From Cenococcum geophilum 1.58 (Eukaryota > Ascomycota > Dothideomycetes > Gloniales > Gloniaceae), in the NCBI GenBank assembly GCA_001692895.1, contig KV748176.1, positions 3,224,001-3,288,000 of the forward strand: a DNA stretch of 64,000 nt, written 5' to 3'. A program made the position numbers and the translations under genes. Below, piece after piece: positions 1 through 64,000 of this stretch (position 1 is its first letter; each line of letters opens with the position of its first letter). Below the pieces are notes generated by a model. The model had not been told where the DNA came from and made no database searches. It saw nothing but the letters and a program-made list of their open reading frames with translations.

Positions 1-231
1 CGGTTACTTATTTGGCTGCTTATCTGGTTAGCTATCTAGGTATTAGTCTAGCTACTTCTTTAGCGGCTCGTCTGGCTGCCTTTCTAATTGGATTTTCAGG
101 TATTGGTTTAGCTACTTATCTAACAATTTATCTGGCTGCTTATTTAGCCACTCGTCCAGCTGCTCCCTTAGTTGCTTATTTCTATACTGACCTAGCTATT
201 CGTTCGGTAGCTTATTGACCTACTTATTAGC
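1..231 (-). repeat. Degenerate tandem repeat encoding a Gln/Leu/Lys-rich stretch
   Basis: The plus strand repeats variants of 'ctggctgcttatctag' at short intervals. Read on the minus strand, one frame gives a rhythmic Leu, Gln, Lys, Asp and Tyr-rich peptide with stops only where RIP would convert Gln codons. It directly continues the frame of the relic at 232-561, so it is probably that protein's repetitive C-terminal part. The open plus-strand reading is hydrophobic, repetitive and most likely a shadow. The repeat runs off the window start. Confidence 0.5.
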
Positions 232-561
232 CTATTCTACTAGCTGCTTATTTAACGCGAGCTCTCCTAAGGAAGAGAATATTAAGGTTTTATCTAACAT
301 ATTAACACCATTAGGTAGGTTATCTAAGATAGATTTCTCTAATCTAACGTGTTGGTCTAGATCCTGCATCATTTTATTAATTAGAGCGAAGGTTAAACTA
401 GGATCAGTCCAGTCACCTTTAAACTCTTCTAGATTTAAGCGGTCTGCGCTAAGAGTAGGCTTATATAGAAAATTCTGGAGCAGGATATTATCTATATCCA
501 TATTGTTAACGGAAGTGTCCATATTTTTAAGGACTATATTTATAGCTTTAACCATAGCCAC
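232..561 (-). pseudogene. Unrecognised protein relic, C-terminal part
   Basis: A 109-codon open stretch on the minus strand reads as an acidic, helical soluble protein (for example ADRLNLEEFKGDW and MMQDLDQHVRLEKSILDNLP). It contains no motif I recognise. The frame continues beyond its stop into the Gln/Leu-rich repeat at 1-231, interrupted only at RIP-type stops, so the true protein was longer at its C-terminus. The internal Met at 561 is unlikely to be the original start, because coding-like sequence may extend upstream. A fossil host gene and part of a mobile element are both possible. Confidence 0.4.
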
Positions 562-574
562 GTCTAAGCCGTAA

Positions 575-3280
575 TTGTATCGGAAGTTATCTATATAAGG
601 AGAGAGAATGTTGGCTTCCTAAGATCCGGATATTAGGTTAGGTTTAGTAAAAATAAGATCTTTAGGGTTTACTATTAGGGGATCTCAAATCTATTCCAGA
701 AAGACATGGTCTATAAGGGTAAACATATTAAATAAGTTGTTTATATTAGAGGTAGAACTCTTTTAACATAATAGTTAGAAGTTATAGTTAATAGTTATTA
801 GATACGGTTGAGACAAAAAAAGGCTAACTTAATAGCTTAAGTAGGGTTTCCTTATTCTAGTTATAACATTTACTATACCATATAATATTAGCCTCTGCAC
901 TAGACACAGAACAATAGAGGTAGTGCTATAGGGGGGGACGGTATCAGCTAGCCGCGTCCTTCTCTGCGAACTTCTAAGCCAACTATCTAGGAATATCTCT
1001 CTGGATCTTCTCTAGGCCGCTTATAGGTAGCTTCTTCATACAACCTCTAAAGTTTGCCGTAGAACGCTTATTAAACGTATAAAAATCCGTTCAAACCATA
1101 GCTGTACCGGAAAGTTCATTTAATTAGATATATAATGGATCTATTGCCGCCGTAGAGACATAAGACAACTAGGCAAGATCGACAAATGCCAATAAACTAG
1201 CCTAGATATCCTAAAGAAGAAACAATTCGGATAATACAATCTTCTTTAAAACAGTACCGCCGTAATAACGAGGCGTAATTTTATACTCTCCGCCGGCTAA
1301 GGCCGTCCGCCTATAATCTCTTATCGTTATTAGCACTTATATAGGATTTAAGACACTATAAGTGCATAAAGTGTAATATAAAGAGAAATATAAAGTCCGT
1401 ATAAAGCCTTAGAGGCTTATACTGCCTTATGCCTTTATATATAAATTAGGCTCGCGCTATCTATACCTAAAACCCTAAGAGTAACTTCTTCATTACCTAA
1501 TACCATTGGCATTTCTATCTTTAAATAAATGGAGGATTTAAAGGATCCACAGCGTAATAGTAATGGCTTACCACTTAGGGAACGTTTAGGGTGCCCTTTT
1601 AACTTAAGGGATATGCCGTATAAGGGATATATAGTAATTATTAGACCGTAAGTTCTTATATAAAACAGCGTTTAAGTTTACAGGCTAATACCATCTCTAA
1701 TTATTTTACGGCATAACAATAGGCCGCAGAATTAAGGTACGCCGAAATGTTATAAACCCTTTATTCGCGGTAAGCTGACGAAGAGAAACTAAGATGTTTA
1801 TTATAGCTTTATAAGGATGTTTCCAAGCCCTATAATAAAGAAGTTAGTCTTAAGGGAGAGACAGGTATACAACATAGCTTTAACTCGGGATTATAATTCT
1901 AGGTAGAATATAAACCTCAGAATCTTACGGCGCAAGAAATCCTTCGCATTGTCTTTCTAAGCGGTGGTAATTCTAAAAATCTTATATCCTTATTATATAC
2001 ACCTAATAGCAGCTTTTACAGGAACGCTATGGAGAGCGGCTTATATATAGCTTACTATAACTAGCCCTAACAAATAATCGTGGAATGGAACCACGAATGG
2101 CTTCATATTAGGGAGCTTTAGCATAGATCTCGTTCAGCGTTCCTAAAGTACATAGGTGCTTTACTTATAGTCACAGTTTTATCTACCATTAAATGGTTTA
2201 TATAGTTTATGCAGCTAATTATATAACATTTAATATTCGCAAAACTATCCCAACGTTTTTTTTTTTCAATTTTCCTGTACGCAATGCTTTAATCTCTCGT
2301 TTCTTAAGCTAAATTAAACTCGCGGCTCTCAGAACCTAGTTATTTCCTTAGGTGCTGTTTAATATCTTAAATCAGAGCATAATGCGGTAGTTACCCCCCT
2401 TTTCTATCGCCTAAATGAGGTTTTCTACGGCGTGCAGTGCGTAGCCCTCGCTCTTTTAATCCTACCGCATCTGATTTAGAATCTCTAGCAGAGATCACCT
2501 GCCAAATATATTAACTAGCGATTTCTATATAGTTTATCATATTATACCTATGCATTAAGTGCCTTAATCTCTAATTTCAAGCTTTAAATCTCTTTATTTA
2601 ACTATTCCTCTTCCATTCTATGCTAATCCAGAGCAGCGTAAGCCCCTTAATATACTATAGACCATTCTAAGACTTATTCGGTTTATTTCCATAAAGCGTT
2701 ATCGGCCTCAACACGGCGCTCAATTTCGGCCTAAAGTTCGGTTCATGTTTAATTGTAAGCCCAAATTTCGCCTTGCAAGAGCTGCGATAGCTAAAAGTAT
2801 TAATTTGCAGTAGGGATCATCTAAATAGTTATACTTACTCTGTCGGAGTTTGCTATATCTTACGAGAAGGTAACATTGCCAGGTAAGAGCTGTGGGTAAG
2901 GCTGTAAATAAGAGGCGGGAGTATCCATAGTATGCTCAGAAGGTACTAAAATAGTCGAGCTATTATTACGTGTTTCCCATTAACGGCTAGATAGTATACT
3001 TTAAAGAAATGGGTGTCTAGGCATATAATTATATTCTATAGTTTGTTAAAGACGGTAGAAAAGAAATACTTTACAATGCAAAAATATAACGGTTAAATAC
3101 TTTATACAATTCGCGTAATTTTGAAATTAGTAAAAGCGAATTTTTATTTTTAAATATATTTTTTGTATTTGTTATTAAAAGCGCCGAAGCCATATAAATA
3201 ATTTTAGACCCCTGCGCCTAGTATAGATTTTATTAATATAAATAAAGAAACTGTTTCTAACTACTAGTGGCCACAGATTA
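575..3280. other. RIP-degraded AT-rich sequence without a recognisable gene
   Basis: About 2.7 kb with stops in every frame, very high TpA, and no TIR or LTR pair that I can see. Short coherent coding-like patches exist on the plus strand around 1790-2220 (for example RMFPSPIIKKLVLRERQVYN), separated by RIP-type stops. This suggests an old repeated gene or element. I cannot name a family. A T-run lies near 2259-2266. Confidence 0.5.
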
Positions 3281-3289
3281 TATAAGTCT

Positions 3290-4560
3290 TGCCACCAGCA
3301 CTAAAACTTTCCCTATAAACTTCCAACCCCTAATAATATAGAGAGCAGCTTAATTTTAAAGCGCTTAAAAGTGGCTAAAGTAACCAAAGATATAGAAAGC
3401 CCAAAGCGCGTAAAGGTTTTGGAAGAAGCTTTCTAGCGTCACCCTCGGCCGCAAGGTTATAAAGTCCCTACTAAGGCAGCAGTCCCTACTAAGGCAGCAC
3501 TTCTACAAAATTCCTTAAAGCGTATTAAGCTTCCACCAACTAGCTAAAATCCCAATCGCAGTGTCTCTAGCTCCCTACTCGTGCCTTTTAATGCAAATCC
3601 GGACTTAAACATATAGCCTAGCAGTCCTTAAAGAGCTCTAATGCGTCTTAAAGATCTTATACAAGGAAATCAGCTATAGATAATTTATATTAACAAGGGC
3701 ACAAATGGAATAGTAATAGTAAAGAGGCTAGAAGCGAAGAAAGGCAAGGCAAAACTCGCAATATTTTAACTACTTTATTACAGAAACGTTTCTCAAATTA
3801 GTTAAGTATTTTTGGATAACGATTGGATATACCTCAGCTATAAATATTCTCGTTTTACTCTAAAGGAAATTCTTTATATTTATATACGTCTCTAGAAACG
3901 GCATATATAAGTTATTACAATATTAGTAAGTTAAAACGTTATTAGAGCTTGTTAAAGCACTAAATTAGTATAGATCTTTAATGCGATTAAGCATATTAGT
4001 ATAGTAGGGTTACTTCACAGATCCGTTACTCTAAAAGCAGTTAGAATTTGCGGCCGTAGTAGGTGTGTCCTTTCATATAGCCACCCTAATTAATTCTACC
4101 TTTATATTAAAATCTAACATTTTATAGCTAATTTCGAAGATTATACCTAGCAATTAGCGTCCTTAACGTTAAACTTAGACCTAGAATAACTTAGACTTAT
4201 AGTGCTTTAATATATAGACAGGCGGCCGTGGAAAGACCCTCGCGAAGTTAACTTTATTAGATAACAAAGGGCAAAGAATAGGGTTTTTGGTCTTAAATAG
4301 CCGGATAGGTGGAGCGGATATAAAGTTTTAATTAACTTTTTAGACGAGCTTTTTAATACTAAGAAGCTAGCAATTATAAAGTTAGACAAACCAGTATATT
4401 ACACCAGCCTTAATATTTGCAGACTACTTACTATAAAAGCACCTATATATATCACAATATAACCCTAACTACTTTTACCTACTGCCATTCGTTAAGCTTG
4501 TTTCACTAGAGTGTTTTAAGCTTTGGCGCGCATTAAAGGATAGCTTAGTTAAGTAAAAGG
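3290..4560 (+). pseudogene. Protein-kinase-like domain relic
   Basis: One plus-strand frame stays coherent through most of this stretch, with stops mainly where RIP would hit Gln or Trp codons. After a basic, Pro/Ser-rich N-terminal part (PTKAALLQNSLKRIKLPP) comes a kinase-lobe pattern: INKGTNGIVIVKRLEAKKG resembles the glycine loop and the beta-3 Lys. Then NVSQISQVFLDNDWIYLSYKYS-like residues resemble the 'HPNIV..YEVF....IYLVYEY' hinge region, and further on a 'PDRWSGYKVLINFLDELF' C-lobe pattern. I could not find HRD or DFG motifs, so it may descend from a pseudokinase family. An 18-bp unit (gtccctactaaggcagca) is duplicated at about 3463-3498. The kinase assignment rests on family pattern memory and is tentative. 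Confidence 0.45.
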
Positions 4561-4645
4561 GATGGTTTAGATATACTTAGTTTATAAAATATAAAATATT
4601 ATATTTTGTAATATTTAAATTTAATAATATTTAAGATTATTTATA

Positions 4646-5243
4646 TATAACGGGGTTTTTATAAACACCCTAGTTTTAACCAAGCTAGCGTACTATAAAG
4701 GCTCAGTCAATAGAATAGGATTCTATTGATAGCTTGTAAACGAGAATTCCAAGATAAGGACTAGAAGAAGGTCGAGGAAAGGACACTATTACGGCACTAA
4801 TCGCGCATAACCTGGATAGGGCCTAGTTAGAGGGGTTCGCTTACGCCTTAGCGCAGTATATAGACGTGTCCTTTTCACGACCTTCTTTTGCTCCTTATCT
4901 TGATATCCAAGTCTATAGACATTACAATTATACAGGCTTACATACGTTCTTTACGGCGCTCGTGCCTTAATTGCCTCATCGCTATAACAGACACGTCTAT
5001 ATATATGGCGCCAAGGCTCGGCTCCGCCAAGCCCCTAACTAGGGTCTGTAACAGTGCCGTAACATATACCACCTACTATTTTAAGTAAAGTTTTATTGTT
5101 TTACTAAAATTAAAGTAACACATATATTTAAAAGGCGGTGTGTTATACTAAGGCTTACCTAGGCGTAATAGATATAACTTAGGTAAAGCTTTAATGTTCC
5201 TTTTAGTTAAAACTAAAGGTGTTAGTCAAAATCCCATTACCTA
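4646..5243 (-). mobile_element. TIR element (MITE family A), copy 1, carrying a nested insertion
   Basis: The ends are inverted repeats of the type TA-GGTAACGGGGTTTT...ACCCTAGTTTTAACC. The same unit occurs in the opposite orientation at 63474-63695. TA next to both termini fits a TA target duplication, as in mariner/pogo-type MITEs. The left terminus is slightly eroded. The interior includes a shared stretch with 'aaaggcggtgtgtt' and 'taaggcttacctaggcg'. This copy is about 370 bp longer than the other because a second element is inserted near its left end. No transposase is encoded. Confidence 0.75.
4693..5066. mobile_element. Nested inverted-repeat element inside MITE A
   Basis: The 222-bp copy at 63474-63695 runs uninterrupted where this copy has about 374 extra bases, so the insertion is shown by comparison. 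TA flanks both sides. Inside it, 37-bp arms at 4750-4786 and 4866-4902 are near-perfect inverted repeats (core agaaggtcg...aaaggacac). A second, weaker inverted pair relates the 'ttacggcact...tagacgtgtc' section near 4790-4870 to the reverse complement of about 4995-5060. It has no coding capacity, so it is a non-autonomous element. The open stretch at 4888-5088 is part of it and not a gene. Confidence 0.6.
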
Positions 5244-5720
5244 CATTATTTTTACTTAGCTTTAAATACTAAAATCTATTAAAATTATTATAGTAAGCGC
5301 TAAAAAAAAAGAAAACAGAAAACAGCTCTATAGCATCCTATTACCTCTAGTAGTTAGCGCAGCTACGTCTACACGGCCTTTTATAGGGGAAGTTTTAGTA
5401 TTTTTGCAGTTTAAGGGAAAGTTAATAAAACACGCTAACCATTAGACACGTCAGGAGGCCGTAATATAAATTTATATTTCACGCCTATAACCACGCGCGT
5501 TTATAAATATAAATAACAATTTAGTCTAGGTAAGGGGCAAGCAATTTAATTATTTTTGTAATAAAGAGTTATATAATATCTTAAAGGAGTCCGTAGAGTA
5601 TTACCTAACAATCAGTCTTAGATCACTTTTAGTCTTTAAATCTTTTAACGTCTTTAATCCTTTATTTACTATAAACACTCTTTCTCTACAATAGATTATT
5701 CTAATAACTTTCTTTTAGGA
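5244..5720. other. AT-rich intergenic sequence
   Basis: RIP-degraded sequence between MITE A and the next relic. It contains an A-run near 5304-5312 and nothing else I can identify. Confidence 0.5.
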
Positions 5721-6244
5721 ATGGAATCTTAGAATTTTAATAACACAACCGTTACTATAACGCCAATGAAACTTAATCCGGAAGCCGAAGACTTCACTCT
5801 TTACTCCCTATCTATAAGCGAAATTAAAAGATTTTGTTCCCACATACCTCTAATCGACTGGCTTTAACGAGATACCATAGAATTAAACCTATTTTAAGGC
5901 GACTTAGCTAAATCTAATGACCTTTACAAGCAAGTAGAAGACCTTACTAGGTATAATATTAAAATCTATATCTATTAATCCTAGAGCCCTAATATAAAAG
6001 CAGACAAGTAAGTGAGACGCAGGCTATAACCGAGTGTTTAAGACGCGACCTTAATACCTTAAAGGATTGGATTCGCCAGATAGCAGAGTTTAAAAAGACA
6101 ATGGCTAAAAGTTTTCGCCAAATTGCAGAGAATAAAAGTCTTAACCATATGGGAGAGGCAGAAAAGACAATAGCTGAAATTGCGGGAGCTCTTAGTAACG
6201 AGCACACCAATAGAGACCAATCTACTCACAAGGCAAGTCAATAG
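5721..6244 (+). pseudogene. Small coiled-coil protein relic, function unknown
   Basis: An ATG at 5721 begins a coherent frame (MES.NFNNTTVTITPMKL, then PEAEDFTLYSLSISEIKRF). A second frame from about 6020 gives a heptad-like helical stretch (LRRDLNTLKDWIRQIAEF and MAKSFRQIAENKSLNHMGEA), ending in TAG at 6242-6244. The frame change near 6010 coincides with a GTAAGT-like site, so an intron or a frameshift could explain it. In-frame stops lie at Gln/Trp-type codons. The two minus-strand ORFs over 5989-6247 are shadows. It resembles no enzyme I know. Confidence 0.4.
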
Positions 6245-6409
6245 CATAAAGCTATTAGAGGAAGCTTTCTAGTTATTTAATTACATGTCTTGTATCTGCT
6301 CGCGTATAATATAATAGTTAAAATCACTTCTAAGTTTTAATTAGTAGCTAAATAGTTTTAGCCTACGTGGAAAAAAATTCCTATAGTTTTTAATGCGGTA
6401 AGGCTATTC
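6245..6409. other. Short AT-rich gap
   Basis: Nothing recognisable between the relic and the palindrome array. Confidence 0.4.
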
Positions 6410-7400
6410 CATTTATACGGGAAGGCATTTTTTAGTAAATGGGAGTTATATAGGACTCCGTTCTGTATAGGAACTAAAAAAGCTAAAATTAAAAGTTTAA
6501 GGGGTACTTAATCCGTATGGGATTAGCAGAGTTACTTAAATAGAATTACTTAGTATTTTCGTCCGTACGGGTATAAAAAAAATTTAAATTTAAAAGTCTA
6601 AGGGTACTAAGTCCGTATGGGATTAGTAGGTTTGCTTAAAATTAATTATTTAGTATTTTTATCCGTATGGGAATTATAATAAAACAGCGTACGGAAATTA
6701 TAAATAAAAAGGATTTCTACTAAAAATCCCATACGGGATATTTTCTTTTACACTTATGTATTAAAAATAAGATAGAGAAACTGGAACTTTATTATTCTAC
6801 GGGATGGCGTAGAAAATAAGAAAAGAAAAGCCACTAATTTTAAATAGTTTTAAACAAAGTTCCGTACGGGATAGAAAATAATAAAAGTTTTAGTTTTATA
6901 GCCACTTTTCCCGCATAGGAGGATGCCGAAAGAGGTATTTAAAAGCTGGATATAAGAAGAGAATTTTAGTAGAAATCCCGTATAAAATATTATATTTTAT
7001 AAATATTTTTTTAAAATGGAACACAACTTTCAGCTTCTATAAAAATTTTTATTAAATTATTCCGTATAGGAGGATGTCAAAAGAGGTATTTAAAAGCTGG
7101 ATATAAAAAGAGAATTTTAGTAGAAATCCCGTATAAAATATTATCTTTTATAAATGTATTTTTAAAATAGAACACAAATTCTAGTTTCTATAAGATTTTT
7201 TATTAAATTATTCCGTATAGGATATTATAGGAAATAGGATATAAAATCTAGGTAATTAAATTTTAATATAGGATTAAAATATAGTAGATTATTATATTTA
7301 TTAGCCGTTTATACTATATAGGATAAAATTAAAAACGGCACTAAAGATCTAGTAGTCAAAGGAGTTATATATAAAAGTTCCCTATAGGATAAATAATCTA
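6410..7400. repeat. Array of CCCGTACGGGA-type palindromes
   Basis: About fifteen copies of a palindrome related to TCCCGTACGGGA (variants ccgtatggga, cccatacggga, ccgtatagga, cccgtataaa) recur roughly every 30-100 bp over about 1 kb. The variation is mostly C-to-T and G-to-A. Two higher-order tandem repeats are visible: a unit of about 100 bp at 6487-6675 with two palindromes per unit, and a 151-bp unit at 6911-7220 repeated twice. There is no coding sequence. It may be a satellite or the remains of repeatedly inserted small palindromic elements. Confidence 0.7.
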
Positions 7401-7438
7401 TTAGTTAGAAGAGTTATAAATATACGTCTATACGTATA

Positions 7439-9250
7439 ATGGCAAGAAAACGAGCAAGATTATTAGATTTAGGGGAGACTAGAAATGTACATGGTTAGTA
7501 TTGCCTCTATTATACTACTTATAGCTAAAGGATATAGTGCTGGCGTTAGAACAACGTATAAACGCTCTAGTAGAGTTAGAGATATAACGGCACTCAGATT
7601 GCCTAGAGCAACTAGAGGAGTTGCGGGCCTTTATAAGACGTTCCCAAATCCATACTAAAAGGATAAAAATTGAAGATAATAATTGATACCGTACGCAAGA
7701 TGACTTATTTTCTAAGTATAAAACTTACGGCCTCTAGCGGGGAAAGATCTAAGAACTCCTCTTAAATCCGTCGCATGCATAATAGCGTTATAAGTTTTTT
7801 ACTCTCTTATTAAAGAAGCTTATACAAAGAAGAATTGTAAGCCGTTCTTTAATAATAAGTTAGTAGCGCGTTACTAATAAATGCAGTTCATCTTGGTTAG
7901 AGAAGTATGCTTAAAGGTGTTAACTTTAAGCGTCTGGCTCAGAATATAACAAGATATAACTAAAATAGGCTATAAACAGCGAGGTTTGTTCCTTAGAAAG
8001 AAATAAGATTAAGGACTTATATAATTTCTTTGCAGTACAATAGGACTTTAGCTTCGGCATTTATTCTAGGATACGGCTTAAAGCTATAGAGGATAGTTAT
8101 ATAAAGGTGGCTAGATCTAAATTAATAAGATAGTAATTGGAATATAATAGTGAGTAAGGGTATAATATAAATATTACAAAAATACTGGCTCTAAAGCAAA
8201 TAGAATTTAAGATTTAGGAATCTAGAAAGTTTAGAGGAGCCTTTATATAAAATTCTTGCACGCGTTACGGCAAATATAAAAGTACCTACTTACAGATTAT
8301 CTATAGGAGAACTGCTACGCTTCCCCACCACTTAGAAACAGATACATAATACCGCGACATAACGTGGAGAGAAATCCTAAAACGGTTAAGAATATGCATC
8401 AAAGTAGTAGAATCAACTCTTAGATAATAAAAGCCCTATATTTAATAACTCTTATTAAACACCCCCTTTAAGACTTACTTCCTGCACTTATAGATTTAAG
8501 CTTATAAAGCGATACCATATTTAGTAATAATCTATCCTAGAACACTGCTTAAGGACCTATAAGGATTATTAGTAAGTTTTCTAAGGTTAACGAAGGTGAT
8601 ATATATAATTTAATATTATTAAAAAACTATACTTCTATATAACCTAGGGGCATAGAGCTTTATAGCTATTTCCACTAAGTATTTTAGAGGTACGTAGTAC
8701 GCGGCACTTATAATAGAAAGCATAGCTGCCTGCACTAAGGCGTTATATACTAAGCGCTGGGCTTAAATTAAGACCGAATAAGCCTATTTGCGCATTAGCC
8801 ACCGTAATCTAGCGTTTGGTGTAAATTAATGGTTTTAATAACTTTATAAGCTTAAAGAGCCCCCAAGGGGCTGTGTAGTTAATCTGCCGAGGGTTAAAGC
8901 ATTTAATAAGAAGCTGCAAAACTCGGGTGTCTTATTAAGATATGTTATATCTATATAGAGTGCCACAAACTCCATAAATAGAGCCTAAGTAATTGGATGG
9001 TACCCCTTATAGGTTAAACACTGCCTTTAAATAGGCTCTAGAACCTAGACGTAGGAACGCCTTAGGGTTAGTAGTATAATTATAGACTAACAGATGTCCC
9101 GCGTCCTTAATAATAGCATAGTTTCCCAAATAAGCCACTAAGACCTAAGTGAATAAGAAACCTGTTAAGATAAGCCTTATGCTTAAGGAATAACACCTCT
9201 AGCGGCAAAAAATTATACCTTAGTAGTTTATATAACGTAACTTTCGGAGT
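7439..9250 (+). pseudogene. Unrecognised protein relic starting MARKRARLLDLGE
   Basis: An ATG at 7439 opens a basic N-terminus (MARKRARLLDLGETRNVHG), followed by a coherent but repeatedly interrupted frame. Further coding-like patches are around 8190-8400 (RRTATLPHHLETDTQYRDI), 8440-8600 and 8640-8800. Frame switches between patches suggest introns or indels. I see no catalytic or domain motif. The end is not defined. The next relic starts at 9398 in the same orientation. Confidence 0.35.
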
Positions 9251-9289
9251 AATATACTCAAAGGCATAGTTAGAGCTCTACGCTGTATA

Positions 9290-9397
9290 AAAGAGATATT
9301 GCCTTGCTGTTTATTCCTCCTCTATATCCTTTATCCCTCTTCTATTCTCTAAACTCTTTCAGCTCTAGTATATATTAATCTCACAACCCTACCGATA
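9290..9397 (+). promoter_or_regulatory. Pyrimidine-rich leader before a fungal-type start
   Basis: A CT-rich stretch (tcctcctctatatcctttatccctcttctattctc) in short runs precedes the ATG at 9398, as is common at filamentous fungal promoters and 5' leaders. This is composition only. Confidence 0.35.
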
Positions 9398-10106
9398 ATG
9401 TCTTTTATAGTTAAATAACAGCCGCAGACTTCTAATCCTAAATAGAAGCAAACATCCTCCGTGCCCGATTAATTATTTAATATAGTTTCTTTATATAGCA
9501 GCGGCGGTAATACCATCGTAGATAAGACCATATACGCCGCCAAGGCATATAATAGTAAGGCCAATGCCTAAGTTCTAGTAATTAGTTTATAATATTATTA
9601 ATATAATTATAGGGGTAAACTTGAAGAACGAATCTCGTTTTAGGAATGTTAGCGGAATTACCTATACTAGGGTTATAAACAAAAGCTTAGAGTTTCTCGT
9701 ATTATAGAAGCCCAAGTAGGTGTCCGTAGTGGAGTATTGTAAAGGCCTAGAGTACCTAGCATACGTCGTTATTAACGATAATGATAGTACGGCGTTGGCA
9801 TGTTAGGACCCTACTTAGGAGCCACCCATAAATCTACCACACGATAAGATTTAATCATACTACACTCGGGAACCGACTTAACTTAATCGACATGCTAAAA
9901 TATATAAAGAGCTTAAATAGATAATAAGAGGTAAAGCGGGGGAGCCTAAAGGCCGGAGGCAAGGATACTAGTTAAAAGAGCAGTCTAAGAAGTCGCTAAA
10001 GGAAAGGGGACACAAGCGGAAGGCAGATAAGCTGTTAGAGAAAGCCACACGTAAGTAGAAGGTAGATACTAACATTTGCAACGGAGGTAAGGGGATAGAG
10101 GCTTAA
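9398..10106 (+). pseudogene. Small protein relic with Lys/Arg-rich C-terminus
   Basis: A frame from the ATG at 9398 (MSFIVK.QPQTSNPK.KQTSS) remains coherent to about 10106, about 236 codons, and almost every stop sits where a Gln or Trp codon would be after RIP. Middle section: SSGGNTIVDKTIYAAKAYNS. The C-terminal part becomes strongly basic (KGKGTQAEGR-type and KSLKERGHKRKADKLLEKAT in neighbouring frames), suggesting a nuclear or nucleic-acid-binding tail. The family is unknown. The preceding pyrimidine-rich leader supports this start. Confidence 0.4.
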
Positions 10107-10679
10107 TAGTAATATAATGGGAGACGAAGCTAAATTTAATTCAATTAAACTATCACGGAATATTGCACAAATTGTTAACACGGGGAAACCACGTAATTAA
10201 GTTAAGTAGCTTAATAATCCAAAATAATACTAGGCTCTTCTCCCTATCTTTCTGGTAAGTTTTATTAAGATTACTAACCTCTAATATATAATTATACTAA
10301 TGCCCAAAAGCCTCTAATTAGCCAAGTAGTAATTCTGAAGGCTTAGTTAGTATAATAGTAGGAAGAATAACTGGTTTCTAAACCATCTTTATATTAACAC
10401 TCTTGTCCTAAAAAGAGCGTACTTAACCTAGAGTCTCCTAATATAGCTTCCCCCGAAATAATAGGAGGGTGGGTCCATCTAGGGCTGCTACTAATAGAAA
10501 TAAGACTTGGTTCTAAGAGCGAGTAGTAAAAACCAAATATATAACTATTGGATTCTTTAGTAACTTACGCACTTATATTAAAGTCACTTATGCTAACTAC
10601 TGGGAGACTTAGGCAAGCAGCTTAATTGGCATCTAAAGAGGAAAGACAATTGGAACTAGTGCCTAAACTATCGCTTTCC
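10107..10679. other. Degraded sequence, possibly the 3' part of the minus-strand relic
   Basis: There is no clear frame. It may belong to the C-terminal or 3' region of the reverse relic that begins at 12098. Confidence 0.35.
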
Positions 10680-12098
10680 GCATAAATAGGAAGTTTAATA
10701 CTTATAAGTTTCGTGGTATAAAATAAGCAATTGTCGATCTAAGGTATGTAGGGATAAATCTGGCCTATAAAATCCAAGATCTAAGCATTTATCCTCTTCA
10801 ATAATTCCGTACCAAAATCTAAGATGGCTTAAAGTTTTACTCTAGTATTATTATCGTTATGGGAGTTAACTGGATCAAAACCTTCCGCCCCTAAGCTTAA
10901 GTTCTTAAAAATTAGGTTAAATTCCTGGGGATTCCTAGCACGTTCTGCCAAAGTGTTAAGGGCATCCTTTATAAGCAGTTCCCCTTTTAGGTATCCGGCT
11001 TATTTAACATAGACTAGGCAATTTAAAATAGGGTAATCTAAGTAGAAGTAAAGGATAATAGACTTTGCCTATATATGGACTAGCGGAAAAGAATGCATTA
11101 TAATATTGCCAATAAAGGTTTTTAATTTAAATAAGTAACAAAATTAAAGTTTATATAGGCGAAATATTCTATCTACGAAGCTTTATTTACATAGCTAGAC
11201 TAAGAATATAGGTTTCTTAGAAAACGCCACTAATAGTCACTCCGCAGAAAAGATCACGCGCGCTTTGCAACCACTATGTTATTTTATAAACAGTTTTTAA
11301 GAGAGAAACTCGAAACTTCCATAATCCGCCTAAAAGCGAAGTTACAGCCATCCTTACCGCATAGATATATAGGAGAAGCATCTATAATGCGGTATTAGTA
11401 ATAGATTTAAAGTAACTATATTCCTAGCTATAATAATAAAACAGGAATATCCAATACAAGACATTAACTGGGAAATTTATAATAAATAAATTTGGATATA
11501 TGATCTTGAAATCTATTAGCCTAGCCAAAACTAAAGAGATTGTTACACTACCTAATTCTACTTTTACGACTAGAGATATTTCTCCCACCCTATTGCTCTT
11601 ATCTCCGCACTATTATAAATTCTAAAGGCCAAGAGCGTACTCCAATTCATTAATTCTTTCCTATTTGCAGTGGTTCTCCCATTTAAGATCTTAAAGGTGA
11701 AATTTAAGCTCAGCCTCATTATCGAAGATCCGCTCCTTTACTTACCCAAGCTAATCCTTAAACTGCTTTAACTTTTTAAACCTTATCTATTTTACGTTTT
11801 CGAGCTCTTTACGGCACTTAAGCAGTGCGGTTTCTGCCTCTAAATATTAATCTTAAAGTATACTAATTGTTACTCTTGCTTTATCCAGTTTGGTTTTAAG
11901 ATTTTAAATTTAAAGTATAGAGTTCTACTCGCGAAGAAAGAATTCCTTAAGAAACTCCCAATCGGTACGGCTGTTAGACTTTTAGCAGAGAGAGTAATAG
12001 CTTACACTCTTTTACTTATTAGTAAAGCTATTAGTAAAGGAAGAATTTAGACCTACCGGAGTGTTTAAATTAGTACTAAAAGAGTCTATTTTAGGCAT
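10680..12098 (-). pseudogene. Coiled-coil protein relic, function unknown
   Basis: On the minus strand an ATG at 12098-12096 starts MPKIDSFSTNLNTPVGLNSS, then a Ser/Asn-rich N-terminus. A long charged helical segment follows (LLKCRKELENVK, FKKLKQFKD, IFDNEAELKFHL), typical of a coiled coil. Further coherent frame is seen around 10980-10690 (TLAERARNPQEFNLIFKNLS, ILDFGTELLKRINA). Stops fall mainly at Gln/Trp-type codons. No catalytic motif is recognised. The general design (Ser-rich start, then coiled coil) resembles other accessory relics in this window, but this is not evidence of homology. Confidence 0.4.
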
Positions 12099-14440
12099 TA
12101 AGCTATTATTTCTTAAGATAAGGTAAAATTCTAAGATTAGTATATAACCTCTTGTATTATAAGGCAAAGGAAAAAGCGCACCCTAAAAGACCCTAAAAAT
12201 CTAATATATTCTAAAATCTAAAAACTGTTTCTAAAGACCGTTATAGAAGATATTAGCTAAAGATAGGGCTTATATATACAGATACTAGGACTTAGCATCA
12301 CCAAGAAATCGCTTATATATATTTTAGTTAGACCTTAAGAAAACGAAATAACTAGCTAAAGGTTACATAAGGCTTATAAATGATCTGCTATTAAAGGCCA
12401 ATTAGGGGCTTTTGTAATAGCCATGCCCCGCACTTACTAAATATTAATTGATTATAAATCTCGGCGATTGTATAAATCCAAAGCTTACATAAGCCGCCCC
12501 TAGCAATTTCAGTTCTGGACCTCAGCTCCATCATTATATAATTTAGTTAGAATTTACCTAAGCTTATCGTAGTTTATAAGAATAATTTTGTAATAAAAAT
12601 GGCTTATTATCTAAGAGGTGTACCTAATTATCGAAACCTAACTCGCCGGTGTCTTATCGGGCTAAAAGTCTATACTAAGGAGCGTAATATTATATATGTT
12701 TGAGCGAAGGGCTTTTCTTACACAGGCCTTAAACTTAGGCGTCCCACAAACTGTCAGCCGTTGAATTAAAAAGTATTATCACCTTTTAAAGGAAACTTAC
12801 CAGATATCATCATATTTCCTACCTCGGTAGACTATTCTTAGTTAATAATCTATACTGTGTCTAGTAGATCTAAAAGCTTATAAAGCCTCTTTCTAAGGAT
12901 TTTATCCCCTTTACTTAGTTCTTCCGTAGACCCAGCGACTTCGTATAAAAAAAAAATAGTGAAAATCTAGCGGTGGTCCATATTATATAGAGCTAGGATA
13001 AACTCTTTTACCCATTTATATTAATCTTTATAGTTAGCAATACCCTTATTTTTCTAGTATACTACGGATTCTTACCTTTTGTTTCTAAGAACTATACTAA
13101 TAATAGCCTTTATATACAGGCAGTCCGATCATTATATACTATTAGGAGATATTAAATTAATAATAAATAGCTTGTAATTCCGATACTATTTACTATAAAC
13201 AGCACCTTATTGTATTGGCTTAGGTAGTAGTACTAAGTACCTCTATATAGTCCATCTAATATAACTAAAGTTACTTCACTATATAGCCTTAGTCTGCTAC
13301 TAAACCCTTACTTAGTTCGAATAAGGAGTACTATAGTTTGCTTAATACTAGTCTTATTATCTAAGACCCATGCTATTATATAAGGATATACTTAAATAAG
13401 GCCGAAACCATACGGAATAGTGATATAGATAAATTACCCTGGCAGTACTTTCTAGGGGCGTTTTACTATAACTCTAAGTTAAACGGCGTTTTCTAAATCC
13501 TTGCCTCCTTAGGGATAGTAAACTATAGATACTCGAAAACCTAATCCTAGATTTCGATATAATATAAATCTAGCCTAAAGTAATTTCTAAAGAACCTAAA
13601 GTAATAATGTGACTAAGAGATAAGCTATAGAATAGCTCGGCTTTAGTCTAATGTGTAACCATAATGTTCCCATTAAAGCTAATGCGAGAAGAAGGTAAGT
13701 ACGGAGGAAAATTTCGTAAGCGTAATAATAAATAATAAAAAAAGATAGAAGGCTAATAGCGGAAATAAATATAATAAGCTGTTTATAATTAAGCTTAGTA
13801 GGAATAAGGGAGTTTTAAATAAACTATAATTTCAACGTTTGCTATACGCGAATACTTTAAAGATACTATTAAAAGTGTATAAAGCACTCCTTCTAGAACA
13901 TATACTTGACCGATCTAGCGGTAAATTAAGCTATAATCACATATCGGCAGGCGTAGGACTTTATCGCTAATTAAATTAGTTCTGCCCCTAAGAAATAGCG
14001 GAACTACGTTAATAGCGAATAGATATCCTAAACGCTGCGCAAATTAGATGCCTGTGGGCAGGCCTAAAACGGAGCTAATAACATTTATAACTGCGTAAAG
14101 GAAGATGTAAAATGCAGCTAAAAGACTAATGTTTAATATGCTTTTTTGCCTAGGAACAATTAAAGTATATAGAGTCTATTTCCGGATATTTAATAAGAGT
14201 TTTTCACGAGCCTAAGAGCTAATAAGCTTGGAAATCCTCTAAATAGAGAAGATGGCAATAACTGCGCCGTACGAAACGACGTAAATAGTAGTTATATTTA
14301 TATTCTTTCCCTAAGAATTTTATAGGATAGTTAAGCATTATAAAGACGCGCTTAGTTCTTTATTAAAAGAAATAAGTTTACTAAAAAATAATAATAATAA
14401 TAATTCTTTGATTAACGTCTGATACGGATGCTATCTAGCC
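12099..14440. other. RIP-degraded AT-rich sequence, no assignable gene
   Basis: All frames are closed, TpA is very frequent, and no terminal repeats were found by eye. An A-run lies near 12948-12956, and a short ATA/ATAATAATAA simple repeat at about 14385-14403 borders the GC-richer island. Coding-like patches are too short to assign. Confidence 0.45.
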
Positions 14441-15395
14441 CTACGCAGACTACTCCGTATACAAGGGAAAAGTAATATTGACGGGAAAAAACCCTTGCTG
14501 CTAGGGGGGAGGAAAAACCCTATAAGCCACCTCAGTAGGATGAAAAACCCCGTTTGCTATATCCGCACGTAGCAGCGGCCCTACGGGCCTACAGCTACGT
14601 CCTATCCTCCTTAGATGTTCGAACTCCTTAGAAACCACTGCTTCCTTCTCTAGCTTATCCAAGCTAGGGTTCACTACGTCCCAGCTAGGCCTTGCTACTT
14701 AATTGCTGTCTTACTATTATTTCCCATATCTTGGCCATCCCCTATATGCTATCTCTTATTTAACCATTGCTATATACGCCATGCCTCCCCCCCCTAGGGC
14801 CTATCGAAGGCGTAAGGGGGATTTATCCGTTCTAATTACCATAATACTAACAGCGGGATATGTTGTATTGGGTATCTTTTGTGCCTAGGCCCCAGCTAGG
14901 CCCTTTCTAAGGGTTACTACTCCGTCAAAAGGAGATAAGGAAAACCGTGGGTCGCAATCCAGGCTGCTGGGTATTTGGTACTTGTCAACGGCGAGTAACC
15001 GCATACTCCGCGGGCGATCGCCCTAGGGGTTAGGAGGGGCCGTATATTTGCTCGTTCGTTTACTCGTTCGCAATCGCTCGTTCGTCGATATAAGAGGTCG
15101 TTAATGCTTTCTGTTGGGGGTCGGGGGATGCTATCGAATGCTGTATATCCACGTTGGATTGTACAGGTGCCTTAATAGGAGAGTAGCGTAGCTAAATTGT
15201 AGAGGGCCATAGTAGTGGTTTTCGAGATCTCACCATCTGAAAATTTTTCACCACTGCCCACAACGCTCACAACCACGACCACTAGGTCCTATCGCACGCT
15301 GTGCAACGTCTCTGCGTTGGCTCTAAGTCTGAACTTCGAAGACCTAGGTTCGTAGCCGTCACCACGTACAGGTGCAGAGTCCGTTTTCAACGGCC
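14441..15395. other. GC-richer island with little RIP
   Basis: This interval keeps CpA, TpG and runs of G and C (aggggggagga, ctcccccccc, gggggtcgggggatg), unlike the sequence on both sides. It contains a pyrimidine-rich stretch, a small (CTCGTTCG)-like tandem repeat at about 15050-15088, and 'tgttgggggtcgggggat' near 15113, which resembles a fungal LTR 5' end, although no matching end or second copy is seen. An open stretch at 14703-14888 is short and low-complexity, and I do not support it as a gene. The island is either unique sequence that escaped RIP or a late insertion. Confidence 0.5.
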
Positions 15396-16305
15396 TAAAA
15401 AATAATAAATTTTAATAAATTCTATAATAAGATATTATTTTAGCGCTCTAACGTAAGAGCGGGTACTAAAAGAAAATTAAAAAAGCTATAATTAGAGACT
15501 AAAATCCGGGCAAGAAGCTATTTTAGGCTCTAACTAATACGCTATAAAATAGTCGAACTCTAATTAGTAAACTAGCCGCTCGCTAGATATAAAACTAGTA
15601 GCTTACTTTACCTTACTCGTTTTTTAGCTAAGGGCATATTTAATTACTATTACTTAGCCATATAGGCTCTACTAGGTAGGCGCTCTTAAAAAGCCACCTA
15701 GGCCTACCTAGGCCCACCTAGTCGCGAACGGGCCACTAATATCGATATCCGCCTGGTAAATACTATCCGTTCGACGCCGCAGGTAAATTTAAGCAGATCG
15801 GTCATCTCGGTAGTTAAAAAGGAGGTTTCACCTAGCCAGGTAAAGGCGTTCGCGCTAACCGCAATTGCGCTTATAGTGGCGAGTTTTATTAGCAATTTAA
15901 GCCACCTAGGTAGGCGAATTCCACTAGTTAAGGGAGTAACCTATAATATTTTTAACCTATTCTTACCATCCTGTAATCTAATTCAACACCAACTATCTAG
16001 TGACGCTCCTTTCTTACTAAACAAACCCCTTTTACTAGGTGGAAAGCACCCCTGCCTTAACGTCTAGAAGAGGCGCTTATATCCTAAATACTAAGCCTAG
16101 GTAGAGTTAACCTAGCTAAAAAGTTATTAAATATACCCTAAGGCGCACAACTTGCATATAATATGCATACTATGCCGTTTACATTATCTCTAACAGAATT
16201 AAATATAAATATTATTAAGAATACTTTTAATTACTACAAACTATTATTTTATTAATCTTACTTTATTTATCTACCTTCAAATCCCATTAAAAGGGTATTA
16301 ATGCT
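15396..16305. other. AT-rich sequence with short cctaggtagg palindromic motifs
   Basis: Motifs of the type CCTAGGTAGGC or its complement occur near 15697-15725, 15899-15915 and 16096. They may be remains of a small inverted-repeat element. Two overlapping open stretches on opposite strands (15704-15895 minus and 15876-16067 plus) lack a recognisable family and look accidental. The last 100 bases are the upstream region of the MADS-box relic. Confidence 0.4.
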
Positions 16306-16900
16306 ATGCCTCGCCTAAGGAAACAATACCGCACGTCTTTACATAGGTCTTCAGACGCCAACAACCAAATATTCACAACCCGACGGGAAGGCATCTTTAA
16401 GAAAGCTTCTGTCCTTGCTTAGCTGGTGCCCGGAATAAGAGTTGCTATCTTTATAAAGAAAAACTAGGAAATCTTCACGTTTCAATCTAATAAGAACTTA
16501 ACTTCTTAGCCTCCCTCTATAGAAGAGATTATAAACACTATCCTTATTTACTATCTCTATACGCTTATATAGAGTAGCAAAGGGCAGGCAACCCAATTAA
16601 TAAATTTCCCTACTATTATTAAAGTACCGCTAAAGCACGCTTATAGGGGGATAAAACTCCCTTATCCAGCCGAAGCTCCCTAGAACTTCTTCTATTTCTA
16701 AGCCAGGTCTACTATAATCTAAATATTAGGGTTAAGAGCAAGCCTACTTACTTATCCTCTATCGGAAGCATTGATTTATTAAAATAGTTTTCATCGCCTT
16801 CTATTTACTATAATAGGATAGAGTTTATAGACCGCCATAGTAAAGTGTTGCCCCCTATTAGTAATTAGGTATTAAGGTCACCCAATGGCAACGATATAGG
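16306..16900 (+). pseudogene. MADS-box (SRF-type) transcription factor relic
   Basis: The ATG at 16306 starts MPRLRKQYRTSLHRSSDANN, then QIFTTRREGIFKKASVLA, and after a RIP-type stop LVPGIRVAIFIKKN and EIFTFQSNKN. This matches the SRF-type MADS-box order: 'F.KRR.GLFKKA.EL', then a central hydrophobic strand 'v.v.IF'. The basic residues of the helix (RREGIFKK) and the beta strand are visible. It would bind DNA as a dimer at CArG-like sites. The MADS domain lies at residues of about 20-75, as usual for an N-terminal MADS box. Downstream, PPSIEEIINTILIYYLYTL continues in frame, and coding-like sequence runs to about 16900. Stops are at Gln/Trp-type codons. Confidence 0.65.
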
Positions 16901-17439
16901 TAATCACAACTCTCCCGCTCCTCTAAGTAAGATTTTTTATACACCATATAAGAATCCCCATTAACGACCTTACTACTATAGTCAAAGCCTAAGCCGGAAC
17001 TCAACCAACCGTATAATTCTCCCTCCTCTTACAGCACCTATATTTGGCACTTTGCCTTTAAAGAGATTACCAGAATAATTTAAAGAATTTAGGTTATATT
17101 ATATATGACGCTTAGTGAATTATATATAAGGATAGGGATCCTTTATATTATTAGAATTGGGTACCTAGCCTTCTAAATATTTTTACTATAGCGCAAGCAA
17201 TTAAATATTTAATTCACTATTAAACTCAAATAAATAATAACCCTTATCCCCTAATTAAATCGCGAATAGTATATATAGCGCTTCTTCAATTTATAAAATA
17301 GAAGGCGCTAGCTAAAGTGACATTTCAGAAAGACGCTCTATTTCCATAGAAGGTGCCGGCTAAAGTGATATTTTAGAAAGACGCTCTATTTCTATTAAAA
17401 TAGTTATAGGTATATGCTAAAGCAAGGGCATCTCCTACT
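16901..17439. other. Degraded sequence with a short duplicated motif
   Basis: Two near-copies of a motif containing 'aggtgccggctaaagtga' and 'agaaagacgctctatttc' lie at about 17306-17345 and 17349-17390 (a direct repeat of about 42 bp). No gene is seen. Confidence 0.45.
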
Positions 17440-20400
17440 ATACACTCCCATTAAAACGGAGTTGCCTCTTTAAGAGTAATACGTCCTCTAATCTATTATA
17501 TAATCGTTTTCTCCCTAACCCAGACCTCCTAGGAAGCCTAGTATTGCTATCTATAGTAAATATACTCCTATATTGGTTTATAAAAGCCTTAATATCTTCT
17601 TTACTACCTATATAGCAAAGTCCATATCTTTTACATGCCTCTAAAAGATATTTAGGGTTATAAGACGTTATAATAGTAAGGTCAAAAGCTAGAAACTTTA
17701 CTATACTCTAGGATACCTTTTCGTAATATAGTATATGCCTAGTTAGAAATTCTCTAAAGCCTTCTAGCGCCTAAGTTGGCTCAAACACGATCTCTAATCT
17801 TTGAAAGTCACTATTCTTATTTAATTTAATTATAATAATCCGAAGGTCACTAGATATATCTACTTCAGTAATAAAGCCCAAATCCAGCTCCTTTTTATAC
17901 TCCTTAAGTTCTTTTAATTTTTAAAAACCTCGGCTAATAAGGTTATCTTTAAGTTATATATTATATTCGAGGCCTGCAATCTTTATCTTCGCCGCAGAAA
18001 ATATATGTTCTGCTTGGCCTTAATATATCGCCATGCTTTAATCGGCCCAGTTTTATAATTCACGTTGTTAACATTCGTGTTCAGTCTCTGCTATCTATTT
18101 TAACTGCTTTTATTAACACTTATACTCTTCTTCTAACAATTTAAGGACCTAAAGATGCTTAGATTGGGCTTATATTATCAGCTAACCCACCACCTCTTAA
18201 ACTGCTTTTTCCTTTTAAGACTTGGCTAACTCTAATACTTAACACAGTCTTTTATCTTCTTGCTGTTAACGCACTTACTCTACTAACTTAAAAACTTTTA
18301 TATACTTAGACCGGGCTTCTATTTTCAGCTAATCCACCACCTCTTAAACTGCTTTTTCCTTTTCAGACTTGGCTAGCTCTAATGCTTAACGCAGTCTTTC
18401 ATTTTCTTGCTATTGACGCAGTCTTTTATTTTCTAGCTATTTACGCACTTGCTCTAATAACTTAAGAGCTTTTAGATGCTTAGATTGGGCTTATATTTTC
18501 AGCTAATCTACTACCTCTTAAACTGCTTTTTCCTTCTTAGGCCTAGCTAATTGCAGTACATAACGTAAGTTATTATTTTCTTCCATAACTTATTTCGTCT
18601 CTATCTGTATTGCCTTTAAACATTAGGTTAGAATAGCAGTTTCACTCTTTAAAGCATTAAATGCTTTTATTAACCCTTCTATTTCAATTCTTGCCTTCTC
18701 TATCTTTCGTTAGAGCACTTTATAATCTCTTTTTTTCATTTATAAGCTGTTCCGCATTCCTTCTTAGGTGTCTTTCAATTTTTTTAAGCCGTTATTTAAC
18801 TCCAAGACTATAGCTATCTAGGCCTCCAGATTATGTTACAATTTCTTAATTTAGGTATCCTTCTTATCTTCTTCTCTAGAGCCCTATTAATATTTATTTT
18901 CTACTATTACGCTTTAAAGACATTCCTTCTTAGCTACGGCCGCATTAAGTGTCGACTACTATTACACCAACTGGGATTCCAGCCTCTTTTTGGAATTCTT
19001 AAATGACATACTTTAAGCTATTATCTCTTCTAGCTTATTACTAACTAGAGAGTACTCTTTCTTAAGATCTTCAATTTGGGATTTTGCCCTCGCCAATTAA
19101 TTCTCTATTATTATAGAAGTGGAAGCTATTAACTTCCTAGCAGTTTTTAAACTTATTTCACTATCTTCTAACTCTTTAATACGTGAATTTAATTGGCTTA
19201 TTTTAATTTGCAGTTCTTTAACTAAGTAGTAATAGGTATAGTCGTGCGCATTAGTAGGACTCTACATTAGTATAGTATTTTGGATTAATAGCGACCGAGT
19301 TTCTAAGGTAAAATATGCATCCTTCTCTTAATTAGTTAAGTTTATATATAAAAAAGGGGGCTGGGTATACCTTAAATGACTTAAATCCGAAAAAGGTTAT
19401 AAAGAAGTCACGTTTTATAAAAAAGGGTATAATATTGGCACCAGGATAAACCTTACTCCCATAAATGTATGGGATAAAAAGGCAATTATTATCCTTCCTA
19501 TAATTATCGTTAAAGGGCCTTCTATACCTTCTATTAGCGGGGAGGGATTTAGAACTAGTAAAGTATAGTAATTAAATGCAGTTATCCTGGGCTTCCGACT
19601 GCTTAAGAACTAAGGCAATAGCTATAACTTTTCGCTCATTCGTGGACTTTAATTAAGGGTTAGCTTTTTGCAATAGCTAAATAGCAAGTTCTCTTTTAGG
19701 ATCTTGCGACTTAAGCGCGAGAGCTATAGGAGTCCAAAAGCCTAAAGTAATAGCCAGATAGCTGAGGTTTTAATATAGAGCCGGACTTGGCTCCCTAACG
19801 GTAGGCTTTTCTTTTCTAATTTCTTTTCAGGGAGTAAATTAAGTCATATATCGGAAATTACGAAGGCAAAACGTCTATAACTATGCATAGTAAAGCCATC
19901 GGTCTTCTATAAATCCACGCTTTAAGCAACACTACTAGCTCATCTCTAAGAACGGTATAGTTAAGTTTTTAGGACAATAATAGCAACCTTTAAGGCTCTT
20001 ATAAATTGTTCCTTTTATTTTATTACCAATTAAATGCTTTAGTATAATGCAACAAGGTTTTAGGTATTTAAGGTTCTCAAAAAAGGTTCTTAATAAGGGA
20101 ATTAAACAATCTACTAAAGAAATGTTCTATAGAATAAGGTCTCTTATTAACTAGTCTAAAATAGTTAGGAAAATCTTCTTAAACTCCATTAGCGCGGTAA
20201 CACGATCTATATTGGCTTTTAAGACAGCTAGCGCAAACAGTTCCAGATTCTAAACGGTCTCTACATCCACTACTAATGGGGGTAAATCTATACCATTGCA
20301 GCTAATAATCTTCTTCCAATTTATAGAGATAGGGCGAAGTCCCTTAAGCAGTTCCTAGTTTATTTAGCTAGCTCTCTCTATAAGCAAGTAGAGAACGGCA

Positions 20401-21169
20401 TACCTCATCACACTTAAGCGTTAAGAATCTATATAACGCTCCGATCTAAATTGGTTCCCATAGGCCTGGCATTTCTACTAGGGCATTAAATGCTCTCGCA
20501 AAGTAAGAATTCTTAAAAAGTTGTCTTAGATCATTCGGCTTTAACCCATCTAATAGAGCCCACCATCTATTCTCTAATTTCGTATCATTCTTAAGATAAT
20601 AGTATCGTATTTTGCGAAACACTTTCCCGTCTAACGGTTTCTATTTATTTAAGTATTCTTTAATTATCCTCATAAGGACCGTTTATAGAAGATCTGCAAT
20701 AGATTCTTAGCTAAAGTAGTAAGACACTTAAGTAAACGGGCTCACCTTTGGAGAAAAGCCTCACTATCCACCACTGGTCATTATCGTCTAAAAATTCTTT
20801 AGCAGCTTTAATACGATATAAGCCTCTAAGGCAGTCCACGCTCCTTAGGTTAACAAACGGTATTAAGTTACCCTCCTAAAGTTAATAAAAGCGTTATTTA
20901 TTAAGGCCTAAAAAGGCTAGTAACGAGATAAGGGTCGCATTGTCTATAACAGCATTAATAAATTTTTCTTTCTCTAGCCTTTTATAACCTACTCTTTTAA
21001 ATACATTTCTAAGGCGGCGGACGTTCTTTTTGGATAGTAACCGATGTTTTTTACGTATAAGAGGATGGTCGAAATTAAGTGCGCCAAGTTTTATTTTCGC
21101 TATGCCTAGGTAGTTCCGTGCCCTAAGTATAGCTAGCTTAGAGTTGTCTATGGTTATAGGAAGAGCCAT
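17440..21169 (-). pseudogene. DUF3723-type protein relic with coiled-coil C-terminus
   Basis: The N-terminus is open for 91 codons (21169-20894): MALPITIDNSKLAILRARNY, then LGIAKIKLGALNFDHPLIRK and RLLSKKNVRRLRNVFKRVG. Further down the same strand come IPFVNLRSVDCLRG and DDNDQWWIVRLFSKGEPVYL. This succession matches what I know of the fungal DUF3723 family (Pfam PF12520, function unknown, enriched in accessory and Starship regions). The DUF part takes about 550 codons (to about 19500). Beyond it, 19270-17440 codes for a long coiled coil containing a repeated segment and ending near LLLKRQLRF. Whether the coiled coil is the C-terminus of one protein or a second gene cannot be settled. Stops are RIP-type. 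The start faces the PLP gene at 21435. Confidence 0.7.
18175..18545 (-). repeat. Internal coiled-coil-coding repeat of the DUF3723 relic
   Basis: Three copies of a segment encoding K/S-EKEKAV.EVVD.LKI.A-like heptads begin near 18181, 18328 and 18502 (spacing 147 and 174 bp). They share 'cacctcttaaactgcttttt' on the plus strand. The unequal spacing comes from an extra run of Q/R/E-rich heptads. This is an expansion of the coiled coil. Confidence 0.65.
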
Positions 21170-21434
21170 TACTTGTATACCGAGAGCCCAGCACTCCTAC
21201 TAATGTGGAAGACTTAAAGCTCTTTTATAAGAAACATTAGTTAGTACCGAATATTAAAACTAAAAATTTAATTTAGTATTTTAATTGTACTATCTTATAA
21301 ACTATAAAGCTGTATTAGGTGGTACGAAGCGGAATTAAATTTTTAGGAAACTGTAAATATTTAAATATATATATATAAGCAAATTTTTAGAAGATTCCCT
21401 AAGCTCCACTCCTCCGCCTTATCCGCTCTTATTA
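21170..21434. promoter_or_regulatory. Shared intergenic region of two divergent relic genes
   Basis: 265 bp separate the DUF3723-type start (21169, minus) and the patatin-like start (21435, plus). A single short interval must have held both promoters. It is now AT-rich with a 'tatatatatata' run near 21367. No specific operator is seen. Confidence 0.5.
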
Positions 21435-24400
21435 ATGGCGAAAATTCCTTAAATAACTGTCGATTTTAAAAGCGAAGGTGCTATTACTAAGCACCGACAA
21501 GCTTTTAAGTCCTTAATACTAAAAGAGAGCCAGCATCAGAGCCCATTATTTATTACGCTAGTTAGTAAAAAAACAAAGTCTGCTATTCTGTAACACCTAC
21601 TAGGAGATACTATAGGTGGAAATTTTCTAGCCGATGCGTATAATCAAATCTACCTTTAGGAAGACCCTAAAACCCGTAAAGATACCTTACTAATCCTTTT
21701 CATCAATTGCGAACTTCAAAACTATTCTTTATCACAGTTGCTTCTTTCCTATAGTAGTGGGGAGATAGTAACAAGAAAAATTTCTTAGTAGTAGCCTTTA
21801 AAATGTCGTAAAATACTTAGCTTATTATTATATAATCGAGTACTCTTACCTTTCTCCAATATAGTCTGCTATTTCGTTACAGATCTAGGCGGATTAAGGG
21901 AAGTGTCTAAGCTTATGGCTTAGCAAGCTGTTAAATCTCCAAGTTCCGATCTCTCCGTGCTCCCCCGCATTCTACTAGTATTTAACACATCCTCACTAAC
22001 CTTTAATGAAAATATTGCTAAATTAAAGTCCCTAGCTTTAATAACTAAAATAATGCAGAGCTTTAAGTAATATAGTAAAACTAAAGACGTAAATATAGAT
22101 CTAAAGGCTTATTTTTATAGTATCCGTATTCTTAAACTAAATTTGTCTATAAGCTTAGTAAAACGTTCGTGCGCGTTCTAAAAGCGAATTCTTTTTATAT
22201 TAGAAGAAGCACGCGTCTTACGCCAATCCACTTAAGTTAAATTCCGTTTTAAGCATTTTAAGGCTTTATTAAGCTTGGCTTTAGAGCACTTTAGCTCTAC
22301 TATTACCGCCCCGTTCTTATTTATCTAAGTAGTATAACCTTATAGCTTCTTAAACGAGGGGTTCTTAGCGTACCTTAGAGATCTTATTAAGCATATGCCG
22401 TCTTAGGCATAGCTATGGCACTTTATCGCCCTATTAGTAGTATTAGCGTTAATTCTATTAAGCTATCCCCCGGGTTCTTATTATATAACCCCCGCCCTAA
22501 ATCTAGCTAACTCACTAATGCTAATTATAGACTTTCTTCCTACTTTTATCTTCTTAAAGCATTTCTTAAACGCTTATATCTCTGCAATGTAAGACTATAC
22601 TATAAATACAAGTATCTATACAAAATTTTTATTAGCGGTTCTAGATAATTTCTAGTCTATGTTCCAAACACTCTAATTAAACTCTTTATTAACTACATCC
22701 CAGATTTACATGCAAAATATTACAAGGCTTTGGCCCCAAGTAGCAGAGTTTAGAAGCTATAAGTCTTGCTTCTATTATCTAATGCGAATGCCTAAAAAGG
22801 TATTAGACTGCAGTTATACACTCTGTAATATATATATTAAAATATATAGAAGACAATCATCCTTAATAAAATACAACTATTATCTTTCGTCTTATGTCCT
22901 CTATGCCTTACCTTACAAAGCGTCTAATTTTTAATTTGTGCCACCTAGTGCTAGTATCCATATTTTAAGCATAGATGGCGGAGGTATAAGGGAAGTTATA
23001 TCTCTTATCTTTCTAATATATATTAAGCAGACACTATCTAACTTTAGATATTCACTGCGAGAACATTTTAACCTTATCTATGGCACTTCTGCGGGTACGT
23101 AAAAAAGAAATATTACTATTAAGAACTTAAGTTAATCTGGTAATTAGGTAGAATAACTACTATAGGGATAAGTTTCTTAGGGTAGAACGCAGCCAAGTCA
23201 TTATAGAGGTTTAAGGATATAGCAAGCAAGACCTTCAAGCGGCGAAAATTTAGATCCACTTTACTTACTAGGTTATAAGAGATAATGCTAGGCTACGCCC
23301 AAGATGGCTAGTACAGCCTTACCGCCATCGAATTAGGCTTTAAGGCCGCTTTTAGATCCCACCTAAAGATGTTTAATCTACTAATAAACGATACTAGAGT
23401 TATAGTAATAACGACAACTGTCAAGGAGTCATAGCCTTGTTTGTTTTGCAATTATAATAGGGGTAAGCAACCTAAGGATATTAGTAAGCAAAGTACTTTC
23501 CCAATTTAATATAGTAGCGTCCTAATTATATAGGGTATAGTTTAATCCAGGCCAACTATTTACAGCATGATATATCTATTAGTGAAGCGTATATTTAATC
23601 TAGGGGATGCTTAGAATTAAGCTAATACATTTTAGGGTATGTTGTACTTCTGCCGCACCCTGGTTAGCTAATCTGTTATATATCCTATAATTTAATACTA
23701 ATTAGAAAGGTTCTTTAAACCCAAAGTAGTAAAAAACCTTAGCACTTTTTAGGATGGGGGCCTTTAAAATAATAATCCAATTGTTATTGCCTAATTGGAA
23801 AGTCTATTCCTATGGCCTAAAAAGGGTAAGCCTAACTTTACTCTCTTATTAGGAACCGGTATAACCTCTATACTAATAGCTGCTAGCACCTAATCCCTAA
23901 TCACAGATTAATTTTACCTAAGACTCTTTAAAAGCTTTATGCGGAGTCTAAACAGCGAGGAAGCTTAGAAGAGGTTTATTTATACTATCCCAGTACAGTA
24001 CCGCAACAGATATTATCGTCTTAATCTTTATCTCTAAGGGCCTGAACCTCCACTCAATGACCTATCTATGGTAGGAGAATTAAAAAGCCAAACTACGGAA
24101 TATATAAAATTAAGTTCTATAATTCCTACTATTATAGACTTAATATACGCCGCAATGTTCTACTTTGAGCTTAAATATCCCCCTTAGTATATTAACGGCC
24201 GTTATAAGTGCGTTAGTCATATATTTTGCCGACTTAATCTCCCTCCTAATGGGCGTTAATACTTATACTCTTAGCTTATTGCCATATTATTTTAGTTCCT
24301 TATTTATGGTCATCCAACGGCTTATATATTAAAGGTACTAAAGGGTTATCCCCCATTTAAATAACGTGTATAATTTGTGGTTGATACCTTAAGTGAAAGT

Positions 24401-25554
24401 ATTATAATCTCTATTAGAGGGATTACGAGCATGCCTAGGTTAATAAGCGGATTTCCTATATCTCTTAAAGATCTGATTAATTCACAGTAACTTTACGCTC
24501 TATTTAGCTGGGCAGATCACTTAATATTCAAAAAGCCTCTTCCTTCTATTCCAGCAAAGCGAAAAATAGATAGACTATAGTAATTTATTTATTCTGGTAA
24601 GGCAATTACTAGTTACTTTCTGTATAATATTTCGTGCGTATATTGGCAAAGCCTTAGCTACCAGGCAGCTAGAAGCGAAATTATCCTAGAAACTATATTA
24701 GAGCACAGCGGTAAGTATTCTACTTAATTTAGATATCCGGCTTCCCCTAGAGTTAAAGTTTAAGTTATTAGCATTTAAATTACAGGAATTAGTTTCTTAA
24801 AATTATCTAGAAGGCGCCAAACTAACCAGGCGCTTAACACCTAGCTAACTATACTTCCAGTCTAAAACGGTATTAAAATAACTCAATTTAAGAACAAGTT
24901 TCCTGTTTTCGGCCTATAGCCTACTTTAGTAGTTATTTATTAGCTCTTACTCTTATCAGTTATAACTTTAATTTAATTATTAACCTCTACTAGTCGCCTT
25001 TTATACTTATAACACACCTTATAATATACATATAATAAAGATATGCCTCTATTAACTCCTATAGTTGTTATATATAACACAATTGCCATTAAAAATCCTA
25101 AGTTAGTATTATTGCTACAAAGTCGTATTTGTAAAGTTGACCTAAGATTAGCCTTCATTAACGACCTAGGTAAGACCCACTAGAATTATCTGGCGCCTAA
25201 AATAGCGAAATATGTAATAATAAAACCATAATATGCTTTAAGCATAATAGGCTATAGCTAATAAAGAAGGTGAAGGCTTTCCAATATAATAGTGGAAAGG
25301 AATCCTACCTCATTAAGTAGGAGCCCAGTATAATTAAGTTTCGCCAACTTGTAGAGAGGTACTCTAGGGAGTTACTTAAAGATATAGCCAAGTTATATAA
25401 TCCTATAATTCTAAATAACGGATTATACCGCGACCCTTATAATATTATATTTTAGAAAGTAAACTAGTTTAACACCTGGGTTTTAGTTTCTAAGTTAGAA
25501 GGGGCAGGCAAATTAATTTATGATTATTGGATGGGAATTGGCGGTATTAGGTGA
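21435..25554 (+). pseudogene. Patatin-like phospholipase (PLP) relic
   Basis: The frame runs from the ATG at 21435 (MAKIP.ITVDFKSEGAITKH) to TGA at 25552-25554, ahead of which LEGAGKLIYDYWMGIGGIR is intact. Length is 4.1 kb, fitting a large fungal PLP of roughly 1,300 residues. The N-terminal third is a family-specific region (LLLYNRVLLPFSNIVCYFVTD). A Cys/His-rich RING-like segment follows at about 22755-22850 (KSCFYYLMRMPKKVLDCSYT, LCNIYIKI), with several Cys now Tyr. The patatin domain begins at 22950: ILSIDGGGIREV (DGGGIR at 22974-22991), the nucleophile elbow GTSAG at 23082-23096, and the catalytic Asp motif DGGL.NNNPIVIAQ at 23753. The ancestral enzyme would hydrolyse acyl lipids through a Ser-Asp dyad. 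Many RIP-type stops make it dead. It is divergent to the DUF3723 relic. Confidence 0.85.
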
Positions 25555-26289
25555 GTTTTTATACCAATAGTACTTTAATTCTCAGCTTATCTAGTCATAG
25601 GTGCCTAGAGACTCGCAGATAATTTAGACGGTGGATTAGGAAATGTAAACAGATAGTAGAGATTATAAAATTCACTAGATAATAATCTATAAGTTTCAGG
25701 TTTCTTTCACCTACCTAATTAGTTCAGTAATATCATGCCTAAAATCTATACATTCTTTAATAATTCGCGTAGAATGTACGCATCTGTAAAATGTAATTAA
25801 GCTTTAGCTTATATTATTAGGTGCTATAAAGGATAAAGGATGAAAGAGAAGGGCCTTAATAGTTTTTAATTATTAGTAGGATTAATTTTAGTAGGCCGAC
25901 ATCGTAATGTTTCTAGATTTAAGTGTGGATAATATATACTGAGGTAAAAATAATATAATCTTAAATTCGTTAGATCTCTTAGAATACCCTATTTAACATA
26001 TTTCCCATTTACTGCTTAACCAAAATTTAGTGACCTAAATTTATAGATCTTTCCCGTTCTTAGCGCCGCATTATGTCTTATTAGAAGAAGCGCTTTATTA
26101 CAAAACATATAGGGGTTATATACTAAGTCAAGATTACTAAAACTGTATTTATTATTTAGAACACTTTCTATTTTCTTATTTAAATTTCCTATTTTATAAA
26201 ATTATAATATTAAATCCTAAAACAAGATCCTAAAACGCTAACAATACTCTATATAATAGACTACCGGCGCCCACTAAGATAGTTAAGCT
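25555..26289. other. AT-rich 3' flank of the PLP relic
   Basis: No coherent frame over this stretch. Nothing else is recognised. Confidence 0.45.
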
Positions 26290-27620
26290 AAACTAGTAAT
26301 AAGATCCAATCCTACAATAAAGACGTCAATCCTCTCCTTTATCTACTTTACGTTTACTTTAGCGCAGTTAATCCCCTTTAATTAATCTTTGCCTAGCCTT
26401 ATAGATTTAATCCTAGAGGCGCAAGCAGGCCAAGAGCTTATATTTTAGTTAGTTATGCCTTTATAAGTCCTATTTTACAACACTAAATCTCCTTAGGTTA
26501 TTAAACTCTTGAAATGCTATATATAAAGCCACGTTAAGTTTTTAGAACTTAACTTTTCTTCTAATTTCGGCCACAGCCCAACCACAAAACTGCGCAGGTA
26601 ACTAGGTGGCCCGGCTCAGGATTCCTCTAAGTACGCCAAACGGAACAGCCGCTATTTAATGGTAAGAATCTCTAACTTATTATTTAGAAACTATAGCTAA
26701 CCCTTTAAATTAAGGCAATGCGTTAGTGCGGAGGCCACGTCATTCACGCTATTAGAGATTTTTAGCAAAGTAGGCGATTATAAGGCCTTTTAAATAGATA
26801 GTAAAAGCGCTTAAGTTATAGTGAATTATAAAGGAAACCTTACTTAGGCAGGAGTACCGGTACCACCTATAACTTACTAGCCTATTAATCCTTCTAAAGA
26901 GATTATAGAGGTGATATACTTATAGTATATTAGTAAATTTCTTAGTATTAGTTATAGTATAGTTAAATTAGTTTTAAATTCAATCTTTAAACTAGTTAAA
27001 GTAATATTATTCTTTACTCTACTTATAACTAACTTATAGATAGGGGCTAAAATTAATTCCTATTAAACAGACGATCAGGAATAAGAACTCTATTTTATTA
27101 AAGAGGGCTCTAGAAGCTCTCTATATATATAAGGTAGGTCTAGGTAACTAAGACAAATATTATAGGCGATTAAGATAAAATAGGTAATAGAAATAGGTAG
27201 TAAGGCGTAGGGTACTAGGCATTAAAGATAGTAGTAAGATAGTGGTAAAGAAATCCAATTCAGGTCGATAATTCCTCTTAAAACAAGTTCTATCTACCCC
27301 TACATTACATCTACCTAAACCATAAGAAGTCCTAGGAATACCCCCATATATCTACCATAGCTATTTAGGTAAATTCCTGCGTTATTCGCAATTAGGGGGG
27401 AAATAGCAGACAACGTTAGCGTTAATCGCCAAACTATAGCTCCTATGTTTGTTAGCTAAGTTAATACAATCTAAGTTATTAAGTTCCATTTAATTTAAGG
27501 GAGATAGCATGCTATTACAGAGGATAATAAGGCTTAACTTCCTAAAGTAAGCCCCAAAGCGTTTTATATAAATTTCTCCTCGGCTCTACCCGCATTTAAG
27601 CTAAACACCATACTAGCATA
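26290..27620 (+). pseudogene. Unrecognised protein relic
   Basis: One plus frame is coherent through most of this stretch with RIP-type stops: SLPSLIDLILEAQAGQELIF, LLKCYI.SHVKFLELNFSSN, then FTLLEIFSKVGDYKAF and AGVPVPPITY.PINPSKEII. Towards the end comes SPKAFYINFSSALPAFKLNT. The mixture of hydrophobic and polar segments suggests a soluble globular protein. I recognise no family. Neighbouring PLP and DUF3723 relics make a cargo-type accessory gene plausible, which is inference only. Confidence 0.35.
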
Positions 27621-28327
27621 ATAATGAGATTTCTTAATAGTTTAAGCACAGTAGAACTATTACGGGATATATATTTTTACCTTATAATTAACCAGGAATT
27701 TCCCGCTTATATTTACTAGATTAAATTAATTAAAACCTATATTAAATTGACCATTACTTTAGCAAGGGTCTCCAAAACGACTTTACGTTAAAGTATAGTT
27801 GAGGCTAAGAAAATTAAATCTTAATATTATTCCAACCGTAGCGTTAAGCGTATTTAGGGAAAAAGATAAATTCCTATGGTCTCTAACAATTATATAAGCA
27901 GTAGGTTTCGCAGATAGTGGAAGTTCGCTAGCTAAGGAACTCTATATGCCTACTACAATTCCTAAAGACCGCCCGCCCATTATACCGCCGGTTTAATAGA
28001 TTAATAAGTTATAAAATAATACTGCTTTGGCACTCTTTAGTAAGATAGCATACTAAATTAAAGTAGTAATAACAAGAGTGGAAACAATAAATAGCTATAT
28101 AATGCTTTAATCTAATGGGTGGATAATAGCTTCGACAGATATTTATATAAGATATTAGAATAAAATCCTTAAATAAGTAATCTTATAACGTATTTAACAA
28201 AGTATAATTTAAAAAACAGAATATTAAAAAAAAATAAACAGGAATATTAAAACTAAAAAATATAAAATAATATTACTATAAATAGGAACGGTAGTTATAG
28301 AGGTTCTATAAAAGATCTTAACTCGCT
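27621..28327. other. Degraded sequence ending in an A-rich stretch
   Basis: There is no gene. A-rich low-complexity sequence occupies about 28195-28275, just before a tandem repeat. Confidence 0.45.
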
Positions 28328-28458
28328 CTCTTAGTTATCTAAACCAACCTCCTAACTATATAATTTGAGCTATACTCAATTATCTACTCTTAGTTATTTA
28401 ACCTAACTTTAATATTACTAATTTAAGCTACGCTTAATTATCCACTCTTAATTGTTTA
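28328..28458. repeat. 58-59 bp tandem repeat interrupted by an LTR element
   Basis: Units starting 'ctcttagttat' at 28328 and 28387, and the RIP-variant 'ctcttaattgttta' after 28443, show a period of 58-59 bp. The third unit is split: its continuation 'gtttaacctaactttaatat' resumes at 30734, immediately after the LTR element. The array is therefore older than the insertion. Confidence 0.75.
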
Positions 28459-28625
28459 TGTCGGGAATGAGGCAAGCGGTCGTCACGTGTCGACGTGGCC
28501 CTAGCGTGGTAAGGAACCTTAAGTTCCTTACCCCTTTCCTTATTCCTATTAATCAATCAAGAACAGAACAATCATCATACTATCTACGAACCGTAGCTAC
28601 GTGATATCCCCTTATAAGTCTAACA
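28459..28625 (+). repeat. 5' LTR of the gag-only element
   Basis: 167 bp, TG...CA ends, preceded by gttta. It contains the stem-like pair 'aggaaccttaagttcctt'. It matches 30567-30733 except for about nine transitions. Confidence 0.9.
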
Positions 28626-28920
28626 CTAATTAGTGGTTAACTTTACTATTATACTATAGAGCAGCTAGGTATTCCACCAAGAAGAGACGAGCCACTGTAC
28701 CAGTGCTACTCGTGCTAAAGAAAGCTGTCTTTTGAGGTTAGAACTGGTCCTAAACCTTAAATAGAACTCTTCTACGAATCTAAGGATCTAAAGGCCAGAA
28801 CTAGTCCTGAGCCTTTCCAAGATTACGGATTCTTGCGTCCATTACGCAGAATAACACGCTTTACGAGTCTTCGCGATTTAAGGCCAGAACTGGTCCTGAG
28901 CCCCATAATCGCAAATATAC

Positions 28921-29030
28921 GTCACGAACGCGTACCAAACGACAAATACAAACCATGAACGCGTACCAAACCACGAACGCGTACCAAACGACAAGTATAC
29001 ATCACAAACGCGTACCAAACGACAATTCCT
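28921..29030 (+). repeat. Minisatellite in the leader of the gag-only element
   Basis: Four copies of 'aacgcgtaccaaac(gacaa)' begin near 28926, 28957, 28974 and 29006 at irregular spacing. Upstream, a palindromic motif 'ccagaactggtcctgag' recurs three times (about 28740, 28793 and 28880). The two opposite open stretches here are repeat artefacts. Confidence 0.75.
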
Positions 29031-29837
29031 ACAACTCTACAATCTCTATTACGACACCTGACAATATAGCCGTAAGCCGAAAATATGGCTACAGTCACGT
29101 TAAACAACTGGAAAGACTCCTTACCACTAGGGGTAGCTTCGTACGCGAAACTCATTAACGAAAATTGGAACGAATTTACCCTTAATACAACAACTTGTAC
29201 CGCAAAATAAGTTAACAGCTTTCTCCTACACCGTATTCTATTTTACTAAAGTAGATACTACGCCGATTCACAGCTATAGGAATATTTTAGGGAGGATTTT
29301 ATAGGATGGACTGCCAATACCTGGGCACTTGGTAATATTTATATTATTTGAGATTTTTAAGACTTCCTTTAGGAGAAAGGAGTATTTATCCCTATAGATG
29401 GGGGTAATATTAGAAACAATATTTAGAAGCAAGTTCTTAACGCAGAAGAAGAGCACGAATGGACTCTACAAGAGATTAAGCACTAAAAGAAGTTTAACTC
29501 TTAAGGGAATCCTAATAACGGACAGCTATAAGCAACACTATAGATAACCTTAGGCTATTAAATACCTTAAGTTCCTTAGGCTGCCGTATCTCAACCTATG
29601 CCTTAAGCTCCGCAAAAACCTCCGCAGCAAGATCCGCAGCAATATCCGCAGCAACCTCCGCGGCAACATCCACAGCAACCTCCGCAATAACCCCCGCAAC
29701 GTAAGCAAGCGCAAGATCCCCTTGCTTCGAGATCTAATAACCTCCAAACCCTGCCACAGCAAGATCAGGAGAAGAAGTTCAGCGGGGAATTAGAATACGG
29801 CAGAGGGTACGATCAATGTCAACCATAAAGCAATCGT

Positions 29838-30140
29838 GGAGGTCCAAATGGAGGTCCTGGTGGAGATCCTCGTAGAGATTCTCGTAGAGGTCCTCGTGGA
29901 GATTCTCGTAGAGGTCCTCATAGAGATCCTTGTAGAGATTCTCGTAGAGGTCCTTGTGGAGGTCCTCGTAGAGGTCCTTATAGAGGTCCTTATAGAGGTC
30001 CTTATAGAGGTCCTTGTAGAGGTCCTTATAGAGGTCCTCATGGAGGTCCTCGTGGAGGTCCTTATAGAGGTCCTCGTAGAGGTTCTCGTAGAGGTCCTTA
30101 TAGAGGTCCTCGCAGAGGTTCTCATAAAGGTCCTTGTAGA
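29838..30140 (+). repeat. 12-bp minisatellite coding for an Arg/Gly/Pro repeat
   Basis: About 25 tandem units of 'ggtcctcgtaga' and variants. On the plus strand, in the gag frame, they read as a four-residue GP(Y/R/C/H)R repeat, resembling RGG-type RNA-binding tails. Because 12 is a multiple of three, all six frames stay open, which explains the overlapping long open stretches on both strands. Those are not separate genes. Confidence 0.85.
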
Positions 30141-30566
30141 GCATTAAGAACTCTTTAGGATTCGATAGATTAGTAGCTAAGACAACCCAGCAGATGCGAT
30201 GATAAAGGCAATTTAAGAGCATTCCTATTGGTTAACTGTCGTTCTTATTTGCTTAAGCTAGCCGTATCTAGTTACGCTCCGCTAGCTCCACAACCCTATT
30301 TTAACGACATAGTTTCCTAGGGCATACTACCTGCCAAATTCCTACCATACTTTGCCGACCCTAACTTCTACTAGCTAATTAGGATTTTCCATGCCCGGTA
30401 TAGAAAATCGCTATTAGCTCGCTTACTACTAGCGCCTTAGCAACTCCCTTTGTATTCTCGTTAAACCTAACGTCCTTCTTTATCTTCTTCTCCTTAGCTT
30501 TGTATCTTTATATAGTGGCAATCTATAAGTGTATATAGATGGCAACCATAAAAGAAGAGTTGCTAG

Positions 30567-30733
30567 TGTTGGGAATGAGGCAAGCGGTCGTTACGTGTCG
30601 ACGTGGCCCTAGCGTGGTGAGGAACCTTAAGTTCCTCACCCCTTTCCTTATTCCTATTAATCAATCAAGAACAGAACAATTATTATACTATCTACGAACC
30701 GTAGCTACGTGATATCCCCTTGTGAGTCCAACA
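30567..30733 (+). repeat. 3' LTR of the gag-only element
   Basis: 167 bp, TGTTGGG...CCAACA, followed by the target duplication gttta at 30734-30738 and then by the interrupted 58-bp tandem repeat. Confidence 0.9.
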
Positions 30734-30779
30734 GTTTAACCTAACTTTAATATTACCAATTAGCACGGAAGAATACTTA

Positions 30780-33430
30780 TAATAGCGGACGTTTAGACTA
30801 ATAGACTTGCGGTTAAGTATTAGGGTTTATTATAAATTAACAATATACTATACCTAAGTCTCCTACCTACTAACTCTAAGCCATTAAGCCTAGCGTCTTT
30901 AAACCTAGCGCTATTAGAGACAAACTTAAAATCAAAAATTAGAGAATATCATTAAGCCGTTTAAAACATATTCGGATTATCGGCGACCTAAAGCTTTAGT
31001 AGTAAATAACAACTTTAAGGAGAAAGAGGAGATAGAATAAGTTATCTTAGATAATAAAATAGAGATAAATTCCTTAGATAATAAAGATGACGTCGAAATA
31101 AAAAAGGTTAGGGTTTAGAATCTAACTAAAAAACACTACTCCCTAGACGAGAATGGGGTAGCACTTTAGCTTAAAGGGGCAGTGCAAATGTCATAAGATT
31201 AAGAAAAAGGGCTTAGCGAGGTACTAAAAGAGATAAGAAAAGTATATTATAAAGCCTTTCCCTTTGTTAGACGGTGGTGGGATATAGGCATTTTATTAAC
31301 TTATAAAAAAGCAATAAATAAACTGGATACAGAAATTAAGAAATTTAACAGTAATTATAATTCTAAGCTAGTTTAAGCCATCTCTTTTAAGTTTAATATA
31401 GCCTACCTAGAAGCTAAAAAGGCCGCAATAAAGAATAAAACATTGGATGTGGATAATAAGGATATAGTAAAAGAGTTTTAACGGAAAGCCTAGGATAAGT
31501 TTACGGAATTAAAAAAGAAATATAAGCGACCAGACCGTTATTAGTATTTCCCTTAAAAAATAATACTAGACAATATTTAAGCGTTTAAAAACCAGCTTAA
31601 TAAAATTAATACTCTTAAGGAAGGAACAGTCATAAGAGAGAAAAGTATTAAAAAACTTACGGAGGGGTCAGTTATGTTCATTAAGTCGCTAAAAAAAGTA
31701 GGCATTAATTATAAGTTAATAACGCCAAGCCACATTAAGATTAAAATTAAGCAGTTAATTAATGAATCGCTAAAGGCTACTACTGCCTATTTAGCCTGTT
31801 TAGAGGCCCTAAGAGGCCTAATACTTAAGTAAATGGCGGTATGGAACGATATTAGACTATAAGTACAAGAATTTTTTAACTTAGCCCGCTAAAAGAAGTT
31901 TGTAGCAAGAGATATATCTCTAAAAAAAGCAATTAAAGCAGCTAAACAGAAAAATATAGAGCTTATAAAAGTCAATAAAAAGCTTAACCTAGTTTTAACT
32001 AATTACGAAATACCAATTCAATCTATAAAAGAAATTCTTAGTATCTTAGAGATACCTAATAAGGACACCCAAGAATAAAAAAGAGATTAACTTATACTTA
32101 GGATTAAAGCGATACTGTTATTAGAAGGTATTAATAGTGCAAGCACTTAGATTCCTAGAAAGAAGCTAGTACTCTCTATAGGCGCTACGGCTCGAGAGAG
32201 CTTAAGGCTGCTAAACTCCATAGAGGGCGATTTAGCCAAACAATTGAGCAGCGCCAGCGGTGCTGGGCCGTCTATAAAGATTGGCTCTGCTGCTACTAAT
32301 ATAACAAGCTCTGCTAAACCCTCTATAGGTATTAACCCCAGAGTAAGCAATGCTAAAGCAAGCTCTACTAAACCACCTATAAAGAGTAGCTCCCGTACTA
32401 AAGCAGTAAGTTCAGCTAAAGTCGGCAGTTTTACTAATGAAAGTAGTGCTAATAAAACACTATTTGTTTCTAAAGAAGAAAGCTTTACCAAATTGCCTAT
32501 AAAGAGCGATGCTACTGCTAAAAGGGTAGGGTTTGCTAAAACATCCAAACCTAACGGAAAGAAAGCTAAAAGCGTCCTACCTAGACAGAACGCCCTAGAG
32601 CCCGCAGCTACACTCTATATCCTATTAGCTACAGACCCTATCGCTCTAAAATATATACTAGAGGCATTTAAATCCGTAGAGTCTAATATAGACCTTAATA
32701 ATCTACACTCTTACTAAACGACGATTGCATTGAGATGCCTTTATATAAGGATGGAAGGACAGAATTTAGCATTCTAGAGGCTACGAGACCTTACGAAAAC
32801 AAACAGTAAAGTCGCTTTATTATCAATGCGGGCATAGAAAACCATCCATTTTACTAAGTAATTAGTAGCTACTAACTTGCGCCAAGAGGCGCTGATAAGC
32901 TTTAGAGCATAGAAGAGAAACACTCTAAGTTTAATAAGAAATGGTATAAGGTATATATAAATGACGGGAATGGTAAAAGAAAACGAATCAATATTATTAA
33001 GAAGCTTGGCCTATATGTACAGGTCCTATAATCCTGTAATAATAGCAAGCGAAAGCTAGATACCTATATTAGAACTGAGGTCTATAAGGAAAAGACTAAA
33101 AACCCTTACGCTAACGAAATGCCGCTCGTTAACTGGTTAACTAAATTAGAGATAGTCGAAATAAGTAATAAGCGATGGGGAGAGGCTTAGGTAGAGATTT
33201 TAACGCAAGCTTATATAAGGAAGAGGATAGTATTTAAGAAATTAAGAATATGCCGGCTGCATCCTAATACGGGGAAGCCGCTATTAGAGGAAGACAGAAT
33301 AAATAAGCCATAGCTATTCCTAGATGCAGAAGGGTCTCTAAGTAGTTTAGACGGCGGCGGGCAATAAGCTAGCGAAGAAATTAATATGTCTAGTGTTAAA
33401 GTTAATAGCTCCAACTCCGATTCCGATTCT
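30780..33430 (+). pseudogene. Lys-rich coiled-coil protein relic with Ser/Ala/Thr-rich centre
   Basis: A single plus-strand frame family remains coherent for about 2.6 kb. From 31010 it reads charged helical sequence (VRRWWDIGILLTYKKAINKL, KKAIKAAKQKNIELIKVNKK). At 32244-32717 a 157-codon stretch is open, with a low-complexity Ser/Ala/Lys/Thr region (SSAKPSIGINPRVSNAKASS) and then LYILLATDPIALKYILEAF. Downstream pieces include INAGIENHPFYQVISSYQL-like and NPYANEMPL.NWLTKLEI sequence and a basic segment. The reverse open stretch at 32147-32548 is the shadow of the Ser/Ala-rich part. The family is not recognised. The GC-richer codons of 32240-32700 show less RIP than the rest. Confidence 0.45.
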
Positions 33431-33651
33431 CTTTACGGCTAAGGCTAGTTTAATACTTTAGAATATTTAGTTATATCTACAATTAATGTTTAATGTTTAA
33501 TATTACATAGAGTATACCAAACATTCTTTATAAGTTTACGAATAATCCTACACCTTATAGTAGTTATATTAGAAGTCAAAAGATATATGCGGCAGAACGA
33601 TGCAGGAAAGAACGTTTTTATAGGTCGAGTCGGCGAAATCAGTTAACGAAC

Positions 33652-34433
33652 ATTAGTCGTTTACGAAACGAATAAGAATCCTTAGCATGCAGATCCCCGA
33701 TTTTTGCGCCCAAACTTACGTGTAAAACCGTAAGATAACTAGCCCATTTCCACGTTAAACGCGCCTTATTATCGATATAACGTCCCTATTATTAGCTAGT
33801 TAGTTAAAGCTGACGTCGCCCTACTATTTATCCTATCTTAACGCGTTTCCTAGTATTGTAGTGCCTTATACTAACCCTACTTATCGCGCGGATATAGACC
33901 GTCTACGTACCCTATATAGCTTGCCCCCCATAGGGCCTTAATATTCTACCTCTTACGACCTAGTAACTAGCTTCGCGCTCTTATTGCGACGATACGATCG
34001 TCTAGCTACGGCACGTATAGGAGGCTTAATAAAGCTCTAGTGGCAGAGTCGCATATAGGTGGGCTACGCGGCCGATTTAGAAATTATATAAAGAATATTT
34101 AATATTTAGATTAGTTAAATTAAGCCAAATATTAAGCTTCTCTACAGTTATATACACGAGATTCGTGCCTAATATACGTGAAATCTAGGTGCAATATATA
34201 TTAAAAACCACTGCATTTCGCATATAGAGTCTACGGATAAAACTGTATATTTTATATTTAAATTCAGCTCTATATACACTAAAATCTACCTAATATACAC
34301 GCAAATTTTGATCTAAAATGTATTAATTTTAGATGTATATTGCAGAGCGTAAAGACCATAGGGACCTAAGTTTGGGCGTAAAAATTAGGGATCTACATAC
34401 TAAGGATTCTTATTCGTTTCGTAAACGACTAAT
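33652..34433. mobile_element. 782-bp MITE-like element with 69-bp TIRs
   Basis: The 69 bases at 33652-33720 (attagtcgtttacgaaacga...) recur in reverse complement at 34365-34433 with only a few transitions. The interior is AT-rich and non-coding, and holds short repeated motifs around 'tatatacacgaga' and 'aatatacgtgaaatct'. I see no clear target duplication. No transposase is present, so it is non-autonomous. Its right end abuts the 3' end of the reverse relic at 34431-37862 and appears to supply that relic's stop codon. Confidence 0.8.
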
Positions 34434-37400
34434 TTGAGCAAATAGCATCCCTCACAACCTTCTCGCCCTCCCTCGGCGCGCATACGCCAGAACTAAGAGT
34501 AAATGAGGTTTTATCCCCAGTATCCACCTAGTGATACTCAAATACAAAACCAACATTTTTTAGGATCTTTTCGCTCGACGGCGTTGCGGTCACATATACC
34601 CTCTTTTTTACATCTTTTACAGAATTTACCTCAGACATAAATTTCTTTACTAGCAATTCTCCATACCCTAGACCCCGGTACGCTAGGTGCATAGTAAAGG
34701 CATTAAGTTTTACCTCGCATCCCTTAGAGCGCCTAACATTGTTAGCAAGTGTTTAATGTTTATACTTTAGGCTTTATACTTAGATTTCTAAGGCTCTATC
34801 TACTTCTTATACAACACTACCGCGCTTAGGTTCTTGTCTCGGCCTTATATATAAAGAGTATTACTAAGATGCTCTAGACAGCCTGGATTTAATATTAGCG
34901 CGATTTATATTAGGTAATCGTAAATACAAACTATTATCCTTAGGCACCTCCTTTAGCTAAAAGCCTATGCCAATAATTATACTAACAATAACCTTATTTC
35001 CACGCTTTTCTTATAGAAGGTTTTCGGGGAAGGCGGCGGGAATCCAGCTAAACTTATTTGGACGGTATAAATCCTCTAAAACGATAACCTTGCCTTTAGG
35101 GTTCCGGAGTAACCTAATAAGCTAAAGCTTGTAGTTAACGAAGGTATCTCTTAGGTATTTTTTATACCACGGTCTTTAGTACTAGTTAACTAGAGATAGT
35201 CTAAAACCTAATATTATCACCACAGCAATCCGGTCAATTTCTTTTACTTTAGCGATACGCGGTTTTTAAATACCCATATAGTCTATCATTTCCCTTATAA
35301 GCTTAAGAATCCATTCTATTATAGTAAAGAAAGTCAGGGTCCGTATTAGACTATATTTATTTTAAACAAGATCTAGTTCTTCCTTAAGACCGCCTCTTAC
35401 CGCATTAATTAATTTAGGCACGTTTAAGAAGTCCTTATTAGTTATATTAGTGCAAGTGCGCCAAACAAGCTCTAAGAGCTTTTCTGTATTTTCCTTACGC
35501 GGCTCTTCTAGCATCTTAGAAATTATCTTTAAGCGGTGTTGACTGACCTCTAAACAATATCTCTTCGTATCTAAGATAGTTCTAGGTAAGAGAACCGTTT
35601 CGTTAAGTAGACGGTACGAGCGAGGTCAGAACGCAGTTATCGCAATAATTCGCTCTTACTAGCCTTAGAAAGGCATTACCTTACACTAAATAAGCGATCC
35701 TTAGAATATAATGCCCTAGCCCTAGTATATAACGCTAAGTATAAGTTTCATATTAAGAATACTAGGAGTCTTACTATCTACAAGGGAGGCATTTCTACGG
35801 CGTCTCCGGACAGACCCCTTAAAACTATCCTCCCTCCCTCTATTTTCTCATTGCTTAACATAGTAATACATATAAACGTATAATTTTTTTTATACCATAG
35901 TTTAGGAATGTTCGGTCCGGTTATATATACATAAAAGATATTGGTATCTATCCCCAGTTTAAGCTTAATCCCAACCTAGGCAGAAATATATTATTCCACC
36001 CTCTTGTCCTTCTAGGCGTCGCTAGTGTATTTTATATAACTGCGATCCTAATATTAGTATAAACCTCCCATCCGGAATAGGTCTTAGAGATTACCTTAAA
36101 ACCACGCCTATTATTTCTTTCTAAGTAATTTGACCTTTAATAAGACAGGCCTTTATAACCCTTTTATTAAGCAATTCTTCCCTCATTTGCTTAGTAATAG
36201 TGGAAAGGAATAGTAGAATAGGACTAATAAGTGCAATATCTAATACGCCTAATTTAGGAGGAAATCTAAAATCTTTTATAGTCTGTATTATAAGATCGCG
36301 CGGCCATACCTAGGGTTTAAGCAATTTAAAGTTTAACTATTAAAATAGAGATCTATTAGTACAGTATAGTAATACTTCTCTTACACACATTTTATCCCTT
36401 CTTACCTCTATCGCTTTTAGTATTTCTATTTGCTAGCGGCCAATTAGAGGTATATATATTACTAGAGAGCAGCTCTAGAAACTAAAGTTCGAGAGGGAAG
36501 CGCTCCTTAACTTATACTACCTCTCTATCTACCTTTCATCCACTAGCAAAACTACTTTAGAATACCGTAACGGTAGGATGAGGTCGTATTTAGTAGCTTA
36601 TATATAATAGTTTGCGTACTAGGCTCCTAATAACTAGTATAACAATTTCTCGCATTAAGCATGTAGGTATATCTTTACTATCTAAATACCTTTGGCCACT
36701 AACCGACTACGTCCAACTGTAAAAATACCCCTTACTTCTCCATAGCTAGTACGTCGCAAACGGCGGGGCTATATATTAAGTGTATTAAAGCTTAGCGATA
36801 TTAAGGGTCTAATCCTATAATTAATATTCTTGTACTAAAGCAAAACTACGGTCTTAAGCTTTATAATTCCTATTCCTACGCCTATTAAAGTCCCTAACCT
36901 ACCCAAAATTAAGGAGCTATTTCCATATTAAGCGATTCGGTAAGTAAAAGTAAATTATTTAATATTACGGAACCTAAAGGATTGGGCAGCATAAACCCCT
37001 TAGCCACTATTAAGTCCCATACCCCCCAACTCCTTAACTAGTTTATTTAGATTCTTACCATCTCTAATAACGCAGCGCTATCCATATCTCTAGCTATGTC
37101 GTTATATTCTTTATCCAAAGTAGGTATATTTTATAGGGGGGAATCTTCCTTCTAGAACTTTACTAGAGTTAACCCCTAAAACCACTCTTTCTAAGGAACA
37201 TTATACTTAATAATAGGAAGATCATCTATTTCTTTATCCAAGACAATAGTGAGGTTATAACGTAGCGGTCTAGTCCCAAGAGCCAAGGTAAAAGTTTAAA
37301 GCTTACTATAACACTATTCCCCATCTACGCTAACACCAATCTTCTTACCACTATACTTTATTAATTAAAGCTCTTAGCAAAGTTTCGGCTCAAAGCAACA

Positions 37401-37862
37401 TTTATTTATCTCGTTTATATTCTTTAAAGAAAGAATAGCACGTTCCCGCAATGCACTAATAAGAGCCCTTACTTCATTATTACTCTTTATTACCTTCTTA
37501 GAAAGTTGTCTCGCTACGGCGTTATTAATATTTTCCATTATCTTAAGGAGAGACTCTGCTTTACACTTGAGACTGTTCTTACGCAGATATAAAGTTGTAA
37601 GTAACATAAGCCTAAAAGGTATCTTAACGTTTAAATAGCTGCCTATCTTTTTTAATAGATCCAGATCTACGTAAAATTTCGGTTTAAACGGCCGTACCAT
37701 ATTATCTCGGAATGAAACCTTGGGGGGGGAGTGAGAAGCAGAGGGGTTTAGGGCAGTAGCAACGGCAGCAGTAGTGGCGGCAGTAGTAATAGTAACAGGA
37801 GGAGGAAAAGGAGGAGGAGGAGGAAGAGGAGGAGGAGGAGGAGGACCAGGAACGTTTGGCAT
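34431..37862 (-). pseudogene. Long protein relic: proline-rich start, GNAT-like end
   Basis: The start is at 37862: MPNVPGPPPPPPLPPPPPFP, then an Ala/Thr-rich linker and an intact helical stretch to 37374 (VDLDLLKKIGSYLNVKIPF). The frame continues with RIP-type stops (KKIGVSVDGE, LALGTRPLRYNLTIVLDKEI; near 35100 GKVIVLEDLYRPNKFSWIPA). At the 3' end, 34760-34450 reads LNAFTMHLAYRGLGYGELLV, then VYVTATPSSEKILKNVGFVF. This is the pattern of a GNAT acetyltransferase acetyl-CoA loop (RGLGYG) and the following strand and helix. About 1,140 codons in all. The middle is not recognised. The stop lies within the TIR of the neighbouring element. The GGA-rich tract at 37797-37850 is the proline tract read on the other strand. 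Confidence 0.5.
36778..36806 (+). repeat. 29-bp direct repeat, copy 1
   Basis: A 29-base sequence with core 'cttagcgatattaagg' recurs at 38295-38323 with about three transitions, 1.5 kb away. It may be an end of an unrecognised element or a dispersed motif. Confidence 0.5.
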
Positions 37863-38961
37863 GATTCTCAGTTTCTAAGTTAAAAGATGCTAAAAAGAAT
37901 AAAGTCGAGATATTTTAATACTGGGGAGTTAGATATATAAATAACCACTAAAGCCGAGTTATACTAAATTATAGGACTAGACCTACACTGTAAAAGGCTC
38001 TTCTAATCTATATCATACGTTTAGCCTAGAAGTTATTGCCGCACGCATTATGCTAATTCATCGTCGTGCGTTTATATATCTGCTTAGTATTACTCAATGC
38101 TTAACCTCTAAGGGGGTATACATGCGAGCTTAAAGAGATGCTACCGAATGCCATTTAATGCAAAAGGAAGGCGCTTATACGCCGGTAGGAGGCCTGATTT
38201 CATAGCTATATATTGCATTTACACCTTAATTATAGTCAGATAATTGTTATAGCGCAGCCAGCACGTTATAAACGACGATATTGGGTTAAGAATCAAGTGC
38301 ATTAAGACTTAGCGATATTAAGGTGTCGACCTAAGTTAGGTCGTCTTTCCACCCAACTTAGTTACCTACCCCTTAACTTGGTCACCAACTCGGTTACCAA
38401 CTCCCCCCCCTATACCTACATCTACCTTATATATATATAGTCTCTTTTCTTTATAGAATTAAGGGATATATAAGTCCTTTTATAACCTTCTTTTTTGCGG
38501 TCGACATAAGGATCTAATTCGGTGGTTGGTATTCTTATACTAATGCAAATGTAAAGTCTCTAGTCTTAGAAGTCTTGGTTTTATGCGTATCAAAATCCCT
38601 AACTAGCTTTCGAATTTGCTAAATAAGAATCCCCCATTATACGCAACTAGGCCCTCTTGCTACGTAGGCCAAAAGAAACATCACTTTAATGGCGATGCGG
38701 ATAATCCTGCCCTGCTACTAAATAGCTTTAATTTCGACAGTATATCTTTACAATCACCTAGGAGGAAAGAGTTAGCATTAGCTTGCAGTAGCTTATAGGT
38801 AGTTGGCCAAACTAACCATAGTTTTCATCGAGCCTATACTCTTTATAGGGAGCGTTAATTACCTATTACAAAATAATAAGAAAGGAGCTAGCTCTTACAT
38901 CGCTACAATATTTACTAGACATCTTTTCTGTATTTCCTAGTATTTTATATAGTAATATCAA
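37863..38961. other. Upstream region of the proline-rich relic plus degraded sequence
   Basis: It holds the likely promoter side of the reverse relic, the second copy of the 29-bp direct repeat (38295-38323), and a short pyrimidine-rich interval at about 38335-38420 with repeated 'aactcggttaccaactccc'-like units. An open stretch at 38616-38798 shows no family likeness and is probably chance. Confidence 0.45.
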
Positions 38962-39368
38962 CAGTTAGGTTAGGTTTTAAAAATGAGGCCAAAACCAATC
39001 TAAAATACAATTTTAAGGCTTGAACCGGTTATAGAACTGGTTAAACCAGATTAACCAGATAACATGTCTTAAAAGTGTTTATTTACAAGTTTTAGTGTAT
39101 TTTTTTGGCCTTGGCAGAGGCTAGCCCTATTTAAATTATAGCGCTTATCCCTATAAGGTAAGGCTTAGTAGGGGCTTATATAGAGGCTTATACAGAGGCT
39201 TATACAGAGGCTCATTTTTATATTATGGCCAGAGCTATCTGGTTTTATTAGATAACCAGTTTATTAAAATACCTAATAACCGATCCAAATTGAGCCAGTA
39301 AAATCGACGAACCGGTTACTCTTAAGATTTTAGTTAAACCGAACCAATCCAAAGAGTAACCTAACTAT
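38962..39368. mobile_element. MITE with hAT-like TIRs
   Basis: The ends are inverted: CAGTTAGGTTA at 38962 and its complement taacctaacta at about 39357-39367. Sub-terminal 'aaccggtta', 'aactggttaaacc' and 'gttaaaccgaacc' motifs resemble hAT sub-terminal repeats. A 14-bp tandem unit (aggcttatacag) is repeated about four times at 39160-39212. The 8-bp target duplication expected of hAT elements is not convincing, so the superfamily is tentative. It is non-coding. Confidence 0.55.
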
Positions 39369-39778
39369 TAACATTACTGGCGGCGGCGTACACCAAATTC
39401 TCACGGGAAATTTGCTATAAGTTCTGTTCTTTGGTTTTTCCGGCCTTAATAATATACCGCATGGAGATGCCTCCCTAAGGAAGTCCGGATAGTTTACGGC
39501 CTAGATTAAGATCTCCTAGCTTAAGGGAAGCATAGGAACTGCCTACTCGCTTCTAATTTTCGACCTCTCGTTCCATCTCTTCTTTTTATTCTCTTACTTT
39601 TTATTCTCTTACTTTCTCTCCTATAGAGGCAATGCATTGTTAATAAACGATTTTAAAGGTAATATAAAAAGGCAGACGGAGCTTTACTTACGGAATTGTT
39701 GCTATGCAAGTTTATTCTAAGTCTTTCGTCTCTTACTAAGATCCTTTACCTCCAACCATTCATCTCCTTTTACTCGCG
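39369..39778 (+). promoter_or_regulatory. Promoter-like, pyrimidine-rich interval
   Basis: A CT-rich run with tandem 'ttattctcttacttt' (39581-39618) and a second pyrimidine-rich block just before an ATG at 39779 (cctccaaccattcatctcc) look like a fungal promoter and leader. RIP is lighter here. Confidence 0.4.
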
Positions 39779-42650
39779 ATGCCTCTCCCCTTAGTCTTAG
39801 TAACTCCACTCGTCCTCTAGACTGCTGGTCACTCATTTGCTAGTTTTATAACATCTTTTAGTGCTTATTAAAAAGGATCTAAATTAATATAACAGGTTTC
39901 TATAAGGGGGGTATAAAGTAGTACTCTTCTTCATAAGGTCGTATAGTTTATTCCTCTAAATTACAAAGTAAGGCGGGCCTTAATTAGGTAGCAAAATAGT
40001 CTAAAGGGAGAGGAAAGGTTACAGAACGCCTACGGAAATAACTTGTTAGCAGGTAAAGGGTTAAGTGCATAGTTACTTACCTAAAAGCTAAGTGCAGTTA
40101 GTAGCACTATAGCCTTTACTATAAGATATAGGCTGTAATGCAAATAAGGTCTTTATTAGATAGGATATACAAATCTTAGGAGTCTATTTATATATATAAA
40201 AGACCTAACCGGCCTAAAACTGAGGCTCTTAATGTTAATTATAATGGCGAGGCGCAGACTACGGTGTGCATTAACTAAGCTGGATTAAGTGTATATATAC
40301 GGTGAGTAATAAAGACGTATTAACGCCTAGCTAATGCTAGTGCTACGGGTGACGAAGATAAAGGGTTTATAGTTATTTTTTTCTATCGGTAGTTGTGGAA
40401 TTGGTTTATTAGAGTAAGCAGCGGCTGTTATAGGTGGTAGGCTAAGACTTAAAGGGGATTTTGGCGGCAGAGATACAAGACATCTAGGCGGATTTAGGAA
40501 ATATTCTTAGCTAGTAGTTGATTCCGGGTACGCTTTATTCTAACTCCCAACGGCTCTTAGCTATTAATAGGGTAGTATTTATACAGAAGCTTCTATTACG
40601 TTACTTTATATATAAGTCTATATAAAAATAAAAACACATAGTTAGATATCGGATTAGCGTAACGGTATTACATTACGTAAAACGAATTATTAGAGAGTAG
40701 TTAAGAATCCATTAGTAGTAGTAAAGACGCTGCTCCTATAGAAAGCTTAGTAACTAACTAGTGTAGAAGCATTAAATTCTAAGACCGCCTCTACTTTTAG
40801 TTCGAGCTTAGCTTAACTAAAAGCATTAAATTTAGAGGCCGCCTTTGCTTTTAGTTCCAAATATAAGACTCCAACTACACCATTTAGACCGTTGCCGCAA
40901 TAAGCGCCCTTTAGCCGCCATTAACAGCGATGCTCTTTAGACGAGATAATACTACCATATAATTAAACTACGGCAATAGTATAATAGTAACCTTTAACTA
41001 CCTTATCCTAAACGTTAATTTGCATATCCAGATGTTCCTAAAATATAGCCCTAGCTATTGCTATAAAATATTAGTAGTATATAGCAAAAGTGAATATTAG
41101 TAAACTAACAGAGAACTACTTTAAAGTCTATTGCTGTCTGCGTTATACTAATATAGTTATGCTAATAGGAGCAAGGAAACTACAGTTTTCTATTAATATC
41201 AGTTTAAGAAAATATTAGTTAGAGGTAGAGACGTATAAATCGTTAAGATCAGCGCGTAGTAGCTAGTACTGTTACTAAAATTGCGAGGTGTGGGTCATAA
41301 TGCAAAGGATTTAGTGGAGAAGGTACGGGGTTCTTAGTAGCCTTTTATATTATAGCACTAACTTAAGACTTAGCTTCTAACGTATAAAGGATAGTAAAGG
41401 GCGCGCTAATTACGGTGTGCTTAGGCTTAGAAAGATTAACCTAACCTATATATATACACGCGGCGGGTAATAAAAACCGGTAAGTATCTGTCTCGGAATT
41501 GTCAAGGCTAGATCGCGGACAGGAGGGTGCCACTAACGTATATTCGAAGACCGCAAGGCCATAGAAAACTTACGTAAATACCACCTCGCCTCTAGCTATA
41601 CTTTAGATACTTATAAAATATAAGCCGCCGTTAGTATTACGGGTAGTAAAAATTGATAAAGGTTAAGAATAATGTTTAAGGTTTAAATTGGATTGCCAGA
41701 TAGTATAGGACGAGAAGACGCTACGAATGCATTTATAGAAGCCTATTCTGCGCCGCCTTTAAGTTCTTCACTTTGCCGCCGGTTTCGGTAAGTGCACGCT
41801 GCTTAACAACGGCATTTTTGGAGCACGGCGTAAATTAGGAGGCACTAAATATAAGGGAGGAGTAAGTTGCATATGTATCTGCGAAGGTTGCTAAGCGCTA
41901 GAAAGTTTAGGGAGAATTTGCATATACGACTATAGAGGATAAAATGTTAGCATTATATTCTAAATAGAGACGCTGGTTATAGAGCTACTTATCTATAAGT
42001 ATTGCCTTTAAGGATTAAATAAGAATTAGTAGGCGAAATTAATGGCTGTATATATATTATTTAGAGGATGCTATACGCAACAAAGACCGGTTAAAGGTCG
42101 CGTGCCATATACCGTTAGTAGGTCTTATTACAGCTATATACAAAGTCTGGGCTACTAAATATTATAAAGGGTAGGAGGGATAGTGCAAATACATTCGCGT
42201 AGGATAAGATATTAGGCGTCTAATATATATAGCGGCCCGCACAGCGGCTATTATATATATTAATTATAGGATGCTATACATGGCGAAGATCGTTTAAAGG
42301 TTATACGGTGTAATAGTTCCTATTAAAGCATGCGTAGGGTTTAGATTAGGCTGCTAAACATTATAAAGGACGAGAAGGGGCGTTATAAGCATGCCTATGG
42401 AAAATAGGGGTTAGCAGCCTATTGTAGATAGAGAGACGCGGGTTATATAGTTGCTTACCTTTAGCGGTATATTTAAGGCATCGAAAACATTACTACTAAA
42501 TCCTTACTAATAAAAATAGTAAAGCCTAAGCGTTAATAGTAACGTTTACTTAAGCATTAGGGCGTTAAATGTTTAAGGCTTGTTTTAGATACTAAGCATT
42601 TTAATATCTATATACGTTTACTACCTAGCGGAGGTTAAAAAGCAAAAAGC
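39779..42650 (+). pseudogene. Long unrecognised relic with internal repeats
   Basis: From the ATG at 39779 (MPLPLVLVTPLVL) coding-like patches continue on the plus strand, for example AAAVIGGRLRLKGDFGGRDT near 40425 and VEALNSKTASTF near 40760. Many frame changes and RIP-type stops prevent a model. Between about 41690 and 42450 a degenerate unit of about 200 bp is repeated two to three times ('aggatgctata', 'aaaggtcg', 'attataaagg..gag'). Two related segments around 'acggtgtgc...tatatata' lie at 40260 and 41420. I cannot name a family. It could also contain mobile-element remains. Confidence 0.3.
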
Positions 42651-42659
42651 CCAATAAAA

Positions 42660-43375
42660 CCTGCCCCTCTAAACCGCCTGCCCCGCCACTAAGTTAAATT
42701 TCCCGGTAGCATTTATACCAAATTTAGATATAACAGTGTAAGCATAAGTAAGAACAAACCGCCTAAGAAAGCTCTCCTAAAGAGCAATATTGTTATACCC
42801 ATTATTAAAGAGAAGTATACAGACCTCGCACAGTCCAGCCTTAAGAAGACAATTAAGAATATTACACAAACCAACGAAACATCTACTAACCCTTTTATCG
42901 GTCTAGGGGAGACTAGGGAAAGCTTTTAAGCGCGCCAACATGCTATAAATATACGTTTACTTTAGCTTACTCCTATAGTAAGTCGGACGGCTAACACAAA
43001 CAAGATACTAAGATTAAAGATGCCAGAAATACTTTATAGGCTAGGGGTTAAAGCAGATAATGTTTCCCTTATAATAGGCCTAACACTCTATTTTACAGGG
43101 AAGTATACTTAGATATATTATCCATATAAGTTGGTTATTTACACGTTAGTATTTAGCTATTATAGGGACTTATAGGTCCTAGATAGTAATAAGGTTCTAA
43201 AGGTTAAGAGCGGTTAGGGTTATTACTAAGCCGGGCCGTAATATATTAAATGGAAAGGGAGCGGAGGCAGCATTAGTGCAATTGTGACGGTTTCTCTTAT
43301 AAGCTTAGGCGTCACTACTAGTTCTACTTTATAAATAGTCAAATAATTATATTATGTTAAGAGTTTAAAACTTAG
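42660..43375 (+). pseudogene. Unrecognised protein relic
   Basis: A coherent plus-strand frame reads LLKSNIVIPIIKEKYTDLAQ, FIGLGETRESF, LTPIVSRTANTNKILRLKMP, ADNVSLIIGLTLYFTGKYT and YIKWKGSGGSISAIVTVSLI, with stops at Gln/Trp-type codons. Basic and Ser-rich at the N-terminus, more hydrophobic at the end. No known domain recognised. It ends just before the 81-bp tandem repeat. Confidence 0.4.
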
Positions 43376-43399
43376 GTGTAGGAATAATCCTTATATACC

Positions 43400-43547
43400 C
43401 ATTGCAGAGCATTAACCTCGTCTCTTCGTTGTCGCTGCTTTCTAGTGGAATGTTAATGGCGGTATTAGCCTCATATCCCCATTCCAGATCATCAAAGCTC
43501 GTCTCTAAGTTGCCGCTGCTTGCTGATGGCATGTTAGTAGCGGTGTA
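43400..43547 (-). repeat. 81-bp coding tandem repeat, left part (interrupted by Copia element)
   Basis: Units start at 43400 and 43480 ('cattgcagagcat' or 'cattccagatcat'), and the array resumes at 46142 after the LTR element. The minus strand encodes a 27-residue repeat of the type NMPLASGDNMETSFDDLEWG followed by YEANTAI. There are about five units in total counting both sides. RIP is mild. Confidence 0.8.
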
Positions 43548-43742
43548 TATTGGAATTACAAGGTCATGGGGTCACAGCGGAGGTATCTTGAGGGTCTAAT
43601 TGATGATAGAGATGACGCAGACGATGAATATTGATTGATTCGTGATGCAGTAGATGCGGTTAATGTCTATATAGATTGCATGCGGACTTCGTCCTCGCAA
43701 TGTGTCCAGGGCTTAGTCAGCATCTCTCGCTTAATTCTGACA
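43548..43742 (-). repeat. 3' LTR of the Copia fossil
   Basis: 195 bp. It reads TGTCAGAATTAAGCG...TTCCAA(C/T)A on the minus strand, next to a GGGGGAG polypurine tract. An 8-bp insertion relative to the other LTR is visible near 43567. Confidence 0.85.
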
Positions 43743-44479
43743 CTCCCCCATACTGACGACGCTCTCCTCGTCTGTCCTAAATAGGCAATTATAAAGCTAT
43801 TCCCAAATACCTTATAAGTGCCATTTGGCCTACATACGGAGGGAAAACCTAGTAGGCGAAAAACCTCTATCACTTGCTCCGTCAGTTACCGATTCCTAGC
43901 GTTACACAGTGCTTCGTAAATTGGTCAATCGGTAGCACTTTAAGTCGACCTCGCTAAACCATGTCGTTTCGTACAAAAGGTCGACCGTACCCTTATTGTC
44001 GCAGTAGAGCGTAGGGATAAAAGGGTTGTCGTCGTCTCTCTCCCCCAGGTCTCTCGTCAGCTTCTCAAGCCATACTGCTGACCTTACTCCTTCTGACGCT
44101 GCCATAATCTCTACTTCCATTAAACTCAATGCCGTCAACTTCTGCCTTTAAGCCATCCAAATCACGGCTCCCCCATAGCGTATAATCAAGGGGGCGGATT
44201 ACAGTTATAATCTTAATTGATTTAGAAGCCTACGAATACCTCTACAGGTCCTAGGTCTTTGCATCTCCATTCTCTTAAAATTCTTGTCTTCGTAATATCG
44301 GGGGTCTGCTTATCTCCCCAAATGCATAGTCTTGCCTTCTTGCGAATTACTTCTCCCTTGGCGTTGTACTTATGCTTTAAAACTAGCTTACTCGGGAGTA
44401 ACGACCTTCCTTCTAGTACTCTCCCCCATAATAGTATAGGTGTGCATTCTCTTCAGTACAGGCGTCCCACCCTTAGCAT

Positions 44480-44760
44480 CACCTTGCAGATTCAAGCGTC
44501 CCACTTAATCTTGACCTGGGCTTCCCACTTAATTTAAGCGGCCCACTCGGTCTTGACCTGGGCTTCCCACTCGGTTTAAGCGGCCCACTCAGTCACCATC
44601 TAGCCTACTCGTAGTTCCCGCTACTGGAGTCTCTATCGGCACTTGGTCTTGACCTAGGCTTCCCACTTAATCTAAGCATCCCGCTCGATCTAAGCGGCCC
44701 ACTCAATCACCGTCTTGCCTACTCGCAGTTCTCGCAACTAGAGTCTCTGTCGGCGTTTAA
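44480..44760 (-). repeat. 114-bp tandem repeat within the Copia fossil
   Basis: Units starting 'cggcccactca' at 44581 and 44695 are 114 bp apart and contain a shorter repeated phrase 'cttgacctgggcttcccac'. On the minus strand it reads as a Pro/Ser/Lys/Arg-rich linker. Position is between gag and pol parts. Confidence 0.7.
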
Positions 44761-45937
44761 GGTAGTAGGGGGAGGTCTAGGTCAGTTCGCGGCTTAATTT
44801 AAGCGTCCCGCTTGATCTTGATCTAAGCGTCCCGCTCGATCACTGTCTCATAGCTTGGCTTATAGCTAGCACCTGACGTGCTCTATAAGGGAACCTATAC
44901 TCGTAGTAAGCATAGCACGTTCAGGGTCAGGGGTAGATTAAATCGCTATCGAATTCTTCCTCAGCTATTGCTACATTCCCTACTTCCTCTGCCTTAGAAG
45001 CACCTTAATCTTAATCTTTCTTCTTAGCGTTGTCAAATCGGAATTGTCTGAGCAGGGGACAGTCTTCCTAGTAGTGGCCTTCCTGATAGCATACTCTACA
45101 CTCGTCTTTCTCTGGTGGCCTTAGCTCCTTACTATAGCTGTAGCTCTTACCTACTCAAGACGACGAGCTATGGCGATAACGTGATAAGGAATAATCGAAT
45201 CTACTACGACCTCTGCCCCTTGTTCGACCTTGGTTTCCCTTTCTCCCCCTAGGTTCGTCTTTCCTTTCTTGTGCAAGTGCTGCATTTTGTACCTGTATAG
45301 GGCGAGCAGTCTCATGCTCCTAAAGAAGGGTAATGCAACTCTCAAGGTCTCGTTTGTCTCGTAGACACCAGGTCTTCGCATTCTGCCACATGACATCGCT
45401 TGGTAGGGCTAGAAGGAGTTGCTCTTTAATATCGTCGTTGGTAAGTGCTCGAGGTATCGAAGCTAGATTGATCTTGAATCGATTCAGTATATGCATAAAC
45501 TCGGCGATTCGCATCTTCGTAGGGTCGAATATAGTGCTATAGAACTCCCTGCGAAGTCTAGAGGTATAGACCTCGTCATTAGCCTTATTGAACTTCTTCA
45601 TTCCTTCCCACATTCCCTAAATATCGTACGCCTTCATCATCGCACGCATCTCTTCCTGACGGTCGTCTCCTATCGAATTGTAGATGATCTTGTTTGCTTC
45701 CCCTCGTCTTCTTCTTCCGTCAGCTGAATTGACTCGATTTGGGTCCTCTGCACCAGTAATAAAATCCCAGCCCTCTGACATGATCAGAGCTGCCTCGTAG
45801 GTGCGCTCCCAGTCTGCAAAGTTGTCTCCATTGAAAATAACGATTTTACCGGCCTTGTGATCGTACGTAGGTGTCGTTAAGGTTAAGGTAGAGGAGGTTA
45901 TTTTAGGGGTCGATTTTCAAGTCAGGAGAGGTGTTGC

Positions 45938-45954
45938 TACCCGGGCTTATAACC
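45938..45954 (-). promoter_or_regulatory. Primer-binding site (half tRNA-iMet type) of the Copia fossil
   Basis: Immediately inside the 5' LTR, the minus strand reads GGTTATAAGCCCGGGTAG. This is the anticodon-stem region complement of initiator methionine tRNA with one RIP-type transition. Copia-type elements are known to prime from such an internal half-tRNA. Confidence 0.65.
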
Positions 45955-46141
45955 TGTTGGAATTACAAGGTCACAGCGGAGGTATCTTGAGGGTCTAATT
46001 GATGATAGAGATGACGCAGACGATGAATATTGATTGATTCGTGATGCAGTAGATGCGGTTGATGTCTATATAGATTGCATGCGGACTTCGTCCTCGCAAT
46101 GTGTCCAGAGCTTAGTCAGCATCTCTCGCTTAATTCTGACA
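45955..46141 (-). repeat. 5' LTR of the Copia fossil
   Basis: 187 bp, TGTCAG...CCAACA on the minus strand, followed on the plus strand by the target duplication gtgta (46142-46146). Confidence 0.85.
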
Positions 46142-46400
46142 GTGTAACCCTCATATACCCATTGCAGAGCATCAAACCTCGTCTCCTCGCTGTCGTTGCT
46201 TTCTAGCGGAATGTTAATGGCGGTATTAGCCTCGTATCCCCATTCCAGATCATCAAAGCTCGTCTCCATGTTATCGCCGCTTGCTAGTGGCATGTTGGTA
46301 GTGGTGCGACCCTCATATGCCCATCGCAGAGCAGTAAAACTTATTTCTCGCTGTCGCTACTTGCTGGCGAAATTTGCGCAAGGTTACCGCGGGTATTAAA
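46142..46400 (-). repeat. 81-bp coding tandem repeat, right part
   Basis: Units begin at 46160, 46241 and 46322 with an exact 81-bp period. The minus-strand frame is open (46293-46142, continuing into the LTR by chance) and encodes 27-residue repeats with conserved ET.FD.L.W.YE. A repeat-protein gene on the minus strand was probably split by the Copia insertion. Function unknown. Confidence 0.8.
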
Positions 46401-47764
46401 AGGCGGGGGGAAATCTTATAACAGGTGTTCTTAACCAGGGGGGATTATAAGGGATTCGCACACTAGCTTAAAGGCTTAAGGATATTGTCCAACTAATTAT
46501 AGAGAAGATATTCCATGGCCTATAATAAATTAGAGATTCTGCTATTTAAAAGCATAGCTCTACTCTTATATATCTACATACTCTCTACCTAACAACCTAT
46601 AACGGCTACAAGTGCATCTAATCCCCCCCTATTATAAATTCCCCGATTTAATAGGTAATTCTAATTTATATTCATTCCTTAGTAAAACACGCCTCCTAAT
46701 AAATTATTTACTTTAAGTCCGGTAGGGCCTAAGCAGGCGCATAATTCGATTGGCTAAGGAATCCCCGGTACACTTAATACGTTTCCCTCTATAATACTAG
46801 TTAGCGACCTTAAAATATAGACTAGAAAGAGGACTAACGGATAGGTAATTAGTCCCGCCTCTTAACCTAGTATAATAACTGTCCACTTACGCCTGGGATA
46901 AAGCCTGGCTCTAGCGTTAGGACATAACTCCTTAGTTAGCTTTAATCGCTAAACGTAATCCACTGCGCTGCCGGACCTACGTCTTAGATACTTATTAAAG
47001 CAGCAGAGTAGGTAATAGAACGGACCTTTTTATAGAACCCTAGGTATACCTTTAGATATAAGGGCCGCTTAAGCGTAGGAGTTTTTATATTCTAAATTAG
47101 CTAAGCGGAATAAACTAAAGCAGGTTTAAATAGTTGTAGTAAGCTATCGCAAATTCGTATACTAAGCTTATTCGCTTTTGCAGATTCCACTTTATCCTTA
47201 ATTTTTAAGGTTATAAAAATTAAGACTGCCGCCTTAAGCTTAGGACTATTATTTGGCAAGCGGGCCTACCTAGATTTTTTAGTTTTTTTAACATTTTTAC
47301 ACTTTTAGAGACTTACATATTATTGCTAATTAATTCTAGAAGTAGAAGTAGGAACCTATAACCACCTAAAGGAACTTTTAGATTATTAAACTTCCCCCTA
47401 GCTACAACCTAATTTGTTATATTTTCCCGTACCTCTTCCCTATTAGCCCTAGTAGCATTACAGATAAGCCTAGTTAGCATAGTATAGTTTAGTAGTAGTT
47501 AATATAACTAGTAATAAAACAGCATTAAGAATCTCTAGCGGATTCTGTTAATAATAACATTCTTCGCCAATAGGACGATAGCATTATATCGCGCACTTAA
47601 GAGACGGCTAATGTCAGCGTTTAATTTTTCTTTAGTTTTAGTTACTTAGAAGAGATAAGTTAAATCCTTAGTCTATTCTAAGTAGTTGGCTTTAATACTA
47701 TTAGGAATATAAAGCTACTCCTCCTTTATATTTAGTAAGCACTAAAGGTTAATATTTAGTAAGA
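46401..47764 (-). pseudogene. Unrecognised degraded relic, possibly the 5' part of the repeat protein gene
   Basis: Coding-like patches appear on the minus strand (VYRGFLSQSNYAPA.ALPDLK near 46740; KAAVLIFITLKIKDKVESAK near 47230), with RIP-type stops. They lie upstream, in minus orientation, of the 27-residue repeat array, so they may be the N-terminal part of the same gene. No domain is recognised. Confidence 0.3.
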
Positions 47765-48030
47765 GGGCTTTGTCTAGCAAAGGCTCTATAACTAATGACT
47801 TGCTTTAAGGAGTGCTCAATACTAAAGAGTCGTTTAGTAAAGGGCTTTAGGCATTAAACAAAGGCTCTATAACTAGTGACTTGCTTTAAGGAGTGCTTAA
47901 TACTAAGGAGCCGTCTAGTAAAGGACTTTAGGTATTAGATAAAGACTCTATAACTAGTAAATCGCTTAGAGAAATGCTTAACGTTAAGTATTTATCTAAG
48001 ACTAGATACCTTAAGGCTTGCTTAGCTCTT
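47765..48030 (+). repeat. Second 81-bp tandem repeat array
   Basis: 'aggctctata' recurs at 47781, 47862 and (RIP variant) 47943, an exact 81-bp period with about three units. The plus strand reads a 27-residue repeat (NKGSITSDLL.GVLNTKEPSS). Its sequence is unrelated to the 81-bp array at 43.4-46.4 kb. It ends about 20 bases before the Gypsy 5' LTR. Confidence 0.75.
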
Positions 48031-48051
48031 AGACATAGTATCTAGGCTAAT

Positions 48052-48266
48052 TATAAGGGATATTATTGCGGACACCTCGGGTTGCCCTTAGGACAACCCC
48101 CGGACGCCCCTTAAATAGTCGCCGGTTACGTGCTGGAGGCACATGCCCGTAGTATATAGTCTCCACGATCCTAGAGGCCTTACCTCCTTAAGGATTCGTC
48201 TCTTTCACTAATCTATCCTATTCCAATCGTGTCTTTATAGCCCCCTATCTACAAGATCCCCTTACA
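48052..48266 (+). repeat. 5' LTR of the Gypsy fossil
   Basis: 215 bp, T(G/A)TAAGGGATATTATTG...CCCCTTACA, preceded by ctaat. It contains the direct/inverted phrase 'ttgcccttaggacaaccc'. Confidence 0.92.
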
Positions 48267-51200
48267 TTTAAATCCTTCCTACTCTTTTTTAGAAGGGTAG
48301 TCGGCTTTAAGGACTAGATTGTTTATTTACATCTTTTATTAATAACCACTATCCTCCCTTAAAAATCTCGCGATAACCTAAACGGAAACTCTACGGATAC
48401 CTTATGGAAAGCCGTCGCGTAAAGGTAGGAAGGTCCCTCTAATAGCGAGAAATTGCGACAATATAACCCTCTAGGCAAGACGGCCGAACGAGCCCTAATA
48501 CCCAGATGCTCCAGGAGCTTAAAGACTCTCACATACCTACAGTTACCACTAAGGAAAACGCAGATACTCTCTATAACAGTTATAACACTACCAGAAAGCA
48601 ACCGGAACCCCTCTTGCCCCACCTAAGCCAATTAGAAGATTAAGCGCCAGAGGCGACTTTAAGATCTTCCCCTAAGCTAGAAATGCTAGAGGAATATACT
48701 AACGCGTCCGACTAGGGAACTAACTAGAACCCTCCCGGAAGACCACCGGCCTATAATTAGTATAGTGGCGGTGCATAGACTGCTTACAAGCTAAGCGGGC
48801 CTACCCCTTTAGGTAATCTAAGCTAATCACTAACTTAGGACCCGAGCCTCGTTAGGAAGCCTATACTAGCTACTAGTACTAATACTACCTCTATAGCAGG
48901 AGCCTCCCCAGGCCTAAATTTAAAAGGTTAAGAGCCCTATACCAATCTCCTTTAAGATAGATATTAGGAAGCTGTCGCAAGGCTCTTAAAAGCTATGCGG
49001 GAGGAAGCTACTAATAAATATATTAGAACCCTTTAAGGGCAAATTTAGATCTAGTAGGGTCTAATCTAAGCTAGGCAAATTCTTTTATAACCTAGTTAAG
49101 GCTAAGGGCTTTCTAGGAGCTACCTAATACCTACCTAAAAAGGTATAGAAGACTTAGAGAGTTATCTACGCTATAAACAGAAAAAGGATATAGACTAACT
49201 AGCTAAGGCCTCTAGTAGTTTAGAACTCCGCCATAGACCTAACGCCTAACAGTTAGACAATTAGGTTTATAAGGTAAACAACTTCTTTAAAATGCTAATA
49301 ATACAAGATAATACCAAAGAGCGTATATGCTAGATTATTAGCAAGATTAAAGACCGATCGCTAAACTAGATTATACTTAATTAGCTTAATAAAGAGCAAA
49401 TTACTACATAGTTATAGCTATAAACCTTCCTAAAGAAATAGACTTAAGATCCATATATTATATAATATAATAATACAAAGCTATTTTGGAATAGGATATA
49501 GCTAGACCGCTATAACTTCCGCTAGTTTATAAACTTTATAGAAACTTATACTTAATAGATAAATCTAGAGCCCTTTAAAAACAAGAACGGTAGCATCTAT
49601 AAGAAGGAGAAGATTGGGTTTATCTAGGCTAGAATTAAGCTAGCAATTCGTAATAAAATAAAGTGCGTGGGAGCCCTATTATAGATCACTATATATGCGG
49701 ATTTCGAACGAGCAGTTCTAAACGCTAAAGACGCGGTAAGAAACCAGACCTCTTTTAGTAGGAAGCTAGGGGGTTACTAGAAGCGCGGGCACTCTAATAG
49801 TAATATAGGGCAGACCCAACCTTTAAAGAAGCCGTTCTTAAAGAAAACTTTAAAAGGGTTAAAGTTAGGAACCTTAAATAATAGAAAAGACTCCTAGGGC
49901 TAACCCGATACCCGTTTAGTACCTTTATAGAAATACTCTAAAAAGTTAAGAGAAAACTCCAGAGGTAGATCTTATTAGAAAAACAAGTAGAGTAATAACC
50001 GCACTAATAATCTAAAAAAAGAAAAGCTCTAGTTATAGACCTCTCCTAGCTATAACTAGGGCAAGATATAGAAGGAGAGACTCTCCATATTGCTATTAAG
50101 CTGGAAATAACACTCCCTATAGGTAAGGTATAATAGTTCTAAGCACTATATAACAGCGGCGCTGAAATTAATCTTATATAATATAATTTAGTAAAAGAGC
50201 ATAAACTTATCCTATTGTAAAGGTAGCAGAAACCTATTATAGGCTTTCTAAATAAGCATTAAATCAAGCTATATAGTGCCTATAAGCTTATAGTATTAGT
50301 GGCCGATATATACAACCGCACTAAGGCGGTCGGCCCGCAACCCTTCTAGGTGGCTGACTTCGTAGGTTACGACCTTATCCTTAAATACCCTTAGCTTGCG
50401 AAAGCAGATCTTAAGATACGCTTTAAAACAGGAGCCTTTAAATAGTGGAATAATAAAGATTTGGAAGGGCGTATATTACTAATAAGCCTAAAGGATATTC
50501 TAGAGAATATAGCCCCAGGTAAAATAGTATACACTCTACACCTAAAGGAGTATCAAATCCAACCCCTATTTAATAGCAAGATAGGTATAGAGCTTAGTAT
50601 AGGTAACAACCCCTCTATAATAGAGACCCTATGGGGAACTACTGGATAGGTCGCGGAGACATTATAGGGAGGCGGCGATCTTAAGGATCTTATAAGATAC
50701 TTTAACCGCCATAAGTTACTCTGGCTTAAGCAATATACGGAGAGTATACTATAGTACCTTAAACGCTACGTTAAGGAGTTCCCTACCCTTTATTAGCTAC
50801 CGTATAAAACGATTTAACGTATGGTGGCAACTATATATAAGCAACCACTATAGCGTATAATACTGCCCGCGAGCATTCTAAGGGAGCTCCGGGACCTACC
50901 TAATAATAATATAGAGGATAAACGCGACCCTAATTTGTTAAATATTCTAGTAGGCCTAAGGGACTTACTAAGGGTATTTTCGGGTAGGAGAGCTAAAGTC
51001 CTACTACAGAACTTAGAGTATAATTACGTAATTAATTTAGAAGAAGGCAAATAACTACTAAACTTTCCTATCTATAACCTCTCGCGTAAAGAGCTTAAGA
51101 TCCTATAGGAGTACCTTAATAGCTTACTAGAAAAGGGATGGATCCGGCCTAGTAAGTTACCGTTAGGCGCGCCAATCCTCTTCGTCCCAAAACTAGATAG

Positions 51201-54200
51201 AACCATAAGGCTATACGTAAACTATCGCAGTCTTAATAAGATTATAATTAAGAACCGTTACCTACTACTACTAGTTAGTGAAATACTAGATCGACTATCT
51301 AGGGCAAAGATCTTTATAAAGTTAGATCTACGAGACGCCTATTATAGGCTCCGTATTAAAAAAGGGGATAAGTAAAAGACCGCTTTTAAGACCTAATACG
51401 GCCACTTTAAGTATCTAGTGATGCCTTTCGGGTTAGCTAATGCGCCTATAATATTCTAATTGTACATTTATAGAGCCTTAGGGGGACTAGTTAACCGCAT
51501 ATACGTTATCTATTTAGATAACATCTTAATTTACTTAGAAGATAAGGATTAACACAAGTAATACGTCCGCGAAGTACTGGAACGTTTAGATAATTAGGGC
51601 CTCTACGCCAAAGCGTTAAAGTATATCTTTAATACTAAGTAGGTTAAGTTCCTAGGTTACATTATAACGCCTATAGGTGTAGTTATGGACCTAGTACGGG
51701 TGTAAATAATCTAGGAGTAGCCGGAGCCAGAGAGCTACTAGGATGTTTAAGTATTCCTAGGCTTTGCCAATTTCTATAGGCGCTTTATCTATAACTACTT
51801 GGACATCGCCTAATACCTATCTAACTATATTACGGAAGCTTTCTAAGACCTAACCTAAGGAGCAAAAAGCTTAAAGGCGGTAAGAAAGAAAACTAAGAAG
51901 GGATTAACCAAATAGTATAAGCCATAGTTATGGCCTAGAAAGGTTTAGGAGGCCTTTTAAAAACTTCGCGTAAAGTTTACGAAAGCTCTATTACTACGGC
52001 ATTTCAACCTAGATTAGCCATTAATAATAATAACTAATGCATCGAATTTTGCCCTCGCTAGTATCCTACTATAACCTAATAGGCATCTAGACGCTACCCA
52101 GCTCCATTAAAGACCAGTAATATTTTATAGCAGAAAATTCCAGAGACCTAAAGTTAGGTATTATACCCACGATAAGGAACTACTAGCTATAGTTAACTAC
52201 TTTAAACAGTGGCGATATTACCTTAAGCACGCGAGCTATACCACTTGTATACTCTTAGATCACTATAATCTACGCTACTTTATAACTATAAAGGAGCTTA
52301 TACCTTAATAAGCTAGATAGGCAGAGGAGCTTACGTAATTTAATTTTAAGATTAAATATAAGCTAGGGGAAAACAACCCTACTAATAAACCATTACGACG
52401 GCCAGACTATACCAAAGGCTTTAAAACGGGAGAAGGAAAACAGATAATAAATATCTTACTCCCTATATTATAGAACAAGCTCCAGGTATAAGATGCTTAA
52501 GTACCCACAGCTCTATACACTAAGTCTCAGGCGGTGTAAGCCCTATTGGTTTCCACTAACATTCTAGCTAGTACCCGGTCCATTACCAATAAGGGTCCGA
52601 ATATACCTAAACAGGACATCCCCAATATATTCTTGGAACCTAGTAATACACCATCCTTAATTACTAAGCTATCCCCTTAAACTAATAGCAAAGCCATAAA
52701 GTAATTAGAACTTAGAGCCCTGTAATAACTAAAGGACTTTAACCTTATAGCGGCCTTCCTAACGCACGCATATTAAAGAGTTGCAAGATCCATAGTACCA
52801 TCTAGTTTTATACTTAGAGCAGTATAGAATAAAACAGCTTTTACCTAGGAATTATTTAAAAGGTTAACGGATCTCATCTATAAGGTGTAACGGAGGGACG
52901 CTTCCTATACTATTCTTAATATAAAAGTAGACCGGAAACGTAACAGAAAGGAAGCTGCTAGGCGCTACTATTAAGAACTAAACCCAATAGGCCTACTACG
53001 TAAAGGTAGTAAGGTTTGGGTACTATAAAAAGCAAATCTATAACAGAAGATTCTTATAAAGAATTACAATAATCCCCTAGGCGGCCACTATAGTCAAGTA
53101 AAAATAGTGGAATTACTTTAGCGCAAATACTATTAGCTAAAGCTTAATTAGGAAATAAAGGAGTATATTAGCTATTACGAGAAGTGTTAAGTATATAAGA
53201 TCCACAGGCACAAGCTATAGGGTCTACTTAAATTAGTTCCCCCCGCCAGTAAGCTATAGCGACATTACGCCATAGACTTTATTATAGATCTCCCGCCATC
53301 TAAAGATGGCCAAGGACAAACATATAATTCGGTCCTTGTACTTATTAATAGGTTTTTAAAGTACGTCTAATACCTTCCCGTTAACAAGACAATTAATACA
53401 TAAGAGCTCGCCAACCTAATTAAGGAGAAATGCTTTCTTAAGGTAGATCAGCCACACTCTATTATCACTAATAGGGGCAGCGTCTTTATAAGCTAGTACT
53501 AGTTAGATCTATACTTCCATTTAAAGATAGACTACTATTATAGTATAGCTTTCCACCTATAAACGGATAGGTAAACGGAACGCTAGAACCAGGAACTAGA
53601 GTCTTACCTACGGATATATTTAAACTACTAGCAAGACAACTAGTATAAGCTACTTCTATACGCGGAGTACGCTTATAATTTAAAGTAATATATATTATAT
53701 AAGTATGCACCAATCCAGATTACCTATAGCGTCTAACTATTTGGGTTTAATAGTATACCCAACAATCACTGGCTAAAGCCGCATAATTAGTTATAGGATC
53801 CTACCAGAAAGTCCAAGGATATCCACTAAAGAGTATAAGGATACCTCTAGAAATAGAAGGAGTAATAAAAGTATACAAAGCAGAGCCTACAAGATGCCTA
53901 AAAGTAGCAGAGACTTTAGTATAACCGCAAGCACCAGAACAAGCATTTTAGAGTAGGCAATGAGGTTCTATTATATTCAACAAATATTAAAACCCGTTAA
54001 CTATTAAAGAAGCTTAATGCAAGATACCTAGGTCCCTTTTAAGTCAAGGAATAAATTAGTAAGCTAGCCTATTATCTCTAGCTACCCCTATCTATAGCCT
54101 ATATGCATCTAGTGTTTCACATAAACCTACTAAAGCTATAGCATAGACCACTACTAGAAAAGAACTTCCGTCCAGGCCTAATTAAACACCCTAAGGTAGT

Positions 54201-54399
54201 GGGCGAGCGGTACAAAGTTAAAGCTATACTATGCCATAAGTCTATTAAGAACAAGCTTCAATTTAAAGTTAAATAGCTAGGCTAGCCCGCTAAGGACTCT
54301 ATATAGGAACCAGAGGATCACCTTAATTATTACAAAGATATTCTAAAAGAATATTAGGACTAAGGTCCACAATCTATAAATCGCAAAAAGCACTCTAAT

Positions 54400-56740
54400 A
54401 CTACGGTGTCATCGCGACCTATAAAGAAAGCTTACGAAAAGAGTAAATAGGTTAAATCGGATATAGAACGGACAAGCTCCGGAAACCATAAGGATTAGGG
54501 CTATATAGCCCAAGGCAGGATAGGTCCTTAGCCTTTTCACGTACATAGTATAAAGTTAATAGAGCATTTTGCTAGAATTATATTCCTATTTATTAATCTA
54601 TACCAGGAACATTGTTCCTAGGGCTCCTAAGCCCTTCTTAAAAACCTTCTAAGGCCTTCCTAAGCACCTAATCAAGGTCCTTAATTACTACTATATATAA
54701 GAATGAATCCCAAAAGTCCAAACCACAAATACCCAATCTAAAAAGCCACTACGCCCTATCATTATTAGGAGTAGGATTAGTATCCATTAGGCCACTAAGT
54801 AATAGCTAACGAGAATGGGATCTAGATGCCTTAGTAGGCGTATAAGTAGGCATAAAAATAGGGGTAGGACAATAAGGTATAGCTAGAGCAGAGACTCTTA
54901 AACGCTTAACACTAATATTAGGTCCAAACCAATACTAACGAAGCTCTTATAGCGTAAGCTTATAGTTAATAAAGACATGCTTAAGCCCAGAATAAATAGA
55001 GACGTTGGCTAGCTAGCACAGTCTAGAACTACCAAGACCTTACTACAGTAACCGTTAGTTACCTATCCGCTAGGTACCCGAAGGGTAACCTACCTAATAC
55101 CGCATCATATTATACTCTTTCGAAACTTAACGCGCATACGCGAACTCCTTCCTATAGTAGACGGCAACCTTCTTCTTATTACCCCTATCCCTTATCCTAT
55201 CCTCAGTATACCAACCTTACTCTTATATCAGGCGTTACTAGCTAGCTTGCTAGGAATTATAGGCAGTATAGATAGCCGTGGCATAGTCTTAAATTTGGCT
55301 AAGTTATTTAGCATTTACACTAGAATAAGAGAGAGCCCAGGCGATATAGTAGTTAAGGACATTAAAGGAACGTCGCCACTTAGGCCCAGGCTATTATTAA
55401 AGCTTAAAGTCAGCAATAGAAATCTATTAAGGATAGAAAAACTTACCTTAACGTAACTACCGCTCTTAGTACGCATGCATCGATCACAAGGACTAAAGGT
55501 ATTGGATTTAACACAGTGCGTCTTATTATAAGCCTCCAGAATTCTATTATCAGATTTCTGGTCTTTTAAAGACGTATAGGCAAAATCATTTAGGTAGGAC
55601 TAGCACTAGTTACGGGTCAGCGGGGGTTAGGGTTCCATATACAAAGGTAGGGCTAAAATACGCTATAGAATTTGCTTAAAAGAGCAGTTAGCAGAAGAAC
55701 AAAGAGGCATATTAAATTATTAATAAAAAAAAAGAAAATCTTAATAATATATCAAAGATACGTCCAAAATTGGATGACGGTTAATAGCAAGAAGTAAGGT
55801 GTTTAAGAAAAGGAGCAGCTTAATAAGCAAGGCGTCTTTATACTTTACCTTCCAATACCCTTCCGGTAAATAACCGCAACCTTACCAATATAACTCCGTT
55901 ACAATAGCGCTATTCAGAAGAAAGAAAACACGCATATAAGTCATTTAACCATCACTTCCTTATAAAAACTAACTATGCGGCCGGGGGAAGGCAATTAAGA
56001 CGTTAAATTAAAGACGCATATAGGTTAAATTAGACCTAAAATAATACCACAGTATTAAAGAACAACGTTATAGACGTTCTTAACAATCGCACAATAGCTA
56101 TAATTGCTATCGCGAAATGTCCCTATTTGCTAGGTAGTAGAGCTACGCCAAATATATAGCACAGGACTACTAGATTTAAAACCACATGCACCAAATCTTA
56201 AAAGATAAGTCTCTTTAACTAACTAATTAATATCTTAACCGCATCTAATAACCTAAGGGCAAATATGGAAGCAATGCGTTAGTAACGTAGGGGATTATAA
56301 GAAAAGGATTATAAGAAAAGATTATAGACCATATTTTAGTAGTTAAAGACGACGGCAAGCTAAGGCTCTATATATTAAATCCTATACTAAAGGTTTTACG
56401 GAACTATACTAGAATACCAAATTGCCTATAATACTTATAATTAATTATAGACTGGTATAAAGGCTTAGAAGCAGAGTTGCATAAAAATCCCTATATCAGC
56501 CTAGGTAGTTACTAGCATACTTCTAATAGGCTTCTAATAGGTCTCCTAGTAATCCTTACATCTTTTCTCCAGTTATATTTTTTCCTTATTAAGGTTTTTT
56601 AGGAGTTTAAAGCAGGGGTTAGATAAATAGATAATATACAGCGGTATGCCGACACCTCTCTAACATCTCTCCGAACCTCTTCTGGGATAAGCCCTTATAA
56701 TCTCCCTACCGCAAGGTAATGGCGATGGGGGCCGACCGTA
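54400..56740 (+). other. Extra 3' region of the Gypsy fossil, content unrecognised
   Basis: Downstream of the chromodomain lies about 2.3 kb before the 3' LTR. Around 55247-55456 a 69-codon open stretch reads SIDSRGIVLNLAKLFSIYTR, and the downstream phrase MHRSQGLKVLDL is coherent with it. This may be captured host sequence, an inserted older element or an extra ORF. Near 56319 there is a VVKDDGKLRLYI-like phrase reminiscent of a second reverse transcriptase, which would favour a nested older fragment. Confidence 0.4.
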
Positions 56741-56755
56741 AGAAGGGGGGGGCAA

Positions 56756-56970
56756 TGTAAGGGATATTATTGCGGATACCTTAGGTTGCCCTTAGGACAA
56801 CCCCCGGACGCCCCTTGGATAGTCGCCGGTTACATGCCGGAGGCACGTGCCTATAGTATATAGTCTCCACAATTCTAGAGGCCTTACCTCCTTAAGGATT
56901 TGTCTCTCTTACCAATCTATCCTGTTCCAATCGTGTCCTTATAGCCCCCTGTTTACAAGATCCCCTCACA
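56756..56970 (+). repeat. 3' LTR of the Gypsy fossil
   Basis: 215 bp, TGTAAGGGATATTATTG...CCCCTCACA, followed by ctaat at 56971-56975 and preceded by a 9-base G-run. Confidence 0.92.
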
Positions 56971-56975
56971 CTAAT

Positions 56976-57349
56976 AAAGTAATAAGACTTTAAAACTAAT
57001 AGACGCATTAGCAAATTTACATTAAAGAAGACCTAGCTAGTTACCTCTTTATCTATAAGAGCTTTATTAAGTAATAAAGACCTAAACCGCTGGAATCCAG
57101 GCTTACTAATATCAGCGCCCATTATTAAGGCGCCGTAGGTATAAGTACAAAAAGGTTATTAGAGATGTCTGGGGAAGCCTATACCATTTAGGCTATGCCA
57201 AGGCGCCTATTCGTGCCTATAAAGTAGGCGCCTTAGTATAGCCTAATATCTACCAACTAATTCCTAGAACGTAATGGACGTATACGCTTCCTACACAATA
57301 GGACTAGAAATATAGCAGTGCTAGCATCTAAAAGATTTGCGAGATCGGA
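56976..57349. other. Degraded sequence with an inverted short motif
   Basis: A phrase 'gccaaggcgcctattcgtgcc' in short form and its inverted relative 'gtaggcgccttagtatagcc' lie at about 57196-57242. They may form a hairpin. There is no gene. Confidence 0.4.
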
Positions 57350-58800
57350 CCTGTGGCGGAAGCCAACGCAACATTTAAGAAACTCTAAGCTATAGCGATG
57401 TTTTCCTCAGACAGCCTAGGGGCTTTAATCCTCAAGTTTCGATATAGTTATTAGCTAGGTTAATACGTAGACCTAGTCCAAGAATGTTGTCTTATAGTGT
57501 TCCGTAAACTATCCCTATAAAATAAACACGTTCTTATTAGAGATTATAACCTATAAGTTATAGGCATACCTTCTTAAACGGGCACATTAACGCCGCAATA
57601 TCTTTCTTTGGCTTTACGGTATACCCCATAAGCGCTCCCCAAAAAGAAGTAATTACTATAGCGATACCCCTTTGTTAGGGAAGCCAACGTTAGCTTTTAG
57701 GGGAGGGCAGTTATTAATAAATCCTTAGGTATATCCAAATCTTAAATATCATAGTAGGGGAGGACGGACGCTTAGTAATATATAGAGCAATTGCGCCCTA
57801 GGGGCTAGAGATGCATATTACATTATTAACTTATTGCCTTATTATCCTTAAGACCTTACCAATTTTCTTTTACCTTATATTTCCCCGCATGCACAATCTA
57901 CCGCTCGAGCATTAGGCTAATATATAGTATACTTATTAACATAGATTCTGTTCTTCCCCTTATTATTATTATACTTATAGCCTACGTAGTCGCGGCCTTT
58001 AGTAATACTTATACCATTCTTATTACTAAAAGTCCTTTTATAACCTATATTATGCCTTATCTAATTACTTGTAATATAGTACATTTTATTATCCTTACTA
58101 TAGTATACGGATTATCGTTAGGTATTAGGTAGTAAGATGGGTTAAACTAAGCTCTCCTAAAGGCCGCTTTACTTCTTATAGCTACTTTAGAGGTAAGTAT
58201 AAAGCCTAAGTCCCTTATATATAACTAATACCTAGTTAGATTTTCACAGTAGCCATTTTTCTTCCCTTAAGTGCAAAGAATATATCCCTTATAGGTATTC
58301 CAAGATGGGTATATCTACTTGTAAGTTCCGTTGTTATAGTACTAGGGATATTTTTAATAATACTTTTTGCGATTATATATACGAAAATTCTAAATTGGGG
58401 CTCTAACACTAACTTTGCTAAAGTGGAACTGCTGCTATAAAAACCAAAACATATTGCGGAATACTAGCCATCCTTCTCTTTGGGAGTATAATTATCCTTT
58501 CCTTCTATATAGACTACGGCAAGCCCGTATTTGGCTCGCAAACCGCAAAAATTAGAGACTAGGGTTGGCTACAAGCTAGTTTATACGGATTTTTTATTAT
58601 CGCGATTTATATAGCCATAGGCGTGTTATCAAAATTCCCGGAATAAGGTTATAATATAGACTGGGTATATCTTTACGAACTACTTTTCTTTTAGTTACTA
58701 ACATTTACAGGTCCTTCTTTTAATAATATCCGTCTTAAACCTTCGCGTTATACTATACAGTAGCATTAAACACCTTAAACCATCCTCTCTCCCAAATCGA
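57350..58800 (+). pseudogene. Multi-membrane-span protein relic, with one candidate intron
   Basis: Plus-strand frames give several strongly hydrophobic segments: LIIIILIAYVVAAFSNTYTI, YLITCNIVHFIILTIVYGLS, and after a frame change VYLLVSSVVIVLGIFLIILF. A typical small fungal intron separates the last two: GTAAGT at 58195, a TAACTAAT branch-like motif and TTAG at about 58240. Splicing it joins the two hydrophobic frames. At least three or four transmembrane helices are implied. A ferric-reductase or transporter identity was considered, but no haem-ligand His pattern or signature was seen. Stops are RIP-type. A Pro-rich run (PPPPPP) follows near 58890. Confidence 0.45.
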
Positions 58801-60689
58801 TATACCAGTAAAGATAATATATTAACTATCGATCTATGCTTAATAACTGCTGGCAAATCATCTGTTAATATAGATCTAAAATTAATACCTCCTCCTCCTC
58901 CTCCTCTTCTTCTACTAGTTTATAAAACTAAGTTACCGGATAGGATCTACCATCATCCATAAGTTCCCCCTTATCGTATTACCAGTTTATTATCTAACGC
59001 TACTAAAGCCCAAATAGAATAAAGACTATAACATTGTTATAAGTCCATATTTCTTTAAACTAGAAGGAACCGAGGAAATAGAGAAAATGGATACCATAGT
59101 TATACAATTAATATTTATCTCCTTATGTTTTTTCCAGGATCTTGATATTATAGGTGTTATGAATTTCCACTATTAGTAGATTAGATCTCCAAACGCAATT
59201 ACGATTAACTTTCTTATATTTTAGTTAGACCACCTCCGCTGTAATATAAGAAATCTGCAATTCTATTCCGATAGTCGTTCGTTAAATTAAGTTAATAAAG
59301 GCAGTGCCCGTCTAACCTTTGCTTTACTACCTAAACTAGTAGAGCTACCGCCAGTCTAAATTAACAATAAAACGCCACTAGACTGATTCGCCAGAGTACC
59401 TATCCGTAATAATCCTAACAGTGCCCTCGTCCGGCTAATGAATTGCGCCTCTCCATGCTTCCTCTAGCAATCTCTTACCCTTCCGTATAGCAGTCCGCTC
59501 CCTAACAGTCTGTCTTTTCAACTTTTCATATCCTACACTTCTACTATCTTAATTGTGAATCTTAACACTTTCTAAGTATGGTATTAAATGATATTACTTA
59601 CATAAGTATTTAGTTATCTAGTTATTATTCATATATACTAAGCTAATATCTTATCTTTAGGTTCTTGAGGTTAAGACGGACGGATACATCCTTTAGGGAG
59701 ACTAGTTAGAAAAACTAAGAACTTAAAAGCAGAGACAAGTTACAATATCACTTATAGGCATATAGCTTATTATCAGGTGGGTAATAGGAGACAGTTAACA
59801 ATTTACGTCCTAACTAAATGTTAGAGACTTAACTCCACGCTTCTCTATAGTTATTATAGAATTTTCTTAGTTCTATACATACAAGTATATTAGCGCGCTA
59901 ATTTTATAAAAATCTAGCAAATTCTTAAAGTATATAGCTCCTAAGCGCAGTATAAATCCTTCCAGGAATCTTCCGGGAATTACCCTACCACGGACTTCAA
60001 GACAAGCGGCTATAAACCATACACATTCATAGGCAGCCACCTTAATTTAGGTAAACACGTCCGATTAGGGAGCCAACCATAACACAGACCATAAACGCTA
60101 ACTTAGATGCAACATTCCTTCTTCTATATCTACCCCTTACCCGATACCATAGGTTATAGCCATAGAAATGGTAAGTGCAAGCCCATTTCCCCCCCCGTTC
60201 AGTCTCTCTATTAGACCTTATCTAACGGATCTGCGGGAGATCCTTAATAATAGATAATGCAAGCCTCTTTTATAACCCCTTAAACTTAATAAGCCTTTAG
60301 CACAATTACTTAACGCTAACGGTGCCTTATAGGGAGCTAGTCGGGTTCTCCCTTATATTGACTTCAATTTATCTTCCTCTCTAGATTAAAGCAGATCTTA
60401 TTATATAGCAAACCATTTACCTATGTCTTTTAATTTTCTAAACGAGTTAATACCTTTAATGCTAGCCATTTATAGGACCAATTCTAATACCGATGTTTTA
60501 ATGCAGATTCGAGGGTTGCTAGACGACTATGACAAAATTTGGTAACCGCCTTCGTTACAAAAGAAAAGCCCACGGACTATACGTCGGCCGTAAGTCTTAT
60601 CTCTACTTATATTCAGATTGCAATAAATCTCAAGAAGGCAAGGGATTTAACGAGCTGTGGAAATTAGAAGCCTATATAAGAAGACACAT
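58801..60689. other. RIP-degraded sequence, no assignable gene
   Basis: It contains a cctcctcctcctcctct simple repeat at about 58888-58906 and scattered short coding-like patches, but no recognisable domain or terminal repeats. Confidence 0.45.
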
Positions 60690-62215
60690 TTAGAACCCGA
60701 ATTTAACCCCAAGCTATATCGCAACGCCCCCTTAGACAAACCTAGATTCGGTAGGGCCGAGTTCCAATCCCTAACCGGCGACGGATACTCTAGTATGGCC
60801 GTTTAAATGCAATAGTCAATATATTCCTGGCATACTTAAGTTACTAATATATATTAAGTGTTAATTAGTTAGCAGGATACCCGCCTAGCCTTCCACCCAA
60901 TACTATTCCTTTCTAATAAAGACCAAATAATCCGAGTTTTAGAAAGCTATATAAGGGCTCAGAGCAGCTAGACTATATAGCGCCTCTATAAGGTTTAATA
61001 AGTTAGGATGCCAATTCTTAGCTAATGACGAGTAACTCGGCGTGGTCTTCCGAATATATCTCAGATGCCCGTCACGCTATTGCCGGTATGTCTATATTTC
61101 TCCTTAGCTTACTAATACGTAGTGGGCATTAATAAGACATAAGTTATCAGATCCGCGCGCGCAGGAATTAAATCTAATAATGTCCTGCCCTTTCCCCTCT
61201 ACACCCCCTCCTAACAGCCCATATATTAAATACCAGGCAAGTAATAGACAGTACTGTTAGGCCTTTAAAATAACTACCAGCTACACTATAGATCCCTACG
61301 ACCGTAGTACACAGCAGATATACCCTAAAAGTGGCAGTAACATTATAGTCCTTACAAATGAAGGTGGCTCTCCCTATGCCTTTAACATGGCCTACGTCCG
61401 TTAAATATATTAAGTCTTATTTAATCTACAATTATCACCACGTCTACTATTTTTATTAAATGCTAATATAATTCATCTACAGAGCTTAAAATACTTCAAT
61501 TACTGCTTAAACAAGCTAGGAATATATCCCAGTTTAACGTAAAACTATTAATACGGATTCCAAAGACAAACAATATATATATTAGAGAGATTCAGGAGTG
61601 CTATATAGCGCATCCAGAGTTAGTAGAGCATCAACCACTTCAGAATAAAACCCTTTAGATAGCTAGCCCTCCATCCTCAGAAATATTTAGCAATTTACTT
61701 GCCCGGTCGGGTATAACAACCAGGCAGATAGAACCATAGCAAACCCTCCCAGCAATTCCCAATAGCCCCTTAGAAACGCACAAAGGCTATCTATTCATAC
61801 CTCTTATATAGTAGGAAAAGACCTCTCCTACAGACAGCGACAACACTCCCGCTTCAGAACCGTCTACACTAGCTCCACAAATAAATTGTAATATCTGTTA
61901 CAATAGCTACACTAGTAGGTTAAGCATGCTTCGACATAAACAATCTCATAAGTTCGGCTTTACGTTACAACTCTTTTTTATTTCTAATATAAATAGATAC
62001 ATTAAATCCAAAATATAACTGCCGGAAATGCAATAAAAACTTTTCACGAGCGGACACTTTTGCTAAGCACCTGCAAGTTTATATAAATAGAGAAGCATCT
62101 AATAGAGACTTTTGCAGTTAGAAAGCCTATTCTAACTGCCGGGCTTCCAAAGTAAAATGTAATAGGAGAAACACTCGTTATGTAAGAAAGAGATAGTTTA
62201 GTAGTACGGCTGCAG
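60690..62215 (+). pseudogene. Zinc-finger transcription factor relic (C2H2, possible Zn2Cys6)
   Basis: The plus-strand frame first gives an N-terminal region (NPKLYRNAPLDKPRFGRAEF; FHPILFLSNKDQIIRVLESY), then a Ser/Pro-rich part (SPTDSDNTPASEPSTLAPQ). From 61887 it reads CNICYNSYTSRLSMLRHKQSH, a complete C2H2 finger (C-x2-C-x12-H-x4-H). After a short interruption, probably an intron, CRKCNKNFSRADTFAKHLQ gives a second finger whose last His looks changed to Tyr. Then SNCRASKVKCNRRN resembles the start of a Zn(II)2Cys6 cluster, with its first Cys now Tyr. Tandem C2H2 plus Zn2Cys6 is a known fungal regulator architecture. Conserved upstream blocks may belong to a separate gene. Stops are RIP-type. 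Confidence 0.55.
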
Positions 62216-63473
62216 CTAGGAGGATAATGTAATAACAGTGTTTACTTTTAATCGTCTTAATAGTTAAGGATTTTAATTATAAAGTCATTGTCTTTATGTT
62301 AAGAATCGAGGCTAGCTTACTAGCCTCCTTAATATTGTATTATATAGCTACTAGCCTCTACTAAAGAGATGAATTAAGTCAACCATTATATTTTAACACT
62401 TTATTGCGAAATTTATCGAGGACTGCGCAACATTAGAAGTAGTCGAAACGTATTTAGTTAGGCATTTATAAAGTTCTATTACACCAACTTATAGCTAAAT
62501 TAGCCTAACCAGTAGTAGGATCTTCTAGTATTTGCAACTATAATAATACTATAAAGATGAAGGTATAAACTGGGACACGCATTACAAAGAATTATTAAAC
62601 CCTTAATTTATAGCATATAATAGAAGTAAGTCTTTGGATATGGTAATTAGGCACCACATAAAGAAGTTAAGGCACCGTAATAATGTATATTTACGCTATG
62701 CATTCCTGTTCTAAGCGGACTCTTAAACACGTAGGGTCAGATAGATAACTCTGCCAAGATTTCCTGCCAATATTATCTGTCCAAGTGTTTAAATAGGCGT
62801 CTTAACTCTAGGGCAGGCTATTAGTTAATAGAGCTAAGATAATAGAATACAGATAAAGTGGGACCATGTGAAAGTTAGAACTAAATACCTACAAAAATAA
62901 TACTAGAGAGGAAAATAAACGAAAGAAGCGTAGAGAGAAAAAGAGGCTTAGAGAGGAGACGCAATATCGGCCTCCCCAAATCTAGCGTATTTATTCAAGG
63001 TAGTCCATGCCGAGATTGCAACGGTAGCATATAGGCCGCAAGAGTAGAAACAACAGTCAAATATTTAGGAGTCGTTAGCTAAGAGAGCGTGCATCTCAGT
63101 ATTGGTCGTAATTAGAGGTTTAGTATTAAGAGGCGGGCGCAGGCCATGAGGATAGGGCTTCGTAGTAGGGGTAATGCTAGGGCAGAAGTGGAATTCAAGG
63201 GAGAAAGAGCTGGTAGAGAGGGCAGTAAAGGCGATGGAGCATTTTATAGACGTCAAAAGCGGCGGTCAGCTAAGCGAGAGAGCGATGCCTAAAAACGGGA
63301 GTCAGGGCCCCGCTAAACTTAAATAGGCAGCGCACCTAGGCACAAATTACCCATGCATCTCTTTAATAACTTAATAAAACTAAATAGCTATTTAATTTTT
63401 ACTACTTTACTTTATAATTTATATTAAATTTTTTTTAAATTATTAGATAATTTTATTAAAGAAAGTTATAACA
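62216..63473. other. Degraded sequence, perhaps the 3' half of the zinc-finger relic
   Basis: Coding-like patches on the plus strand (FIEDCATLEVVETYLVRHL near 62405; HYKELLNP near 62583) could belong to a regulatory middle domain of the zinc-finger protein. From 62880 to 63290 the sequence is purine-rich and less damaged (agagaggagacgcaatatcgg). The reverse open stretch at 63065-63256 is a probable chance product of this composition. Confidence 0.35.
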
Positions 63474-63695
63474 TAGGTAATGGGGTTTTGACCGCACCCT
63501 GGGTTATAACCGTTTTAAACATCAAAACTTTACCTAGGTTGTATCTATCACGCCTAGGTAAGCCTTAGCACAACACACCGCCTTTTAAATATATGTATTG
63601 CTTTAATTTTGGCAGAACAACAAAACTTTACTTAAAATAGTAGGTGGTACACTAGCGCGGTTAAAACTAGGGTGTAATTAAAACCCCGTTACCTA
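63474..63695 (+). mobile_element. TIR element (MITE family A), copy 2, uninterrupted
   Basis: 222 bp, beginning TAGGTAATGGGGTTTTGACC and ending in its near inverse (aaccccgttaccta). TIRs are about 40 bp with RIP-type differences. It is homologous, in the opposite orientation, to 4646-5243 over its full length. TA lies at both termini. It is non-coding. Confidence 0.8.
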
Positions 63696-64000
63696 CGTTA
63701 ATTTAAATAATATTTAGTTTTATTAAGTTATTAAAGAGATGCACGGTTATATATAGGTAAAATTTATATATAAAGCAAATTTGCATTAAGCCTATAATTG
63801 GCATTAAGCCCAGAAGGGCTAAGAGCTTACTCTTAGCGCGTTACGCTAGGCATAGCTAAATTAGCCCAAATAGCAGTAGCGACTCTCGCGGATCGCGTGG
63901 GGTTCCTGCTTACATCCTTACAGATAAATAACTCAGCTAAGATATTTTGTGTTCTTTTAAGGCGGTATAGGAAACTGGTCGTAAACAAAGCTATAACACA
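63696..64000. other. Terminal flank, nothing recognised
   Basis: AT-rich flank followed by a slightly GC-richer stretch (gcgactctcgcggatcgcgtgg). No gene, RNA or repeat end is supported before the window stops. Confidence 0.4.

Follow-up and report, generated by a model that had tools for sequence, protein, structure and literature searches.

Background

Patatin-like phospholipases (PLPs) and proteins of the DUF3723 family were reportedly described by Gluck-Thaler et al. in 2022 as accessory genes of Starships. Passages of two papers list both families as such (PMC12506042, PMC10175614), just as the first-pass annotation of this DNA had stated, and the sizes of Starships reported in one of them range from 27 to 393 kb (PMC10175614). 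According to an excerpt of another study, DUF3723, ferric reductase (FRE) and PLP are absent from the Starships of Gaeumannomyces (PMC12134995), so that these accessory families are a frequent, and not a required, mark of a Starship. Repeat-induced changes of the RIP type are also on record in such elements: Starship copies mutated by RIP have been published, as has a captain altered in the same way, namely Limos (Fusarium) and the captain of Frontier (passages of PMC12257634), and in Verticillium dahliae the TEs of Starship regions are described, in part of PMC12289983, as showing weaker RIP than TEs elsewhere. Finally, passages of PMC9594970 present 'Icarus', a putative Starship of 294 kb from Pyrenophora tritici-repentis that has no captain and contains many class I element genes; one of the isolates, D308, has DUF3723 (printed there as DUF3273) and phospholipase genes on it.

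We have analysed a window of 64 kb, by which we mean the whole stretch of DNA under study. It resembles the published Starships in holding the same two accessory families, within a repeat-rich block that also contains relics of other host-type genes; it differs from them in that no captain, direct repeats or ends are seen and in that the genes are dead. It shares with Icarus the two families and the class I elements, and no captain is seen in the translations scanned, but the inverted ends of Icarus and the corresponding gap in another isolate were seen (PMC9594970, in part), whereas here there is one 64-kb window only. In the same way, the RIP-type transitions in the genes of Limos and Frontier were read against an aligned near relative (PMC12257634, in part), whereas ours are read from the window's own sequence.

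Results

The CpA-to-TpA signature of RIP runs throughout the 64 kb. The RIP index is above zero in 32 of 32 two-kb steps (range 0.33 to 1.39), TpA is in excess (observed/expected 1.37), CpA and TpG are depleted (0.62 and 0.45, respectively), and six pairs of repeat copies differ by 84 substitutions, most of which (75) are transitions. A strict CpA or TpG context holds for 34 of these 75, and for a further 14 it is present in one of the two copies, giving a total of 48; the remaining 27 are without this context, a raw count with no chance expectation attached.

Within this block, a Pfam profile search finds PF12520 (DUF3723) in three successive pieces of the minus strand (E 2e-14, 8.9e-25 and 3.7e-52; 53.6, 87.8 and 178.1 bits), each above the gathering score of 22 bits, which together span positions 2-508 of a profile of length 508. 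The first-pass annotation, which had seen here a DUF3723-like N-terminus, was therefore right about the family and too modest about the extent, the whole domain being present. Removal of two gaps that resemble introns, 52 and 49 nt long, restores a single frame of 561 codons, interrupted by 19 in-frame stops (11 TAG, 7 TAA, 1 TGA). Profile positions 85 and 86 flank the first putative intron, each in a different frame, and the matches overlap at profile positions 179-185 around the second; an alternative donor for the latter, at 20413 in the intron scan, was rejected as it does not restore the frame. Further along, a frame that stays open to about 17437 and includes three in-frame repeats at 18092-18582 (spacing 147 and 174 nt) is probably part of the same gene, to whose domain we would join it. 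We assume a third intron near 19340-19390, where the intron scan gave zero candidates meeting its rule. Exon 3, read through its stops and folded as a single sequence, has a mean pLDDT of 34.7, and its region has no match up to E 10 among PDB sequences. We know of no established activity for DUF3723.

The gene on the other side is likely to be a relic of a patatin-like phospholipase, judging from the motifs that would hold its catalytic Ser (GTSAG) and Asp (DGG). The succession DGGGxR, GxSxG and DG[GA] characterises these enzymes, and the relic has all three in this order, as had been noticed before: DGGGIR and GTSAG share one plus-strand frame at 22974-23096, and DGG, with NNNP following, stands at 23753. 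The window contains the motif set a single time, and 0 of 200 dinucleotide-preserving shuffles reproduce its first part, the pattern having been drawn up after inspection of the sequence. The Patatin profile of Pfam (PF01734) reaches E 0.21 and 12.2 bits in a 3000-aa frame, and E 0.0021 and 18.7 bits against a 91-aa piece (22830-23102) picked afterwards, both below the curated cut-off of 27.7 bits. Since the relic, which stops and frame changes break up, scores below this value, we label it 'patatin-like' and do not file it as a member of PF01734. In the comparison with PDB sequences, the first half aligned with patatin-17 (1oxw, E 0.3), sharing DGGGxR and GxSxG at aligned places, and the second half (within 23696-24880) with CapV (8zr9, E 0.31), sharing DGG with the following NNP; neither value is significant alone, and each alignment falls on the expected catalytic motif. 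Unlike these two phospholipases, the relic is dead and has a long N-terminal region without match. Exon 1 contains 18 stops in 554 codons over 21435-23096 (10 TAA, 8 TAG, 0 TGA). The candidate intron at GTSAG has a second possible acceptor at 23151, the intron scan offers further candidates at 23463-23514 or 23517, and the stretch 23664-23707, intron-like by eye, failed the rule of the scan. The patatin-like reading holds to about 24880; the first-pass annotation had extended the feature to 25554, an end that is less well founded, since 25040-25554 carries no assignment.

The two genes, DUF3723 on the minus strand (from 21169) and the patatin-like one on the plus strand (from 21435), thus stand back to back, at the distance between start codons that the first-pass annotation had given (Table 1), and the strong RIP signature, together with many stops, supports the part of its reading that concerned RIP. 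Introns allowed for, neither the DUF3723 domain nor exon 1 of the patatin-like gene shows a frame-shifting indel, and in both the density of stops (19/561 and 18/554 codons) is less than half of the background, which is 8.4% over the six frames of the window. Of the 37 stops counted in these two regions, 36 are TAA or TAG, but stop type alone is little proof of RIP because TAA and TAG are favoured in all frames here. We are fairly confident that this pair consists of dead, divergently arranged accessory genes, one for a DUF3723 protein and one for a patatin-like phospholipase, and the evidence supports calling them genes of Starship-associated families that RIP has killed. Their host was most likely a filamentous ascomycete with active RIP. 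RIP would have killed both genes, either because they were present in several copies or by spreading from adjoining repeats. The living phospholipase would probably have cut membrane lipids, perhaps for non-self recognition or cell death, to judge from its family.

Table 1. Positions of the features discussed in the text, numbered along the window
Feature	Position	Strand	Details and basis
PF12520 match pieces	20983-20738, 20685-20386, 20357-19386	minus	profile positions 2-85, 86-185, 179-508
DUF3723 domain relic	19386..21169	minus	exons 21169-20746, 20693-20404, 20354-19386; PF12520 and exon model
Putative intron 1, DUF3723 relic	20694..20745	minus	52 nt, GTGAGC...GCTAAG...TTGCAG
Putative intron 2, DUF3723 relic	20355..20403	minus	49 nt, GTATGC...GCTAAAT...CTAG
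Likely C-terminal tail, DUF3723 gene	17437..19340	minus	K/E/L-rich frame, coiled-coil-like by eye; translation
Intergenic region separating the divergent start codons	21170..21434		265 bp
Patatin-like phospholipase relic, exon 1	21435..23094	plus	N-terminal region of ~500 residues, then DGGGIR, GTSAG
Candidate intron at GTSAG	23095..23147	plus	53 nt, GTACGT...TTAG; sequence and intron scan
Remainder of patatin-like relic	23148..24880	plus	FXDGGLXNNNP at ~23750; further frame changes; CapV alignment; end by eye
RIP-mutated Ty3/gypsy chromovirus	48054..56970	plus	LTRs 48054-48266 and 56758-56970; in the compartment, outside the pair

The chromovirus, whose LTRs are 90% alike, is identified by RVT_1 (1e-26), RT_RNaseH (1.3e-18) and SH3_Tf2-1 (3.4e-11), with Integrase_H2C2 (1.2e-4) and Chromo (0.0013) below cut-off. 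A passage of PMC11857905 reports a CHROMO gene in the Starship Frontier, at its far end; we rejected the Chromo domain near 54.3 kb as such a gene because it lies between the LTRs, behind reverse transcriptase and integrase in order. Relics of a copia-type gag, of a C2H2 factor and probably of a MADS-type factor are found nearby. An inverted pair (5067-5249 and 63649-63468, 83.6% alike) was considered as the ends of a giant element of 58.6 kb and rejected for its small-repeat structure: the right copy is embedded in a ~400-bp unit (63348-63749) with its own 50-nt inverted ends, so that the pair most likely represents two small-transposon copies, and no matching target duplication was evident in the flanks, checked by eye only. 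Also set aside was Acetyltransf_10 near 34.6 kb, whose E of 0.016 is at chance level over 73 translations and for which the PDB comparison gave cysteine dioxygenase (E 0.064). Rfam at gathering scores and ARAGORN gave 0 matches each. Relatives sought in viral_contigs and genome_contigs amounted to 3 and 26 pattern matches, with 0 confirmed in either, as is expected when a fungal family is compared with virus and prokaryote collections.

Discussion

How did these two genes come to lie here? We think it quite possible, although short of probable, that a Starship-type giant transposon brought them in as accessory genes; its captain would then lie outside the window or in its unscanned part, or would have been lost. 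The corresponding history, a captain-led insertion that was subsequently struck by RIP and invaded by LTR retrotransposons, with the captain end past the limits of the window or in the portion not scanned, has in our opinion slightly less than an even chance. It would agree with the listing of both families among Starship accessory genes, with the further host-type gene relics in the same block, with the precedents of Icarus and of the RIP-mutated copies and captain cited above, and with the reported sizes, which mean that the window could lie inside one such element. Of the four accessory families DUF3723, PLP, FRE and NLR, however, DUF3723 is found and PLP likely, and no FRE or NLR domain appears among 73 translations. 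The captain, a DUF3435 tyrosine recombinase that a Starship would carry as its first gene and that the first-pass annotation had also failed to recognise, is absent from the same 73 translations (six-frame coverage of 52.3 kb and plus-strand-only coverage of 8.6 kb, with 3.1 kb outside the scan), although these scans caught a degraded reverse transcriptase (1e-26) and DUF3723 (3.7e-52). That annotation had proposed searching for the three profiles together: within the window, DUF3723 is above its gathering score, patatin below its cut-off, and DUF3435 without match in the 73 translations. A Starship would also show direct repeats or a target site at both ends, and an empty site in another strain. 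No giant-element ends or target site were found in the 64 kb, the inverted pair resembling a small repeat, and the Voyager target motif, as quoted in PMC10128009, has no match with two mismatches or fewer, which tests one type of Starship only. The proposal of the first-pass annotation that the window belongs to a dead giant element is thus not supported, as far as this window goes.

The same lack of a captain in the 73 translations fits the view that these were resident multicopy accessory genes of an AT-rich, repeat-rich compartment, which RIP or its leakage reached and which no captain ever mobilised, a view to which we would give not quite even weight. The RIP index at the pair (0.70-0.86) is not above that of its surroundings, the index peaks, at 1.39, in the chromovirus, and the block holds LTR elements and small inverted repeats; the adjacency of two Starship-linked families, on the other hand, is not explained by residence alone. 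That the pair is a chance resemblance in AT-rich noise can practically be dismissed: the individual patatin profile scores are indeed weak, but chance is already refuted for DUF3723 by its E values and exon structure, and it accords neither with the shuffles of the first patatin motif nor with the low density of stops in both frames. A more ambitious idea, which we consider very improbable, is that this pair is the fossil of a recurrent module in which DUF3723 and a patatin-like phospholipase diverge from a control region that they share (the 265 bp here); the phospholipase would then act as the killer, with its companion as regulator or partner, and both would ride giant elements as a device for incompatibility or element retention.

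Conclusion

By itself, this pair is one more fossil in a known picture, both families being already on published Starships, including a captain-less one, according to passages of PMC12506042, PMC10175614 and PMC9594970. Accessory-gene content and exon structure are still readable in a heavily RIPped block, and such fossils might therefore help to tally old insertions of giant elements that escape searches based on captains.

Results

The two relics lie back to back, that of the DUF3723 gene starting at an ATG at 21169 on the minus strand and that of the patatin-like phospholipase (PLP) at 21435 on the plus strand, so that the divergent pair described in the first-pass annotation holds as an observation. 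The presence of a DUF3723 gene is borne out by Pfam PF12520, whose profile is matched from position 2 to 508 in three frames of the minus strand with its order kept. Both frame changes fall at stretches that read as fungal introns (see table), and the joined exons form a single frame of 561 codons with 19 stops. Each of these introns is weak alone, because loose-rule candidates occur at 1.78 per kb on the minus strand in the intron scan and intron 2 has a possible alternative second donor; the stronger argument is that both restore the frame where the profile runs on unbroken. Downstream of the exons, a K/E/L-rich frame with three in-frame repeats is open to about 17437 on the minus strand, and we infer that it is the tail of this gene.

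In the patatin-like relic, exon 1 is a single frame and ends with DGGGIR...GTSAG, a first motif part found in 0 of 200 shuffles; it is followed by a candidate intron (strong donor GTACGT at 23095, acceptors at 23147 and 23151, from sequence and scan) and, further on at 23753, by the DGG...NNNP part. The Pfam Patatin scores are weak (E 0.21 in the long frame; E 0.0021 in one piece, picked after seeing the results). It is rather the order of the motifs, together with PDB alignments to patatin-17 (E 0.3) and CapV (E 0.31) at the catalytic residues, that supports the patatin-like identity.

Coordinates of gene relics and elements in the window
Feature	Position	Strand	Basis
Patatin-like exon 1, 554 codons, 18 stops	21435-23096	plus	codon count
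DUF3723 piece 1, profile 2-85	20983-20738	minus	Pfam PF12520, E 2e-14
DUF3723 piece 2, profile 86-185	20685-20386	minus	Pfam PF12520, E 8.9e-25
DUF3723 piece 3, profile 179-508	20357-19386	minus	Pfam PF12520, E 3.7e-52
DUF3723 candidate intron 1, 52 nt, GT...AG, internal CTAA-type site	20745-20694	minus	sequence and intron scan
DUF3723 candidate intron 2, 49 nt, GT...AG, internal CTAA-type site	20403-20355	minus	sequence and intron scan
Likely zinc-finger transcription factor relic	61884-62233	plus	weak C2H2 fingers (two, neighbouring frames) and, by eye, a following Zn2Cys6-like stretch
MADS-box-like relic	16300-16566 (MADS-type stretch near 16.35-16.48 kb)	plus	Pfam SRF-TF E 0.0023, below cut-off
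Chromovirus, LTRs 90% alike	48054-56970		LTR comparison, Pfam
Copia-type gag	near 45.1-45.8 kb	minus	E 1.4e-4 and zinc knuckle 5.7e-4, both below cut-off

That the pair was killed by RIP, as already proposed, is well supported. Over the window, TpA is in excess (observed/expected 1.37) and CpA (0.62) and TpG (0.45) are depleted, with CpG at 0.94; the composite RIP index is above 0 in 32 of 32 two-kb steps. Among 84 substitutions between repeat copies (six pairs), 75 are transitions: 34 strictly in CpA/TpG context, 14 with such context in one copy and 27 without. The stops of both relics are TAA or TAG in 36 of the 37 counted, a preference shared by the background. Their density (3.4% for DUF3723, 3.2% for the patatin-like relic) is less than half of the all-frame 8.4%, which fits the expectation for stops that came from Q and W codons alone. 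At the pair, the RIP index is not above that of its neighbours and therefore does not suggest that the pair had a history of its own.

A DUF3435 captain, the tyrosine recombinase that leads Starship giant transposons, was likewise recognised in none of 73 translations scanned with Pfam, which covered 52.3 kb in six frames (1-47300 and 58700-63690) and 8.6 kb in the plus frames only (48200-56800), with 47301-48199, 56801-58699 and 63691-64000 (3.1 kb) outside the scan. In sequence with a comparable level of RIP, the same scans picked up a reverse transcriptase (RT; E 1e-26) and DUF3723 (E 3.7e-52), so that a captain decayed to a similar degree would probably not have been missed in the scanned part. 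Further matches up to E 1 were RT_RNaseH_2 (overlapping RT_RNaseH), Retrotran_gag_3 (the same copia-type gag) and Msg2_C, Pilin_GH and Myc_N, the last three taken as chance.

Other relics and repeats

Near 62.0 kb, a C2H2 finger (Pfam 0.017; another at 0.14 lies about 130 bp upstream in a neighbouring frame) is followed by a Zn2Cys6-like motif seen by eye. The 0.017 finger with its downstream sequence has 87 matches in the PDB at E 1 or below, and the best 60 of them are zinc-finger proteins; E-values for whole chains (for example 6.9e-10) sum repeated fingers, and short one-finger chains give 0.0071 and 0.028. Read from motifs and matches, this is likely a zinc-finger transcription factor relic. 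The MADS-box-like relic lies about 900 bp past the point where the tail of the DUF3723 gene ends, and MADS proteins make up 14 of the 15 PDB matches (up to E 10, best E 0.35) of its MADS-type stretch.

The copia-type gag frame stands between 43385-43742 and 45957-46306, where two repeat segments occur at both places in swapped order; the window's lowest RIP index, 0.33, is at 44-46 kb. At 63348-63749 lies a small unit, about 400 bp long and transposon-like, whose inverted ends measure 50 nt; a partial second copy of it stands in opposite orientation at 5067-5249. An LTR-like direct pair (28459-28651 / 30567-30755, 90.7% alike, 2.1 kb apart) differs between 28459-28640 and 30567-30745 by 9 substitutions, all transitions and 8 strictly CpA/TpG. 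It encloses a tandem array (29851-30141) of 24 copies of the 12-nt unit GAGGTCCTCGTA, with 81% matches. The array is open in several reading frames, whose stop-to-stop lengths are 150 aa and 117 aa (minus strand) and 117 aa (plus strand). The segment 31002-32719 (plus), K-rich and gag-like in look, contains an open frame of 188 codons (32151-32717), the longest that was found in the window; its plus frames match nothing in Pfam up to E 1.

Discussion

Whether the pair belonged to a Starship is, in our opinion, a matter of about even odds. DUF3723 has been called characteristic of Starships (PMC11623301), and it is named with PLP, ferric reductases (FRE) and NLRs among their accessory genes (PMC12506042, PMC10175614); a link of patatin, as a cell-death domain, to fungal NLRs is also mentioned (PMC9815663). 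Starships are described as having the DUF3435 captain as first gene and, frequently, direct-repeat flanks, and RIP-mutated ones are in print (PMC12257634). In Verticillium dahliae, transposable elements inside Starship regions are reported as less RIPped than those outside (PMC12289983). The Gaeumannomyces Starships are presented in the relevant passages as being without DUF3723, FRE and PLP (PMC12134995), and the SORBUS cluster of Penicillium roqueforti is said to include a DUF3723 gene near reverse transcriptases (PMC9200314).

The nearest published case is Icarus, a putative Starship of Pyrenophora tritici-repentis, which is described as lacking a captain and, in isolate D308, as carrying both DUF3723 and phospholipase genes (PMC9594970; the domain is written DUF3273 in one section and DUF3723 in the discussion); the passages on Icarus describe no head-to-head order of the two (PMC9594970). 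The pair is a good fossil of an already known kind.
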